Shown here: positions 1 through 49,142 of the stretch, piece by piece
Numbering within the stretch: position 1 is the first letter of the stretch
How the letters are laid out: each line of letters starts with the position of its first letter
Origin: Frankiaceae bacterium
GTDB lineage: Bacteria > Actinomycetota > Actinomycetes > BP-191
Length of the DNA stretch: 49,142 bases
Direction of reading: 5' to 3'
Assembly (NCBI GenBank): GCA_035556555.1
Contig: DATMES010000055.1
Location: 1 to 49,142, forward strand
The notes under the pieces: generated by a model
Database searches by the model: none
What the model saw: the letters and a program-made list of their open reading frames with translations, nothing else
What the model was told of the DNA's origin: nothing
Program-made: the position numbers and the translations under genes

Positions 1-90
1 CCTGGGCCCACCACACCGCGACGCCGGCAGCGCCCGCCGCTTGACCCCTAAGACCCAGGGATGTCTCTGCGACCCCTACGGACAGGAGGA

Positions 91-115
91 GCGGGCAGGG
101 ACGAGCCCTGCCCGC
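91..115. terminator. Strong hairpin, probable terminator of a gene left of the window
   Basis: Bases 91-100 and 106-115 form a perfect 10-bp GC-rich stem around a 5-base loop. No T-tract follows directly, but a short T-run with a weak hairpin lies near 155-165. Positions 1-261 otherwise hold no convincing gene. The hairpin lies about 150 bases before the PIN gene and most likely ends transcription entering from the left, or insulates the operon. Confidence 0.5.
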
Positions 116-261
116 GAGGCGCGCGGCCCGCGCCGCTCTCCTGCCGGTTTTTCGGCCGCCTCTCCAACACCTTGGCGCGGTTGCAGCCGTATGCCACACT
201 TTCCCTGCCATTCGGTCGAGGGAGCCGACGGCGGAGGTGAATCGCGATCGCCTCCGGCAGC

Positions 262-1029
262 GTGCGCCCAATCGCTTCGTGTACGTGCGCGGGCGACGAT
301 CAGTGTTTCCCGACGCTCTGCGATTCGGGCTACTGCTTCGCCGTCGATACGAGTCACATCACTGTCATCGCGCGCGCCGCGCACGAGTTAGCGGCCCGCT
401 TCGGGCTCGATGAGGCCACTGAGTTCGATCGCCTGATCGCGCTGCACTCGTGTACTACGGGTCGCGTAGTGATGACGAGCGACGAGATCAGGTCGTCCGA
501 ACTGGACCTGTCGGCCCCGGGCTGCACTGTCCGTGTCTACGCGACGTCGGTGAGGGCGGACGCGCTGGACGGCATCGTGACGCGACGAGCGGCGGAAGAC
601 CCGTGCTGGGGAAGCGCCCAACCCGTGCCAGGTGATCGGGACAGGACTCTGGTCGCGGCAGCCGTTGCCTACGCTGCCGAGACCGGGCGCGATGTGATCA
701 TCGTCACCAACGACGAAGTACTCCTCAAGTGGGCGCAACATCTCGCGGTCGACTACTCGGTGGAACTGTGGGCTGAGAACTCGTACTCGGTGCTCGGCAT
801 GTTCCTGGGCTGCGGTGCGCTGACCGAGGACGAGCTCGACGTGATCTTCGAGAACGAAGTGGCGTTCCAGCGCTCGCGGACCGATGTGTCGCAGGCGACC
901 CGGCTCCAGAAGGAACTTCGGATGCGCGAAGCGATCAGAGACGCCGTGCCGCGGCTGCTGCCGTCGGGGGCCGCGAGCCCGTCCCGGGGTGCCGCTCGGC
1001 GCCTCGGTAGCCAGGAGGGTGCACCATGA
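262..1029 (+). CDS. PIN-domain nuclease, putative effector of an SMC-type defence operon
   Basis: Predicted 255-residue protein with the acidic layout of a PIN ribonuclease: an Asp near residue 29 (AVDTS), a Glu in the SDEIRSSEL stretch (74-81), a DRDRT/LVAAAVAYA helix, and a VIIVTNDEVLL strand in which TND is the typical late PIN motif. PIN enzymes use clustered acidic residues and a metal to cut RNA or, less often, DNA. The C-terminal 80 residues are not recognised and could be a docking domain. GTG 262 is the only in-frame start after the stop at 238 and has no clear Shine-Dalgarno, so the N terminus is uncertain. The stop overlaps the next start by 4 bases. Position and fusion to an extra domain suggest a cellular effector controlled by the downstream ATPase, not a free VapC toxin; no VapB-like antitoxin is adjacent. 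Confidence 0.7.
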   Translation: MRPIASCTCAGDDQCFPTLCDSGYCFAVDTSHITVIARAAHELAARFGLDEATEFDRLIALHSCTTGRVVMTSDEIRSSELDLSAPGCTVRVYATSVRADALDGIVTRRAAEDPCWGSAQPVPGDRDRTLVAAAVAYAAETGRDVIIVTNDEVLLKWAQHLAVDYSVELWAENSYSVLGMFLGCGALTEDELDVIFENEVAFQRSRTDVSQATRLQKELRMREAIRDAVPRLLPSGAASPSRGAARRLGSQEGAP

Positions 1030-1766
1030 ACGCGATGACCTCGGACCGGCCAACCCCTGGGCGTGCACGCTTGCTGCACCGCCTCATGGCGCTGATCGCA
1101 CGATCAGACATGGGGCTTGAAGTGTTCAACGAGACACGAGCCGACGCTAAGTGGGGTCCTGACGACACGTTCTGGCCGGCCGATTTCGTCGTCGTCGGCG
1201 CGGACGCTCGGATTTATGTCTCTGCCCTAGATGGTGCGGCCCCCGCGCCTGACGCAGTTGGCGTCTTCGAGGAAGCGCGCCTTGTTGCTCGCGCCCTTCT
1301 CGATCGCCTTCCGGACGCTGATGCGGTCGCGGTAGTCTGGCTATCTAGTGAGGACTTCGACTCAATACTCGTGACGGCGTACGAAGCGCACGACGCGGTG
1401 CTGGGAGCACAATCACAAAGGTTGCGAGCCCCAATTCCGATAGTCGAATGCCTACGACAGTATCTCGCCCCGGTCACTCCGAAGTGGGAAGATGCAGCCA
1501 AAACGCCGGCCGGAGACTCGCTTGCGGACGTGCAGTCGGACATCGACATGGCTACGGCGACCTCCGCTGGGCAAGCCGTGGAGGGCGTTGCTCACCGAGC
1601 GAGAACGGTCCGCATTGACGCCAAGCGTGAGGGCATGAACCTGAGTAAGCGTGATGCAGCATGGATTGCGCGGACTCTTCGTAAACTCCAGGAAGGCTCT
1701 ATCGATGTCGAGGAGCTGGAGGCCATTATAGCAAGGCAGACGCCCCGAGGTAGTCGTGATGATTGA
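1026..1766 (+). CDS. Unrecognised middle protein of the PIN/Rad50-like operon
   Basis: 246 residues with no family I recognise. The N-terminal two thirds look like a compact alpha/beta domain (FVVVGADARIYVSAL, DAVAVVWLS). The last 60 residues are charged and helical (LSKRDAAWIARTLRKLQ, VEELEAIIARQ), suggesting a protein-binding tail. There is no signal peptide or membrane segment. The ATG at 1026 overlaps the PIN stop and has a good AGGAGGG site 6-7 bases upstream. The 3' end overlaps the ATPase gene by 8-11 bases. Its place between an effector and an Rad50-like ATPase matches the accessory subunit (LmuC / middle component) of three-component SMC defence systems. That role is inferred from order only. 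Confidence 0.75.
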   Translation: MNAMTSDRPTPGRARLLHRLMALIARSDMGLEVFNETRADAKWGPDDTFWPADFVVVGADARIYVSALDGAAPAPDAVGVFEEARLVARALLDRLPDADAVAVVWLSSEDFDSILVTAYEAHDAVLGAQSQRLRAPIPIVECLRQYLAPVTPKWEDAAKTPAGDSLADVQSDIDMATATSAGQAVEGVAHRARTVRIDAKREGMNLSKRDAAWIARTLRKLQEGSIDVEELEAIIARQTPRGSRDD

Positions 1767-3633
1767 GTCGGTAACGCTGGTTAACTGGAAGGCGTTTGAG
1801 CGCGTCAGCGTCGACTTTGAAGACGCGTGCGTGTTCGTCTTGAGCCCGAATGCGGTCGGCAAGACGAGTCTACTTCAGGGCGTGATGTTTGCGCTATTCG
1901 GTACGCACGCGCATGCGGTTGACGCGGCCCGCTGTCTCCGCTTCGGCCGCCGAGCTGAAGTTGATGTACGTCTTCGGTTTGCCGGTGATAGCGTTTCGTC
2001 CTGCGAAACAGAGGATGCGGTCGTCCGAGTTCGGCGCGCTGTTACCCCTAAGCCGCGGGGTGGCGTGACTATCGAATCCACTATTCGACTCGAACAAGCG
2101 CCGCCTGAGGTAGTAACCCAATTTGCGCAGCTTAGGGACGACGCGCTGCTCGATGCGCTTATGCAGAGGTATTGGGGCGCGCCTGCCGCGCTCGCGTCGA
2201 AACTGCTATTCATGAACGACTCCGTCGTGTGGGAGCACCGTGATCGTGAGCTCCGCCTAAACTGGATGACTCAGATCGAGCGGATGCTCGGTCTAACGGC
2301 CCTACGGAATGCTTCGGAGGCGGCCGCACCACTAGCGAAGCGCACTTTGCGCGAGGCTGACGCGCTCCGGCTAACGGCGCGAAGGGAGGCCGACTCTGTG
2401 GAGGCGCTGCGGCGCCGCGCGGAAGAAGTTCGGCACGAACTTGAGGCAGTAAAGAATAGTCTCGTTAGCGCTGAATCCGCGATCGCCGCTCGCGCGACCA
2501 AGGAGGCGTATGAGCGGGAGTTGGTGGCGTTTAACGCTCGACTCGCGCATCACGAACGGGCTCTTGAGGCCGCGAGAGCCCAACTTGTCGAACTGCTCGG
2601 CGACCTTCACCTCGACACGGCCTCGCTTCAGGAGGCGCATTCCCGTGCCCTCGCCGAGATTCGTTCTCAGATGGAGTCACTTCAGCAGAGGCGCGGTCGC
2701 GCGTTGGCGGAGCGCGATCTTCTTGAGTCGAATGCCGACCTAGTCGCCGCTTCAGACGAGTGTCCTGTCTGCCTACGGCCGTTTGATGACCACGCGCGCG
2801 AGCAGGCTCACGCCGCGCACGCTGATCGACGTCGCTCCGTCGAAGCAGCGCTGGCGGACGCCGAACAGGAGGCGGCCTCGCTTGCGCTGTTAGAAGACAA
2901 GCTCTTGACGGTAGAGATTCCGGGCGATGCGCCTGTTGCGCCGATCAGGCCAATAATCGACCTGTCAGAAGTTGCCGACGTTCCAGCATCCGATCTTGAT
3001 GAGTTGCGTGAGCGTCGCGTCGCACTGGATGTTGAACTGCGGTCGCTCAACGCTGAGATTGCAGATGCCGAGAGCGGCGCCGACGCCTTCGATCAGGCGC
3101 GAGCGCTGTATCGTCGCCACGCCCTCGCCGTGGCTCTTGCGGAAGCTGCAGAGATGTCCGTCAGCAACTTGGTGGACATGCACCTTGAACCAATCCGCCG
3201 CGAAGTCCAAGATCGTTGGTCAAGGCTGTGGCCCGGCCGAGAACAACTGATACTTAGTGACGACGGCGACGTGTCACTGGTTGTTGACGGAAATGAGTTA
3301 GATTACGAATCGTTCTCCGGTGGCCAGAAGACCATCGCTCTAATCATGATGCGGATCGTTGTTCTACAAACGTTGACCCGCTGCCGGATGCTGATTCTCG
3401 ACGAGCCGCTTGAGCACCTCGATCCAAGGCACCGCAAGATCGTTGCGAATCTGCTGGCGGACGTGGTGAGCCGCCGCGGGATGCGGCAGATTATCGCCAC
3501 GACTTACGAGGAGAATATTGTTCGCGGACTTGTAGAGCGCGCGAGACTGATCGCCGTTCGAGGCGGCGTGACGGATGTACAGCCAAACTCTGTACGCTCC
3601 ATGTATCTGGGTAGTCGCGCTCTCGGGGCATAG
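1759..3633 (+). CDS. Rad50/SMC-like ATPase with zinc-hook CxxC
   Basis: 624 residues, roughly half the size of bacterial SbcC. Seen in order: a Walker A-like SPNAVGKTS (29-37) in which the usual first Gly is Ser; long heptad-rich helices; a CPVC hook (335-338) in the middle; a second coiled coil; the ABC signature FSGGQK (519-524); Walker B LILDEP (546-550 area) and a D-loop (EHLDPRH). The switch position normally His reads Tyr (ATTYEEN). The hook and signature place it with Rad50/SbcC-type ATPases that dimerise and respond to DNA ends or unusual DNA. ATG 1759 fits the GAGG at 1747-1750 better than the in-frame GTG at 1756. Third gene of the operon; probable sensor/motor of the PIN effector complex. 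Visibly lower GC than the chromosome to the right. Confidence 0.88.
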   Translation: MIESVTLVNWKAFERVSVDFEDACVFVLSPNAVGKTSLLQGVMFALFGTHAHAVDAARCLRFGRRAEVDVRLRFAGDSVSSCETEDAVVRVRRAVTPKPRGGVTIESTIRLEQAPPEVVTQFAQLRDDALLDALMQRYWGAPAALASKLLFMNDSVVWEHRDRELRLNWMTQIERMLGLTALRNASEAAAPLAKRTLREADALRLTARREADSVEALRRRAEEVRHELEAVKNSLVSAESAIAARATKEAYERELVAFNARLAHHERALEAARAQLVELLGDLHLDTASLQEAHSRALAEIRSQMESLQQRRGRALAERDLLESNADLVAASDECPVCLRPFDDHAREQAHAAHADRRRSVEAALADAEQEAASLALLEDKLLTVEIPGDAPVAPIRPIIDLSEVADVPASDLDELRERRVALDVELRSLNAEIADAESGADAFDQARALYRRHALAVALAEAAEMSVSNLVDMHLEPIRREVQDRWSRLWPGREQLILSDDGDVSLVVDGNELDYESFSGGQKTIALIMMRIVVLQTLTRCRMLILDEPLEHLDPRHRKIVANLLADVVSRRGMRQIIATTYEENIVRGLVERARLIAVRGGVTDVQPNSVRSMYLGSRALGA

Positions 3634-3651
3634 CGCGGGGCGCGCGTAGTC

Positions 3652-3671
3652 GCAACCTTGCGCCGGGTTGC
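3652..3671. terminator. Candidate hairpin between convergent genes
   Basis: A 6-bp inverted repeat (3652-3657 with 3666-3671) with an 8-base loop lies 19 bases after the ATPase stop and before the convergent gene ending at 3789. The stem is short and lacks a T-tract, so it is only a weak candidate. Confidence 0.3.
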
Positions 3672-3788
3672 TATCGCGGTCTGTGGAGGGCAGTTCGCCC
3701 GCCTTGGGCGTACGCGGCATGTGCCGGCGGCGCTACTAGCGGCTGCGGCTGCCTCGCACGACGGCGGCCGCGGCCATGCCGTTCGAAC

Positions 3789-4052
3789 TTACGCAACGGC
3801 GTGGGAACGCGACGGGAGTTGAACCTGGACCTCAACCCGGTCGCCCGTTCGACGGATCACCCGACCGCGGAGGGGTGCTTCCTCGTCGTCGCCTAGTAGC
3901 ACTTCGTCGCCTGGCTGCGGGTCGAACGTCAAGTCGTTCGCGCGCGGACCGTGCGAAATCCAGCAGCCCACCACAAGGTCCGCGCCGACGCTCGTGGCGT
4001 CATACCAGAGGTCGTACGTGCTTGATCCCACGCTCACCATCGTAGGGTTCAC
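3789..4052 (-). CDS. Small hypothetical protein, coupled to the upstream gene
   Basis: 87 residues, no recognised family. It has a mixed alpha/beta look with an acidic centre (PGDEVLLGDDEEAPL) and a C-terminal stretch (RGRVIRRTGDRVEVQVQL) resembling a small beta-barrel strand pair. No signal peptide. The GTG start at 4052 overlaps the stop of the preceding gene by 4 bases (GTGA) and has a GGAAGGG site just upstream, so the two are probably translated together. It lies inside the left island, tail to tail with the defence-like operon. Confidence 0.6.
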   Translation of the reverse strand: MNPTMVSVGSSTYDLWYDATSVGADLVVGCWISHGPRANDLTFDPQPGDEVLLGDDEEAPLRGRVIRRTGDRVEVQVQLPSRSHAVA

Positions 4053-4435
4053 CCCCTTCCTGTCCAGGCTGGGTTCTCGATCGGGCCGTGGAAGACGCGC
4101 CGCACGGCGGCGAACTGATCAGGTGAAGGAGAGGCGAGGACGACGGTCCAGTGCGGGTGGTCGAGGGTCGGCAGTAGCGGGAAACCGGCATCCAGCAACG
4201 CTCGGCCTTCCGCGACGAGGAGCAGCCGGCGGGTCGTGATGATCGGCCGAAGCCGCGCCAGAAGCTCGTAGTCGCCGAGGGGGACCTCCAACACAGAGAA
4301 GCCCCAGATGCCCCAGCGAGCGTGGCACTCCGAGACGCTCTTGTGCAGCGCATCATCCGCCAGCGTGACGGAGCCGAGGCGAACGACGACGAGTAGATCG
4401 GGGACAGCGTCGTCTCGCAGCGTCAGCGGCTCCAC
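4049..4435 (-). CDS. Hypothetical protein, first gene of a two-gene island operon
   Basis: 128 residues from the GTG at 4435, chosen because a GAGGGAG site lies about 9 bases upstream and the protein-like sequence begins there; an ATG at 4516 would add 27 low-complexity basic residues. The sequence alternates beta strands and helices (DLLVVVRLGS, WGIWGFSVLEV, RLLLVAEGRALL, WTVVLAS), typical of a small cytoplasmic alpha/beta protein. I do not recognise the family. It overlaps the 87-residue gene and is the last gene before the island boundary. A toxin-antitoxin pair is possible from size and coupling, but no motif supports it. Confidence 0.6.
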   Translation of the reverse strand: MEPLTLRDDAVPDLLVVVRLGSVTLADDALHKSVSECHARWGIWGFSVLEVPLGDYELLARLRPIITTRRLLLVAEGRALLDAGFPLLPTLDHPHWTVVLASPSPDQFAAVRRVFHGPIENPAWTGRG

Positions 4436-4555
4436 AGGCGCAGGCTCCCTCGCTCGTCGCGTTGGTAGCGACCGTATCGACTGACGACACCGACCTGCGC
4501 CGTGTTGTCCGCGCATCTGCGTAGGCGCCTCGCGACGGGTGCGCGAGCCGCAAGT

Positions 4556-4585
4556 GCGGTCACATCGCGGTCACATGTGACCGCG
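4556..4585. promoter_or_regulatory. 20-bp perfect palindrome plus direct half-site beside the island end
   Basis: Bases 4566-4585 form a perfect 20-bp palindrome centred on ACATGT. Its left half (GCGGTCACAT) is repeated directly at 4556-4565, 11 bases upstream. Such a dyad with an extra half-site is what a dimeric repressor or recombination directionality factor would bind. It lies upstream of the leftward gene pair and about 110 bases from the tRNA-Ser scar, so it may control that pair or belong to the recombination site. Confidence 0.55.
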
Positions 4586-4692
4586 GACACCCCCGGATTC
4601 GGCCGGACGCGGCGACAGCCGATTTTGCAAAACCGCAGGTTCGGGCGGTGTGTCACCAACTGCCCCGGACCCGCTCGGAAGTTGATCTTCCC

Positions 4693-4746
4693 TCTTGAAA
4701 ACCGCTTCGGGGCCACCCGACGTGGGTTCGAATCTCACGCCCTCCG
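4693..4746 (+). other. 3' half of tRNA-Ser(UGA): integration-site remnant
   Basis: From the anticodon loop (TCTTGAAAACCG, anticodon TGA, 4693-4704) through a long variable arm, a T arm with GGTTCGAAT (4722-4738) and a 3' acceptor strand GCCCTCC plus G discriminator (4739-4746), this reads as a tRNA-Ser(UGA). The 5' half is missing: the bases before 4693 do not pair with the anticodon stem, and no matching GGAGGGC acceptor strand occurs upstream. Homology starting exactly at the anticodon loop is the usual footprint of a tyrosine integrase crossover, so this marks one end of the island at 1-4692. Confidence 0.7.
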
Positions 4747-4773
4747 CTGCGTGGATGCGGCAGAGTGCTCGTC

Positions 4774-5505
4774 GTGAAGCTGCTCTTGACCTCCTCCGGC
4801 GTCAGCAACGCGTGCATCCGCGACGCGCTCGTCGACCTGCTCGGCAAGCCGATCGCCGAGTCGGCCGCGCTGGTCGTGCCCACCGCGATCCTCCCGTTCT
4901 CGAGCGGCCCTGAGCTGGCGGCCGGGCTCATCCGTGGCGAGATGGGAACGACGCTGACCGGCTTGGGCTGGGGTTCGATGGGCTTGCTGGAGCTGACCGC
5001 CCTACCGAGCATCAGCAAGGACGTCTGGCTCCCGACGGTGCGGGCCGCCGACGCGCTGCTGTTCTGGGGCGGCGATCCGTTGTACTTGAGCTACTGGATG
5101 CGGGAGTCGGGCCTGGCAGACGTACTGCCCTCGCTGGCATCGGTGTACGTAGGCACGAGCGCCGGCGCCATGGCCGCGGCGTCCACGTTCGGCGAGACGT
5201 ACACCGAGCCGCGTAGCAGCAGCGGTACGCCGCTCACGTCCGAGGACATGGCGTTCGCCACACCCGACGGAGAGGTCCGCAGGACGTTCGTCACGGCCGC
5301 GGGAGCCGGCCTGGTCGACTTCGCCGTGATCCCGCACCTCGACAACCCCGACCACCCGGACGCCTCGCTGGCCAACGCCGAGAAGTGGGCCGCGAAGCTG
5401 CCCGTGCCGACGTATGCCATCGACGACCAGACCGCCGTGAAGGTCACCGACGGTGTGGTCGACGTCGTGTCCGAGGGAACCTGGCGGCTCTTTCCGCCGA
5501 CCTGA
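4774..5505 (+). CDS. Peptidase E-like (S51) serine peptidase
   Basis: 243 residues. The start MKLLLTSSG is the standard N terminus of alpha-aspartyl dipeptidase (PepE) relatives; GTG 4774 is preferred over GTG 4765 on that basis. The nucleophile elbow GTSAGAM contains the catalytic Ser (about residue 129), preceded by LLFWGGDP, which forms part of the active-site pocket. A later PHLDNPDHPD stretch supplies a candidate His. The family cleaves Asp-Xaa dipeptides or trims small peptides in the cytoplasm; the exact substrate cannot be read here. It is the first gene to the right of the tRNA scar, beginning 27 bases beyond it, so it is probably chromosomal. No operon partner: the next gene starts 86 bases later. 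Confidence 0.85.
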   Translation: MKLLLTSSGVSNACIRDALVDLLGKPIAESAALVVPTAILPFSSGPELAAGLIRGEMGTTLTGLGWGSMGLLELTALPSISKDVWLPTVRAADALLFWGGDPLYLSYWMRESGLADVLPSLASVYVGTSAGAMAAASTFGETYTEPRSSSGTPLTSEDMAFATPDGEVRRTFVTAAGAGLVDFAVIPHLDNPDHPDASLANAEKWAAKLPVPTYAIDDQTAVKVTDGVVDVVSEGTWRLFPPT

Positions 5506-5591
5506 CCCGGCCCTGCTTACGCCTGACCGGCGGCTTTGCGGCTGCGCTGGTCGCGGCGTCGACGACAGCCGATATCGCCTAGATTCGTGAC

Positions 5592-6209
5592 ATGACCACC
5601 GACCCGGCCCTGCCGGCAGACGCGATCGTCGGCGACCGCTTCCACATGCGGCAGAAGATCACGCCATTCCAGAACGTCTACCGCGTCTTCGCCGACGCCA
5701 ACGGAGAGCCAGGGGCTCTGGTCGCCTACGCGAAGCAGAAGCGGCTGACGTTGCGGGAGTCGTTCACGCTCTTCTCCGACGAGCGCGCGACGCAGCCGAT
5801 CCTCGCCATCCAGGCGGACCGAGCGATCGACATCAGCTCCGCGATGATGGTCAGCGACCCGGCGACCGGAACGCTGATCGGGACTCTGCACAAGAGGGGC
5901 GGCCGCAGCCTGTTCCGGTCGACGTGGGAGATCGACCAGCCGGGCACGCCCATCGTGACGGTGCAGGAGCGCAACCTCGTCATCGCCATTCTGCGCAGGG
6001 TGTGGGGATTCATCCCGCAGGCCAACAACGTTCCGGTCCCGTGGGTCTTCCACTTCGACGGGACGTCGTCAACGGGAGATCCCGTGCTGTCGCACACTCG
6101 CCGGTGGGGCATCCGCGACCGGTACGTGCTGGAGATTGCCTCGCCCCTGCTGGACCGCCGGCTCGCCATTGCCATGGCGGTCTGCCTGGACGCGATGCAG
6201 CACCGCTGA
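5592..6209 (+). CDS. LURP-one-related / tubby-like beta-barrel protein
   Basis: 205 residues. The pattern of short strands (FHMRQKITPF, VYRVFADANGEPGALVAYAKQKRL, LRESFTLFSDE, PILAIQADRAID, TGTLIGTLHKRGGRSLFRSTWEI) followed by a C-terminal hydrophobic helix is that of the LURP-one/tubby C-terminal fold, a 12-strand barrel around a central helix. Bacterial members are uncharacterised; scramblase-like or membrane-associated roles have been proposed for the fold. No signal peptide. The ATG has no obvious ribosome-binding site, and a TAGATT box lies about 10 bases upstream, so the transcript may be nearly leaderless. Convergent with the next gene. Confidence 0.7.
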   Translation: MTTDPALPADAIVGDRFHMRQKITPFQNVYRVFADANGEPGALVAYAKQKRLTLRESFTLFSDERATQPILAIQADRAIDISSAMMVSDPATGTLIGTLHKRGGRSLFRSTWEIDQPGTPIVTVQERNLVIAILRRVWGFIPQANNVPVPWVFHFDGTSSTGDPVLSHTRRWGIRDRYVLEIASPLLDRRLAIAMAVCLDAMQHR

Positions 6210-6216
6210 GGTACCA

Positions 6217-6233
6217 GCCGCCGCATCGGCGGC
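6217..6233. terminator. Bidirectional hairpin between convergent genes
   Basis: GCCGCC (6217-6222) pairs with GGCGGC (6228-6233) around a 5-base loop in the 29-base gap between two convergent genes, the expected place for a shared terminator. No T-tract, as is common in high-GC actinomycetes. Confidence 0.5.
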
Positions 6234-6238
6234 AGCCG

Positions 6239-6520
6239 CTACTTCCCGCGACGCCTGACGCCGCGCGCCGCGGAGCGGGCGGCGTTCTTGCCGACGCGCC
6301 CGGCCGTCGCGGCGGCGTCCTTGGTGCGCTGGAACGCGATCGCCGCCCACGCGTACTCGGTGCCCAGCACCGCGAACCCACCCGCGATGACGAGGATGCC
6401 GGGACCCGGCAGCACGAGCATCGCGGCACCCCCGAGAACGAGCGCCGCGCCGACGATGGTCACCGCCACCCGCTTCGAGCTGCGGACGAGGAACCTGAGG
6501 ACCTCCGACGGCTTCGCCAT
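6239..6520 (-). CDS. PGPGW-type small transmembrane protein
   Basis: 93 residues. The central hydrophobic segment (VTIVGAALVLGGAAMLVLPGPGILVIAGGFAVLG) carries the PGPG turn that names this family of two-helix membrane proteins, followed by a basic helical tail rich in Ala/Arg/Lys. Start at the ATG on 6520; longer readings upstream have shadow composition. Function unknown in the family. The next gene starts divergently within about 35 bases, so the two promoters overlap. Confidence 0.8.
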   Translation of the reverse strand: MAKPSEVLRFLVRSSKRVAVTIVGAALVLGGAAMLVLPGPGILVIAGGFAVLGTEYAWAAIAFQRTKDAAATAGRVGKNAARSAARGVRRRGK

Positions 6521-6554
6521 GGCGGGGATCGTACGCGTCACTATCGTGGACGGC

Positions 6555-7556
6555 GTGGGTCGCTTCGCCGCGTCGCTCCTCGCCCTCGCGCTCGCCACAG
6601 GCTGCGCGAACGGCGAGCCCGCGTCCGCGCCCACGACCCCGGCCACCGCCGCTCCGTCGGGACCCGCGTTCCGCGAGTACGCCGTGCCCGCCGGCTCGGG
6701 ACCGCACGACGTCGCCGTCGCGACCGACGGGAAGGTCTGGTACACCGCGCAGCGCTCCGGCGAGGTCGGCCGCCTGGACCCGGCGAACGGCCGGATCGTC
6801 GAGGTGCCACTGGGCGACGGCTCGCATCCGCACGGCGTCGTGCTCGACGCCGACGGCGCCCCGTGGGTCACGGACAGCGGCCGCAACGCCATCATCACGG
6901 TCGACCCCAAGACGCTGCGGTTGCGCGAGTTCCCTCTGCCGCCGAGCCGCGCCGGCGCGAACCTCAACACCCCCGTCGTGGACCGCCGCGGCACGGTGTG
7001 GTTCACAGGCCAGGGTGGCGTCTACGGCCGCGTCGTGCCGTCGACGGGCAAGGTCGAGGTGTACGACGCGCCGGATGGCCGCGGCCCGTACGGCATCACG
7101 GTCACCCCCGACGGCACCGTCTGGTACGCCTCCCTCGCCGGCCACCACGTCGCCCGCGTGGACCCCGTCAGCGGCCGCGCGACGGTGCTGCGCCCGCCGA
7201 CTGCCGGTCAGGGCACCCGCCGCGTCTGGACGGACTCGCGCGGCCGCGTGTGGTGCAGCCAGTGGGACGCCGGGCAGGTCGCCGTCTACGACCCCGCGAC
7301 GCGGCGCTGGCGCGAATGGAGGCTGCCTGGCCAGGGACCGCGGGCGTACGCCGTCTACGTGGACGACCGCGACGTCGTGTGGCTCAGCGACTTCGGGTCG
7401 AACGCGCTGGTGCGCTTCGACCCGGAGACCGAGCGGTTCACGTCGTACCCGCTGCCGACCGACCCGGCGAACGTCCGCCAGATCCACGGCCGGCCCGGCG
7501 AGGTCTGGGGCGCCGAGTCCGCCGCCGACAAGCTGGTCGTGCTCGTTACGGCGTGA
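6555..7556 (+). CDS. Vgb-like beta-propeller lipoprotein
   Basis: 333 residues from GTG 6555, giving a compact lipoprotein signal (MGRFAASLLALALATGC, lipid Cys 17). GTG 6546 and ATG 6519 are in-frame alternatives, and the last would overlap the divergent gene. The mature part is a run of about 40-residue propeller blades with repeated GPHDVAV..DGKVWYT, HPHGVVLDADGAPWVTD and GPYGITVTPDGTVWYAS motifs, as in virginiamycin B lyase (Vgb) and other streptogramin-lyase-like propellers. Enzymatic Vgb is cytoplasmic and about 300 residues; a lipid-anchored version is more likely a sugar- or ligand-binding surface protein. I would not predict antibiotic inactivation. The last 11 bases overlap the convergent giant gene. 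Confidence 0.8.
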   Translation: MGRFAASLLALALATGCANGEPASAPTTPATAAPSGPAFREYAVPAGSGPHDVAVATDGKVWYTAQRSGEVGRLDPANGRIVEVPLGDGSHPHGVVLDADGAPWVTDSGRNAIITVDPKTLRLREFPLPPSRAGANLNTPVVDRRGTVWFTGQGGVYGRVVPSTGKVEVYDAPDGRGPYGITVTPDGTVWYASLAGHHVARVDPVSGRATVLRPPTAGQGTRRVWTDSRGRVWCSQWDAGQVAVYDPATRRWREWRLPGQGPRAYAVYVDDRDVVWLSDFGSNALVRFDPETERFTSYPLPTDPANVRQIHGRPGEVWGAESAADKLVVLVTA

Positions 7557-10500
7557 TGCCGAAGCGGTCGACGACGACGTTCGTCCCCGTGGCTCCCGTC
7601 CGACGCGTCCCGAGCACCGTGATCTTGATGGTGTGGACCTTGTCGGTGAGCCCGCTGAACCGGCGCGCGTAGCCGTACTTCGTCGCCGGCGCCCAGTTGT
7701 CGTACGTCCCCTTCTTCACCCCGTCGATGTACACGACGGCCTTGCCCATCGACGGGCCGAGCATCGTGACCCAGTCGATGGTGCGGCCGCGGAACGACAT
7801 CGAGAACGTCGCGCCCGCCGAGTCCTCGACGGCGTACGCCCCAGAGCTCGCCGACGCCGCGGACCGCCGCGCCCACGCGAAGGTGACGACAGGCGACGCC
7901 GACAGCACGCCGCCCACCTTGAACGCGTCGACCGCGACGTTGGTGCCGGTGCCGGACGTCGAGCCCTTCTCGCCGCGGACGACGATGCGCAGCGTGTGCT
8001 TCGCGTTCGACAGGCCGGTGATGCTGCGCGCGAGCGCGCCGGAGGTACGCGAGTAGAAGCTCACCTTCGACGCCTTGAGCACGTTGTCGACGTAGACGTC
8101 GGCGGTGCCGTACGACGGCCCGCGCAGGCCGTACCAGCTGATCGACGTGCCGGTGAACACGTACGACGCCGTCGCGCCCTTGAGGTCCGACACGGAGAAC
8201 GACCCGCCCTGCGCGACGCTCGACGACGCCTTGCGCCACGCGGGCTTCGCGGCGAGGCCGTTCTCCTGCTCGCTGGTGCTCGCGCGGTAGCCGCGCGTGC
8301 CGGTGGTCGCGTTGCCCGCGAGGTCGTTCACGCCACCGACCGAGATCGTGTAGAGCTGGCCCGGAGTGAGGGGAGCCGTCGGAACGAGCACGGCCTTGCG
8401 CGCCGAGCCCGACGCGCAGGCGACGGCGGCGTTCTCGCCGGTACGACAGGTCAGCGTCGCGGGGACCGCCGTCGCCGTACCCGTGAGCAGCAGGCGGACG
8501 GCGGCGGTCGTGACGCCGGTGACGGGCTCGTTCCACGACACGACGTGTGACGGGTTCAGCACCGACGACGGCGTGGCGATGGCCGTCACCGGCGCCGTCG
8601 TGTCGATGGTCCACGTGTGCGTCGCGGGCGCGCCGGCGTTGCCGAGGTCGTCGCTCGCGACGACGGAGAACGAGTGCTGCCCGTCCGGCAGCGATGACAG
8701 ATCCAGCTCGCCGCACGAGTCGGTGAGGCCGTCGATGGTGCACGAGTACGACGCCACGTCGGCGTCCGTCGTACCCCAGTCGAACGCCGGCGACGAGTCG
8801 TTCGAGAACAGCGGCGGCGTCGCGGTGAACGTCACGACGGGACCGGCGGTGTCGACGGTCCACGTGTGCGTGGCGGCGGCGCCGGCGTTGCCGAGGTCGT
8901 CGGTGCCGACGACGGAGAACGTGTGCTCGCCCTGCGCCAGCGACGACAGGTTGCGCGGCGACGTGCAGGCAGTCGCCACGCCGTCGAGCGTGCACGTGAA
9001 TCCGGCGAGGTCGGACGCCGCCGAGCCGAACTCGAACGACGCCGACGTGGACGCCACGCGTACACCGGGCTTCGACGAGATCGAGACGGTCGGGCCGGTC
9101 GTGTCGACGGTCCACGAGTACGACGCCGTCGAGGCGTTCGACGCCGCGTCGCGCGCCGTCAGCACGAACTCGTGGGTGCCCTGCCCCAGGCCCGAAGCCG
9201 CGTACGCGCCCGTGCCACAGGTGACGGGGGAGCCGTCGAGGGCGCACGTGTACGTCAGCGCGTCGTCGGGCGTCCACGCGAACCCCGCCGCCGTGTTCTT
9301 GGTCCGCAGCGGGGGCACGGCGGTCAGCTCGGGCGACGCCGGCGCGGTCGCGTCGACGGTCCACTCGCGCGTCGCCGCCGACGACGTGGCGCCGTTCTTC
9401 GTCTGCGTGACGGCGAACGTGTGCGCACCGTCGCCGAGGTCCGTGTACGTCACACCGCTCACGCAGGACGCGGGCGTCGCGCCGTCGAGCGAGCAGGCGA
9501 ACGTCGCGCCCTCGAGCCCGGTGAACGTGAACGCCGCGGTCCGCGAGTTCACGAGGCCCGTCGGGCCGCCCGTGAGAGATGGCACCCCGACCGCGATCGT
9601 CCACTCGTACGTCGTCGCGGTGCTCTGCCGGCCGGCCTGGTCGACGGTCTTCACCGTGAAGGTGTGCGCGCCGGCGGCGAGGCTCGAGTACTCCTGCGAG
9701 CCGTTGCACCAGAACTCGCCGCCGGTGTCGAGCCTGCAGAGGTAGTACGACACGTCGGACGACGGCGACGCGAACGTGAACGACGCCGTCGTGGCCGTCG
9801 TCGACACGTCGGGCTTCCCGGTGATGGCGGGCGGGTCCGGGTTCGTGAGGTCGACGGTCCAGGTGTACGAGTCGCCGCTGGTGTTGCCGGCCCCGTCGCT
9901 CGCGACGACGGCGAACGTGTGGCTCCCCTCGGTCAGCCCGTTGAGCGAGGCCGACGACGACGAGCACGAGACGGGCGAGGTGTCGAGCGTGCACGCGTAG
10001 GTCGCGCTCGCGTCCGGCTGCCACTGGAAGAACGCCGACGACGACGCCGACACCCATTGCGGCACGTTCCACCACCCGAACCACGACGGCGGCACCGAGT
10101 CGACGGTCCACGAGCGGATCGCGGCGGCCGAGGCGTTGCCCGCAGGGTCCACCGAGCGGACGGAGAACGTGTGCGCGCCCTGCGACAGCGACGAGTACGA
10201 CGTGCCGGTCGTGCACGACGCGGGCGTCGCGTTGTCGAGCGCGCACGTCGCGCCGACGGCGTCGCCGGACAGCGTGAAGTCGAACGTCGCCGACGTCGTG
10301 TTCACGAGGCCGGTCGGGCCGCCGGTGATCGACGGCACCGGCGCGGGCGTCGCGTCGACCGACCACGTGCGCGTGCCGGGCGCGCTCTCGTTGCCGTTCG
10401 CGTCGAGCGCCACGACGGAGAACGTGTGGCTGCCGTCGGACAGCGGGCCCGAGTACGTCTTCGGCGACGTGCACGCGGCCCACGACGTGTCGTCGAGCGC

Positions 10501-13245
10501 GCAGAGGTACGACGCCGCGTCGGCGACCGTGCCGAACGTGAAGGAGAACGCGTTGGCCCCGCCCGGCGACGTCGTGCCGCTCGGGCCGGCTGTGACCTCG
10601 GGTGCCGCCGGAGGGACCTGCTCGACCGGTGTGTAGATGCCGCCCGACGTGCCGACGAGGTCGAGGCCGTCGGCGCGGTGCGCGATCGTCGTCAGCGAGG
10701 TGCCGTTGGGGAAGCCTCGGTTGAGGGAGTACCAGGTGGTGCCGCCGTCGAGGGACTTGTAGATCGCGTTGCCGCCCCAGCCGGGGACACCGCCGGTGTT
10801 GAGCGCGAGCAGCGTGCCGGTCGGCGACACGGCGAGCCTGTCGAGCAGGTGCGGCGGCGAGAGCTCCGTCCACGTGCCCGCGTCCCACCGGTAGAGCGGG
10901 TTGGCGGCGTCGGCCGTCGCGACGTACGCGACCGCGCGGTCGCCGGGGTCTACGGTCAGCGCGTTCGTGGGGAACGCCGCCGGCGTCTCGCGGCTCGTGA
11001 GCGCGAGCGTCGTGCCGGTGACCGCGCCGGAGACGACGTACGGCGCGCTGGTACGGGTCGCCCAGAACGACGTGCCGTCGATCGCCTCGAGCCGGTTGAC
11101 GACGGTGAGGCTGTCGCCGGTGAGCGCGGAGAACGTGTCGCCGCCGTCGGTGCTGACGCGCACCGCGCCGCCCGACGTGGCGAACGCCACGGACGTGCCG
11201 GGAGCGGCGGAAACGGCTGCGGCAGAGGTGACTCCGGTGGAGACCCAGTCGGTGACGGTCGTGAGGTCGTACTTGTAGAGCGTCGTGCCGAACACCGCGA
11301 GCAGCCGCGCCGTCGCGCCGTCGCGGACGACCGTCAGCGCCTTCGTGTCGGTGCCGGTCGTGGCGGTCGTGCCGAGCAGCGCGAACGACCCGCCGCTGTT
11401 GGTCGAGCGGTACACGCCGGCCGCGGTGGCGGCGTACAGCGTCGTGGGGGAGTCGGGGTCGCGGACGATCTGGCGGGTGTTCTGCGCGCTCGGCGACGGG
11501 CCCTGGAACTTGTCGTTCATGACCGTGATCGCGCGGGTGGCCTTCGTGGACGTACCGGTGATCGTCGCGGTGATCGTGACCGGCGTGCCGGTCGGGCTCG
11601 CGCTCGACGGCGCGGTGTACGTGCTCTTGTCGAAGAAGTCGCCGCCGAACGTCCCGCGCGACGCCGTCCATGTGAGCTTCGGCTCCGCGGTGACGTTGCG
11701 CAGCGACGCGCTGAACTGCGCGGTCAGCGTCGCGTTGACGTGCGTGACGTACGGGTCGACCTCGAACGCGAGCGCTGGGTCCGCCGAGCCCGGCCAGAAG
11801 CGCGAGTCGTCGTCGCCGTTCGCGAACGCGTCGGCCCGTCCGTCGCCGGTCACGTCGCCGACGGTGACGTGGTGCGGGGTGAGCGGCAGTGAGGCGGCGT
11901 GCATCTGGGAGAACGTCCCCGCGCCCGTACGCCGCAGCAGGACAGGCCCGCGGTACGTGCCGCCGGCAAGGTCGAGGAGGCCGTCGTCGTCGAGGTGCAC
12001 CGCCTGGAGGTCGTGCGGGCGCATCGACGCCGCGAGGACCGACGTGGTGTTCATCGCGCCGGTGCCGGTGCCGAGGTTCGGGAAGACGACGAGCTTGGGG
12101 GAGTTCGCGGGGTTCGAGAACGACTCGCCGCCGACGGCGACGACGAGGTCGTTCCAGCCGTCGCCCGTCACCTCGGCGATGTACGGCTCGGCGTCCACGC
12201 CGGTGGTGTACGTCACCTCGCTCGCGATCGAGCCGAAGCCGTTGTTGATGCCGACCTCGAAGACGTCCTGGGTGACGTTCGTCGTGGTGTTGATGCCGAC
12301 CGCGACCTCGGGACGGCCGTCGCCGGTGAGGTCGCCGACACTGAACATCGTCGCGTTGAACGTCGACATGAGCAGCACGGGCGCGTCGAACGTCCCGTCG
12401 CCGTTGCCGGTCTCCAGCAGGACGTTGCCGAAGTGCTCGAGGCGTACCGCGTCGAGGTGGCCGTCGCCGTCGAAGTCGGTGAGCTTCGCCCTGGCGCCGG
12501 AGCGTGCGCCCCCGGTGGTCGGCACCTTCGCGTCGGGTGTGAACGTGCCGGTCCCGTTGTTGCGCCACACCTGGTAGCGCCACGTCTGCGCCTGCGCCGA
12601 CCCGAACGGCACGTAGATGTCGAGGTCCCCGTCCTCGTCGAGGTCACCGAGCTCGAGGTCGAGGACGAAGTCGTTCGTCGCGGTGAAGCCGTCGGCCGCC
12701 CTGGTGTTGGCGTAGTTCGTCGCGGTCTTCGTGAAGCCGGTGCCGTTCCACGACAGGGTCACGAACCGCCATGTGCTGAGCAGGTTGCAGCAGTTCTCCA
12801 GCACGACGACGTCGGCGACGCCGTCGCCGGTCACGTCGCCGATGTCGGTGTCCTGGCCGCCGTCGTGGCCCGTCGCGACCTCCGCGCCGAACGCGCCACC
12901 GGGCACGCCGCTCGCGATCGTCACGACCGCGTCGCCGACGACGCCCGGCGCCTCGACCGACTCCGCGCGGACGACCGCGACCGGGTCTGCGGGGTACGTC
13001 GCGGGCGGCGTGTAGAGACCCGTCTGGCTGACCGACCCGGGGCCGCGCAGCACCGACCACGTGACCGACGTGTCGGTGACGTTGGCCAGGGTCGCGGTGA
13101 GCTGGCGCGAGCCGCCGACCACGACCGAGGACGCGCCGGGCGTGACCCGCACCGTGGGCGGGTCGATCGCCCCCGCCGAGGCAGGCAGCGCCAGGACGGC
13201 GGCCCCCACCGCCACGATCACGAACGACGTCAGAGCGCGACGCAA
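7546..13245 (-). CDS. Giant secreted FG-GAP / Ig-like repeat protein
   Basis: 1899 residues. Sec signal peptide (about 1-25, ending ALPASAGA), then a Big/Ig-like domain (29-110) and seven or so FG-GAP/VCBS repeats with Ca-loop motifs such as GDVTGDGVADVVV, GDLDEDGDLDIYV and GDLTGDGRPEVAV (about 120-480). A sortilin-like propeller region follows (VYRSTNSGGSFALL, about 590-880), then about ten Ig-like repeats carrying paired Cys (TYACTLD, LxxGxHTFxVxAxDxAGN), and finally two copies of a carbohydrate-binding-like domain (SISWYGLRGPSYGTADVYVD and TIDWVTMLGPSMGKAVVYID). The start is TTG 13245 with a strong AGGGGGG site. It is exported, with no LPXTG or membrane anchor visible, so probably a secreted adhesin or matrix protein. 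The 3' end overlaps the Vgb-like gene tail to tail. Confidence 0.85.
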   Translation of the reverse strand: MRRALTSFVIVAVGAAVLALPASAGAIDPPTVRVTPGASSVVVGGSRQLTATLANVTDTSVTWSVLRGPGSVSQTGLYTPPATYPADPVAVVRAESVEAPGVVGDAVVTIASGVPGGAFGAEVATGHDGGQDTDIGDVTGDGVADVVVLENCCNLLSTWRFVTLSWNGTGFTKTATNYANTRAADGFTATNDFVLDLELGDLDEDGDLDIYVPFGSAQAQTWRYQVWRNNGTGTFTPDAKVPTTGGARSGARAKLTDFDGDGHLDAVRLEHFGNVLLETGNGDGTFDAPVLLMSTFNATMFSVGDLTGDGRPEVAVGINTTTNVTQDVFEVGINNGFGSIASEVTYTTGVDAEPYIAEVTGDGWNDLVVAVGGESFSNPANSPKLVVFPNLGTGTGAMNTTSVLAASMRPHDLQAVHLDDDGLLDLAGGTYRGPVLLRRTGAGTFSQMHAASLPLTPHHVTVGDVTGDGRADAFANGDDDSRFWPGSADPALAFEVDPYVTHVNATLTAQFSASLRNVTAEPKLTWTASRGTFGGDFFDKSTYTAPSSASPTGTPVTITATITGTSTKATRAITVMNDKFQGPSPSAQNTRQIVRDPDSPTTLYAATAAGVYRSTNSGGSFALLGTTATTGTDTKALTVVRDGATARLLAVFGTTLYKYDLTTVTDWVSTGVTSAAAVSAAPGTSVAFATSGGAVRVSTDGGDTFSALTGDSLTVVNRLEAIDGTSFWATRTSAPYVVSGAVTGTTLALTSRETPAAFPTNALTVDPGDRAVAYVATADAANPLYRWDAGTWTELSPPHLLDRLAVSPTGTLLALNTGGVPGWGGNAIYKSLDGGTTWYSLNRGFPNGTSLTTIAHRADGLDLVGTSGGIYTPVEQVPPAAPEVTAGPSGTTSPGGANAFSFTFGTVADAASYLCALDDTSWAACTSPKTYSGPLSDGSHTFSVVALDANGNESAPGTRTWSVDATPAPVPSITGGPTGLVNTTSATFDFTLSGDAVGATCALDNATPASCTTGTSYSSLSQGAHTFSVRSVDPAGNASAAAIRSWTVDSVPPSWFGWWNVPQWVSASSSAFFQWQPDASATYACTLDTSPVSCSSSSASLNGLTEGSHTFAVVASDGAGNTSGDSYTWTVDLTNPDPPAITGKPDVSTTATTASFTFASPSSDVSYYLCRLDTGGEFWCNGSQEYSSLAAGAHTFTVKTVDQAGRQSTATTYEWTIAVGVPSLTGGPTGLVNSRTAAFTFTGLEGATFACSLDGATPASCVSGVTYTDLGDGAHTFAVTQTKNGATSSAATREWTVDATAPASPELTAVPPLRTKNTAAGFAWTPDDALTYTCALDGSPVTCGTGAYAASGLGQGTHEFVLTARDAASNASTASYSWTVDTTGPTVSISSKPGVRVASTSASFEFGSAASDLAGFTCTLDGVATACTSPRNLSSLAQGEHTFSVVGTDDLGNAGAAATHTWTVDTAGPVVTFTATPPLFSNDSSPAFDWGTTDADVASYSCTIDGLTDSCGELDLSSLPDGQHSFSVVASDDLGNAGAPATHTWTIDTTAPVTAIATPSSVLNPSHVVSWNEPVTGVTTAAVRLLLTGTATAVPATLTCRTGENAAVACASGSARKAVLVPTAPLTPGQLYTISVGGVNDLAGNATTGTRGYRASTSEQENGLAAKPAWRKASSSVAQGGSFSVSDLKGATASYVFTGTSISWYGLRGPSYGTADVYVDNVLKASKVSFYSRTSGALARSITGLSNAKHTLRIVVRGEKGSTSGTGTNVAVDAFKVGGVLSASPVVTFAWARRSAASASSGAYAVEDSAGATFSMSFRGRTIDWVTMLGPSMGKAVVYIDGVKKGTYDNWAPATKYGYARRFSGLTDKVHTIKITVLGTRRTGATGTNVVVDRFGITP

Positions 13246-13581
13246 CGAGCCCCCCTGAGGGACGGTCCCCTGTGTGGAAATTGTTCGAGCACTCTAAGAC
13301 GGGTCCGGCGTCCCTGTAAGCCGGTTCGCCCGAACGGGCCAGCGGGAGTACGACACCGGGCGCAAACCGGTCGAAATCGCTCTGTCCCAGCCGGTTCCGC
13401 GCGATCCAGGACCTGGCGCCCGCCACGACGGGACGACGGTGCGGAGGCACGAAGTCCCGGACGCGCCGCCGGGGTGCGCGATGCACGTGGCTACTCTTTC
13501 CAACCACATGTACCGGTTCGCACTCTTCTCGGTGTGACCGCCAGCGCCGAGGCAGTACCGCGAACGCGGACGGGGGAACGG
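13246..13581. promoter_or_regulatory. Divergent intergenic region with CCCGAACGGG element
   Basis: 336 bases between the giant secreted gene (leftward) and the ECF sigma gene (rightward). It contains CCCGAACGGG at 13329-13338, 83 bases before the leftward start and in the same relative position as in two other loci of this window. A GGGACGGTCCC dyad (13259-13269) lies in the leftward leader. No further gene is supported; an in-frame GTG at 13534 would extend the sigma factor by 16 residues. Confidence 0.4.
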
Positions 13582-14031
13582 GTGGACTCGTTCGACGAGC
13601 TCTTCCAGCGCGAGTACCCGCATGTCGCCGGGTACTGCTGGCGACTCGTCGACGACAGCGACCTGGCCGCGGACATCGCGCAGGAGGCGTTCGCGCGCCT
13701 GCTCGCCCGCTGGCTCCGCGTCCGGGAGCCGCGCGCGTACGTCTACCGCATCGCCACGAATCTGGTCCGTGAGGCCTGGCGCGAACGCCTCCGTCCACTG
13801 CCCGAGGACACCACCGCACCGTCGGACCCGACGACGGCCGACATCGCGGTACGGCTCGCCGTCGACGCGCTTCCCCTCCGCTACCGGACCGTCGTGTGGC
13901 TGCACTACTTCGCGGGCCTTCCGGTAGCGGAGGTCGCGGCCGTGGTGGGGCGGCGTTCGGGGACCGTCAAGTGGCAGCTCTCCGAGGCGCGGGCCCGCCT
14001 CGCCCGAGTCCTGGAGGACGGGCATGCCTGA
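13582..14031 (+). CDS. ECF-family RNA polymerase sigma factor
   Basis: 149 residues. Sigma region 2 (FDELFQREYPHVAGYCWRLVDDSDLAADIAQEAFARLLARW, core and -10 binding) is followed by a short linker and region 4 (VDALPLRYRTVVWLHYFAGLPVAEVAAVVGRRSGTVKWQLSEARARL, -35 binding helix-turn-helix). GTG 13582 is chosen because a GGGGGA site lies 6-7 bases upstream; GTG 13534 is an alternative. The stop overlaps the next gene by 8 bases, the usual coupling of an ECF sigma with its membrane regulator. Confidence 0.9.
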   Translation: MDSFDELFQREYPHVAGYCWRLVDDSDLAADIAQEAFARLLARWLRVREPRAYVYRIATNLVREAWRERLRPLPEDTTAPSDPTTADIAVRLAVDALPLRYRTVVWLHYFAGLPVAEVAAVVGRRSGTVKWQLSEARARLARVLEDGHA

Positions 14032-14908
14032 CAGCGACCTCTGGATGATCCCCCCGGCGCGCAGCCTGCCGGCTCGTCCGGGCGCGCTGGAAGCGACCCG
14101 GCGTCGCGCGGCGGAGATCCGCCGTCATCGACGCCGGGCCGTCGTCGTCGCGGTGGCGGGTGTCGCGTCGACCGTTCTCACTGCGCTCGCATGGTCCGGA
14201 GGCGAGTCCTGGCGCTCCCTGGAGCCCGCGCGCCGGCCGCCGCTCACGAACAGCCATCCGCCCCGGCGCGACGTCGACCCGTCGTACGCTCCGCGCCCGG
14301 CCGACGCGAGCCGGCCGCCGTCCCCCCTGGCGACGTCCGCGGCGCCGGCCCCGTCGCCCTCGGTGCTCCGGACACCGATGTTGACCCTCCACGTCGACGG
14401 GGCGCCGGATCCGGTCGACGCCCTCGACGCGGTCGTCTTCGACCCCGGCGCCCCGGACGGGCTGGTCTGCGCCTCGAGTCTCGGATGGACGTTCGGCCCT
14501 GCCGGATGGTGCATCAAGCTGATCGCGTCGCCTCCGAGTGGAGACCCTGACACGTGGTTCTTCGGGGCGATCATCTGCCGCCTGCCCGGCACCCAGCGCG
14601 GCGTGATCACCAACGACCAGCTGCCTCGCCTGCGTATGTACGACATGGGAGACGGAGCGCTCGTCTTCGACTCGGAGGTGCGTCCGTGGGACGCGCTCGG
14701 TGACGCGGCTCCCTCTCGTACGTGGGGGGTCGATCAAGGCACCTGCGTGATGTTCAACTCACCGTGGGCGTCGATCGACAACGACGGCAATCCGGTCGAG
14801 GAAGGCCCCTACCAGTACGACTGGGACCCCACGGACAGCCAGTTCGACGCGTGGGCGAACGAGCACTCAGGGACCGTCGTCACGGTCGGTCCGAACGGCG
14901 AGTCCTGA
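14024..14908 (+). CDS. Single-pass membrane protein coupled to the ECF sigma, possible anti-sigma factor
   Basis: 294 residues. A basic cytoplasmic stretch (ATRRRAAEIRRHRRR) leads into one transmembrane helix (AVVVAVAGVASTVLTALAW, about 39-57), a Pro/Ser-rich spacer to about 115, and an extracytoplasmic domain with at least four Cys (LVCASSLGW, GWCIKL, IICRLPG, GTCVMF). The cytoplasmic part is only about 38 residues and lacks the HxxxCxxC zinc-binding anti-sigma motif, so a classical anti-sigma function is not shown. The 8-base overlap with the sigma gene is the main evidence for partnership. The outer domain is unrecognised. Confidence 0.7.
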   Translation: MPDSDLWMIPPARSLPARPGALEATRRRAAEIRRHRRRAVVVAVAGVASTVLTALAWSGGESWRSLEPARRPPLTNSHPPRRDVDPSYAPRPADASRPPSPLATSAAPAPSPSVLRTPMLTLHVDGAPDPVDALDAVVFDPGAPDGLVCASSLGWTFGPAGWCIKLIASPPSGDPDTWFFGAIICRLPGTQRGVITNDQLPRLRMYDMGDGALVFDSEVRPWDALGDAAPSRTWGVDQGTCVMFNSPWASIDNDGNPVEEGPYQYDWDPTDSQFDAWANEHSGTVVTVGPNGES

Positions 14909-14993
14909 GATGCGCGCGGGCAGCGGCTCCCTGCTGCGCGGGAGCGCCCGGCCGCGTGTCAACCGCGGGCCGTCGCCGGCAGTAGATACCGGT

Positions 14994-15554
14994 ATGTCCG
15001 CGCTGCCCATCGACGTGTCCACCGCCTCGCTCGCGGTGGCCGTACCGGACTTCGCGGTGTACGTCCGGGAGCGTGGCGCCGGCCTGCTGCACGTCGCGTA
15101 CCTGCTCACCGGTGACCCGCGGACGGCCGAGGACGTCGTCCAGACGGCACTCGCGCGCGTGTTCCCTCGCTGGGACCGCCTCGACCACACAGCGGGGAAC
15201 GCCCACGGCTACGTCCTCCGCACGCTCGTGAACTGCGGCCGGTCGTCGTGGCGGCGGAACCGGCGCGAAGGGATCCCCGTCGCCGAGCTTCCGGACCGCG
15301 CCGGCACCGAGGGCACCGGCGAGGTGATCGACCGGCACGTGCTCGTCGCGGCGTTGCGGCAGCTGCCGTCCCGCCAGCGCGCCGCGCTGGTCCTGCGCTA
15401 CCTCGAGGACATGTCCGAGGCGCAGACGGCCGACGTGATGCGGTGCTCGGCCGGCTCGGTGAAGACGCACACGTCGCGGGGACTGAAGGCGCTGCGCGCG
15501 TTGCTCGCCGACGACCACCGCGACGTTCCTGCGTCCGAGGGGAGGGACCGATGA
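14994..15554 (+). CDS. SigE-family ECF sigma factor
   Basis: 186 residues from ATG 14994; a longer reading from 14910 adds non-family sequence. Region 2 is FAVYVRERGAGLLHVAYLLTGDPRTAEDVVQTALARVFPRW, typical of the actinobacterial SigE-like subfamily. Region 4 is LRQLPSRQRAALVLRYLEDMSEAQTADVMRCSAGSVKTHTSRGLKAL. A TAGATA box sits 10-15 bases before the start. Its stop overlaps the next gene by 4 bases (ATGA). It lies 85 bases after the preceding sigma/membrane pair, making two similar modules in tandem. Confidence 0.9.
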   Translation: MSALPIDVSTASLAVAVPDFAVYVRERGAGLLHVAYLLTGDPRTAEDVVQTALARVFPRWDRLDHTAGNAHGYVLRTLVNCGRSSWRRNRREGIPVAELPDRAGTEGTGEVIDRHVLVAALRQLPSRQRAALVLRYLEDMSEAQTADVMRCSAGSVKTHTSRGLKALRALLADDHRDVPASEGRDR

Positions 15555-16450
15555 ACCGCGACCTGTCCGAGGACCTGCTGCGCCGGAGCCTCGCCGTCGC
15601 GGGCGCCGGGCTGCCCGAGGAGCCGGCACGGCTGCCGGGCGTGATGCGCCGGATCGCCGAACGCCGCCGCCGTCGTAACGCGGTGGTGACCGGTGCCGTG
15701 GTCGCCGTGCTCGCGGTGCTGCCCGCCGCGCCCGACGCTCGCGAGGCCCCGAACCCGACGGCGCGCAAGGTCGTCGTCGACGGGGACACCGGGTTCGCAG
15801 CGGGACAAGTTGTGGGGTACATGGGCGTTACGGCGGCCTGCGGCGCTCACGGCATCAAGGTCACCAGAGGCACCGTGGATGCCTACGTCGACGGCGCGAC
15901 GCTCGAGCTCGTCAACGACCGCAAGGACGCCATCGAGTGGTCCACCCCCGGCCGGTCCCATGGAACCCTCGCCGCGGGGGCGTCGGAGATTGTCACGCTC
16001 CTCGACCCACCCGGGCGAGTACCGCTGACCTGCCGGTCGCGCGCGAGCGGCAGGAAGCTCACCGGCTCCGTACGGATCGTCGATCCCGAGGGTTACTACG
16101 TCTCCGAGGCGTTGTCGTGCACGCCGCCGCCACCGGATCCCGCCGGTCCTGAGCCGGACGTCGCCGCGAGTGCGGTCGTCCTACCGCCGCCCGGTGAGGA
16201 GGAGCCGGAGTACGGGCGTCCGGAGCAAATGACACTCAACCGCCTCGGGGCAGACAGGCTGGCGGGCGACGTCGTCGAGCAGGCGGGCTACCCCAGAGCG
16301 CGCGTCAAGTCGTACCGCGTACGACGGCGTGGGCAGGTCTGGGCGACGCTCCGGTGGGTGCCTGCCCCCGCGCAGCTCGCCGACGGGACGCCGTCGTTCC
16401 CGAACGGCGGCTGGATCCTGCGCGGCGCGGAGTTCTGCTCTCCGCGCTGA
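15551..16450 (+). CDS. Membrane protein coupled to SigE-family sigma, possible regulator
   Basis: 299 residues. An N-terminal charged helix (MNRDLSEDLLRRSL...) resembles the cytoplasmic start of SigE-partner proteins, then a basic RRIAERRRRRN, a short transmembrane helix (AVVTGAVVAVLAVLPAAP, about 49-66) and a mainly beta extracytoplasmic domain with Cys at GVTAACGAHG, PLTCRSR, ALSCTPPPP and a final EFCSPR. GGAGGGA precedes the ATG. No zinc anti-sigma motif is visible. Coupling and topology suggest it holds or releases the sigma factor in response to an external cue; this is inference. Confidence 0.75.
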   Translation: MNRDLSEDLLRRSLAVAGAGLPEEPARLPGVMRRIAERRRRRNAVVTGAVVAVLAVLPAAPDAREAPNPTARKVVVDGDTGFAAGQVVGYMGVTAACGAHGIKVTRGTVDAYVDGATLELVNDRKDAIEWSTPGRSHGTLAAGASEIVTLLDPPGRVPLTCRSRASGRKLTGSVRIVDPEGYYVSEALSCTPPPPDPAGPEPDVAASAVVLPPPGEEEPEYGRPEQMTLNRLGADRLAGDVVEQAGYPRARVKSYRVRRRGQVWATLRWVPAPAQLADGTPSFPNGGWILRGAEFCSPR

Positions 16451-16457
16451 CCAAGCG

Positions 16458-16499
16458 CCGGTGACCGGGGCCCCACGGGGGAGGCGTCCCGGTCACCGG
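16458..16499 (+). terminator. Rho-independent-like hairpin after the sigma module
   Basis: A perfect 12-bp stem (16458-16469 with 16488-16499) around an 18-base loop begins 8 bases after the stop codon. It ends the second sigma operon. No T-tract. Confidence 0.65.
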
Positions 16500-16520
16500 T
16501 CCCGATCTCTGCGTCGAACC

Positions 16521-16538
16521 GCCACGGACGTCCGTGGC
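16521..16538. promoter_or_regulatory. 18-bp perfect palindrome upstream of a secreted protein
   Basis: GCCACGGAC followed by its exact inverse lies 83 bases before the next start codon. AACCGCCACGG recurs at about 16517 and 16557. This looks like an operator, but the binding factor is unknown. Confidence 0.4.
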
Positions 16539-16620
16539 CACGTCCGGCCTGCCCGAAAACCGCCACGGGGGAGCCGTTGCGGCCGCGTCCCTGCGGGGAC
16601 CCAGCGCTCCGGGAGGAGCC

Positions 16621-18036
16621 ATGAAGTTCCGCAGCACCAAGCAGAACCGGCACGGCACGTCGCGTTCGGAGCGGCGCCCGCGCCTCGGAAGGTCACGGAG
16701 GGCGCTGGGTACTGTGGCCGTCACGGCGTCGTCGCTCCTCCTCGCCGTTCTCGCCGCTCCGGTGGCGAGCGCGAGCGCCCACGGAGTGCTGACCACCACG
16801 GTCGTGTTCCCCGGCGGCATCCCCGCGAGCGGCGCGGAGGTCCGGCTCACGGTCGGGCGCGCGAACGAGCCCGAGCGGGAGCTGGCGGTGGCCGTGGCGG
16901 ATGCGCGGGGCAGCGTCGCGTTCGACGTACCGGAGACGGGGTCGCTGGTCGCCCGCGCCTCGTCCGAGGGCGGGCGTCTGCGTACCGTCCTCGTCTCGAC
17001 GGCACGGCAGGGCACCGACGACGCGCCGCTCTACTTCAAGCGGGTGGCAACGGTCTGGTTGACGCTGGACCCGGAGAGCAAGACGTTCACGGTGCCGGCC
17101 GTCGGCGTCCAGTTCCTGCGAACGATGCCGGAGTTCGACCGGACGCTCGTCGCGCAGCTGGGTGAGCAGACGCTCGCGCAGGTGGGAGAGCTCGCCGACA
17201 TGACCCTGCCCTGGCTGCTGGACGCGAAAGCGCGGCTCGACGCGGAGATGGCGTCGCGCGGATACCTCTTCGAGAACGAGGCGGTCGCGTACAACATCCA
17301 CACCGCCGACGGCATGCTCACCTGGCTGACCTACGCGCCCGAGCAGGTGGTCGTGCGGCCTACCGGTGAAGTAGGCGTCTACGAGGTGCTGCCGCTTTCG
17401 ACGATGGGCCTGCCCGCCGTCGACACGACCGACGCGGGCGACGCCGCGGACGACCTCAGCACCGCCGCGGCGGCGAAGGAGCGCGGCCGCTGGGGCAAGC
17501 ACTCCTCGGACTGCTTCTTCGTCGCGGGTCCGGACGCGGAACATCCGCGGTACCAGCGCACGGTGTGCTGGCAGCTCGACCACCAGGTGATGGACACCTA
17601 CAAGGGCCGCTCGTACTGGCAGTTCCACATGGACGCCAGCGGCACGGCGATGAGCGGCGACCGGATGGCGAGGCTCTGGGTGCACTCGCAGCCGTGGTGG
17701 GACGGCGGAGCCCCGCAGCAGTACCGCGACGGCCAGAGCGCACCCACCGCCACGTACTCCTCCACGGAGGGATGTACGACGCGCTCGCACGAGCTCAGCA
17801 TCGCGTCGGGTGAACCGGTCAAGGTCGGTGCCGCGTACAGCTGGGCCCGCACGTCGTGCGAGACCTACGGGCCGAGGATGTTCCAGAACGCCGGCCAGCA
17901 CGCGTCGAACTGGTGGGGCAACGACGACGTCGGCGCGAACACGTACCGGTACGTCGCCCTCAAGACGCCGGTCTTCACGGTGACCAGCCAGGGAACGCCG
18001 CTCTGGAGCCCGTGGTCGGGGCAGTGGGTCGGTTAG
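16621..18036 (+). CDS. Secreted protein of unknown function
   Basis: 471 residues from the ATG with GGGAGGA just upstream. A long twin-basic n-region (RRPRLGRSRRALG) precedes a hydrophobic stretch and ALAAPVASASA cleavage site, so export is by Sec or possibly Tat. The mature N terminus (GVLTTTVVFPGGIPASGAEVRLTVGR) is a beta-sandwich-like carboxypeptidase-regulatory or Ig domain. The C-terminal half has Cys and Trp-rich segments (SSDCFFVAG, TVCWQLDHQVMDTYKGRSYWQF, HASNWWGNDD) and may be a disulphide-bonded globular domain. I do not recognise the family. It stands alone after a terminator. Confidence 0.75.
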   Translation: MKFRSTKQNRHGTSRSERRPRLGRSRRALGTVAVTASSLLLAVLAAPVASASAHGVLTTTVVFPGGIPASGAEVRLTVGRANEPERELAVAVADARGSVAFDVPETGSLVARASSEGGRLRTVLVSTARQGTDDAPLYFKRVATVWLTLDPESKTFTVPAVGVQFLRTMPEFDRTLVAQLGEQTLAQVGELADMTLPWLLDAKARLDAEMASRGYLFENEAVAYNIHTADGMLTWLTYAPEQVVVRPTGEVGVYEVLPLSTMGLPAVDTTDAGDAADDLSTAAAAKERGRWGKHSSDCFFVAGPDAEHPRYQRTVCWQLDHQVMDTYKGRSYWQFHMDASGTAMSGDRMARLWVHSQPWWDGGAPQQYRDGQSAPTATYSSTEGCTTRSHELSIASGEPVKVGAAYSWARTSCETYGPRMFQNAGQHASNWWGNDDVGANTYRYVALKTPVFTVTSQGTPLWSPWSGQWVG

Positions 18037-18110
18037 CGGCGGAACCGGACGTCCTCCCGCGCGCGTCGTGGCGCGCGGGAGAACCGCCCGGCCGCCACTA
18101 CCCTCCCGGC

Positions 18111-18629
18111 ATGACACCTCGGGGGAGGCGCCGGGCGGTCGTGGCGGTCGTCACCGGAGCCTTGGTCATGGCCGGGGTGACGTTCGCGGTGGCCCGGCCG
18201 GATGCGCACCGGCCGGATGCACCCAGGCCCGCTGCGCGCTCGTCCGCGATCGGTGACGCCGAGGCCCGCGCGCTGCTGGCGGCGAAGGTCCAGCAGGCAC
18301 AGCGCAGGGACGCGAGGGCGTACTGCTCCGACGTGCAGGGCACGACGATGTGCGAGCACCAGTGGCAGCAGGCCGGAGGGCCGTCGGCGGTCCCGGCAAC
18401 GCCGCCGCGTGTGGTCCGGAGCAAGTCCTTCGGAGAGTTCAGGGCGTTGCGCGCGTGCGGTGTCCGGCCGGACGGCGAGCCGTACGAGGCGGACTTCGTC
18501 GTCCGCGACGTCGGCGGCATTCCGCGGGTGCACCTTGCGGTGTGGTGGGGCGACCAGCGGTTCGTCGGCGCGTTCGTCGAGGGCAGCGAACCGAAGGACA
18601 CGCGGGAGCGCGCGCCGTCGCTGTGCTGA
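18111..18629 (+). CDS. Small secreted or membrane-anchored hypothetical protein
   Basis: 172 residues. A basic start (MTPRGRRR) and hydrophobic segment (AVVAVVTGALVMAGVTFAVA) form a signal anchor, followed by a short Asp/Arg/Pro spacer repeat (DAHRPDAPRP). The outer part has four Cys (AYCSDV, TMCEHQW, RACGVR, SLC at the C terminus), suggesting two disulphides, and an EADFVVRDVGGIPRVHLAVWWGDQRFVGAF beta region. No family recognised. It converges on the kinase-like gene with 11 bases between stops. Confidence 0.65.
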   Translation: MTPRGRRRAVVAVVTGALVMAGVTFAVARPDAHRPDAPRPAARSSAIGDAEARALLAAKVQQAQRRDARAYCSDVQGTTMCEHQWQQAGGPSAVPATPPRVVRSKSFGEFRALRACGVRPDGEPYEADFVVRDVGGIPRVHLAVWWGDQRFVGAFVEGSEPKDTRERAPSLC

Positions 18630-18640
18630 CCCGGCGTTCC

Positions 18641-19525
18641 TCAGCCGGCCAGCGCCGCGTCGATCCAGTGCCGCGACATCGCGGCGATGGCCGGGCTGCG
18701 CGTCCGGTAGTACGGCAGGGCGATGAGCCCCATCGACAGCGCCCAGCCACGGCCGCGCGCCCACGTCGCGTCGTCGTAGCCGAGGGCGTTCCTGAACGTC
18801 TCCCTCGCCTCCGGCGCCACGAAGGTCCACGCCGGCATCACGTCCACCGCCGGGTCGCCGACGCCGAGCCCGCCGTAGTCGATCACCGCGCTGAGCCGCC
18901 CGCCGTCGGCGAGGACGTTGCCCGCGTGGAGGTCGCCGTGGACCCAGACCGGCGGCCGGTCCCACACCGGCGCGGCCAGCGCCGCCTCCCACGCCTCGGT
19001 CGCGGCGGCCACGTCGAGCTCGCCGCCCAGCTCGGCGAGCGCCGAGCGGAAGTACCCGTCGCGCTCGGCGAGCGGGCGGCCCCGGCCGAAGTTGTGGTCG
19101 CCGGGTGGCGGCCCGCCGGGCAGGTCGACGGCGTGCATCGCGCGGACGTACGCCGCCAGGTCCACTGCCGCGGCGTACGGGTCGCCGATCCGTTCCGGTG
19201 TCGCCGGCGCGCCGCGCACCCAGCGGCAGACGGACCAGGGGAACGGGTACCCCTCGCCGGGGACGCCGACGACGACCGGCACGGGTGCTGGCAGCGGCAG
19301 CGAGGGCGCGATCAGCGGCAGCCAGCGCTGCTCCTTCGCCGCCTGCCGCCCCGCGGAGGGGATGCGCGGCAGCCGTACGGACAGCTCGTCGCCGAGGCGG
19401 AAGATCGCGTTGTCGGTGCCGTCGGACTCGACCCGCGAAAGCGGCAGCGACGCCCACGAAGGGAGCTGTGCCGCGAGCAGCCGGCGTACGAGGTCCGCGG
19501 AGACCGGCACCTCGTCGGCGTGCAT
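18641..19525 (-). CDS. Aminoglycoside phosphotransferase (APH)-family kinase
   Basis: 294 residues. It has the kinase-like APH fold: NAIFRLGDELSVRLPR holds the ATP-anchoring region, VWVHGDLHAGNVLAD the catalytic HGDLHxxN loop, and AVIDYGGLGVGDPAVD the metal-binding D. This subfamily (MHADEVPVSADLVRRLL start, PWSVCRWVRG motif) is common on actinobacterial chromosomes and usually phosphorylates small metabolites or is of unknown substrate, so drug resistance should not be assumed. The ATG at 19525 overlaps the TGA of the upstream membrane gene by one base, indicating coupling. Confidence 0.85.
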   Translation of the reverse strand: MHADEVPVSADLVRRLLAAQLPSWASLPLSRVESDGTDNAIFRLGDELSVRLPRIPSAGRQAAKEQRWLPLIAPSLPLPAPVPVVVGVPGEGYPFPWSVCRWVRGAPATPERIGDPYAAAVDLAAYVRAMHAVDLPGGPPPGDHNFGRGRPLAERDGYFRSALAELGGELDVAAATEAWEAALAAPVWDRPPVWVHGDLHAGNVLADGGRLSAVIDYGGLGVGDPAVDVMPAWTFVAPEARETFRNALGYDDATWARGRGWALSMGLIALPYYRTRSPAIAAMSRHWIDAALAG

Positions 19526-19905
19526 CACTGCCGTGTGACCCGCCAGCCGTACGGCGTCAGCCCGCGCGGCTTGAAGACGGACAGGACGGTCGCGACGAGC
19601 ACCAGCACGACGGTCGCGAAGACGTTGACGACCAGCTTCGTGACCCAGTAGTGCCGGAACAGCCCCCACGTCGTGCCGAGCGACTGGACGAGACCGGTGA
19701 GCAACGACGCGACGCAGAACGGCAGCACGACGTAGCGGCCGAGCAGGTCCGAGGCGTTCCGCACGCCGCGTACGGTCTCCGCGTCGTCGCTCGTCACGCC
19801 CGCGACGGCCGGCGCGAGGAACGCCGTCACGGCGCCGAGCCACCCGACCGACGCCGTCACGTGCGCCGTCAGTGCGGCCTTGCGGACCCGCGGCGGCATC
19901 AGCAC
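19525..19905 (-). CDS. Four-helix membrane protein (DUF2269-like)
   Basis: 126 residues from GTG 19905 (ATG 19899 also possible). Four predicted membrane helices: LTAHVTASVGWLGAVTAFLAPAVAG, SDLLGRYVVLPFCVASLLTGLVQSL, WGLFRHYWVTKLVVNVFATVV and LVLVATVLSVF. Conserved-looking His and Trp (AHVTASVGWLG, FRHYWVTKL) resemble the DUF2269/copper-resistance-D-like group. Function unknown. It is translated together with the APH gene and preceded by a tiny hydrophobic reading frame. Confidence 0.7.
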   Translation of the reverse strand: MLMPPRVRKAALTAHVTASVGWLGAVTAFLAPAVAGVTSDDAETVRGVRNASDLLGRYVVLPFCVASLLTGLVQSLGTTWGLFRHYWVTKLVVNVFATVVLVLVATVLSVFKPRGLTPYGWRVTRQ

Positions 19906-19909
19906 GAGG

Positions 19910-19984
19910 TCAGTGGCGTCCAGGACCGTGCTCTCCGCCGGAGAGCAGCGCGACGACGAACACCACGAGCACGACCGCCGTCAC
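19910..19984 (-). CDS. Possible tiny one-helix membrane protein, start unresolved
   Basis: A 24-residue frame from GTG 19984 reads as a single membrane helix with a polar tail (TAVVLVVFVVALLSGGEHGPGRH) and stops 5 bases before the next gene. Upstream in the same frame, protein-like sequence (TPAGDAALAKAFAVV) continues to about 20015 without a start codon. A start-bearing frame (VTLPDGAGERPPA from about 20052) joins it only after a frameshift. It may be a real gene with a sequencing or natural frameshift near 20015. Confidence 0.3.
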   Translation of the reverse strand: MTAVVLVVFVVALLSGGEHGPGRH

Positions 19985-20060
19985 GACCGCGAACGCCTTC
20001 GCCAGCGCGGCATCGCCGGCGGGCGTTCGCCGGCGCCGTCGGGGAGCGTCACGGAAGGGC

Positions 20061-20528
20061 TCAGCCGAGGTGCTCGGCGAGGTACGCCACGTCGCCGAGC
20101 TGGCGGACCAGCTCGAGCTGCGTCTCCAGCCAGTCGGCGTGCTCCTCCTCGCCGCGCAGGATCTCGGCGAACAGGTCGCGGCTGCCGCTGTCGCCGACCT
20201 CGACGGCCTTGGCGACGCACCGGTTGAGGCGTTCGATGGCCTCGAGCTCGACGGTGAGCGCCAGCTCGAGCTTCTCGCGCGGGGTCTCGCCGACGCGGAC
20301 CGTCCCGAGGCGCTGGAGGTTGGGCATGCCGTCGAGGAACAGGATCCGGTCGATGAGCTTCTCGGCGTCGCGCATCTCGTCGATGGAATCCTCGCGGAAG
20401 TGCTCGGCGAGGCGCAGGTAGCCCCAGTTCTGAAGCATCTTCGCGTCGATGAAGTACTGGTTGATCGCCGTGAGCTCGGCGGTCAGCACCTCGTTGAGCA
20501 GCTCGACGACGTCCTTGTTGCCCTTCAA
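20061..20528 (-). CDS. bfr: Bacterioferritin with altered ferroxidase centre
   Basis: 155 residues. This is a 24-mer haem ferritin that oxidises Fe(II) and stores iron. Start TTG 20528 is chosen: it yields the standard MKGNKDV N terminus, puts every ligand in canonical numbering, has GGAGG 5 bases upstream, and overlaps the bfd stop as TTGA. Seen: Glu18, Glu51, haem-binding Met52, Glu94, Glu127 and His130. The usual His54 is Asp (EMRDAEKL), so the di-iron site has one altered ligand. The partner gene bfd precedes it in the same operon. Probably iron-regulated through the dyad upstream of bfd. Confidence 0.93.
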   Translation of the reverse strand: MKGNKDVVELLNEVLTAELTAINQYFIDAKMLQNWGYLRLAEHFREDSIDEMRDAEKLIDRILFLDGMPNLQRLGTVRVGETPREKLELALTVELEAIERLNRCVAKAVEVGDSGSRDLFAEILRGEEEHADWLETQLELVRQLGDVAYLAEHLG

Positions 20529-20752
20529 CCGTGCCTCCACCCGAGTAGCCCTGCCAGCGGGCGGTGCCCGGCGCCGGCGCCGGCCATCCGCTCTGCCCGC
20601 TCGCACAGTAGCCGCTCGAGCTCGGGGTGGCAGCCCCCGCAGCAGGTCCCGGCCGCGCAGCGTTCGCCGATGTCCTCGATCGAGTGCGCGCCGTCGTCGA
20701 TCGCCCGCGTCACCTCGCGCGCACTGACCACGTGGCAGTGGCAGATGATCAC
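20525..20752 (-). CDS. bfd: Bacterioferritin-associated ferredoxin (Bfd-like)
   Basis: 75 residues. [2Fe-2S] protein of the BFD type with the ligand spacing CxC...CxxC at Cys4, Cys6, Cys38 and Cys41, exactly as in characterised Bfd. Bfd docks on bacterioferritin and passes electrons through the haem to release stored iron. The GTG start at 20752 opens MIICHCHVVS, a typical N terminus. The C-terminal 20 residues (MAGAGAGHRPLAGLLGWRHG) extend beyond the minimal domain. Stop and bfr start share bases, so the pair is coupled. Confidence 0.9.
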   Translation of the reverse strand: MIICHCHVVSAREVTRAIDDGAHSIEDIGERCAAGTCCGGCHPELERLLCERAERMAGAGAGHRPLAGLLGWRHG

Positions 20753-20782
20753 GGGACGTCCTCTCGCGGGCCGGTCTCCATG

Positions 20783-20796
20783 TTAGGTCCCCCTAA
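20783..20796. promoter_or_regulatory. Candidate iron-responsive dyad upstream of bfd-bfr
   Basis: TTAGG and CCTAA half-sites separated by 4 bases lie 30 bases before the bfd start. These half-sites match the outer arms of IdeR/DtxR boxes, although the usual spacing is about 9. The gene context (iron storage and release) supports an iron regulator; the spacing argues for caution. Confidence 0.4.
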
Positions 20797-20925
20797 GTTG
20801 CGGGTCCAACCCCACCGGGCAGGCGTAGCGGTCACCGCCGCGGCTGCGCCGTCCAGGTCCGCCGAACCAGCCTTCCCCGTCGCGGCTCCTCACTCGGACC
20901 GCGTACCACTCAGGGGAGGAACCAC

Positions 20926-21426
20926 ATGTCCGTACCGCGTCTCGTCCCGGCCGTGCTGCTCGCACTCGCCGCCACCGCGCCGAACGCCGCCGCCATCGAC
21001 GTCGAGGTCCCCGGCGTCTGCGTCCCGCGCCAGGTCGCTGCCGCCTGCGTCGAGAGGGCCGGCACCGGCGTCGTCACGCACGACGTCACGACGTTCGCCG
21101 ACGGCGGCACCCGACCGGTCGAGTCGGCCTGCCGCTGGTACACGCAGCCGACGACGCCGGGCAACCCCCGCGAGCTGGTGCTGCGCATCGACTCCGTGGC
21201 ACCGGGCGCCAGGAACGTCGCCGGCACCTGCCTGTTCCGCGTCGACGGTCAGGAGCTGTCGATCAACACGTGGCCGGGCGGGACGCCGGGGCCGGCCACC
21301 TTCGGCGAGACGTACCTCGCCGACACGCGCCAGCAGGTCAGCGTCGTGTGCGTACCGTCGACGACGGCTTGGTACCCCGACGGCACCGTCACGACGCGGA
21401 AGGAGAACTGCGGCGGCGACGACTGA
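20926..21426 (+). CDS. Small secreted Cys-containing protein
   Basis: 166 residues, ATG with GGGGAGGA about 7 bases upstream. Sec signal peptide MSVPRLVPAVLLALAATAPNAAA. The mature protein has eight or so Cys (VPGVCVPR, AAACVERAG, ESACRWY, AGTCLFRVD, SVVCVPST, KENCGGDD), consistent with a disulphide-rich extracellular domain. Family not recognised. Its last 38 bases overlap the end of the convergent LPATG gene, so both C termini are encoded by the same DNA on opposite strands. Confidence 0.75.
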   Translation: MSVPRLVPAVLLALAATAPNAAAIDVEVPGVCVPRQVAAACVERAGTGVVTHDVTTFADGGTRPVESACRWYTQPTTPGNPRELVLRIDSVAPGARNVAGTCLFRVDGQELSINTWPGGTPGPATFGETYLADTRQQVSVVCVPSTTAWYPDGTVTTRKENCGGDD

Positions 21427-24400
21427 CCGCCGCGCCGCGCTGCAGCGCCGTACCCACGACCACCAGCACCAGCGCCGCCCAGACGAGCGCGTCCGTCGCG
21501 GCGCCGGTCGCCGGGAGGCTGGGTACGGCGCGCGGCCGCGTCCGCGCCGGCACCGTCACCGTGACGACGGACTCGGTGCATCCCGCCGCCGTGCAGACCC
21601 GCACGGTGAACCGGTCGGTCCCCGTGAAGCCGTCGTCGGGCACGTACCGCACCGTGCCGTCGTCGAGCACCTCGACGTCGCCGTGCGCGGGCCCGTCGAC
21701 GACCTCGACGGTCGCGCCCGCGTCGCCGTCGCAGGGGAGGGTCACGACGATGCCGCCGGGGCCTGACGTGACGCTCACGCTGTCGCAGTCGGGCGCCTCG
21801 GCCGCGGGCTCCGCCGCCGCGACGACGATCGTCACGGTATCGGTCGCGGTGAGCGTGCCGTCGGAGACCGTCAGCTCGAACGTCAGCGTCGCCGGCCCGG
21901 TCACGCCGCCGAACGACGGCGTCGCCGTCCCCGCGCCGGCCAGCGTCACAGCGGGCCCGGAGACCTGCGTCCAGCCGTACGTCAGCGCGTCCAGGTCGGG
22001 ATCGCTCGAGCCGCTGCCGTCGAGCGTCACAGGCGACCCGCTCGGCACCGTGCGGTCGTCGCCCGCGTCGGCGACCGGCGGCGCGTTGCTCACCGAGCCT
22101 GTCGTCACCGTGACGGTCGCGGTGTCGCACGCCTCGTCGGCGTCGCAGACCGTGTAGGTGAACGTGTCGGCGCCCGACCAGCCGGCGTCGGGCGTGTACG
22201 TCACGTCGTTGCCGTTCACGGACACGGAGCCGTGCGCCGGGTCGGCGACGTCGATCGTCAGCGTGTCGCCGTCGACGTCGCTGTCGTTGTCGGTCGGGTC
22301 GAAGGTGGCCGGCATGCCGTACGCCGCCGCCTCCGCGTCGTCGCCGGCGACCGGCGCGTCGTTGACGGCGGTCACCGTCACGGTCACCGTCGCCGCGGCG
22401 CAGGCGCCCGACGGGTCGCAGACCTCGTAACCGAAGGAGTCCTGGCCGTTGAAGTCGGCGTCGGGCGTGTAGGTGTACGACCCGTCGTCCTCGATCGTCA
22501 CGGTGCCGTGGTCCGGCTCCTCGGTGCCGCCGAACGTCAGCGCGTCGCCGTCCACGTCGACCGATCCGGGCAGCGTGCCGCTCTTGGCGGTGTCCTCTGC
22601 CGTCGTGACGGCGTCGCCCGGCGGTGCCGGCGGCGCGTCGTTGACCGGCGTCACGGTGACCGTGACGGTGGCGGGCGCGCAGGCGCCGGACGGGTCGCAG
22701 ACCTCGTAGCCGAAGGAGTCCTGGCCGTTGTAGTCGGGGTCGGGCGTGTAGGTGTACGAGCCGTCGTCCTCGATCGTCACGTCGCCGTGCGCCGGCTCGT
22801 CGGTGCCGCCGAAGGTCAGCGCGTCGCCGTCTGGATCAACCGATCCGGGCAGCGTGCCGCTCTTCGCCGTGTCCTCCGCCGTCGTGATCGCGTCTCCGGG
22901 CGGGGCGGGCGGCGCGTCGTTGACCGGCGTCACGGTGACCGTGACGGTGGCGGGCGCGCAGGCGCCGGACGGGTCGCAGACCTCGTAGCCGAACGAGTCG
23001 GGACCCGAGTAGCCGGGGTCGGGCGTGTAGGTGTACGAGCCGTCGGCGTCGATGGTCACGTCGCCGTGCGCAGGGGCGTCGGTCGCGCCGAACGTCAGCG
23101 CGTCGCCGTCGGGGTCGACCGACCCGGGCAGGGTGCCCGACGCGGGCGTGTCCTCCGCTGTCGAGAACGACGAGTCCGCGGGCGACGGCGGCGCGTCGTT
23201 GTCCGCGGTCACGGTCACCGTGACGGTGGCGGGCGCGCAGGCGCCGGAGGGGTCGCAGACCTCGTAGCCGAACGAGTCGGGACCCGAGTAGCCGGGGTCC
23301 GGCGTGTACGTGTACGAGCCGTCGGCGTCGACCGTCACGTCGCCGTGCGCAGGGGCATCGGTCGCCCCGAACGTCAGCGCGTCCCCGTCTGGATCAACCG
23401 ATCCGGGCAGCGTGCCGCTCTTCGCGGTGTCCTCCGGCGTCGAGAACGACGAGTCCGCGGGCGACGGCGGCGGGTCGTTCACCGCCGTCACCGTCACGGT
23501 CACGACGGCGGCCGAGCAGGCGCCGGAGGGGTCGCAGGCGGTGTACGTGAACGAGTCGGGCCCGGCGTAGTCCGCGTCGGGTGTGTACGTCACGACGCCG
23601 CCCGACTCCGTCACCGTGCCGTGCGGGGGATCCGAGAGCGTGCCGACGGACAGCGCGTCGCCGTCGGCGTCGGTGTCGTTCAGGAGAACGCTCACGGTGC
23701 CGGAGCCGTCCTCGGCGACGGTGAGCGTGTCCGGGTCCGCGTCGGGTGTCGCGTTCTCGCCGGCCGCGACGGCGGTGACGGTGAGCGCGGGCGCGCTGCC
23801 GTTCTTGGTCACGCCCGTGGCCAGGTCGACACCCGTCGCGCTGACCGCGGACAGCAGCGGTACGGCACCGTCGGACGCCGGCGTCAGCGACACCGTCACG
23901 TCCACGGTCTTGGTCTGGCCCGGCAGCAGCGTGCCCGCCGACCACGTCAGGTCCGAGCCGCTCAGGGAGACAGGCCCCGACACGTACGTCACGCCCGCCG
24001 GCAGCGTGGCGGTCGCGACGGCGGAGGACACCTCGCCGCCGCCGGGGTTCGTCATCGTCAGTGTCACGGTGTACGTGGTCGCCGAGCCGACCACGGGCGG
24101 CGTCGGCCCGGACACCGCGGCGGCGCCGGACGTCGCGCCGAGCGACCCCGGCGAGAAGCTGACGACCGAGAGGCCGTCCCAGACCACGGACGTCGCCGTG
24201 CCGAGCATGAAGTCCTTGTTGATGGTGGCGAGGTTCGCGGCAGCGGAGGAGCCGTAGTAGAGCTGGATCGGCGTCGTCGCGGTGATCGTGCCGCCCGACG
24301 CGGTCGTGATCCGCGCGATCGGCACCTGGTAGTCGAGGAACCAGTGCCCGCCCGCCGCCGCGACGACGCGCATGCCGGCCGACGGCGACGTGAACGGGTA

Positions 24401-24889
24401 CTCGTAGACGCTCGTCACGGTCGTGCCCGGCGCGGTCGCGGTGTAGACGTAGTCGATCGACGCGCTCTTGCCGTCGACGCCGACGACCGCCTTGACGACG
24501 CCGCCGACGGCGATCTGCGTGAGGTACGCGTTGCCCGTCAGCCCGCCCTTCGTCGCGTCGGACGGGTCGACCGCAAGACGCACGCGGAAGAACGCCGTCG
24601 TGCCGTCGGAGGCGTAGTAGACGGTCGGCTGGCCGCCGGTGCAGCCGGAACCGGAGCACGGTCCCGACGAGAGGTCGGCATTGTCCGGGTTCTCGTCGCC
24701 GAGGACGTCCTGGACGTACGCGCCGGTGTCGAGCCGGTAGCCGTTCCACGTCGTGGGCCACGTCACCGCCGTGTCGCCGAGCGGGCTGTTGCCTGCTGCC
24801 GCCGGGAACGACGCCCCGACCACGACCGCCACCACCGTCGCGACGCGCGTGGCCGCGCGCCGTGCCGTACCGCTACCGAAAGCGCGCAT
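21389..24889 (-). CDS. LPATG-anchored cadherin-like tandem repeat surface protein
   Basis: 1166 residues from ATG 24889; a longer reading to 24967 adds no signal-like sequence. Signal peptide (about 1-33), an N-terminal unrecognised domain (PTTWNGYRLDTGAYVQDVLGDENPD...), a DUF11-like domain (about 275-365), then six or more tandem-95/VCBS-type repeats (EDTxxSGTLPGSVDPDGDALTFG...DGSYTYTPDxxYxGxDSFGYEVCDPSGACA). A PKD/Ig-like domain (PPVADAGDDRTVPSGSPVTLDGSGSSDPD) and a last repeat follow. The end is a sorting signal: LPATG at about 1125-1129, a hydrophobic helix and RRRR tail, for covalent attachment to the wall by a class-E/A sortase, which is not in this window. Probable adhesin. Confidence 0.9.
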   Translation of the reverse strand: MRAFGSGTARRAATRVATVVAVVVGASFPAAAGNSPLGDTAVTWPTTWNGYRLDTGAYVQDVLGDENPDNADLSSGPCSGSGCTGGQPTVYYASDGTTAFFRVRLAVDPSDATKGGLTGNAYLTQIAVGGVVKAVVGVDGKSASIDYVYTATAPGTTVTSVYEYPFTSPSAGMRVVAAAGGHWFLDYQVPIARITTASGGTITATTPIQLYYGSSAAANLATINKDFMLGTATSVVWDGLSVVSFSPGSLGATSGAAAVSGPTPPVVGSATTYTVTLTMTNPGGGEVSSAVATATLPAGVTYVSGPVSLSGSDLTWSAGTLLPGQTKTVDVTVSLTPASDGAVPLLSAVSATGVDLATGVTKNGSAPALTVTAVAAGENATPDADPDTLTVAEDGSGTVSVLLNDTDADGDALSVGTLSDPPHGTVTESGGVVTYTPDADYAGPDSFTYTACDPSGACSAAVVTVTVTAVNDPPPSPADSSFSTPEDTAKSGTLPGSVDPDGDALTFGATDAPAHGDVTVDADGSYTYTPDPGYSGPDSFGYEVCDPSGACAPATVTVTVTADNDAPPSPADSSFSTAEDTPASGTLPGSVDPDGDALTFGATDAPAHGDVTIDADGSYTYTPDPGYSGPDSFGYEVCDPSGACAPATVTVTVTPVNDAPPAPPGDAITTAEDTAKSGTLPGSVDPDGDALTFGGTDEPAHGDVTIEDDGSYTYTPDPDYNGQDSFGYEVCDPSGACAPATVTVTVTPVNDAPPAPPGDAVTTAEDTAKSGTLPGSVDVDGDALTFGGTEEPDHGTVTIEDDGSYTYTPDADFNGQDSFGYEVCDPSGACAAATVTVTVTAVNDAPVAGDDAEAAAYGMPATFDPTDNDSDVDGDTLTIDVADPAHGSVSVNGNDVTYTPDAGWSGADTFTYTVCDADEACDTATVTVTTGSVSNAPPVADAGDDRTVPSGSPVTLDGSGSSDPDLDALTYGWTQVSGPAVTLAGAGTATPSFGGVTGPATLTFELTVSDGTLTATDTVTIVVAAAEPAAEAPDCDSVSVTSGPGGIVVTLPCDGDAGATVEVVDGPAHGDVEVLDDGTVRYVPDDGFTGTDRFTVRVCTAAGCTESVVTVTVPARTRPRAVPSLPATGAATDALVWAALVLVVVGTALQRGAAVSRRRRSSPSAS
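22390..23510 (-). repeat. Tandem ~279-bp repeats within the surface-protein gene
   Basis: Four copies spaced 273-279 bases encode 93-residue cadherin-like modules. Parts of neighbouring copies are almost identical in DNA (for example the block encoding CDPSGACAPATVTVTVT), which shows recent duplication or gene conversion. Copy number could vary between strains and assemblies may collapse here. Confidence 0.85.
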
Positions 24890-24966
24890 GCTCGCACCTT
24901 CGACGGATACGCAGCGAACCTGAGCGCGACGCCCCTTTTCGGTCCCAACGGGCCACGGACACGACA

Positions 24967-24977
24967 CCCGAACGGGT
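24967..24977. promoter_or_regulatory. CCCGAACGGGT element upstream of the LPATG gene
   Basis: This 11-mer lies 77 bases before the leftward start of the LPATG protein. The same 11-mer occurs at 29716-29726 and its first 10 bases at 13329-13338, each 83-85 bases before another leftward start and in the same orientation. Confidence 0.4.
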
Positions 24978-24992
24978 CATTGCGTCCCGGCG

Positions 24993-25006
24993 GGGTCCTT
25001 GGTCCC
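24993..25006. promoter_or_regulatory. DosR/DevR-like box upstream of the CBS gene
   Basis: The 14-mer GGGTCCTTGGTCCC matches the DosR-type dyad GGGACC-NN-GGTCCC at all but one base of the half-sites. It lies 75 bases before the CBS protein start. A DevR-like regulator with the DosR recognition helix is encoded 1.6 kb away. Confidence 0.55.
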
Positions 25007-25080
25007 GTTCCGGGCGGGCCGAGCGGCCGTACCCGCGCCCGCTCGTGCGCCGTAGCGTCGTTCGCGGAGAGGAGCCCGCG

Positions 25081-25500
25081 ATGAGCGTCACCGTGGCACG
25101 GGAGCCGCTGGTCTCCAGCGTGATGACGCGGCTGCTCGTGACCGTCGGTCCCGACGAGTCCGTCTATGCCGCGTGGGACCTGCTGAGCCGCGGCCGCATC
25201 CACCACCTGCCGGTCGTCGTGCAGGGCCGCTGCGTCGCGGTCGTCGAGGACCGGGCGGTCGCGGCCGCCATCGCCGGCCCGATCGCCTCCGGCCGGCACC
25301 GCGTCGCCGACGTCATGCCCTCGCGGGTGCACTGCGTTCTCCCCGACACGCCCGTGCGGAGGGTGGCCGAGATCATGGCGCTCGAGGAGACGACCGCGGT
25401 GCCCGTGGTGGACGAGCACATGGAGCTGCTCGGTCTCGTCACGCACCGCGACGTCGTGCGCGCCGTCGCGACGCACGGCCTCGGCTCAGCGCACGACTGA
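25081..25500 (+). CDS. Two-CBS-domain protein (Hrp1-like)
   Basis: 139 residues, almost entirely two CBS motifs: SSVMTRLLVTVGPDESVYAAWDLLSRGRIHHLPVV... and ADVMPSRVHCVLPDTPVRRVAEIMALEETTAVPVVD...LLGLVTHRDVVRAV. Paired CBS domains bind adenine nucleotides as a Bateman module. Short stand-alone members include mycobacterial Hrp1, one of the most strongly induced DosR-regulon proteins. ATG with GAGAGGAG upstream. A DosR-like box precedes it, and the DevS-like kinase gene converges on it with a 15-base overlap, so it is probably a target of that two-component system. Confidence 0.88.
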   Translation: MSVTVAREPLVSSVMTRLLVTVGPDESVYAAWDLLSRGRIHHLPVVVQGRCVAVVEDRAVAAAIAGPIASGRHRVADVMPSRVHCVLPDTPVRRVAEIMALEETTAVPVVDEHMELLGLVTHRDVVRAVATHGLGSAHD

Positions 25501-26607
25501 CAGCGGGACGCGCCAGCGCACGACGGTGCCGCCCTCCGGCCTGTTGCCCACGGTGCACTCCCCGCCGAGGACGGCGGCGCGCTCGGTGAGGTTGCCGAGC
25601 CCGAGGCCCGGCGGGCGGTCCGCCGCGAGGCCCACGCCGTCGTCGGCGACAGTCAGCACTACCTCCCGGTCGCCCGCCGTGACGCCGACGTCGACGCGGT
25701 GGGCGCGGGCGTGCTTCGCGACGTTCGTCAGCGCCTCGCGCAGCGCGGCCAGCAGGTGGTCGGCGATCGCGTCGGGCACCGCGCTGTCGACCAGCCCGTC
25801 GAACGTCGCCCGCGGCGTGAACCCCAGCGCGTTCTCCGACTGCTGCACCAGGCGCAGCACGTCGGCGCGGAGACCGTGCAGCCCACGGTCCGCGGTCTGC
25901 AACGCGAAGATCGTCGAACGGATGTCGCGCATCGTGGCGTCGAGGTCGGCGATCGCGCGGGTGAGGCGTTCGACGACCTCGGGCTTGGTGGCGTAGCGCA
26001 GCGTCGCGCTCAGCGCGAGGCCGGTGGCGTACAGCCGCTGGATCACGGTGTCGTGCAGGTCGCGCGCGATCCGCTCGCGGTCCTCGACGACCGCGACCTC
26101 GCGGACGCGGTCGTGCAGGCGGGCGTTGTCGATGGCGACGCCGGCCATCGCGGCGAGGCCGATCACGAGCTCCTCGTCCTCGTCGGTGAAGCGCGGCGCG
26201 CCGACCTTCTCGCTCAGGTAGAGGTTGCCGAACACCTTGTCCCGCACCAGGACCGGCACCCCGAGGAACGAGTGCATCGGCGGGTGGTTGGCCGGGAACC
26301 CGTAGCTCTCGACGTGCTGCGTGATGTCGTCGAGACGCACCGGCTTCGGGTCCCAGATGAGCAGCCCGAGAACGCCGTGCCCCTGCGGCGGCGGGCCGAT
26401 CCGCGCGATCGTCTCCGCGTCGATGCCGACGGTGATGAACTCGCTCAGCGTCATGTCGTCGGCGAGGACGCCGAGGGCGCCGTAGCGCGCGCCGACGAGA
26501 CCGCAGGCGGATGCGACGATGCGTTCGAGGACGACCGGCAGGCTCAAGTCGGACGCGACTGGGAGGATGGCGTCGAGCAGGCGTCGTAGCTCGTCGTTGG
26601 TGGCCAC
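25486..26607 (-). CDS. DevS/DosS-like GAF sensor histidine kinase
   Basis: 373 residues from GTG 26607, which gives a family-like N terminus; GTG 26655 would overlap the divergent regulator gene. One GAF domain (about 20-165) is followed by HisKA_3 with the phosphorylated His in [12 protein letters not shown] (about His185) and a HATPase_c domain (N-box [24 protein letters not shown]). In mycobacterial DosS the haem-ligating His149 sits in HPPM of GAF-A; here the equivalent [12 protein letters not shown] (about His108) is conserved, predicting a haem-based O2/NO/CO or redox sensor. DosS has two GAFs, this has one. It is divergent from its regulator, with only 12 bases between start codons. 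Confidence 0.9.
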
Positions 26608-26619
26608 GGAAGGAAGCGT

Positions 26620-27273
26620 ATGGAATCGATCCGCGTGGTGCTGGTGGACGACCACGAGGTCGTACGCCGCGGCGTTGCCGACCTGCTCTCCCTCGAGGAC
26701 GACATCGAGGTCGTGGGCGAGGCGGGCTCGTACGCCGAGGCCATGGCGCGGGTCCCCGCGCTGCGCGCGGACATCGCCGTGCTCGACGTACGCCTGCCCG
26801 ACGGCAACGGCGTCGCGCTCTGCCGCGAGCTGCGTTCGAAGATGCCCGATCTGCGGGTGCTGATGCTGACGTCGTTCTCCGACGACGACGCGCTGTTCGA
26901 CGCGATCCTCGCCGGTGCCGCCGGCTACGTCCTCAAGCAGATCCGCGGCGACGACCTCGTCGACGCCGTCCGTACCGTCGGCCGCGGCGGCTCGCTGCTC
27001 GACCCGAGCGTCACCGCGCAGGTGCTCGACCGCCTGCGCAACCCTCCGCAGGAGGACCCGCGTCTCGCCGACCTCACCGGCCAGGAGCGCAAGATCCTCG
27101 AGCTCATCGCCGAGGGGCTGACCAACCGGCAGATCGGCGAGCGGATGTTCCTCGCCGAGAAGACCGTCAAGAACTATGTCTCCAGCCTGCTGTCCAAGCT
27201 CGGGCTGGAGCGCCGTACGCAGGCCGCCGTCTACGGCGCGGGACTCCTGGAGCGCAAGACCCAGGACGACTGA
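26620..27273 (+). CDS. devR: DevR/DosR-family response regulator
   Basis: 217 residues, the same length I recall for mycobacterial DosR, with very close sequence ([49 protein letters not shown]). Receiver acidic pair Asp10-Asp11, phospho-Asp56, LTS switch and KQIRGDDL Lys. The LuxR-type helix-turn-helix ([39 protein letters not shown]) keeps the DosR DNA-contacting KTVKNYV helix, so similar GGGAC/GTCCC boxes are expected. ATG with a GGAAGGAAG site. Probable targets nearby are the CBS gene and the oxidase downstream. Confidence 0.93.
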
Positions 27274-27286
27274 GGACCAAGGTCCC
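27273..27286. promoter_or_regulatory. DosR/DevR-like box upstream of the multicopper oxidase
   Basis: The 14-mer AGGACCAAGGTCCC begins at the last base of the devR stop codon and matches the GGGACC-NN-GGTCCC dyad except the first base. It lies 88 bases before the oxidase start. A weaker GGGACCCCGTGCCC follows at 27295-27308, giving a paired arrangement as at many DosR promoters. Confidence 0.55.
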
Positions 27287-27374
27287 GGTCGTACGGGACC
27301 CCGTGCCCTTCGGGTGAGTACGTCCGGTTGGCGACGATCGAGTCATCAACCGAGACGCATCGAAGGAACACGCC

Positions 27375-28430
27375 ATGTCGTACAGCAGCACCGTCCTGGG
27401 CGGGGTCGCGTTCGTCGTCGCCGCGAGCCTGCCGTTCGTCGCCATCGCCCGCGAGCAGTCCGACTCGCCGCGCGCTGTCGCTCCCGCGGCTGCCATGCCG
27501 TCGGCCGCCGCTTCCACCGACCACGGCGACGGTCATGGCACCGGGTCCGACGGCAAGATCGACTTCAAGGCCATGGACAAGGCGATGAAGGAGCGCACCG
27601 AGGCGTTCCCCGCCAAGACCAAGGGCCTCGGCGGTCAGCCCCTCGCCCCGCGCGTCCTCGCCGACGGCACCAAGCAGTTCACCGTCACCGCCGCGATCAC
27701 CGACTGGGAGGTCGAGCCCGGCAAGGTCGTCAAGGCATGGACGTACAACGGCCAGGTGCCCGGCCCGACCATGAAGGTCGACGTCGGCGACAAGGTGCGG
27801 ATCGTCCTGAAGAACGAGCTGCCCGAGTCGACCGTGATCCACCTGCACGGCGTACGGATCCCCAACGCCATGGACGGCGTTCCCGACATCACGCAGCACG
27901 CCGTCGAGCCGGGGAAGTCGTTCACCTACTCGTTCACCCCGGACCGCGTCGCGGTCGGCATGTACCACTCGCACCACAACGCCGTGACGCAGGTGTCCAA
28001 CGGTCTCGCCGGCATGTTCCTCGTCGGCGACATGCCGGTGCCCGACGGCGTGAAGGTCGCGCAGGACCTCCCGATGATGCTCAACGACTCCGGTGTCATC
28101 GGCTTCTCGCTCAACGGCAAGTCGTTCCCCGCCACCGCCCCCATCGTCGCGGCGAAGGGCGAGTGGGTGCAGGTCCACTACCTCAACGAGGGCGCCATGG
28201 CGCACCCCATGCACCTGCACGGCCTCGACCAGCTCGTCATCGCGAAGGACGGCTACCCGCTGAAGGACCCGTACCACGCGGACACGATCATGGTCGGCCC
28301 CGGCGAGCGGTTCACGATCCTCGTCAAGGCCGAGCTGCCCGGCACGTGGGCGTGGCACTGCCACATCCTCAGCCACGCGGAGAGCTCGAAGGGCATGTTC
28401 GGGATGGTGACCGCGATGGTCGTGAAGTAG
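27375..28430 (+). CDS. Two-domain multicopper oxidase
   Basis: 351 residues. Signal peptide or anchor (MSYSSTVLGGVAFVVAASLPFVAIA), a His/Gly/Asp spacer, then two cupredoxin domains. Copper motifs: HLHG (156-159) and YHSHH (197-201) in domain 1; HPMHLHG (277-283) and HCHILSHAESSKGM (328-341) in domain 2. The Cys329, His334, Met341 set is a type-1 copper site in domain 2, and the HxH pairs form the type-2/3 cluster at subunit interfaces, as in two-domain laccase or nitrite-reductase-like enzymes that trimerise. Likely role: extracytoplasmic oxidation of Cu(I), metals or phenols. Preceded by a DosR-like box, so possibly induced with the devR regulon. Confidence 0.9.
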   Translation: MSYSSTVLGGVAFVVAASLPFVAIAREQSDSPRAVAPAAAMPSAAASTDHGDGHGTGSDGKIDFKAMDKAMKERTEAFPAKTKGLGGQPLAPRVLADGTKQFTVTAAITDWEVEPGKVVKAWTYNGQVPGPTMKVDVGDKVRIVLKNELPESTVIHLHGVRIPNAMDGVPDITQHAVEPGKSFTYSFTPDRVAVGMYHSHHNAVTQVSNGLAGMFLVGDMPVPDGVKVAQDLPMMLNDSGVIGFSLNGKSFPATAPIVAAKGEWVQVHYLNEGAMAHPMHLHGLDQLVIAKDGYPLKDPYHADTIMVGPGERFTILVKAELPGTWAWHCHILSHAESSKGMFGMVTAMVVK

Positions 28431-28438
28431 GCAGGTGC

Positions 28439-28491
28439 GCGGGGCATTCCCCGCGAATGTCGAGGCGCCCACTCAACCGGTGGGCGCCTCG
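28439..28491 (+). terminator. Double hairpin terminator after the oxidase
   Basis: Two perfect stems follow the stop within 10 bases: a 6-bp stem at 28439-28454 with a 4-base loop, then an 11-bp stem (28461-28471 with 28481-28491) around 9 bases. Together they should end the oxidase transcript before the next gene. Confidence 0.7.
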
Positions 28492-28516
28492 CCATGTCCC
28501 AGAGGAGAACCCCTCC

Positions 28517-29113
28517 ATGCGCACCGTCCTGTCCCGCGCCGCCGCCGTTCTTGGTGGCGCAGCCCTCATCGCGGCCTCTCTGCCCGCCGGCACCGCCGCC
28601 GCCGCGACGTCCGCCGACTGCCCCGCCGAGTCCTCGACGCGCCTGCTCACCGGCGGCGTCCTCGGCTCGCCCGACAACAAGCTGTGGCTGTACTCGCCGT
28701 CCTCGACGCAGACCGTTCTCTGCTTCGACTTCGTCACGCCGACCAGCGACGTCCGCCTCGCCTCCGGCGCTGTCGTCATCGGCGCGGGCGTCGGCGCCAC
28801 GCCGCCGTCGGTGACCACCGGGAGCAACGCTGCCGCGTGCACGCTGGAGCTCGTGGACCTCGCCGACCCGGTGGCGTTCCGCATCGCGCTCGGCGCCGTC
28901 GGCACCACCGTGTGCTTCACGCTCAACGACGAGACGACGTCCGTCACGCTGAACGGCGCAGGCGTCTCCGGCACGCCCTCGGTCCAGGTCTGGCGCGACG
29001 GCACGAACTCGTGGCTCGAGTTCGCGCTGTGCTCCCGTCACCTGGCGGCGTTCTACACCGGCAACGAAAACCCGTACTGGGACTGCGCGTACGACAACGC
29101 GCGCATCGTCTGA
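28517..29113 (+). CDS. Secreted hypothetical protein
   Basis: 198 residues, ATG with AGAGGAG upstream. Sec signal MRTVLSRAAAVLGGAALIAASLPAGTAAAA. The mature part is small-residue rich with Cys at SADCPAES, TVLCFDF, AACTLEL, TVCFTLND, FALCSRH and YWDCAYD, consistent with three disulphides in a beta-rich extracellular domain. No family recognised. It stands alone after the double terminator. Confidence 0.7.
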   Translation: MRTVLSRAAAVLGGAALIAASLPAGTAAAATSADCPAESSTRLLTGGVLGSPDNKLWLYSPSSTQTVLCFDFVTPTSDVRLASGAVVIGAGVGATPPSVTTGSNAAACTLELVDLADPVAFRIALGAVGTTVCFTLNDETTSVTLNGAGVSGTPSVQVWRDGTNSWLEFALCSRHLAAFYTGNENPYWDCAYDNARIV

Positions 29114-29132
29114 CGTACGTCGCCCGAGCGGC

Positions 29133-29630
29133 TCAGCGCCGGCGTCCGAGCAGGTCGCGGACGTCGGTGTTGAGCAGCTCGCGCACGTCGGTGTTGAGCA
29201 GCTCGGTCAGCGAACGCTGGCGCGGGATCGACGGGCGGAACGGGTCCGGCGCGGGCAGCTCCGGCATCTCGTCGCGCGGGCAGCTCTGCAGGGTCAGGTC
29301 GGCGTACGCCAGCGCGTCGTTGCAGATCTTGTCGGTCGTCCAGCCCTGCAGCTTCCCGGAGGCCGTCAGCGTCGCCTTGTAGACGGTGATCTCGTTGCGG
29401 CGCGGGCGGTCGTAGACGACGGCAATCGAGCCGACGAGCTCGGCGCTGCCGCGACTGCCCAGCGGGCCGTCCCACGGGCGGTCGTAGCGCTGCCAGACGC
29501 CGGCGGTGGCGTTCCAGACGCCGCCCTTGGAGACGTCGAGCTTCTCCAGCGCGGACACGATCCGGCTCGCGGCCTCGAGGGGGAGGACCGCCGCGGGGCG
29601 GATCGACGCTTCGTGCAGCTGGACGCTCAT
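29133..29630 (-). CDS. Hypothetical protein with a C-terminal ELLNTDVR repeat
   Basis: 165 residues from ATG 29630; longer readings are antisense-like. No signal peptide or membrane helix. It has a helical N terminus (AASRIVSALEKLDV), a beta-rich middle (SAELVGSIAVVYDRPRRNEITVYKATLTASGK) with two Cys, a Pro-rich linker, and a tail with ELLNTDVR twice plus a degenerate DLLGRRR. The tail is likely an amphipathic helix for binding or assembly. It carries the CCCGAACGGGT element 85 bases upstream, as do two large surface-protein genes. Function unknown. Confidence 0.65.
   Translation of the reverse strand: MSVQLHEASIRPAAVLPLEAASRIVSALEKLDVSKGGVWNATAGVWQRYDRPWDGPLGSRGSAELVGSIAVVYDRPRRNEITVYKATLTASGKLQGWTTDKICNDALAYADLTLQSCPRDEMPELPAPDPFRPSIPRQRSLTELLNTDVRELLNTDVRDLLGRRR
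29161..29205 (-). repeat. 24-base tandem repeat encoding ELLNTDVR
   Basis: A 21-base block beginning ACGTCGGTGTTG occurs at 29161-29181 and again, identically, at 29185-29205 (period 24). It encodes the doubled octapeptide at the C terminus and could expand or contract by slippage. Confidence 0.8.
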
Positions 29631-29715
29631 GGTGCTCCGCTCGGGGCCTGGGACGGCGAAGGCTGATTCCGTCAGCCGAGGTAGTGATCGGCCGTACGGC
29701 GGTGCGTTCTGTTGG

Positions 29716-29726
29716 CCCGAACGGGT
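29716..29726. promoter_or_regulatory. Second copy of the CCCGAACGGGT element
   Basis: Identical to the element at 24967-24977. It lies in the 98-base gap upstream of the leftward gene starting at 29630. Confidence 0.4.
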
Positions 29727-29728
29727 GA

Positions 29729-30265
29729 CTACACCAGGCCCGGGTCGCCCGGCGGGAGCGCGCCCGCGTCGCGTTCCTTCACGACCTGCGCCGCGCGCGG
29801 CGTCGGCTCCGGGTCGCCCCAGTAGCCGACTTTGCCGAGGTCGCGTACCCAGACACTCGCCTCGAGCGCGGCGCCGTTGACCGGGTCGTCGAAGTACACC
29901 GAGTAGAAGATCGTGTGGTCGATGACCGGCGTCACGTCGACGCCGTGTTCCTGCAGCCGCGCCCGCAGCGCCAGCAGGTCCTCGACCGTGGGGACGTTGA
30001 ACGACACGTGGTCGAACTCCCGCCCCGGCGCCGGGATGCCCGCCGGCTTCTTCTCGCCCGTGTCGATGCCGGGCCACTCGAAGAACGCGAGCGTCTGCTC
30101 GTCGCCGACCTGGAAGAAGTAGTGGCGGTACGGGTACGGCTCGTTGGGGTCGCCGTTGCCCAGCGTGCCGACCAGGTCCATGCCGAGCACGTCCTGGTAG
30201 AAGCGGACCGTCGCGTCCATGTCCGGGGTGACCATGGCGAGGTGGTTGATGCCTGACCAGCGCAT
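29729..30265 (-). CDS. VOC-superfamily (glyoxalase/dioxygenase-like) protein
   Basis: 178 residues from ATG 30265. A vicinal-oxygen-chelate fold with two beta-alpha-beta-beta-beta modules: INHLAMVTPDMDATVRFYQDVLGMDLVG opens the first, with metal His in NHLAM; FDHVSFNVPTVEDLLALRARL opens the second, with His in DHVSF; and ALEASVW carries a late Glu of the metal site. Members are glyoxalases, extradiol dioxygenases or resistance proteins; the substrate cannot be read from sequence. It is the last chromosomal protein gene before tRNA-Ser. Confidence 0.85.
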   Translation of the reverse strand: MRWSGINHLAMVTPDMDATVRFYQDVLGMDLVGTLGNGDPNEPYPYRHYFFQVGDEQTLAFFEWPGIDTGEKKPAGIPAPGREFDHVSFNVPTVEDLLALRARLQEHGVDVTPVIDHTIFYSVYFDDPVNGAALEASVWVRDLGKVGYWGDPEPTPRAAQVVKERDAGALPPGDPGLV

Positions 30266-30330
30266 GGGTCGTACGGTACGCCGCCGGATGACTATCATCG
30301 AGGGCCGCGGGTCCGGCGACGGGGCCGCAG

Positions 30331-30423
30331 GGAGGCTTCGCCTAGTCCGGTCTATGGCGCCGCACTGCTAATGCGGTTTGGGTCTACAGCCCATCCGGGG
30401 TTCAAATCCCCGAGCCTCCGCCA
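30331..30423 (+). tRNA. tRNA-Ser(GCU)
   Basis: Class II tRNA: acceptor GGAGGCT pairs with AGCCTCC (30413-30419), G discriminator at 30420 and encoded CCA at 30421-30423. Anticodon stem CCGCA/TGCGG holds loop CTGCTAA (anticodon GCT), followed by a long variable arm (GGGTCTACAGCCC) and T arm CGGGG-TTCAAAT-CCCCG. The intact gene is kept at the integration end of the element to the right. Confidence 0.95.
30385..30423. other. Probable attachment site (att) of the right-hand element
   Basis: The 3' part of tRNA-Ser(GCU) adjoins a tyrosine integrase gene whose 3' end lies 92 bases away, the standard layout of tRNA-targeting actinomycete integrative elements. The matching repeat at the far end is not in the window; I found no second copy of the T-arm/acceptor sequence to 49142. 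The exact core length cannot be set from one end. Confidence 0.6.
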
Positions 30424-30514
30424 GATCTACCGTCTGACCTGCACCTTTACGGTTGTAGGTCTTCGGTAGCGGCTGCCTGGAGGGCGCCCGAACCGGCGAA
30501 AACGGCGCCGTTGG

Positions 30515-31810
30515 TCACACGGTGGACACACCGCCTCCCGTCGCCGCGACGGGCGCCTCGTCCGTGACGGGAACGCGACGGCGGCTGTCGAGCGACACCA
30601 CCTGCGCGATCCGATCGGCCGCGTCCCGGGCTACGGCGTGGTCGACGTGGACGTAGCGGTCGGCGGTGAACCACGACGAGGAGTGCCCGACCCGGGCGCT
30701 GATCGCCTTGATCGACACTCCGGCCAGCAGCCCGAGCGTCGCCGACGTGTGCCGCAGGTCGTGCAGCCGGATCACCGGCACACCCGCCTTACGGCACAGC
30801 GCCTGGAACCGCCGAGACACGAAGTCCGGCGACAGGGCCGTCCCGTCCTCGTTGGTGAACACCAGGCCGGTGTCGGTCCACGCCGCGCCCCAGGCCGCCC
30901 GCTCGGCGTCCTGCTCGGCGCGGTGCTGCGCAAGGACCGCCCCGGTGCCCGCGTCGAAGGTCACCGGGCGTTCCCCGGCCTTCGTCTTGGGCGCTCCGAC
31001 GATCACCCCGTCCCGCGTCCGGACCCGCTGCTCGGCAACGGTGGTCAGCAGGGCGTCGAGGTCGACGTCCTCCTCCCACCGCTGCCCCAGCACCTCACCA
31101 CGCCGCATCCCGGTCACAAGCGCCAGGTGGTACAGCGCCCGCAGCCGTTCCGGCTTGCGACCCAGCTCCGCGTCGCCGTCGAGGTAGTCGAGGAAGTCGA
31201 TCGTTTCCTCGGCCGTCCAGACGGTGATCTTCGGACGCGGTACCTCGGGCAGCTCGACGGCCAGCGCCGGGTTGAACACGAGGTACCGGGTGCGGACGGC
31301 CTTGTTCAGCGCCGCACGCAGCATCGCGTGGACCCGTCGCAGCGTCGCCGGGCTCATGGTGCGCCCGTGCCGGTTGGGCCGCACCGCCAGGTCGCGGAAC
31401 AGCCGCTCCACGATCTGCGGGTCACGCTCCAGCTCCGAGAGCTTCACCGACCCGATCGCGGGCTTGAGCAGCCGCTCGATGTAGTCGGTGTACGACTCGC
31501 GGGTAGTCGGGCGCAGCCGGACCTTCCCGGCCAGCCAGACGTCGAGGTACTGCCCGACGGTCATCCGGTGTGCGTCGCCGGGTCGGCCGAGCAGCGCCGC
31601 CGCCCGCTCGTCGCGGGCACGCTTCGCCGACTCCTTGTCAGCGAACCCTCCCTTCCGTTCCTGGTGCCTGTTGTTCCTGCCGCCGTCGATGTCGAGGCGG
31701 TACTCCCAGGGGCACTCGCACGCGCGCGGCCGGCCACCCGACTTGCGGGGGCAGGTCTTGCCGTGCCGCTGCGACAACCCTGGCTCCTTGCGGTTCGATC
31801 CTCTGCTCAT
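30515..31810 (-). CDS. int: Tyrosine site-specific integrase
   Basis: 431 residues. N-terminal Cys/His cluster (HGKTC, ACECPW) with DIDGGRNNRHQERKGGF, an AP2-like arm-binding region common in actinomycete integrases, then a SAM-like core-binding domain (TVGQYLDVWLAGK...). The catalytic domain has Arg236 (TGMRRGE), Lys near 275, His350/Arg353 (HDLRHTSATL), His376 (VGHSSS) and Tyr386 (ADRYVHV). It catalyses integration and excision at tRNA-Ser(GCU). Its ATG overlaps the excisionase stop by 3 bases (ATGA), so int is the distal gene of an ATPase-xis-int operon. Confidence 0.95.
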   Translation of the reverse strand: MSRGSNRKEPGLSQRHGKTCPRKSGGRPRACECPWEYRLDIDGGRNNRHQERKGGFADKESAKRARDERAAALLGRPGDAHRMTVGQYLDVWLAGKVRLRPTTRESYTDYIERLLKPAIGSVKLSELERDPQIVERLFRDLAVRPNRHGRTMSPATLRRVHAMLRAALNKAVRTRYLVFNPALAVELPEVPRPKITVWTAEETIDFLDYLDGDAELGRKPERLRALYHLALVTGMRRGEVLGQRWEEDVDLDALLTTVAEQRVRTRDGVIVGAPKTKAGERPVTFDAGTGAVLAQHRAEQDAERAAWGAAWTDTGLVFTNEDGTALSPDFVSRRFQALCRKAGVPVIRLHDLRHTSATLGLLAGVSIKAISARVGHSSSWFTADRYVHVDHAVARDAADRIAQVVSLDSRRRVPVTDEAPVAATGGGVSTV

Positions 31811-32109
31811 GTGTGGTGCCTCTCGGTGGAGAAGGCGTCACGGGGAGCAGTTGGTGACTCGTCCATTCTCCCACCGACCTGCGACACGACACCCGCGCTT
31901 TCGACCGGGCTGATCCCGAGCAGCGCGAGCAGCGGGGCGGTCGGGATGCGCAGTCGCCGGCCGAGCCGCAGCACCGGGGTCGGCCACTGTCCGGACTCCA
32001 CCAGCTCGTACGCGGCCGACCTGCCCAGGCCGAGCAGGCGGCCGGCGGTTGGCACGTCGAGGACGGGCGGCAGCGTCGTCAGGGCTTCGACCGTGACGTC
32101 GGCGGTCAT
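31807..32109 (-). CDS. xis: Excisionase-like helix-turn-helix protein
   Basis: 100 residues. Winged helix of the MerR/excisionase kind: DVPTAGRLLGLGRSAAYELVESGQWPTPVLRLGRRLRIPTAPLLALLG. Such proteins bend att DNA and turn the integrase toward excision. The C-terminal 30 residues are extra and disordered-looking. ATG 32109 overlaps the upstream ATPase stop (ATGA) and the stop overlaps int, so the three are coupled. Confidence 0.88.
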   Translation of the reverse strand: MTADVTVEALTTLPPVLDVPTAGRLLGLGRSAAYELVESGQWPTPVLRLGRRLRIPTAPLLALLGISPVESAGVVSQVGGRMDESPTAPRDAFSTERHHT

Positions 32110-33317
32110 CGCGCCGCCCCCGTCCTCGGCCGAGCATGCCGGCGCGGTGGCGGGGCGTCGTGGTCCTGCTTGCGCAGGTACCTGGCGAAGTGGGGGACGC
32201 TGAAGTCGACGAGGCCGCGTTCCGGGCTGAAGACCAGGCCCTTGCGGATCACCGCGTCGCGCAGGGGGGACAGGCTGCGGATCGGCCTGCCCGCCGCGCG
32301 GGCGACGGCATTGGTGGCGACCGCGCCGTCCCCGACACGCGCCATCGCGTGCAGGTAGGCGCGTTCCGCCGGTGTGGCGCGGGAGTAGCGGGCGCCGAAG
32401 AACCCGACCGCGAGGGTGCGCTCGGCCGCGGCCTCGGCGATCCGGACGTCCTCGGCGGTGACCGGTGAGCCGAGCGCGGCGTCCCACGTCGCCTGGCCGT
32501 AGGTCTGGATGAAGTAGGCGTAGCGATCGGTCATCGCGGTGAGCGCGGCGAGGGCGTCGGGGGAGAACGCCACCTCGTGCCGCGCCGCGGGCGCGATGAG
32601 GGCCTGGTGGGCAGCCTTGGTGCCGAGCTTGTCGATCGGCAGATAGTTGAACAGTCGCTCGGCGTAGCTCCGCGCTCCGGACAGCACGGCTGGCAGGTTC
32701 GGCAGCCCGGCGCCGACGAGGATCACCGGGTAGCCGAGCTGTCCCATCTCGTGGCAGGCCGCGCACAGTGCGCCGAGGTCGGCGGCGGGCACGTCTTGCA
32801 GCTCGTCGATGAACACCGCCAGACCGGCGCCCGTGTCCCGCGCGAGCAGCCCCAGGTCGGTGAACAGGCCGGTGAGGTTGACCTGCATCGCCCTGGAGGC
32901 TGCCCGGTGCTGCGCCGGGTCGACGGTGAGGCGGATGCCGTCGGCCCCCGCTGCAAGACCGAGCGTGGACAGCGCGGCCTGGACCGTGTCGAGCCGGCTG
33001 CGGTTGCGCGCCTTGCGGCTGATCCCGCGCAACGCGCCGGTCAGCGCGGTGGCGAGGGGATCGGCCAGCGGCGTCCCGAACTCGCCCTCGATCTTCGCCG
33101 TGGCCCACCCGGCGTCGATCGCGCGGCCACGCATGGCGTTGAGCAGGACCGTCTTTCCCACGCCGCGCAGCCCGACCAGGACGAAGCCCCGCACCGACAT
33201 TCCCTCGGCGGCCCGCTCCAGCTCGACATCGAACATCGTCAGCTCGTCGTCGCGGCCGGCAAGTTCTGGTGGTTGCCGCCCGGCGCCTGGCATGTAGGGG
33301 TTGCGAAGCGGGTTCAT
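32106..33317 (-). CDS. AAA+ ATPase (Orc1/Cdc6-like) of the integrative element
   Basis: 403 residues. Walker A GLRGVGKT (49-56), Walker B AVFIDELQD (167-175), sensor-like LVGAGLPNLP and a C-terminal winged-helix-like region (SPLRDAVIRKGLVFSPERGLVDFSVPHFARYL). STAND/Orc1-like ATPases of this size are frequent in actinomycete elements next to xis and int. Likely role is replication, mobilisation or transposition-target control, but this is not established. A 7-bp inverted repeat lies 28 bases upstream of the ATG and could be its operator. Confidence 0.85.
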   Translation of the reverse strand: MNPLRNPYMPGAGRQPPELAGRDDELTMFDVELERAAEGMSVRGFVLVGLRGVGKTVLLNAMRGRAIDAGWATAKIEGEFGTPLADPLATALTGALRGISRKARNRSRLDTVQAALSTLGLAAGADGIRLTVDPAQHRAASRAMQVNLTGLFTDLGLLARDTGAGLAVFIDELQDVPAADLGALCAACHEMGQLGYPVILVGAGLPNLPAVLSGARSYAERLFNYLPIDKLGTKAAHQALIAPAARHEVAFSPDALAALTAMTDRYAYFIQTYGQATWDAALGSPVTAEDVRIAEAAAERTLAVGFFGARYSRATPAERAYLHAMARVGDGAVATNAVARAAGRPIRSLSPLRDAVIRKGLVFSPERGLVDFSVPHFARYLRKQDHDAPPPRRHARPRTGAAR

Positions 33318-33549
33318 CGCCGCGTCCCCCTGTTCTTGGGCTGTATCCCGACGTATCGGGATCGCCCTATACGCACGTAGACCGTCGTAGATCGTCGGCG
33401 CGTCGACTCTGACCTTCTAGGGCGTCTACGGCTGGCGTTATACAGGCGGATACACCGGTAGCCGACCGCCCGGCTGGCGCGGGTCTTGGTTCGGCTACCG
33501 CCGTCTAGCGCCCGCGCTAGACGGGCGTAGACGACGCTAGCCAGCGGGC
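33318..33549. promoter_or_regulatory. Dyad- and repeat-rich non-coding region
   Basis: 232 bases between two leftward genes. It contains ATCCCGA-CGTA-TCGGGAT (33345-33362), a 10-bp inverted repeat CGTCTAGCGC/GCGCTAGACG spaced by CC (33502-33523), and repeated CGTAGAC / GTCTACG motifs at about 33376, 33424 and 33526. The open frame across it (33314-33553) reads as low-complexity Arg/Ser and is rejected. Density of dyads suggests an origin, transfer origin or operator cluster for the ATPase-xis-int operon. Confidence 0.55.
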
Positions 33550-34452
33550 TCACTGCGCGTCCGCCGTCAGCCCTCCGGCAGGCGTGTACGTCTGCTCCCA
33601 GGGCGGCAGGTGCCGGCCGTCCCGCTCGGTATGAATTCGGTACGTCAGCACTTCGGTCAGCGTGCGAAGCCGGTCACGTGCGGTGTCGCCGTCGTCGTTG
33701 TGGTCGGCCCGCCATACCGGGTCGGTGATCGAGCGGTCGATCGTCTCGACCTGCCCACACACACCGACCAGCAGCTCGCCAGTCGGGCCCAGGATGCGCT
33801 GGCGCTCCCGCGCGGCAGCGGCCAGAGTCTTGGCGGCGCGGTCCTCGGTCGTGGTGAGCACGAGCAGCACCGGGCACATCGCATGCCGCTCCCGCCAGGC
33901 GTCGGCCGCGGTGTAGCGCAGGTAGCGGCGGGTCTTCTCCCGCAGCCGCTCGGGCGCCATCGTCGCGCGGTCGACCTCGACCAGGAGCGGCACCTCGGCG
34001 TCCTCGGCGTCGACCCTGACGAGCGCGTAGCCGTCCGGTGTGAGCCGCTGCGTGCCTTGCGCCGTCGACCAGGCTTCGCGTGGCTCTCGTTGCCAGGCCC
34101 GCAAGTGCAGGCCGACGGAGGGGCCATGCCGGTCCAGGGCGAGCGGAACGGCCGCGGTGGCGACCGTGTGCGCCAGGAACAGGTCGGAGGACCAGGCGTC
34201 GGGCACCCGACCGGGTTCGCCCACGCGTCGGCGGCCAGTGTTGGTCAGCCACCAGTGCAGCGGTGAGGTGCCGGTGCGAGCTGGCGGACGCTTGCGCGTG
34301 AGCAGCCCTGCCTGGCGGAGCCGGTTGAGGCGGTAGTTCGCCGTCGACATCGGCAGGTGTACCGCTTGAGCGGCCTGCGCCGAGGTCAGCACTCGATGAT
34401 CCGCCAACGTCTCCATCAGGAGCACGTCGACCCTCGTCAGGATCACCGTCAT
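33550..34452 (-). CDS. Replication-relaxation-family protein
   Basis: 300 residues. N-terminal winged helix (RVDVLLMETLADHRVLTSAQAAQAVHLPMSTANYRLNRLRQAGLLTRKRPPARTG) then a nuclease-like alpha/beta core with VEVDRATM and LREKTRRYLRY. This fits the 'replication-relaxation' (Replic_Relax) proteins of actinomycete plasmids and integrative elements, proposed to help plasmid replication or relaxation. No FtsK/TraSA-type translocase and no Rep primase are found nearby. Start ATG 34452. Confidence 0.8.
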   Translation of the reverse strand: MTVILTRVDVLLMETLADHRVLTSAQAAQAVHLPMSTANYRLNRLRQAGLLTRKRPPARTGTSPLHWWLTNTGRRRVGEPGRVPDAWSSDLFLAHTVATAAVPLALDRHGPSVGLHLRAWQREPREAWSTAQGTQRLTPDGYALVRVDAEDAEVPLLVEVDRATMAPERLREKTRRYLRYTAADAWRERHAMCPVLLVLTTTEDRAAKTLAAAARERQRILGPTGELLVGVCGQVETIDRSITDPVWRADHNDDGDTARDRLRTLTEVLTYRIHTERDGRHLPPWEQTYTPAGGLTADAQ

Positions 34453-34795
34453 CGCCGCCGCACCGACCCGGTCGACGTGGCATCCAGCGGGGCAGCACTC
34501 GACGACGCGAGGCGCGTTGAGCCGACCACCCCTTCGGGCCCCCTAGTCACTGACAGCCGCACCCAGGCTGACCTGCGCGAACGCATGGCTGGGCTTAGCG
34601 ATGGGCGTGCGAGCAACTGACAAGTCATCAACAGCAAGCGGTCCTCCCGTGGGTCGAGTTCACAGGAGAAACCGCACGTTGCAGGCCCGGATTCGACAGG
34701 AAGACGCAGGCATTCGCGTCCACTGCATGACCTGTCCGAAAGGCGCGATTGTCCGATAACGGGTGTAGCGAACACATAGCTCAAGGGGCGAAAGT
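34453..34795. other. Non-coding stretch, possible promoter region
   Basis: 343 bases with no supported gene. The reading frame 34449-34784 (minus) is low complexity and a short plus-strand tail ending at 34620 has no start or family. The element GATAACGGGT at 34755-34764 recurs upstream of the RHS gene. Confidence 0.4.
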
Positions 34796-34820
34796 GCCTC
34801 CCACACTATTCAAGGGAGGC
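34796..34820 (+). promoter_or_regulatory. Hairpin occluding the ribosome-binding site
   Basis: GCCTCCC (34796-34802) pairs perfectly with GGGAGGC (34814-34820) around an 11-base loop. The 3' arm contains the GGGAGG Shine-Dalgarno of the gene starting at 34825. In the folded RNA the site would be masked, so translation could depend on ribosome traffic, RNA structure or a binding factor. Confidence 0.5.
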
Positions 34821-34824
34821 GTCT

Positions 34825-35043
34825 ATGTCGGCTATTTCTGGTTCGCGCGCGCGTGGAACGGTCATGATCGGAGGGCTGGCTCTGGCGATTGGGCTAACAG
34901 GCTGTCTCGCAGCCATCTCGGCGGCCTCGGCGGAGCAAAGCAATCAGGCCTCATGGTGCACCGTCCCCGGTTACAGCATCGGCGTACTCGGTCATGAGGT
35001 CGCGCGGACGCCTACCATTGGCCCGATCTGGTGCCCTCCGTGA
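34825..35043 (+). CDS. Small secreted lipoprotein-like peptide
   Basis: 72 residues. Signal with lipobox GLTGC (lipid Cys 27) or, alternatively, Sec cleavage at SAASA. The mature segment is only about 35-45 residues with two Cys bracketing SWCTVPGYSIG...TIGPIWCPP, which could form a disulphide loop. ATG with GGGAGG 5-8 bases upstream, inside a hairpin. No family recognised. It converges on the membrane-sigma gene and is the first cargo gene after the recombination module. Confidence 0.6.
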   Translation: MSAISGSRARGTVMIGGLALAIGLTGCLAAISAASAEQSNQASWCTVPGYSIGVLGHEVARTPTIGPIWCPP

Positions 35044-35064
35044 TCCGACGCCCGTGACCCCCAC

Positions 35065-36078
35065 CTAGCGCGGCGGTTGCTCGCAGTAGACGCGTTCGGG
35101 GGTGATGACCGGGTGGGTGACGCAGTACGTCAGGTCACCCACCGGGTCATCCGGGTCGGGTTCGTACTCGGCACGCGACGGCGCCCCGTCCCGCGGTTTC
35201 GCCCACGTTGACTGGTCTTCAGGGCCGACTTCGATGGCGGCAGGCGGCACTCGATCGACAGCAACGTCGATCCTCCGAGCCACTTCACGCCTCGTCTCGG
35301 CGACTGCATCGGACGGGTCGGACCCCGCGGCCGCTCGGTTCGCTCGCGGGGCTCCCATGATGGCGAGGCCCGGACTCCGGGCGCTCTCCTCGTCGCCGTA
35401 GGCGGTCGAGTAGCCAGCCTGTCCCATTCGGTCGTGGTGAAGGCGCAGAATCAGGGCTGCACGCTGTCCTGCAACGGGAACGGCCACGCACACGGCGACG
35501 GCGGCTGCCGGCAACAGCGCGATCATCGACGGCGAGACAACGACTGCCGCATTCGTGGCTCGGCGACGGCGAGCGCAGAACGCGATCAGCGCAAGTTCGG
35601 CTTCGTGGAGTTGTTCCCGGAGTTGCTTGAGACTGCGGGCGATGACGTGCTTAACGGCGTAGACCGATCGCCCGACCCGTTTCGCGATTTCGCCGTTCTT
35701 GAAACCCTCGGCGTATGCCTGCATCACTTCGCGCTGGTCTGGCGGCATTGCTTCGACGGCCGACGCCACCCGCCGGTGTAGCTCGGTTTCGAGGTAGCGG
35801 TCCTCGGCGCTCTCCGCTGTGCCGGGTGCGGCGAGCTTCGGCGCGTAGCGGCGTGCGACGGTATGCGCGCGTGTGGCATCGATCGCCAGGTGCGTGGCGG
35901 CTCGCGCGACCCATCGTGCGGCATGGTCCTCGTCGCGCACATCCGCCTCGCAGCACTGCGCGTAGGCCTCCGCGACAACGCCTTCAGCATCGTCGTCGAA
36001 CCGCCGGGCGATCGACCGGACGATCTTGTCTCGCTCGGCGTAGGCATCCCTGACATAGCCCGCGTGTGTGGTGTCCAC
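35065..36078 (-). CDS. Membrane-tethered ECF-like sigma factor 1
   Basis: 337 residues from GTG 36078; upstream sequence to 36264 looks non-coding. Sigma region 2 (about 15-75: IARRFDDDAEGVVAEAYAQCC..ARWVARAATHLAIDATRA) and region 4 (about 103-160: VEAMPPDQREVMQAYAEGFKNGEIAKRVGRSVYAVKHVIARSLKQL) are followed by a basic CARRRRA stop-transfer and a transmembrane helix (about 178-203). An outer domain of 130 residues ends in YCVTHPVITPERVYCEQPPR. Sigma and membrane sensor are thus one polypeptide. Release would need proteolysis or the factor may act at the membrane. A CTGTC-T-GACAG palindrome lies 13 bases upstream. Confidence 0.82.
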   Translation of the reverse strand: MDTTHAGYVRDAYAERDKIVRSIARRFDDDAEGVVAEAYAQCCEADVRDEDHAARWVARAATHLAIDATRAHTVARRYAPKLAAPGTAESAEDRYLETELHRRVASAVEAMPPDQREVMQAYAEGFKNGEIAKRVGRSVYAVKHVIARSLKQLREQLHEAELALIAFCARRRRATNAAVVVSPSMIALLPAAAVAVCVAVPVAGQRAALILRLHHDRMGQAGYSTAYGDEESARSPGLAIMGAPRANRAAAGSDPSDAVAETRREVARRIDVAVDRVPPAAIEVGPEDQSTWAKPRDGAPSRAEYEPDPDDPVGDLTYCVTHPVITPERVYCEQPPR

Positions 36079-36090
36079 GGCGTCCCCCGC

Positions 36091-36115
36091 CTGTCTGACA
36101 GTCCTACGTGTCAGT
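36091..36115. promoter_or_regulatory. Palindromic candidate operator upstream of tethered sigma 1
   Basis: An 11-base perfect palindrome CTGTCTGACAG (36091-36101) is followed by a further GTGTCAG half (36109-36115). A similar TGTCAG...CGACAG pair occurs at 37869-37885 upstream of the RHS gene. This may be an autoregulatory or shared site. Confidence 0.3.
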
Positions 36116-36172
36116 TCGTGGCGACAGGGACACGTCCTGCCGGGCCTTGCACCCGTTCGTGCGCATCGCGGA

Positions 36173-36613
36173 CTAGGGGGTGAGATCCACACTGGTGGCG
36201 TGGTACCCGTCGATGGTGGTCCAGGTGGCGAGTCCGCTTGAGTGCGCGATGACGCTGCCACCAACGGCCAGGTAGCTGACGCTGATGGCCAGAAAGCCGT
36301 TGGCGGTCCTATCGGTGCTGATGGTGGGGCAGCCGTTGTTGTAGTTCGCCGAGCTGATGTGGATGTCCGGCGGCGTGTAGAGCGTGGTGCCGCGGATGCC
36401 GGAGACCCGGACGGTCCAGTCGCCGGTGATCCGGCCGGTGGTGCTCACCGAGCCGCTGATGCAGTAGATGAAGCCGGTGTTCGTGGCGTTGGGCGCGATG
36501 TCAAGGGTGACGTGGCCGATGGGGGTCACGCCGGCGGGCTCTTCGGCCGCGGCGGGCAACGGGGAGGCGATCACGAGCACAGCGGCCAGGCAGGGGACGA
36601 GGGCGACGCGCAT
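36173..36613 (-). CDS. Small secreted protein between the two tethered sigma genes
   Basis: 146 residues, ATG 36613 with GAAAGGA upstream. Signal peptide MRVALVPCLAAVLVIASPLPAAAEE. The mature protein is a single beta-sandwich-like domain (HVTLDIAPNATNTGFIYCISGSVSTTGRITGDWTVRVSG) with two Cys and many Ser/Thr. It begins 21 bases after the second sigma gene stop, so it is probably co-transcribed with it. It could be an extracellular ligand for one of the sigma outer domains; there is no direct evidence. Confidence 0.7.
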   Translation of the reverse strand: MRVALVPCLAAVLVIASPLPAAAEEPAGVTPIGHVTLDIAPNATNTGFIYCISGSVSTTGRITGDWTVRVSGIRGTTLYTPPDIHISSANYNNGCPTISTDRTANGFLAISVSYLAVGGSVIAHSSGLATWTTIDGYHATSVDLTP

Positions 36614-36634
36614 CCTCGGGTTCCTTTCGGGGGG

Positions 36635-37699
36635 TTAGGGCGGGGGCACGATCCACTCCGGATCGCCGTGCCGTTCACATCTCGTGTAGGGCGCGACGGG
36701 AACGCCTTCGCAGATCGCCACCCGGTCCTGCTTCGCGCAGGTCACGTCATGGCCCTGCCCCTCGGTCAGGCACAGCTCGTCGCCGATCTTGGCGCTGCCG
36801 ACGCACTTGCCGTCGACGAGCTTGCCGTCGACGCACACCTGCGGCGTGTCGGGGACAACGGACTTGCCCGGCCTGCGTGGCGTGCCGGTCGGTGTGGGCC
36901 CGGTGCGGGGCAGCGGCCGTTGCACGCCTGCGGGTCGGGCGGGCGAGGCGGTCGGCCTCGGGGCGGGGATGCGTACAGGGACGCTGTGCACGGCTTCGGC
37001 CGGCGCGGCGGCGATCGTCGTTTGGTGCGGGAGGCTGGTGACGTGCGGGTGGACGAGCATGGCGCACCAGGCCGTGACGCCCACGAAGCTCGTTGCGGCG
37101 GCCCGAGCCGGCGCGGTGATCCTCGTTCGCCAGACGTGGAGCGGCGGCAGGACCGCGGGCGCGTTCCGCAGGTCACGACGCAACGTGTCCCGGCCCCGTT
37201 GCAGGAGCCCCTTGAACGCGGTCGGCGTGATCTGCATGGCCGCGGCCCCGTCGGCGGTCGACAGCTCCCCGAAGTCGGCCAGGACGACCGCCTTGCGCTG
37301 CTCGGGCGGCAGGTTGCGCACGGCACCGCGTACCCGGCTGACCCGCGCACGCCGGACAGCCGCTTCGGCCGGGTCGATCGGGTCGGCGATGTGGTGGCGG
37401 TGCACTAGCCCGAGCCAGGTCTGGTCTCGGACCCGCGCACGCCGCTGCCAGTCGAGGACCACACGCTCGGCAATGCGCTCGGTGTACTCGAACGCCGCCT
37501 CGGTGTCCTCGATGCCGTGGAAGGCGCCGCACAGCCGGGCCACCGTCTCCTGGTACAGGTCCTCGCGGTCCTCCGGGCGGACCCGAAACCGACTCGCGAC
37601 GGACCCGACAGTGCGTCGCAACCGCTCGTCGTGTTCTTCGAGGAACGCGGCGCAGGGCAGCTGGCCGACTGTGTGGTCGATCCCCCGTAGCTCGGTCAC
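36635..37699 (-). CDS. Membrane-tethered ECF-like sigma factor 2
   Basis: 354 residues from GTG 37699. Region 2 (about 20-90: EEHDERLRRTVGSVASRFRVRPEDREDLYQETVARL...RVVLDWQRRA) and region 4 (about 122-178: VRGAVRNLPPEQRKAVVLADFGELSTADGAAAMQITPTAFKGLLQRGRDTL) lead to a probable transmembrane helix (about 198-220). A long Pro/Thr/Arg linker follows, then a Cys-rich outer tail with six Cys (VCVDGKLVDGKCVG, LCLTEG, VTCAKQ, AICEG, TRCERHG). It shares architecture, but little outer sequence, with the sigma gene 560 bases downstream. It is divergent from the RHS toxin, with 401 bases between starts. Confidence 0.82.
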   Translation of the reverse strand: MTELRGIDHTVGQLPCAAFLEEHDERLRRTVGSVASRFRVRPEDREDLYQETVARLCGAFHGIEDTEAAFEYTERIAERVVLDWQRRARVRDQTWLGLVHRHHIADPIDPAEAAVRRARVSRVRGAVRNLPPEQRKAVVLADFGELSTADGAAAMQITPTAFKGLLQRGRDTLRRDLRNAPAVLPPLHVWRTRITAPARAAATSFVGVTAWCAMLVHPHVTSLPHQTTIAAAPAEAVHSVPVRIPAPRPTASPARPAGVQRPLPRTGPTPTGTPRRPGKSVVPDTPQVCVDGKLVDGKCVGSAKIGDELCLTEGQGHDVTCAKQDRVAICEGVPVAPYTRCERHGDPEWIVPPP

Positions 37700-38100
37700 G
37701 CGCTGACCCCCCAGGCCTAACGACGGTATGGCGGCCGCGCGTGCGCGACCGCCTTGCTGACCCCTGTTACACGTTTGAGCGGCCCGGCTATTACAGGTCC
37801 TTCCGCACCGGCCGGCTCGGTCGGCGCGCCGGTCGCGGACGCCGCTGCACGTTGCCGGCAGACCGAAGTGTCAGATACCCGACAGAAATTTCTCCGTTCC
37901 GTTTTGCCGGGTCGTTCGTCCTCCTCCTTCGAACGCCGCTCCAGCCATCTGCCGCGCAGCCGACCACGACCGGGTCGTTCCGGTCGCGAAACCTCGCCGC
38001 GGATAACGGGTCGGCGCGAGGCAATGCACCCGGTCGCTGCGGCGACCCCTGCTTCGGACCGTTACCCCGCCAGGGGGACGACGACAGAACGGACGATGAA
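37700..38100. promoter_or_regulatory. Divergent promoter region between sigma 2 and the RHS toxin
   Basis: 401 bases with no supported gene, although the RHS frame stays open through it. It contains GATAACGGGT (38002-38011, shared with the region before the small lipoprotein), a TGTCAG/CGACAG pair (37869-37885) and a locally AT-rich stretch (GAAATTTCTCC, about 37885-37895) suited to a promoter. Confidence 0.4.
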
Positions 38101-41100
38101 GTGCGCCACGTCTCGCGTGTCCTGGTCGGTCTGCTCGCCACCGCCCTGATCGCCTCCGGCTCGGCCGGCGTCGCGGCGAGCGCGGCAGCGTCCTCGCCCA
38201 TCGAGCCGTCGTCCGGCGGCGGCGCTGCGCAAGGTCGCAAGAGCGCCACCGGCGAGGCGTACGCGCAGCCCCCGACCGGGACCGTGAAGGGCAAGGCGGC
38301 GCCGGTCGAGCCGGTCCCGCAGACCGAGCTGCCGCTGCCGCTGGACGTGCCACAGCCCCTCGACCTCAAGGACGTCCCGAACCCGCCGGAGGTCATCGGC
38401 GGCTACGACCCCGGGACCAGCGTCGAGCTGCCGACGTTGCGGACGGTCGACACCGCGGTGTTCGCGAACGCCAACGGGACGCGGACGGTCTTCGCCTACA
38501 CCGGCCCGGTGCACTACCGCGACGCCCTCGGCCTGTGGCAGAAGGTCGACCAGAACCTGGTGCAGGCGGCCGACGGCTCCTACCAGCCGCGCGGCGTCGG
38601 CGTCGGCCTGAGCCTGGCCGCCAACGCGACCGGCTCACCGCTGGCGAAGCTGACGGTCGACAGCACCCACAGCGTCGGCTACCGCCTCGACAGCGCGGTG
38701 TCCGCGAACGCTTGGGTGTCGGGCGCCATGGCGCGCTACACGAACGTGCGGCCGGGGACCGACCTCGAGCTCGTCGCGCTCGCCAACGGCGTCAAGGAGA
38801 CGATCGTGCTCAAGTCACGGTCGGCGCCCCGCACGTTCACGTTCCCGCTCACCCTGCAAGGCGTCACGGCGTCCGTCGACAGCGATGGCGACGTGGTCTA
38901 CCGCGACAGCGGCGGCAAGGAGTGGGCCCGCACCCCGCGCGGCTCGATGTACGACTCGCTCATCAACGGCGACACCGGCGAAGGCGCCTACAGCGACGGC
39001 GTTAGCTACACCCTCGTACCGTTCGGCGGCGGGACGGCGCTGCGCGTCACGGTCGACTCGACCTGGCTGGACGACCCCGCGCGGGTGTTCCCGGTGCGGG
39101 TGGACCCGACCACCAAGACCGTGCTCACCGACGCCGACGACACCTACGTACAGACCGGCTACACGGCCAACAACTCGACCGAGCCCGAGATCAAGATCGG
39201 CACGCCGACCACCACCCCGAACACGACCTACAGCTACCTGCACTTCGCCGGCATCAACTCGACCTACACCAACTACTACGTCACCGGCGCCGACCTCGCC
39301 CTGTACGAGACCCACGCCTGGACGTGCACGCCGAAGTCCTGGACGGTGCACAACGTCACGTCCGCCTGGTCCGGTTCGACGATCAAGGCGTCCGCGCAGC
39401 CGTCGTTCAACGCCACCCCGATCGTCACGACCAGCTCGGCGAAGGGCGACACCTGCGGCGGCGCCGGCTGGAACACCCCGACGATCACCAGTGCCGTGCA
39501 GAACTGGACGCACGGCACGCCGAACTACGGCCTCACGGTGCGGCCCGGCAGCGCCACCGACCGCAACTTCTGGAAGCGGTTCGCCTCCCACCAGGGCGAC
39601 CCGACCAACCACACGAGCGCTCCCAGGGTCACGTTCAGCTACTCCACCGAAGGCGCCAAGTACGACCTCGACAAGTGGATCACCAACCCCACCAACACCA
39701 CGAACGGCAAGTTCCGCATCAAGCTCACCAACTGGGGCCACGACCCGTGGACGGCCGGCGGGGCGTACAAGCTCGGCTATCACCTGTACGACAGCGCCGG
39801 GAACCTGGTCAACCAGAACGGCACCCGGACCGCGATGCCGACCACGGTCAACCCGCGCGGCTCGATCACGCTGGACGCCACCATCGGCAAGGTGCCGCCC
39901 GGCAACTACATCGTCGTGTTCGACATGGTGCACGAGGGCGTCGCCTACTTCTCCTCCCGGGGCGTCCCCGTGCCCTCCGGCGTCGCGATGGCCGTCAGCA
40001 ACCAGGCCCCGGCGATCAGCAAGGTCAACAGCCCCGGCGACCTGGCGGCCGTCACGACCAACCGTCCGACGTTCTCGGTGACCGGAGCGGACACCGACGC
40101 CTACCCGGCCAGCGGCACGCTGTCGTACTACTTCCGCATCTGCGAGAACCCCGACGCCGAGACGCCCGCCGCGACCTGCGTCAACTCCGGCTGGATCTCA
40201 AGCTCGGCCTGGACCGCGCCCGCGAACCGGCTGTTCTACCGCAGGACCTACTACTGGCACGCCTACATCAAGGACTCCGGCGGCGCCCAGCGGAACCCGA
40301 ACTGGGTGTACCGGTTCACTCCCGTCGTCTCCGACACCTCGGCTGGCGCGCACTTCGGCGCCGACCCGTACGGCATCGACAGCGGCGGCGTGAACGTCTC
40401 GACCAGCAGCTTCACCACCTCGGCGGTCGAGGCGCCGGTCGCCACCATCGGCCCGCCGCTGTCGGTAACCCGCACCTACAACAGCGGCGACACCAAGATC
40501 GGCGCGTTCGGTCAGGGCTGGTCGACGCTGTACGACATGTCCGCCACCGCGGACGCCTCCGGCAACGTCACCGTCATCCACGCCGACGGCCGCAAGGCCC
40601 TGTACGGCAAGAACCCCGACGGCACCTTCGCCGCCTCCTACGGCTACTACTCGACGCTGGCCGCGGTTAGCGGCGGCGGCTGGACGCTCACCGACAAGGG
40701 CGCCAACACCTACACGTTCAACACCGGCGGCCGCCTCACGACCGTCAACGACCCGGCCGGCCGGCAGCTCACCCTCGCGGACAACGGCGCGGGCGTCACG
40801 ACCGTCACCGACACCGCCAGCGGCCGGACCCTCACCCTGGTCCGGACCGGCAGCCTGGTGACCTCCGTCAGGACCCAGACCGTCGGCGCGATCGGCAAGG
40901 CGCTCGAGTGGCGGTACTACTACACCGGCAGCCAGCTCAGGGCGGTCTGCGACCCGCGCGACAACGCCGACGGCGGCAGCTGCGTGAGTTACGAGAACGC
41001 CGGGCCCGGCGGGCGGCTGTCGAAGATCACCATGCCGCGCGGCAACACGCCGGTCAGCCTGACCTACCACACCGACGGGACCGTGCTCAGCCGCACCGAC

Positions 41101-44100
41101 GGCAACGGCAAGACCTGGACCTATCTCAGCGTCGACGTAGCGACCGACCTGGACACCGGCGGCTGGGAGCACCGCCTCACCGTCCAGGACCCGAAGAACC
41201 ACAACACCGAGTACGTCTACGACGGCCTCACCGGCCGGCTCATCCGGCGTACCGACCCGGCCGGGAAGGTCCAGACGTACGGCTACGACACCACCACCGG
41301 CTTCCTCACCAAGATCACAGACGAGAACGGCAACACGGTCACCCTCACCGTCGACGACCGCGGCAACATCACCTCGCGCAGCGTCCCCTACGGCGACGTC
41401 GCCGGCTTGGTCGCGACCAGTTACTACGACTACATCTACGAGCCGGGCAGCCCACGGGACAACAAGATCAACGTCTTCCGGGACGCCCGCTCGGCGAACG
41501 CCAACGACGCCACCTACGCCGTCAGCTACGTCTACAGCGACAGCACCGGCCAGATCACAACCGTGTCCACCCCGGCGACGGCCGCCTTCCCGTCCGGCAC
41601 CACCGCGACCTGGGCCTACACGAACGGCAGCGAAGCCGCCGTCGGGTCCACCGGGACGCAACCGGCTGGGCTGCTCGCGACGGAGACCGACCCGCGCGGC
41701 AACACGACCAGCTATTCCTACAACAGCAGCGGCGACCTGACCCGCGTCGTCGACCGCAGCGGCCTGCGGACCGACTACGGGTACGACGAGCTCGGGCGGC
41801 TCGCCACCACGACCGCCTTCCCGACCAACCACCCGAGCGGCGTCACCACCACTTACACCTACGACCTGTCCGGCATCGTCGGTCAGGTCGACGGCCCGCC
41901 GGTGCTCAACCAGCGCACGAACCAGACCCACCAGCTGCGTACCGTCAACACCCCCGACGCCAACGGCATCATCCGCGACGTCACCGTCTCCGACGTCCGT
42001 GGCTTCGACGCGCCCCGCGTTACCCACTACGACTACGACAACAACGACCAGCTCACGCTCGTCCGCGACCCCGAGGGCGGGACGACGACCCGCACCTACG
42101 ACGACGCCGAGAACGTCGCCACCGTCACCGACCCCCGCGGCCTAACGACCCAGTTCGACTACGACGTCAACGACCAGCTCACCACGGTCACCGCCAAGGG
42201 CTTCATCGACGACCCGATCACCCCCGGCGCGCCCCGCGACGTGGTGCTGGCCCGCTACACCTACGACGCGGCGGGCTGGCTCGACACCGCCACGGACGCC
42301 CGCGGCGTCGTGCGCGACTACACCTGGAACCCCGACCAGCGGCTGCGGTCGGTCACCGTCAAGGGCTACCGCAACACCGACGGCACCACCCGCGACATCG
42401 TCACCGAGTGGCACCAGTACGACCCCGCCGGCAACGAGACCGTCACCAAGCTCGGCGGCTACCTACGGACCGTCAACTCCACCTACGACGCCGCCGGCTG
42501 GCTCTCGAGCCAGGTCGACGACGCGGCCACGATCAACCGCACCACCAGTTACGTCCGCGACCAGGCCGGCAACGTCGTCACCCGCCGGCTGTCGGACGCC
42601 ACCCGCACCGAGGAGACCCGCTACGGCTACGGCCCCTCCGGGCTCGTCACCTCCATCACCGTGGAGAACGGCGCCACCGACCTGACGACCACGATCGAAC
42701 GGGACAACCGCGGCCTGATGATCGGCCGGACCGACCCGCGCGGCAACACCGTCACCCCGCCCGACCCCACCTTCAAGGAGTTCTGGAACTACGACGCCGT
42801 CGGGCAGCTCCAGCAGTACACCGCCCGCACCACCACCAACGAGACCCAGGCCGGCACGGCCGGCACCCGGCGCCTGGAGTACTTCGGCTACAACACGTTC
42901 GGTGAGCAGACCGAGCACGACACCCGCGGCTTCGGCCAGGGCCGGATCACCAGCACCTACGACCGCGCCGGACGGCTGACCGGCCGCGCCTACCCCAGCT
43001 ACACCCCGCCGGGCGGCACCGCCCTGAACCCGACCGAGTCGTTCGGCTACAACCCGGCCGGTGACCTCACCAGCCAGATCGACCGGCGCGGCAACACAAC
43101 TACCTTCGACGTCGACCTGCGGGGCCGGCTCGTCCGGCGCACGCAGCCCAAGCCCGACCCGGCGCAGCCCAACCCGGTCGCCCGCTGGAGCTACGACGAC
43201 CAGGGCAACCTGACCGCCGCCGTCGACGCCACCGGCGCGCGCACCGAGTACGGCTACGACGACCTGGACCGGCTGCGTCACCACGTCAGCGTCGTACGCA
43301 ACGGCACCCCGACGCCCAGCCGCTACACCACCACGTTCGACTACGACGACCTGGGCAACTCCAACAAGCGGGTCAGCCCGCGCGGCGAGACCGGCTACGC
43401 CAACCACAACGCCGTCAGCGAGCTCATCCAGCTCCAGGACGACGCCGGGCACCTGTGGAAGACCGGCCGCGACGTCGCGGGCCGCGAGATCAAGCACACC
43501 GACCCGCTCGGCCGCTACCAGAGCACGATCTTCGACCTGGCCGGCCGCGCCACGACCCGGCAGGCGTACAGCCCGACCAACGTCCTGCTCCGCACCGAGA
43601 ACGCTACCTACGACCTCGCCGGCAACCTGACCTCGTACACCCCGTCCGCGAGCGGTCCGGGCCAGACGAGCCCGGCGACGCGGACCTACACCTGGGACCG
43701 GGAGAACCGGCTGCTGTCGCTGGTCGAACCGACCACCGGCACGCAGACCATCACCACGACCTTCGGGTACGACACCTGGGGCAACCGCACCCGCACCACC
43801 GACGGCAACAACCGCACGACCTGGACCGCCTACAACCCCTGGGACCTGCCTGAGACGGTCACCGAGCCGGTCACCGCTGCCTACCCCGCGGTCGCCGACC
43901 GGACCTGGACCACCAGCTACGACGGCGGGGGCCTGCCGGTCAAGGTCGACAAGCCCGGCGGCGTCAGCGTCGCCCGCAGCTTCGACACGCTCGGCCGGCT
44001 CACCGCCGAGACCGGCACCGGCGCGCCGGGAACCCGCGCGCTCGGCTACGACCTCGCCGGCCGGCTCATCAGCGCCGGGCACCCCAGCGGCAACCAGACC

Positions 44101-46380
44101 TTCGGCTACGACGACCGCGGACTGCTCACCTCCTCGACTGGGCCGGCTGGCAACGCCACCCTGGGCTACGACGAGGACGGGCGGCTCACCAGCCGCACCG
44201 ACCCGGTCGGCACCACCTCGTTCACCTACGACCCGCGGGACCTGCCCGCCACCATCACCGACCCGATCACCGGGCGCACGCAGACCCTGACCTACTTCAA
44301 CGACGGTCAGCTCAAGACCCGTCAGTACGGCAGCGGTGGCGCGACCCGCAGCTACACCTACGACAACCAGGGCCGGCTCGCCACCGACACCGTCAATGCG
44401 CCGAGCACCGGCGCGGTCACCACGGCCACCAGCTACGGCTACGACAGCGTCGGCAACGTCGCCAGCCAGACCATCAGCCCGGCCGGGATATCCGGCGCTG
44501 GCACGCACACCTACGGCTACGACCTCGCCGACCGGCTGACCAGCTGGACCGGCCCGGCCGGAACCAAGACCTACGGCTACGACAACGCCGGGAACCGCAC
44601 CACGGCAGCCGGCAAGACCTACACCTACGACGAACGCAACCGGCTCGTCTCCGACTCGGCTGGCGGCACCTACACCTACACGGCCCGCGGCACCCTGGCC
44701 AGCGCACCGGTCGCCGGGTCGCAGGGCACGCTCACCGCGGACGCGTTCGGCCGCATCCTCACCGACAGCGGGACGACGTTCAGCTACGACTCGCTCGACC
44801 GGGTCGCGACCCGCGGCCCGAACTCCTACTCCTACGACGGCGTCGACCCCGAACCGGTAGTCGTCGGCATCACCAAGAGCGCGCGCGGACCAGGCGGGGA
44901 GCTGCTGTCGACCAACATCGGCACCGGCGGCAGTGCGATCATCACCAACGGGCACGGCGACACCACCGCCTACCTCAACCCGGCCACCGGCGCGGTCAAC
45001 GGCTCGCACTCCTACGACCCGTTCGGGGTGCAGTCCACGACCGGCAGCTCCGGGTTCGGCGGATTCCAGGGGCAGCAGACCAGCCCCGCGCAGCGGGTCT
45101 ACATGCAGTCCCGCTGGTACGACCCGGCCACCGGCACCTTCGCCGGCCGCGACACCCTGCCGATGTCCGGCCTGAGCGGCGGCGGCGCGAACCGCTACGC
45201 CTACGGCCTGGGTAACCCGGTCACGCTCAACGACCCGACCGGTCACTGCCCGCCCGCCGCCTGCCTCACCGGCGGCGCTGCGGCGGTCGGCACCGGCGCC
45301 GCGGTGGTCACCGCTCCTGCCTGGGCCATCCCGGTCGCGGTCGGTGTCGGCGTCGTCGGGCTCGCTGCCGGCGGGTGGTGGCTCGGCAACAAGATCCGCG
45401 ACCAGATCTACGGTGACGAGGCCGCCTCCAGCTCGTCGTCGAAGATCACCTTCGGGACGAGCAGCGCCCGGTACTACGACACCCTGCGCTACCCGACGCC
45501 GCAGTACTACACCGACGCCTGGTACAACCACGACTGGACCCGCCCGCCCGGCCCCGGCTACCCGCCCGCGCCCGGCCAGCCGCGATGCAAGACCTGCGGG
45601 GACGAGCAGATCATCCCCAAGCCCAAGCCGCCGCGCATCTTCATCGCCGGCCCGGTCCCGCCCGGAGCGGGCACGTTCAAGCCCATCATCATCGACCCGC
45701 TCGAGAACGTCCTGACCCTCGCCGCCGCACCGGCCCCGGCGCCTGCGCCGGTCACGGGCACTACCGCCGACGACAAGAAGGGCTGCGGCAAGGGCGGCAC
45801 CGCGAACTCCTGCACCCCCAAGCAGTCCTCGCTCACCCGTGGCTGCGACCTCGACGGCGCCAGCACCATGCGGCCCTGCGAGCCCGTCGTGCCGCAGGCC
45901 GGTGCCCACCGCGGGGGCAACAACGGGGGCCCGGCGGTCGGCACCGCCCAAGGTGGCTGCGACGACATCGCCGGCATCTTCGACCCGGACTGCGCGCCGA
46001 AGAGCACCGTCGATGACTACCTCGATCTCGTCGAGTACCTCGACGTGTCGACCGGCCCGAACGAGGCGGTGTTCTACTCCGGGCCAGGCAACCGCGCGCT
46101 CGCCGAGGCGTTCGCCAAGCAGAACGGCAAGAGCACCCTGGAAATGACGAACGGCGGCCGCTGGCTCGATGCGCAACGGCTGTTCGAGCCCAACCAGCTG
46201 ACCACCGAGGAGGCACTGCAGGTGTGGTCCCGCCTGTCCGAGCGGTTCGCGGCCGGATCGTCCGGATCGGTAACCGGTTTCGTCGACGGCGCGAAAGCCA
46301 CCGGTATCTTCAACACGGTCGAGTACCCGACCCTGTTGTCCAACCCCAACGTCACCAACGTCATTACGGGCGGTCTGTGA
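38101..46380 (+). CDS. Secreted RHS-repeat polymorphic toxin with ADP-ribosyl-cyclase-like C terminus
   Basis: 2759 residues from GTG 38101, where a Sec signal begins (MRHVSRVLVGLLATALIASGSAG). Order: Pro-rich linker; beta-rich N-terminal region with a DNRLRE-like domain (about 338-500); DUF6531-like entry (about 747-800); some 40 YD/RHS repeats (about 935-2250) forming the encapsulating shell; the conserved RHS core end (SRWYDPATGTFAGRD...NRYAYGLGNPVTLNDPTGH, about 2336-2382). Then come a hydrophobic helix-rich segment (2386-2432), a Pro/Cys linker and the variable toxin tip (about 2653-2759). The tip aligns by eye with CD38/ADP-ribosyl cyclases: FYSG (W125 region), STLEMTNGG (Glu2681, cf. 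TLEDTLLG), VWSRLSERFA (Trp2709, cf. FWKTVSRRFAE) and NTVEYPTL (Glu2741, cf. SVEVHNL). Predicted to degrade or cyclise NAD in target cells. Overlaps its immunity gene. Confidence 0.92.
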   Translation: MRHVSRVLVGLLATALIASGSAGVAASAAASSPIEPSSGGGAAQGRKSATGEAYAQPPTGTVKGKAAPVEPVPQTELPLPLDVPQPLDLKDVPNPPEVIGGYDPGTSVELPTLRTVDTAVFANANGTRTVFAYTGPVHYRDALGLWQKVDQNLVQAADGSYQPRGVGVGLSLAANATGSPLAKLTVDSTHSVGYRLDSAVSANAWVSGAMARYTNVRPGTDLELVALANGVKETIVLKSRSAPRTFTFPLTLQGVTASVDSDGDVVYRDSGGKEWARTPRGSMYDSLINGDTGEGAYSDGVSYTLVPFGGGTALRVTVDSTWLDDPARVFPVRVDPTTKTVLTDADDTYVQTGYTANNSTEPEIKIGTPTTTPNTTYSYLHFAGINSTYTNYYVTGADLALYETHAWTCTPKSWTVHNVTSAWSGSTIKASAQPSFNATPIVTTSSAKGDTCGGAGWNTPTITSAVQNWTHGTPNYGLTVRPGSATDRNFWKRFASHQGDPTNHTSAPRVTFSYSTEGAKYDLDKWITNPTNTTNGKFRIKLTNWGHDPWTAGGAYKLGYHLYDSAGNLVNQNGTRTAMPTTVNPRGSITLDATIGKVPPGNYIVVFDMVHEGVAYFSSRGVPVPSGVAMAVSNQAPAISKVNSPGDLAAVTTNRPTFSVTGADTDAYPASGTLSYYFRICENPDAETPAATCVNSGWISSSAWTAPANRLFYRRTYYWHAYIKDSGGAQRNPNWVYRFTPVVSDTSAGAHFGADPYGIDSGGVNVSTSSFTTSAVEAPVATIGPPLSVTRTYNSGDTKIGAFGQGWSTLYDMSATADASGNVTVIHADGRKALYGKNPDGTFAASYGYYSTLAAVSGGGWTLTDKGANTYTFNTGGRLTTVNDPAGRQLTLADNGAGVTTVTDTASGRTLTLVRTGSLVTSVRTQTVGAIGKALEWRYYYTGSQLRAVCDPRDNADGGSCVSYENAGPGGRLSKITMPRGNTPVSLTYHTDGTVLSRTDGNGKTWTYLSVDVATDLDTGGWEHRLTVQDPKNHNTEYVYDGLTGRLIRRTDPAGKVQTYGYDTTTGFLTKITDENGNTVTLTVDDRGNITSRSVPYGDVAGLVATSYYDYIYEPGSPRDNKINVFRDARSANANDATYAVSYVYSDSTGQITTVSTPATAAFPSGTTATWAYTNGSEAAVGSTGTQPAGLLATETDPRGNTTSYSYNSSGDLTRVVDRSGLRTDYGYDELGRLATTTAFPTNHPSGVTTTYTYDLSGIVGQVDGPPVLNQRTNQTHQLRTVNTPDANGIIRDVTVSDVRGFDAPRVTHYDYDNNDQLTLVRDPEGGTTTRTYDDAENVATVTDPRGLTTQFDYDVNDQLTTVTAKGFIDDPITPGAPRDVVLARYTYDAAGWLDTATDARGVVRDYTWNPDQRLRSVTVKGYRNTDGTTRDIVTEWHQYDPAGNETVTKLGGYLRTVNSTYDAAGWLSSQVDDAATINRTTSYVRDQAGNVVTRRLSDATRTEETRYGYGPSGLVTSITVENGATDLTTTIERDNRGLMIGRTDPRGNTVTPPDPTFKEFWNYDAVGQLQQYTARTTTNETQAGTAGTRRLEYFGYNTFGEQTEHDTRGFGQGRITSTYDRAGRLTGRAYPSYTPPGGTALNPTESFGYNPAGDLTSQIDRRGNTTTFDVDLRGRLVRRTQPKPDPAQPNPVARWSYDDQGNLTAAVDATGARTEYGYDDLDRLRHHVSVVRNGTPTPSRYTTTFDYDDLGNSNKRVSPRGETGYANHNAVSELIQLQDDAGHLWKTGRDVAGREIKHTDPLGRYQSTIFDLAGRATTRQAYSPTNVLLRTENATYDLAGNLTSYTPSASGPGQTSPATRTYTWDRENRLLSLVEPTTGTQTITTTFGYDTWGNRTRTTDGNNRTTWTAYNPWDLPETVTEPVTAAYPAVADRTWTTSYDGGGLPVKVDKPGGVSVARSFDTLGRLTAETGTGAPGTRALGYDLAGRLISAGHPSGNQTFGYDDRGLLTSSTGPAGNATLGYDEDGRLTSRTDPVGTTSFTYDPRDLPATITDPITGRTQTLTYFNDGQLKTRQYGSGGATRSYTYDNQGRLATDTVNAPSTGAVTTATSYGYDSVGNVASQTISPAGISGAGTHTYGYDLADRLTSWTGPAGTKTYGYDNAGNRTTAAGKTYTYDERNRLVSDSAGGTYTYTARGTLASAPVAGSQGTLTADAFGRILTDSGTTFSYDSLDRVATRGPNSYSYDGVDPEPVVVGITKSARGPGGELLSTNIGTGGSAIITNGHGDTTAYLNPATGAVNGSHSYDPFGVQSTTGSSGFGGFQGQQTSPAQRVYMQSRWYDPATGTFAGRDTLPMSGLSGGGANRYAYGLGNPVTLNDPTGHCPPAACLTGGAAAVGTGAAVVTAPAWAIPVAVGVGVVGLAAGGWWLGNKIRDQIYGDEAASSSSSKITFGTSSARYYDTLRYPTPQYYTDAWYNHDWTRPPGPGYPPAPGQPRCKTCGDEQIIPKPKPPRIFIAGPVPPGAGTFKPIIIDPLENVLTLAAAPAPAPAPVTGTTADDKKGCGKGGTANSCTPKQSSLTRGCDLDGASTMRPCEPVVPQAGAHRGGNNGGPAVGTAQGGCDDIAGIFDPDCAPKSTVDDYLDLVEYLDVSTGPNEAVFYSGPGNRALAEAFAKQNGKSTLEMTNGGRWLDAQRLFEPNQLTTEEALQVWSRLSERFAAGSSGSVTGFVDGAKATGIFNTVEYPTLLSNPNVTNVITGGL

Positions 46381-46658
46381 TGTTCACGCGGATAGCACCA
46401 AAGCAGGTCCGGCACGACTCCGGCTTCATCGTTCAGGTCGCTAGCCGCGAAACCGTCGAGCACGTCGACGGCGACCGCGTGGCAGTGTTCGTGATCGAGA
46501 TCGGCTCCCCTGGACACGCTTTGACCTTGTACACCCGACGCGCGACCTGGAAGGACGGCGGGGCCCCGACCGACGAGGAGCGCCGCGTACTCGCGGAGCA
46601 GGTTCGGCAAGGTCTGACCGAGCTCATCGACCGCCCGGTCGAGATCACCGACGAGTAG
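46380..46658 (+). CDS. Probable immunity protein for the RHS toxin
   Basis: 92 residues. The ATG shares one base with the toxin TGA (TGATG), the expected place and size for a cognate immunity gene. No signal peptide: it should act in the cytoplasm and block the toxin tip. Predicted alpha/beta: three strands (FIVQVASRETVEHV, DRVAVFVIEIGS, ALTLYTRRATW) then an acidic helix (DEERRVLAEQVRQGLTELI) and acidic tail (EITDE). I do not recognise the family. Confidence 0.75.
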   Translation: MFTRIAPKQVRHDSGFIVQVASRETVEHVDGDRVAVFVIEIGSPGHALTLYTRRATWKDGGAPTDEERRVLAEQVRQGLTELIDRPVEITDE

Positions 46659-46684
46659 ACCTCACCCGCTCAGCTCGAAGTGCC

Positions 46685-46699
46685 GCAGGCTCCGCCTGC
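46685..46699 (+). terminator. Short hairpin after the immunity gene
   Basis: GCAGGC (46685-46690) and GCCTGC (46694-46699) form a 6-bp stem with a 3-base loop, 27 bases after the stop. Weak candidate terminator. Confidence 0.35.
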
Positions 46700-46780
46700 C
46701 GCGCCGGCCACGCGCATTCCTCCAGTGCGTTCCCCGGTGCGGACCTTTCCTCCGTACGCCCCGAAAGAGGTGCCCGTCCC

Positions 46781-47440
46781 ATGAAGCGCTCCGCCCTCCG
46801 CGTGGCCCTAGCCGCCGCCCTCACCGCCACCGCCGTCAGCGTCGCTCCCGTCCACGCCGGACCCGTCGACGGCTGGGTCGTCATCGACGCCGGCCACATC
46901 TCCGGCACGGGAACCGACGCCACGGAACTGGTCCTCGCCGTCGTCGACCTCGCCATGAAGGCCGGCAAGGACAAGGTCTGCAACCCCAAGACCAAGAGCA
47001 TCACTCCCGGCAGCCTGTCCTGGCGGCTGTGGCAGAACGAGGCGTCCGCTGCCATCGCCTTCGAGTGGATCGGCCCCGGCTCCGCGCTCGTGTCCGACGA
47101 CTGCGCCGCGAGCCTCGACCTGACTGTGACCGTGACCGACTACGCCCCTGGCGGCCGGCCGGCCGCAGCCCAGGGCAACCCCGGCCGAGGCGCCGACGGC
47201 ACCTCGAGCGGCGGGGAGCTGCGCGCCGCCGCCGAAGCGGACAACTTCGTCGTCTACTACGACCCCACCGCGTTGTACGTCCGCGGCAACAGCGTCGTCG
47301 AGATCAAGGTGAACGCCAGCTACTACGACAAGAAGGCCAAGGCCATGCTCCCGCTGGGCTGCCGGATGACCCACACCAGCATCACGCCCTACCCGACCGG
47401 CCCGCAGGGGACGACTGGGCCGGTCGAGGAGTGCGCGTAG
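46781..47440 (+). CDS. Secreted hypothetical protein downstream of the RHS locus
   Basis: 219 residues, ATG with AAAGAGG upstream. Signal MKRSALRVALAAALTATAVSVAPVHA. The mature protein has four Cys (KVCNPKT, DDCAASL, GCRMTH, EECA at the C terminus) and alternating strands (LDLTVTVTDYAP, NFVVYYDPTALYVRGNSVVEIKVNASYYD). No family recognised. It lies 122 bases after the immunity gene and has the same small-secreted style as the proteins flanking the sigma genes. Confidence 0.7.
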   Translation: MKRSALRVALAAALTATAVSVAPVHAGPVDGWVVIDAGHISGTGTDATELVLAVVDLAMKAGKDKVCNPKTKSITPGSLSWRLWQNEASAAIAFEWIGPGSALVSDDCAASLDLTVTVTDYAPGGRPAAAQGNPGRGADGTSSGGELRAAAEADNFVVYYDPTALYVRGNSVVEIKVNASYYDKKAKAMLPLGCRMTHTSITPYPTGPQGTTGPVEECA

Positions 47441-47521
47441 GAGAAGCGGCGTCGGAGGCGAACCCCTAACCCCGGTTCACTCCGGCGTCCAGGCCGGCGA
47501 CCCGAACGGGGAGACTCACTG

Positions 47522-48529
47522 ATGACGCGACGCACCTGGCGCGCGGCCGCGTGCACCGCCGCGCTGCTGGTCTGCGCCAGCATCGCCCCAACGAGCGCCG
47601 CGAAGCCAACTCCCGGCGCCCTCGTGCTGTCAGGTCGCGGCGGCAGCTACGTCGACATCACGCTGACCCGCTCGGCCACGGTCGTACCGATGCACCTGGC
47701 CGCGGCCCTCGACGAGGATGGCCACCCCCGGTACGACGACGGGTGGTCCTGGACCGGATGCGGCGCCAAGCGCGGGTTCTACCTGCGACCGCTCACCGGC
47801 GACCCGCTCTCGGGTGTCGGCGCCGTCGACTTCGCCGAGCTGCGTTACGGCCCGGCCAGCGACCTGCCTCTGCCGGGCGGGCCTATCCCGCGCGAACCCA
47901 TCCCGTTCGGCCGGCGGCACCTCAACGTCGCCGCCAACGGGCAGAGCGTCCCGGACGATACCGGGACGGTGCTGCGTCCCGGCCGCTACCGGGCGTTCCT
48001 GCTCGGCGAAGGCACCTGCCAGGTCCGGGTACCGCTCGGCGGGTACGGCCGGACCCTGCGGGCGACCGCGAGCCGACCCGCCAGCTTCCACGGCCAGGTC
48101 AGCACGCTGCGACCGGCCGGCCTCGAGCCCGCACCCGGTGTGCCGATGCCGCGGGCGATGGTGGTGACCGTGCCGCTGACGATCCGGCCGGCCACCTTCG
48201 CGTTCGCGCTTCTGCACCGCGTCGGCTACCAGGTCTCCGGCTCGACGCTCAGCTACAGCACTTGCGTGGAGACCGATCCCTCCCAGCTCTGCCAGCGCGC
48301 CACCCCGCTCACCCCGAACAACTCCCAACGCGGCGAGTACCGCAACCGATCGAGCGCCCAACCCCCGCCTGGTGCGGGGCTGCCCGTCTCCGTGACCGCC
48401 GACGCGACCCACGCCGCGACCTGGTACGCGCCAAGCTGGCTCCCCGCCGGATCGGCCACCGCGAAAGTCTCAGCCGTGTCCGACCAGACGACCGCTCTGC
48501 AGGCCGTCACCTTCGCGCTCGACCTGTGA
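47522..48529 (+). CDS. Secreted hypothetical protein
   Basis: 335 residues, ATG with GGGGAG about 9 bases upstream. Signal MTRRTWRAAACTAALLVCASIAPTSA. The remainder is a probable all-beta extracellular protein (GSYVDITLTRSATVVPMHLAAAL, RPGRYRAFLLGEGTCQVRVPLGGYG, MVVTVPLTIRPATFAFALLH) with a few Cys. It follows the previous secreted gene by 81 bases and may be co-transcribed. No family recognised. Confidence 0.7.
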   Translation: MTRRTWRAAACTAALLVCASIAPTSAAKPTPGALVLSGRGGSYVDITLTRSATVVPMHLAAALDEDGHPRYDDGWSWTGCGAKRGFYLRPLTGDPLSGVGAVDFAELRYGPASDLPLPGGPIPREPIPFGRRHLNVAANGQSVPDDTGTVLRPGRYRAFLLGEGTCQVRVPLGGYGRTLRATASRPASFHGQVSTLRPAGLEPAPGVPMPRAMVVTVPLTIRPATFAFALLHRVGYQVSGSTLSYSTCVETDPSQLCQRATPLTPNNSQRGEYRNRSSAQPPPGAGLPVSVTADATHAATWYAPSWLPAGSATAKVSAVSDQTTALQAVTFALDL

Positions 48530-48960
48530 GCCCGCCGCGCGACCCGTCGCGGAGGGCGCCGTCCCCGGGGTCGGCGCCGAACGGGCCCCCTTGGGCGCCC
48601 GCCCAGTCGTACAGGGTCCGTGCCCCTACGCGCATCCCTCACCGAGCACCGGCTTCGCTCCTTCAAGCACCTCTCACGCGGTCGGCCTAAACCGTTCGTT
48701 CCGTTGACCTCGGCATCTCAACCCTCTGCTGTGCGCCGGTTTGCTGACAACCTAGGGTTGTCGCCGACAGCGCAAGAGGGGGCGTCAGCGCAACCCAGGG
48801 CGCTCGGGCCTTCTAAGAAGCGCCTGGGGACTCAGGGCGCCCCTTCCGATTCCGGTCGATGTCGTGAACCGGACGCTGACCTCCCGCGCGGTGGAACCCG
48901 CCTGGGCCGCACTCTCGGCTGGTCCGCATTTGCCGAGCCCGGGAGAGCACATGAGCAGGA
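48530..48960. other. Non-coding stretch before the insertion sequence
   Basis: 431 bases without a supported gene. It contains an imperfect hairpin (CCCAGGGCGCT with AGCGCCTGGG, about 48796-48828). Open frames here are compositional and resemble no protein I know. Confidence 0.45.
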
Positions 48961-49142
48961 TGGAGTGCCCCCGCTTCCCCGGACACTGATCTTGTGGCGA
49001 AGATGGTCGCCCGAGAGGAGTCCGTATGCCGGCACCCAGGTCGCCTGAGTTCCGCCGTCGAGCGGTCGAGCTCGCACGGCTGCGGGAGAAGCCGATCGCG
49101 CAGATCGCCAAGGACCTCGGGATCGCCGAGTCCGGGCTGCGC
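48961..49142 (+). mobile_element. Left end of an IS3-type insertion sequence (truncated by window)
   Basis: TGGAGTGCCCCCGC followed by TTCCCCGGACACT (48961-48987) has the GGACACT-containing form of a terminal repeat seen in IS3-family elements. The transposase OrfA starts 39 bases further on. The right end is outside the window, so length and target duplication cannot be seen. Confidence 0.5.
49026..49142 (+). CDS. IS3-family transposase OrfA, 5' part only
   Basis: 39 residues visible before the window ends. The start MPAPRSPEFRRRAVELAR followed by EKPIAQIAKDLGIAESGLR is the Tnp helix-turn-helix of IS3-family OrfA (HTH_Tnp_1), which binds the element ends. ATG with GAGAGGAG upstream. OrfB with the DDE domain should follow. 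Confidence 0.85.
   Translation, partial: MPAPRSPEFRRRAVELARLREKPIAQIAKDLGIAESGLR

Follow-up and report, generated by a model that had tools for sequence, protein, structure and literature searches.

Among the tRNA-targeted islands of Islander, the class with an anticodon-centred crossover accounts for 2083 of 3919 (PMC4383910). Such islands have an intact tRNA gene and an integrase at one end, and a 3′ fragment of the tRNA in the same orientation at the other. AICEs of the pSAM2 type also have a tyrosine integrase at the 3′ end of a tRNA gene, and related AICE integrases use different tRNAs (PMC3218068).

The locus described here belongs to a Frankiaceae bacterium (genome G000, GCA_035556555.1) and appears to span two contigs, C35 and C55. 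The window that was analysed is the whole of contig C55 (DATMES010000055.1, 49,142 nucleotides), and the assembly holds no DNA further to its left. The locus is a textbook example of the anticodon class of tRNA-targeted islands (PMC4383910, PMC8371274), related to AICEs (PMC3218068). The integrase gene lies between an intact tRNA-Ser(UGA) gene and a displaced 3′ fragment, both on the + strand in C35-to-C55 order, and the integrase targets the 3′ end of its tRNA, as do those of AICEs. Unlike the Islander islands, this one is split over two contigs by an IS110 remnant, and the divergence of its displaced half from the working gene is unusually high. The likeness to AICEs extends to related elements in these genomes, which carry an HTH_17 protein, WhiB, Replic_Relax and an FtsK-like protein, whereas the retained island has no recognised replication or FtsK-type transfer gene and its integrase is truncated. 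What makes the locus a little unusual is the divergence between the displaced and working halves, together with a P-arm module common to several integrases and tRNA targets.

The half tRNA, its intact partner and the probable join between contigs

The right border of the island and the left tip of the window comprise the following features.

1 to 44, + strand: C-terminal end of an IS110-family transposase (WAHHTATPAAPAA-stop), at the contig break point
4693 to 4747, + strand: displaced 3′ part of tRNA-Ser(UGA), very probably attR, with the anticodon loop CTTGAAA at 4694 to 4700
4765 to 5505, + strand: first gene to the right of the island, peptidase S51 family, host-like in composition

The half, with the sequence TCTTGAAAACCGCTTCGGGGCCACCCGACGTGGGTTCGAATCTCACGCCCTCCGC, begins one base ahead of the anticodon loop with TCTTGAAAACCGCT, and continues through the variable arm, the T arm and the 3′ strand of the acceptor. 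The original prediction, made from the letters of the window, was of a 3′ half tRNA-Ser(UGA) that starts at the anticodon loop and has no 5′ half, and this description holds: similarity begins sharply at 4693, and nothing resembling a 5′ half is found to the left. The span of 4693 to 4746 located the feature correctly, and its right end lies one base further on, at 4747. As the prediction had expected of a tRNA scan, no intact gene was found at the site; neither ARAGORN nor Rfam (gathering thresholds) called a tRNA at 4693-4747, and the sole tRNA that they called in the window was tRNA-Ser(GCT) at 30331.

The best other match to the half in the genome is an intact tRNA-Ser(UGA) at C35:153044-153131 (E 1.2e-9, 83% identity). 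This match far exceeds chance, with a local score of 63 against a maximum of 28 across 160 kb of other host DNA in the same scan. A fortuitous similarity, or a tRNA pseudogene that decayed in the ordinary way and is unconnected with any element, would be in keeping with the lack of an intact gene at this place and with an identity of only 83%. Such an explanation is almost certainly wrong, as it conflicts with the genome-wide E value and with the sharp start at the anticodon loop, and is contradicted by the adjoining P arm, which is common to complete elements (see below).

A whole-genome search found only one tRNA-Ser(UGA) with an intact gene, and it lies 1.36 kb from the end of C35. Directly after it, and facing it, is a tyrosine integrase gene (C35:153193-154203; PF00589, E 2.8e-21; phrog_1, 4.9e-65), beyond which part of a transposase of the IS110 family continues to the contig end and is cut off there. 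The intact tRNA-Ser(UGA) and the integrase that were predicted to lie to the left of the window are, therefore, both present at the tip of C35. With the C35 end adjoining the window start, as synteny and the attachment arms indicate, they bear out the proposal of integrase-mediated insertion. The compositional contrast across the border is also as predicted, with a lower-GC island on the left and chromosomal genes on the right: GC content is 63.9% in 1-4692 versus 72.1% in 4747-30330, and third-codon-position GC steps from 0.63-0.80 in the island genes to 0.92-0.97 in the nearest genes beyond the border.

In our favoured model, which we hold with high confidence, the half is attR, the far junction of a tyrosine-integrase element that entered tRNA-Ser(UGA), with the anticodon loop as the place of strand exchange. 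In the presumed order of events, the integrase would insert the element into the tRNA gene through that loop. The resulting attL, reading from C35:153044, would consist of the host's 5′ half, a 3′ half brought by the element that keeps the gene functional, the P′ arm and the integrase gene. The original 3′ half of the host would be displaced to the far end, where it would form the half in the window.

The two ends of the island lie on different contigs, and their adjacency is drawn from synteny and the IS110 remnant. Remnants of IS110 lie on both contig tips, at the end of C35 and the start of the window, and on the same strand. In each of two congeners, G001 and G002, a single tRNA-Ser(UGA) is flanked by counterparts of the genes found ahead of the tRNA on C35 and of those at 21-31 kb of the window. 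The segment described as PIN/Rad50-like is absent from both, which agrees with the prediction for relatives lacking the island. Together with the 19-bp arm repeats described below, these observations lead us to infer that the C35 end adjoins the window start. The last 141 bases of C35 are the first 141 bases of contig C2 and not those of the window, so the assembly alone leaves the C35-C55 join undecided. Contig C2 is the only other contig to carry that IS110, and was judged from synteny to be the less likely neighbour of C35, as it shows no synteny with C35 around tRNA-Ser(UGA) in G001 or G002.

The exact overlap of 141 bp between the C35 end and the C2 start would also suit an arrangement in which the half borders an element whose integrase end is elsewhere, for example beyond C2, and the C35 integrase marks another insertion. 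We consider this very unlikely, since a single tRNA-Ser(UGA) was found in the genome, the 19-bp arm repeats are identical, and the synteny around tRNA-Ser(UGA) in the two congeners involves C35 and C55, and not C2.

Both congeners carry the same intact tRNA without a displaced half. A base-exact empty site was not found in either, because the DNA next to the tRNA is altered in both, and G002 keeps an integrase remnant; in G001, the 3′ half and the 16-bp motif that follows it match the element side and not the right flank in the window. The same tRNA site in G002 has other cargo (L069, G002:C40, 8892-11713), comprising an HD-CE + HATPase protein and a 358-aa protein assigned to no family, which sits behind the integrase remnant of 180 bp. 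Host-like genes occupy 4747-25500 of the window and are not tRNA-adjacent in either congener. The region between the two serine tRNAs is variable, with 2.4 kb to a shared VOC-like gene in G001 and 13.5 kb in G002. At the right end of the window, 48961-49142 is 98.9% identical, in inverted orientation, to C35:39-220, and represents another contig-break repeat.

Attachment-site arms and related elements

To the left of the half, and extending into it, are the putative components of the attachment site.

4693 to 4706, + strand: 14-bp core TCTTGAAAACCGCT, identical to C35:153075-153088 in the intact tRNA
4556 to 4692, + strand: P arm of the attachment site of the element, as judged from alignment with its counterpart in the C12 element and from a five-way alignment
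4556 to 4574, + strand: arm-type repeat GCGGTCAC-ATC-GCGGTCAC, 19 bp, found again without change at C35:153189-153207, on the side of the integrase
4626 to 4641, − strand: inverted copy of the TGACCTGCGGYTTTGC motif that is found after the intact tRNA

The identity of the core suggests that strand exchange took place within the anticodon loop. The P arm comprises the 137 bases to the left of the half. In the window, the 19-bp repeat ends 118 bp to the left of the core; the copy on C35 starts 100 bp to the right of the core there. Judged on its sequence, with a fragment that begins at the anticodon loop and arm-type repeats that flank the core, the site would fall into the anticodon-loop class. 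The motif behind the intact tRNA, TGACCCGCGGCTTTGC, is found inverted at 4626-4641 with a few changes. The reverse complement of the P arm scores 39 against the P′ arm, whilst the maximum among 3000 random pairs was 38; this margin for the two arms as possible inverted images is thin alone, and is consistent with the other attachment-site evidence. The P arm of the window scores 103 against that of the C12 element, and the best of 3000 random pairs scored 41.

The 16-bp motif TGACCTGCGGYTTTGC is present at 13 places in the source genome and also in relatives, whilst a reversed-pattern control gave none in six of seven genomes. At the ends of elements it often lies directly behind the tRNA, and P arms often contain it in inverted orientation; it also occurs at places without a tRNA or integrase.

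The C12 element of the same genome is complete, with a length of 10.3 kb, and occupies tRNA-Arg(ACG) (intact tRNA at 49797-49869, integrase at 48724-49701). Its 3′ half, with the anticodon loop as its starting point, lies near 39.4 kb and is identical at 43 of 43 positions. The cargo of this element (L145, G000:C12:39440-49870) includes a TIR effector of the CAP12/Pycsar type, WhiB and Replic_Relax, and an HTH_17 protein adjoins the integrase.

A pattern derived from the P arm, including that of C12 and free of tRNA sequence, identified four loci in 394 genomes, and its control identified none. At all four, the P arm is followed by a tRNA 3′ half that starts from the anticodon loop, with no full tRNA, and the tRNAs are Lys(CUU), Arg(ACG), Ser(GCT) and Ser(UGA). 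The C12 locus was a source of the pattern, and those in G001 and on G097:C16 had been seen beforehand; the one wholly fresh match, on G097:C43, belongs to a genome with a C35-like integrase. This genome, G097, is from another family, and has an integrase 89-90% identical to that of C35 beside tRNA-Ser(UGA), as well as a near-identical P arm ahead of a tRNA-Ser(UGA) half. A single contig holds the half together with the intact gene and the integrase in G054 (18.5 kb) and in G119 (5.6 kb), with the same geometry, and both elements have arm repeats of their own. More broadly, for 15 of the 17 loci with related integrases, the distance from the locus end to a tRNA gene is roughly 250 bp or less. 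Identity between the displaced half and the intact 3′ half is approximately 97% in G119 and 100% in the C12 and G097 elements, compared with 83% here.

A second element of the same family lies within the window at 30331-34452, and comprises the intact tRNA-Ser(GCT), an integrase gene (30515-31810), an AAA ATPase gene with a weak BrxC/D match, and a gene for a Replic_Relax protein. No displaced Ser(GCT) half was found in the rest of the window.

Cargo and state of the island

The island genes sequenced in the window are as follows.

262 to 1029, + strand: 255-aa protein, assigned to no family
1026 to 1766, + strand: 246-aa protein, the gene overlapping both of its neighbours
1756 to 3633, + strand: 625-aa SMC/Rad50/SbcC-like ATPase, with mad3 as its best defence-model match
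3789 to 4052, − strand: small ORF at the right end of the island, part of which is 81% identical to C35:140102-140212
4049 to 4516, − strand: ORF at the right end of the island

The cargo is an overlapping cluster of three genes, the third of which encodes the SMC/Rad50-like ATPase. The original prediction called the island defence-like, and that label fits the ATPase, which resembles defence ATPases (mad3, 2.5e-25; LmuB, 2.2e-16), but not its two partners, neither of which matches a defence model. With the ATPase alone matching, the cluster does not make up a complete known anti-phage defence system. No support was found for the PIN label that had been given to the product of 262-1029; a single-sequence structure model of this protein had a mean pLDDT of 38.8 and was set aside. 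No relatives of the ATPase were found at E 1e-40 in 394 genomes, and none in viral contigs. One distant relative is encoded on a plasmid of Mycobacterium avium, where the upstream gene is unrelated to that of the island.

The retained element is approximately 6.3 kb in length, made up of C35:153132-154491, a gap of about 0.25 kb and window 1-4692; the gap lies within the IS110 remnant and its size is an estimate from C2. The C35 integrase has no arm-binding domain. Homology to the C12 and G097 integrases begins only at around residue 55, downstream of an in-frame stop and beside the IS110 piece, which is also truncated. Pfam searches recognised no replication, transfer or excision genes among the sequenced island ORFs: there was no AICE replication initiator or primase-polymerase gene among them, and no FtsK/SpoIIIE-type transfer gene in the sequenced part of the island, though the gap of about 0.25 kb could hold a remnant of one. 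As the integrase seems to have lost its N-terminal arm-binding domain at the IS110 join, the island is probably stranded and immobile.

Origin of the two 3′ halves

In two stems, the half differs from the intact 3′ half by three pairs changed on both sides and one G-C pair changed to G-U, with no pair broken. Seven random changes in those stems would keep all ten pairs with a probability of 0.0005. When the 5′ half from C35 is joined to the window half, the reconstituted attB folds as a normal tRNA-Ser(UGA) of 86 bases. The compensated changes and the normal fold imply that the half derives from a working tRNA and is little decayed.

The same compensated differences could also be read as a sign of tandem or serial insertion, in which the half borders two successive elements and its sequence comes from the earlier one rather than from the host, and the interval to about 21-25 kb of the window does vary between congeners as well. 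We regard this as unlikely, though less so than the other alternatives, since the window has no second tRNA-Ser(UGA) half or Ser(UGA) integrase to the right, and the genes at 4765-13245 are host-like in composition.

By the logic of integration, the window half looks like the displaced host original, and the gene in use would carry a 3′ half supplied by the island. The T stem is in line with the half being the original, as its GTGGG is common among relatives and the GAGGG of the intact gene is rare. Searches for a donor of the half, with one exact, partly degenerate pattern, found none in 84,980 species genomes and viral contigs, and phage and plasmid records gave only ordinary tRNA-Ser-like matches of 78-84%.

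Behind the same tRNA, G002 keeps the integrase remnant with an arm repeat, and G001 keeps the motif. Both fit a single insertion that would have taken place before the three species split. A fuller reading, to which we give even chances, is that this insertion exchanged the 3′ half of the single tRNA-Ser(UGA) of the host for a different, compensated sequence, that all three species now depend on the replacement, that the window holds the sole surviving original half, and that a conserved P-arm module serves different integrases and tRNAs.

The right edge of the island is now fixed to the base, and its left edge is located on another contig. A search with nothing but the attP arm that adjoins a half tRNA can locate borders of this kind. 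Lastly, our findings suggest that half of a tRNA gene that is essential and present in a single copy can be replaced for good by a mobile element throughout a genus.

What the first reader, a model, noticed from the sequence alone, without database searches (positions are those of the whole stretch)
35065..37699. Two membrane-tethered sigma factors next to a secreted RHS toxin
Two leftward genes each encode sigma regions 2 and 4 followed by a transmembrane helix and an outer domain (Cys-rich in the second), with a small secreted protein gene between them. This fuses sigma factor and sensor in one chain and sits divergent to the toxin. Such C-terminally tethered sigma factors exist, but a pair beside an RHS toxin on an integrative element suggests a surface-cue-driven circuit for toxin expression.
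Basis: partly seen in the sequence, partly recalled or inferred. Interest (0 to 1): 0.72.

Follow-up and report, generated by a model that had tools for sequence, protein, structure and literature searches.

The report
Tethered sigma factors with secreted partners
Two genes here encode gene-switching sigma factors that appear to be anchored in the membrane with a short cysteine-paired tail outside the cell, and relatives show that such proteins almost always sit beside a gene for a small secreted, usually cysteine-rich protein, which suggests many private outside-to-inside signalling pairs in one bacterium.

Summary
In detail: two leftward genes encode ECF sigma domains followed by a hydrophobic segment and an outer tail, with a small secreted protein gene between them. 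The segment is clear in one (35065-36078) and weak in the other (36635-37699), where relatives and cysteine parity support it. The link to the RHS toxin is not general: none of 17 other RHS regions in the three held genomes of the genus has such a sigma gene within about 8-10 kb. What is general, and was missed, is the small secreted gene. About 30 tethered sigmas are visible in the genus; of 26 scored, 21 have a small signal-peptide gene directly beside them, against 5 of 55 ordinary ECF genes (P=2e-10). All 28 tails examined have an even number of cysteines. A partner-first search over 297 genomes gave 22 hits in seven genomes of two families, 20 beside a tethered sigma. In several subfamilies partner and divergent neighbour share a private ECF-type promoter. 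No such promoter is shared with the RHS gene here, but a rare palindrome (37869-37884) between RHS and sigma also precedes related sigma genes. Best reading: single-chain sigma receptors with dedicated secreted partners. Proteolytic release, the partner's role and toxin control are inferred.

The parts
36635..37699 (-). Membrane-tethered ECF sigma factor, type B (354 aa): sigma2-sigma4, weak hydrophobic segment near residue 198, Pro-rich stalk, Cys-rich outer tail (6 Cys)
36173..36613 (-). Small secreted partner of the type B sigma (146 aa, signal peptide, 2 mature Cys, low-confidence all-beta model), 21 bp downstream on the same strand
35065..36078 (-). Membrane-tethered ECF sigma factor, type A (337 aa): clear hydrophobic segment near residue 185, terminal Cys pair invariant in nine relatives
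34825..35043 (+). Small secreted Cys-pair peptide (72 aa; possible lipobox LTGC), convergent with the type A sigma, 21 bp apart; homologues in both relative A/B loci
37869..37884 (.). Palindrome TGTCAGATACCCGACA in the divergent intergenic region, 170 bp from the sigma start and about 217 bp from the RHS start
38101..46380 (+). Secreted RHS/YD-repeat protein (2759 aa), divergent neighbour and candidate target; C-terminus has a sub-threshold ADP-ribosyl cyclase match
46380..46658 (+). Small gene directly behind the RHS gene, candidate immunity gene by position only

Best explanation
The two genes are members of a lineage-specific family of single-chain sigma-factor receptors. The ECF sigma domain faces the cytoplasm, one helix crosses the membrane, and a proline-rich stalk ends in a disulfide-paired tail outside. 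Each receptor has its own small secreted partner: 36173-36613 for the type B sigma and 34825-35043 for the type A sigma. Most likely the partner and the tail meet outside the membrane; a change in that complex (binding, loss, or redox change) exposes the receptor to regulated proteolysis, which frees the sigma domain to transcribe its partner gene and, in several loci, the divergent neighbour. In this window the divergent neighbour is the RHS toxin, a plausible target. Shown here: domain architecture, conserved neighbourhood, even cysteine counts, partner-specific distribution, and private ECF-type promoters in sister subfamilies. Inferred: membrane topology, proteolytic release, partner-tail contact, and control of the toxin.
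For: Adjacency: 21/26 tethered sigmas versus 5/55 ordinary ECFs have a small signal-peptide neighbour, Fisher P=2e-10; three of the five misses have one by eye. The gene lies at the sigma's 3' side, often with 4-bp overlap. Even cysteine number in 28/28 tails, while the cytoplasmic parts are mixed. The tail Cys pair is invariant in nine otherwise diverged proteins. Partner-first search: 22 hits in 297 genomes, confined to seven genomes of two families, 20 beside a tethered sigma. Same arrangement in a second family for 7/7 full-length relatives. Private promoters: GTAAC-N16-CGTA occurs 9 times in 1.32 Mb, all within 2.5 kb of a tethered sigma, upstream of partners and divergent genes; similar for three other motifs. 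Palindrome upstream of 5 of 7 type A/B sigmas. Site-2 protease genes are present, but they are near universal.
Against: The type B sigma's hydrophobic segment is weak and AlphaFold gave no confident helix in the type A segment. No cognate ECF-type promoter was found for the window's own pair. No direct evidence for partner-tail contact or proteolysis. Promoter motifs and the palindrome were chosen after inspection, and the sequences are related, so P values overstate independence. The peptide paired with type A in relatives is 2-4 kb from the sigma gene, not adjacent.
Confidence: 0.5

Rival explanations
1. The small secreted protein is only an output of the sigma factor (an envelope or antagonistic peptide), not part of sensing; the tail senses something else.
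For: Partner genes often carry the same ECF-type promoter as the divergent neighbour, as a plain target would; partner sequences vary strongly and differ between subfamilies.
Against: Near-strict one-to-one adjacency at the sigma's 3' side, in both co-directional and convergent arrangements, and a distribution limited to genomes with tethered sigmas.
Confidence: 0.3
2. A redox or thiol sensor: tail and partner cysteines form a switchable disulfide, and reduction triggers release.
For: Even cysteine counts in all 28 tails and in 26 of 26 readable partners; invariant pair.
Against: Even counts are equally expected for stable structural disulfides.
Confidence: 0.15
3. One reading: a dedicated toxin circuit in which the tethered sigma pair evolved to control RHS expression.
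For: Divergent placement; divergent neighbours are likely targets in five relative loci; rare palindrome in the shared intergenic region.
Against: No such sigma near 17 other RHS regions; no shared ECF promoter in the window; the palindrome also lies upstream of a helicase and of unrelated genes.
Confidence: 0.2
4. The RHS/sigma intergenic palindrome is an operator of a general regulator (for example a DNA-damage or envelope-stress one), and the RHS gene responds to that rather than to the sigma.
For: The palindrome precedes an Lhr-like helicase in all three genomes, in two of them seen divergent to the recA operon.
Against: It is not the LexA box, which here is GAAC-N4-GTTC upstream of lexA; five of seven type A/B sigmas carry it.
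Confidence: 0.2

Closest known systems
ECF52 sigma factors (SCO4117 of Streptomyces coelicolor), with ECF48 and ECF53 (PMC5826349, PMC8999054)
   Same: ECF sigma domain fused to a transmembrane segment and outer region (proline-rich in ECF52); activation by proteolysis is proposed for them
   Different: No zinc-finger and no carbohydrate-binding domain found here by Pfam; instead a short Cys-pair tail and a dedicated secreted partner
IutY of Pseudomonas putida (ECF243; PMC8999054)
   Same: Sigma and membrane anti-sigma part in one chain; proteolysis releases an active sigma
   Different: Responds to a siderophore through a cell-surface signalling system; no small secreted Cys-rich partner described there
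RHS/YD-repeat polymorphic toxin loci
   Same: The divergent gene is an RHS-core protein with a distinct C-terminus and a small gene behind it
   Different: RHS loci of this genus otherwise lack tethered sigmas nearby

Membership tests
ECF sigma factors | sigma2 and sigma4 domains | tested here: met
   sigma part predicted with good confidence for type A
ECF52/ECF53 groups | Zinc-finger (ZAS-like) domain after sigma4 | tested here: not met
   No such Pfam match in either window protein or in L055, L084, L093
ECF52/ECF53 groups | Transmembrane helix with outer extension | tested here: inconclusive
   Hydropathy clear for type A, weak for type B; no topology predictor or experiment
ECF52 group | C-terminal carbohydrate-binding domain | tested here: not met
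   No Pfam match in the tails
ECF48/52/53/243 | Activation by regulated proteolysis | not testable with these tools
   M50 protease genes exist in the genome but are near universal
RHS toxins | RHS/YD repeats and RHS-associated core before a variable C-terminal domain | tested here: met
   PF05593 3.8e-74, TIGR03696 2e-13; toxin domain only sub-threshold (PF02267, E 3e-4, score 20.7, cut-off 25)

The most novel reading that the evidence does not exclude
A new signalling class: dozens of single-chain sigma-factor receptors, about ten per genome, each with its own secreted Cys-rich ligand and many with a private promoter class, forming parallel peptide-to-transcription channels, one of which is wired to an RHS toxin.
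Probability: 0.3. Interest if true: 0.87.

Novelty: new variant of a known kind. Interest (0 to 1): 0.68.

Why it matters
How fused sigma-receptor proteins sense anything is open; for the first characterised ECF52 member (SCO4117) the protease is uncharacterised and the signal not established (PMC5826349). A compact, repeated pairing with a small secreted protein and a private promoter makes that question directly testable: a few short genes can be moved together into a laboratory host with a reporter. If partners are ligands, this would be a new family of extracellular protein signals in actinobacteria and a source of mutually independent switches.

Tried and rejected
RHS co-occurrence: tested on 17 regions, rejected as a rule. 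Shared ECF promoter in the window's own set: enumerated bipartite motifs, none specific. Palindrome as LexA box: rejected, lexA has GAAC-N4-GTTC. AlphaFold of the type A sigma: tail unresolved; of the type B partner: all-beta but pLDDT 52, and Foldseek found no match below E 1e-2. Class-wide search with the type B alignment failed twice at the server. Att-site repeat for the integrase: none found (the pattern tried was not the tRNA end and tells nothing). No paper found in the held library describing the pairing; that library lacks most subscription journals. The name-bearing scan returned one record, a Frankiaceae MAG matching G001. The gene caller I wrote missed the type A window gene and one partner (L109), so counts by heuristic are lower bounds.

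Full report
What is there. The window is a whole contig (G000:C55, 49142 bases) of a 4.0 Mb high-GC actinobacterial genome. A same-genus genome matches a record titled Frankiaceae bacterium MAG BP_191. Two leftward genes, 36635-37699 (type B) and 35065-36078 (type A), carry ECF sigma domains, then a hydrophobic segment, then an outer tail. The segment is strong in type A and weak in type B. The gene between them, 36173-36613, encodes a signal-peptide protein. A fourth gene, 34825-35043 on the plus strand, converges on type A from 21 bp away and encodes a 72-residue secreted Cys-pair peptide.

Relatives. Two loci in G002 (L046, L047) carry both types. L046 has types A and B side by side, with the type B partner gene between them; in L047 the two types lie about 8 kb apart. 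A fourth type B gene lies in the window's own genome (L185 6002-7201) with its partner overlapping by 4 bp. Type B tails share C-x(10-13)-C near the end; type A tails share an invariant Cys pair across nine proteins, the other eight being 23-36% identical to the window copy. The peptide at 34825-35043 has homologues in L046 and L047, but there they lie 2-4 kb from the type A gene.

The general rule. The genome has 78 sigma-region-4 matches. I fetched loci with long open frames in the three genomes of the genus and scored C-terminal extensions. Counting the window pair, L185, L096/L225 and L220, about 30 tethered sigmas are visible, about ten per genome. Of 26 scored, 21 have a small signal-peptide gene directly adjacent, against 5 of 55 ordinary ECF genes (Fisher P=2e-10); three of the five misses (L097, L053, L052) have one on inspection. 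The small gene lies at the sigma's 3' side, either co-directional (often a 4-bp overlap) or convergent (often a 4-bp overlap). All 28 tails have an even number of cysteines, as have all 26 partners that were read in the right frame, while the cytoplasmic parts are mixed (the window peptide was misframed in that run, and read correctly it has two cysteines in its mature part). These sequences are related, so the counts are not independent.

Beyond the genus. Full-length relatives exist in a second family of the class; seven of seven have a small secreted Cys-rich neighbour, convergent or co-directional. A search that started from the four-Cys partner family alone (A6) over 297 genomes found 22 hits, all in seven genomes of these two families; 20 lie beside a tethered sigma, one (L210) has none in the short held stretch, one (L223) has none within 1.5 kb. 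Most of the 22 were in the alignment; among the hits outside it, L220, L222, L224 and L225 have a tethered sigma.

Promoters. In sister subfamilies the partner gene or sigma-partner operon has a bipartite ECF-type promoter with fixed spacing: GTAAC-N16-CGTA, GAAGGA-N15-CGTA, TGTCCC-N17-CGTA, GAAACC-N15-CGTT. In 1.32 Mb of fetched DNA these occur 9, 8, 12 and 3 times, with 9, 6, 9 and 3 of them within 2.5 kb of a tethered sigma, where 12% is expected by area. The motifs were derived from partner upstreams, so the independent part is their recurrence upstream of divergent neighbours (L097, L109, L111, L053, L054) and their scarcity elsewhere. This argues that a tethered sigma drives its partner and often its divergent neighbour. 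For the window's own pair I found no such promoter.

The RHS gene. The divergent gene 38101-46380 is a secreted RHS protein whose last residues weakly match ADP-ribosyl cyclase. RHS linkage is not general. A palindrome, TGTCRGRTAYCYGACA, lies at 37869-37884 between the RHS gene and the type B sigma. With up to one mismatch it occurs 9, 1 and 7 times in the three genomes and its reversed control never. It precedes five of seven type A/B sigmas within 320 bp (nominal P about 5e-16, chosen after inspection), but also an Lhr-like helicase, which in two of the three genomes is seen divergent to the recA operon, and other genes. It is not the LexA box.

Mechanism. By analogy with fused sigma-receptor proteins (PMC8999054, PMC5826349), release by proteolysis is the natural model. 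The conserved secreted neighbour suggests that it is a ligand, lid or chaperone of the tail; a pure output role is the main rival. Membrane topology, contact and proteolysis are untested.

Membership. These are ECF sigmas. They are not filed under ECF52/53, because the zinc finger and carbohydrate-binding domain were not found. They work like C-terminally tethered sigmas, a known kind; the dedicated secreted Cys-rich partner is the new element.

Noticed in passing
window 37869-37884; G000:C46:166161; G001:C67:29047; G002:C67:22943: Rare palindrome TGTCRGRTAYCYGACA also precedes an Lhr-like helicase gene in all three genomes of the genus (seen divergent to the recA operon in two); its regulator is unknown and it is not the LexA box.
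   Followed up: partly
window 45961-46380 and 46380-46658: RHS C-terminus has a sub-threshold ADP-ribosyl cyclase match (PF02267, E 3e-4); the small gene behind it matches no family and may be its immunity gene.
   Followed up: partly
L046 14151-14573 and L047 12302-12694: The two relative A/B loci share further secreted genes with almost identical upstream regions, a possible common regulon.
   Followed up: no
G000 whole genome: 78 sigma-region-4 matches in a 4.0 Mb genome, which looks unusually many.
   Followed up: no
window 30331-31810: Tyrosine integrase beside tRNA-Ser; no second att copy in the contig, so the extent of the element is unknown.
   Followed up: partly
window 34825-35043: The peptide's signal region contains LTGC, a possible lipobox not present in its two homologues.
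   Followed up: no
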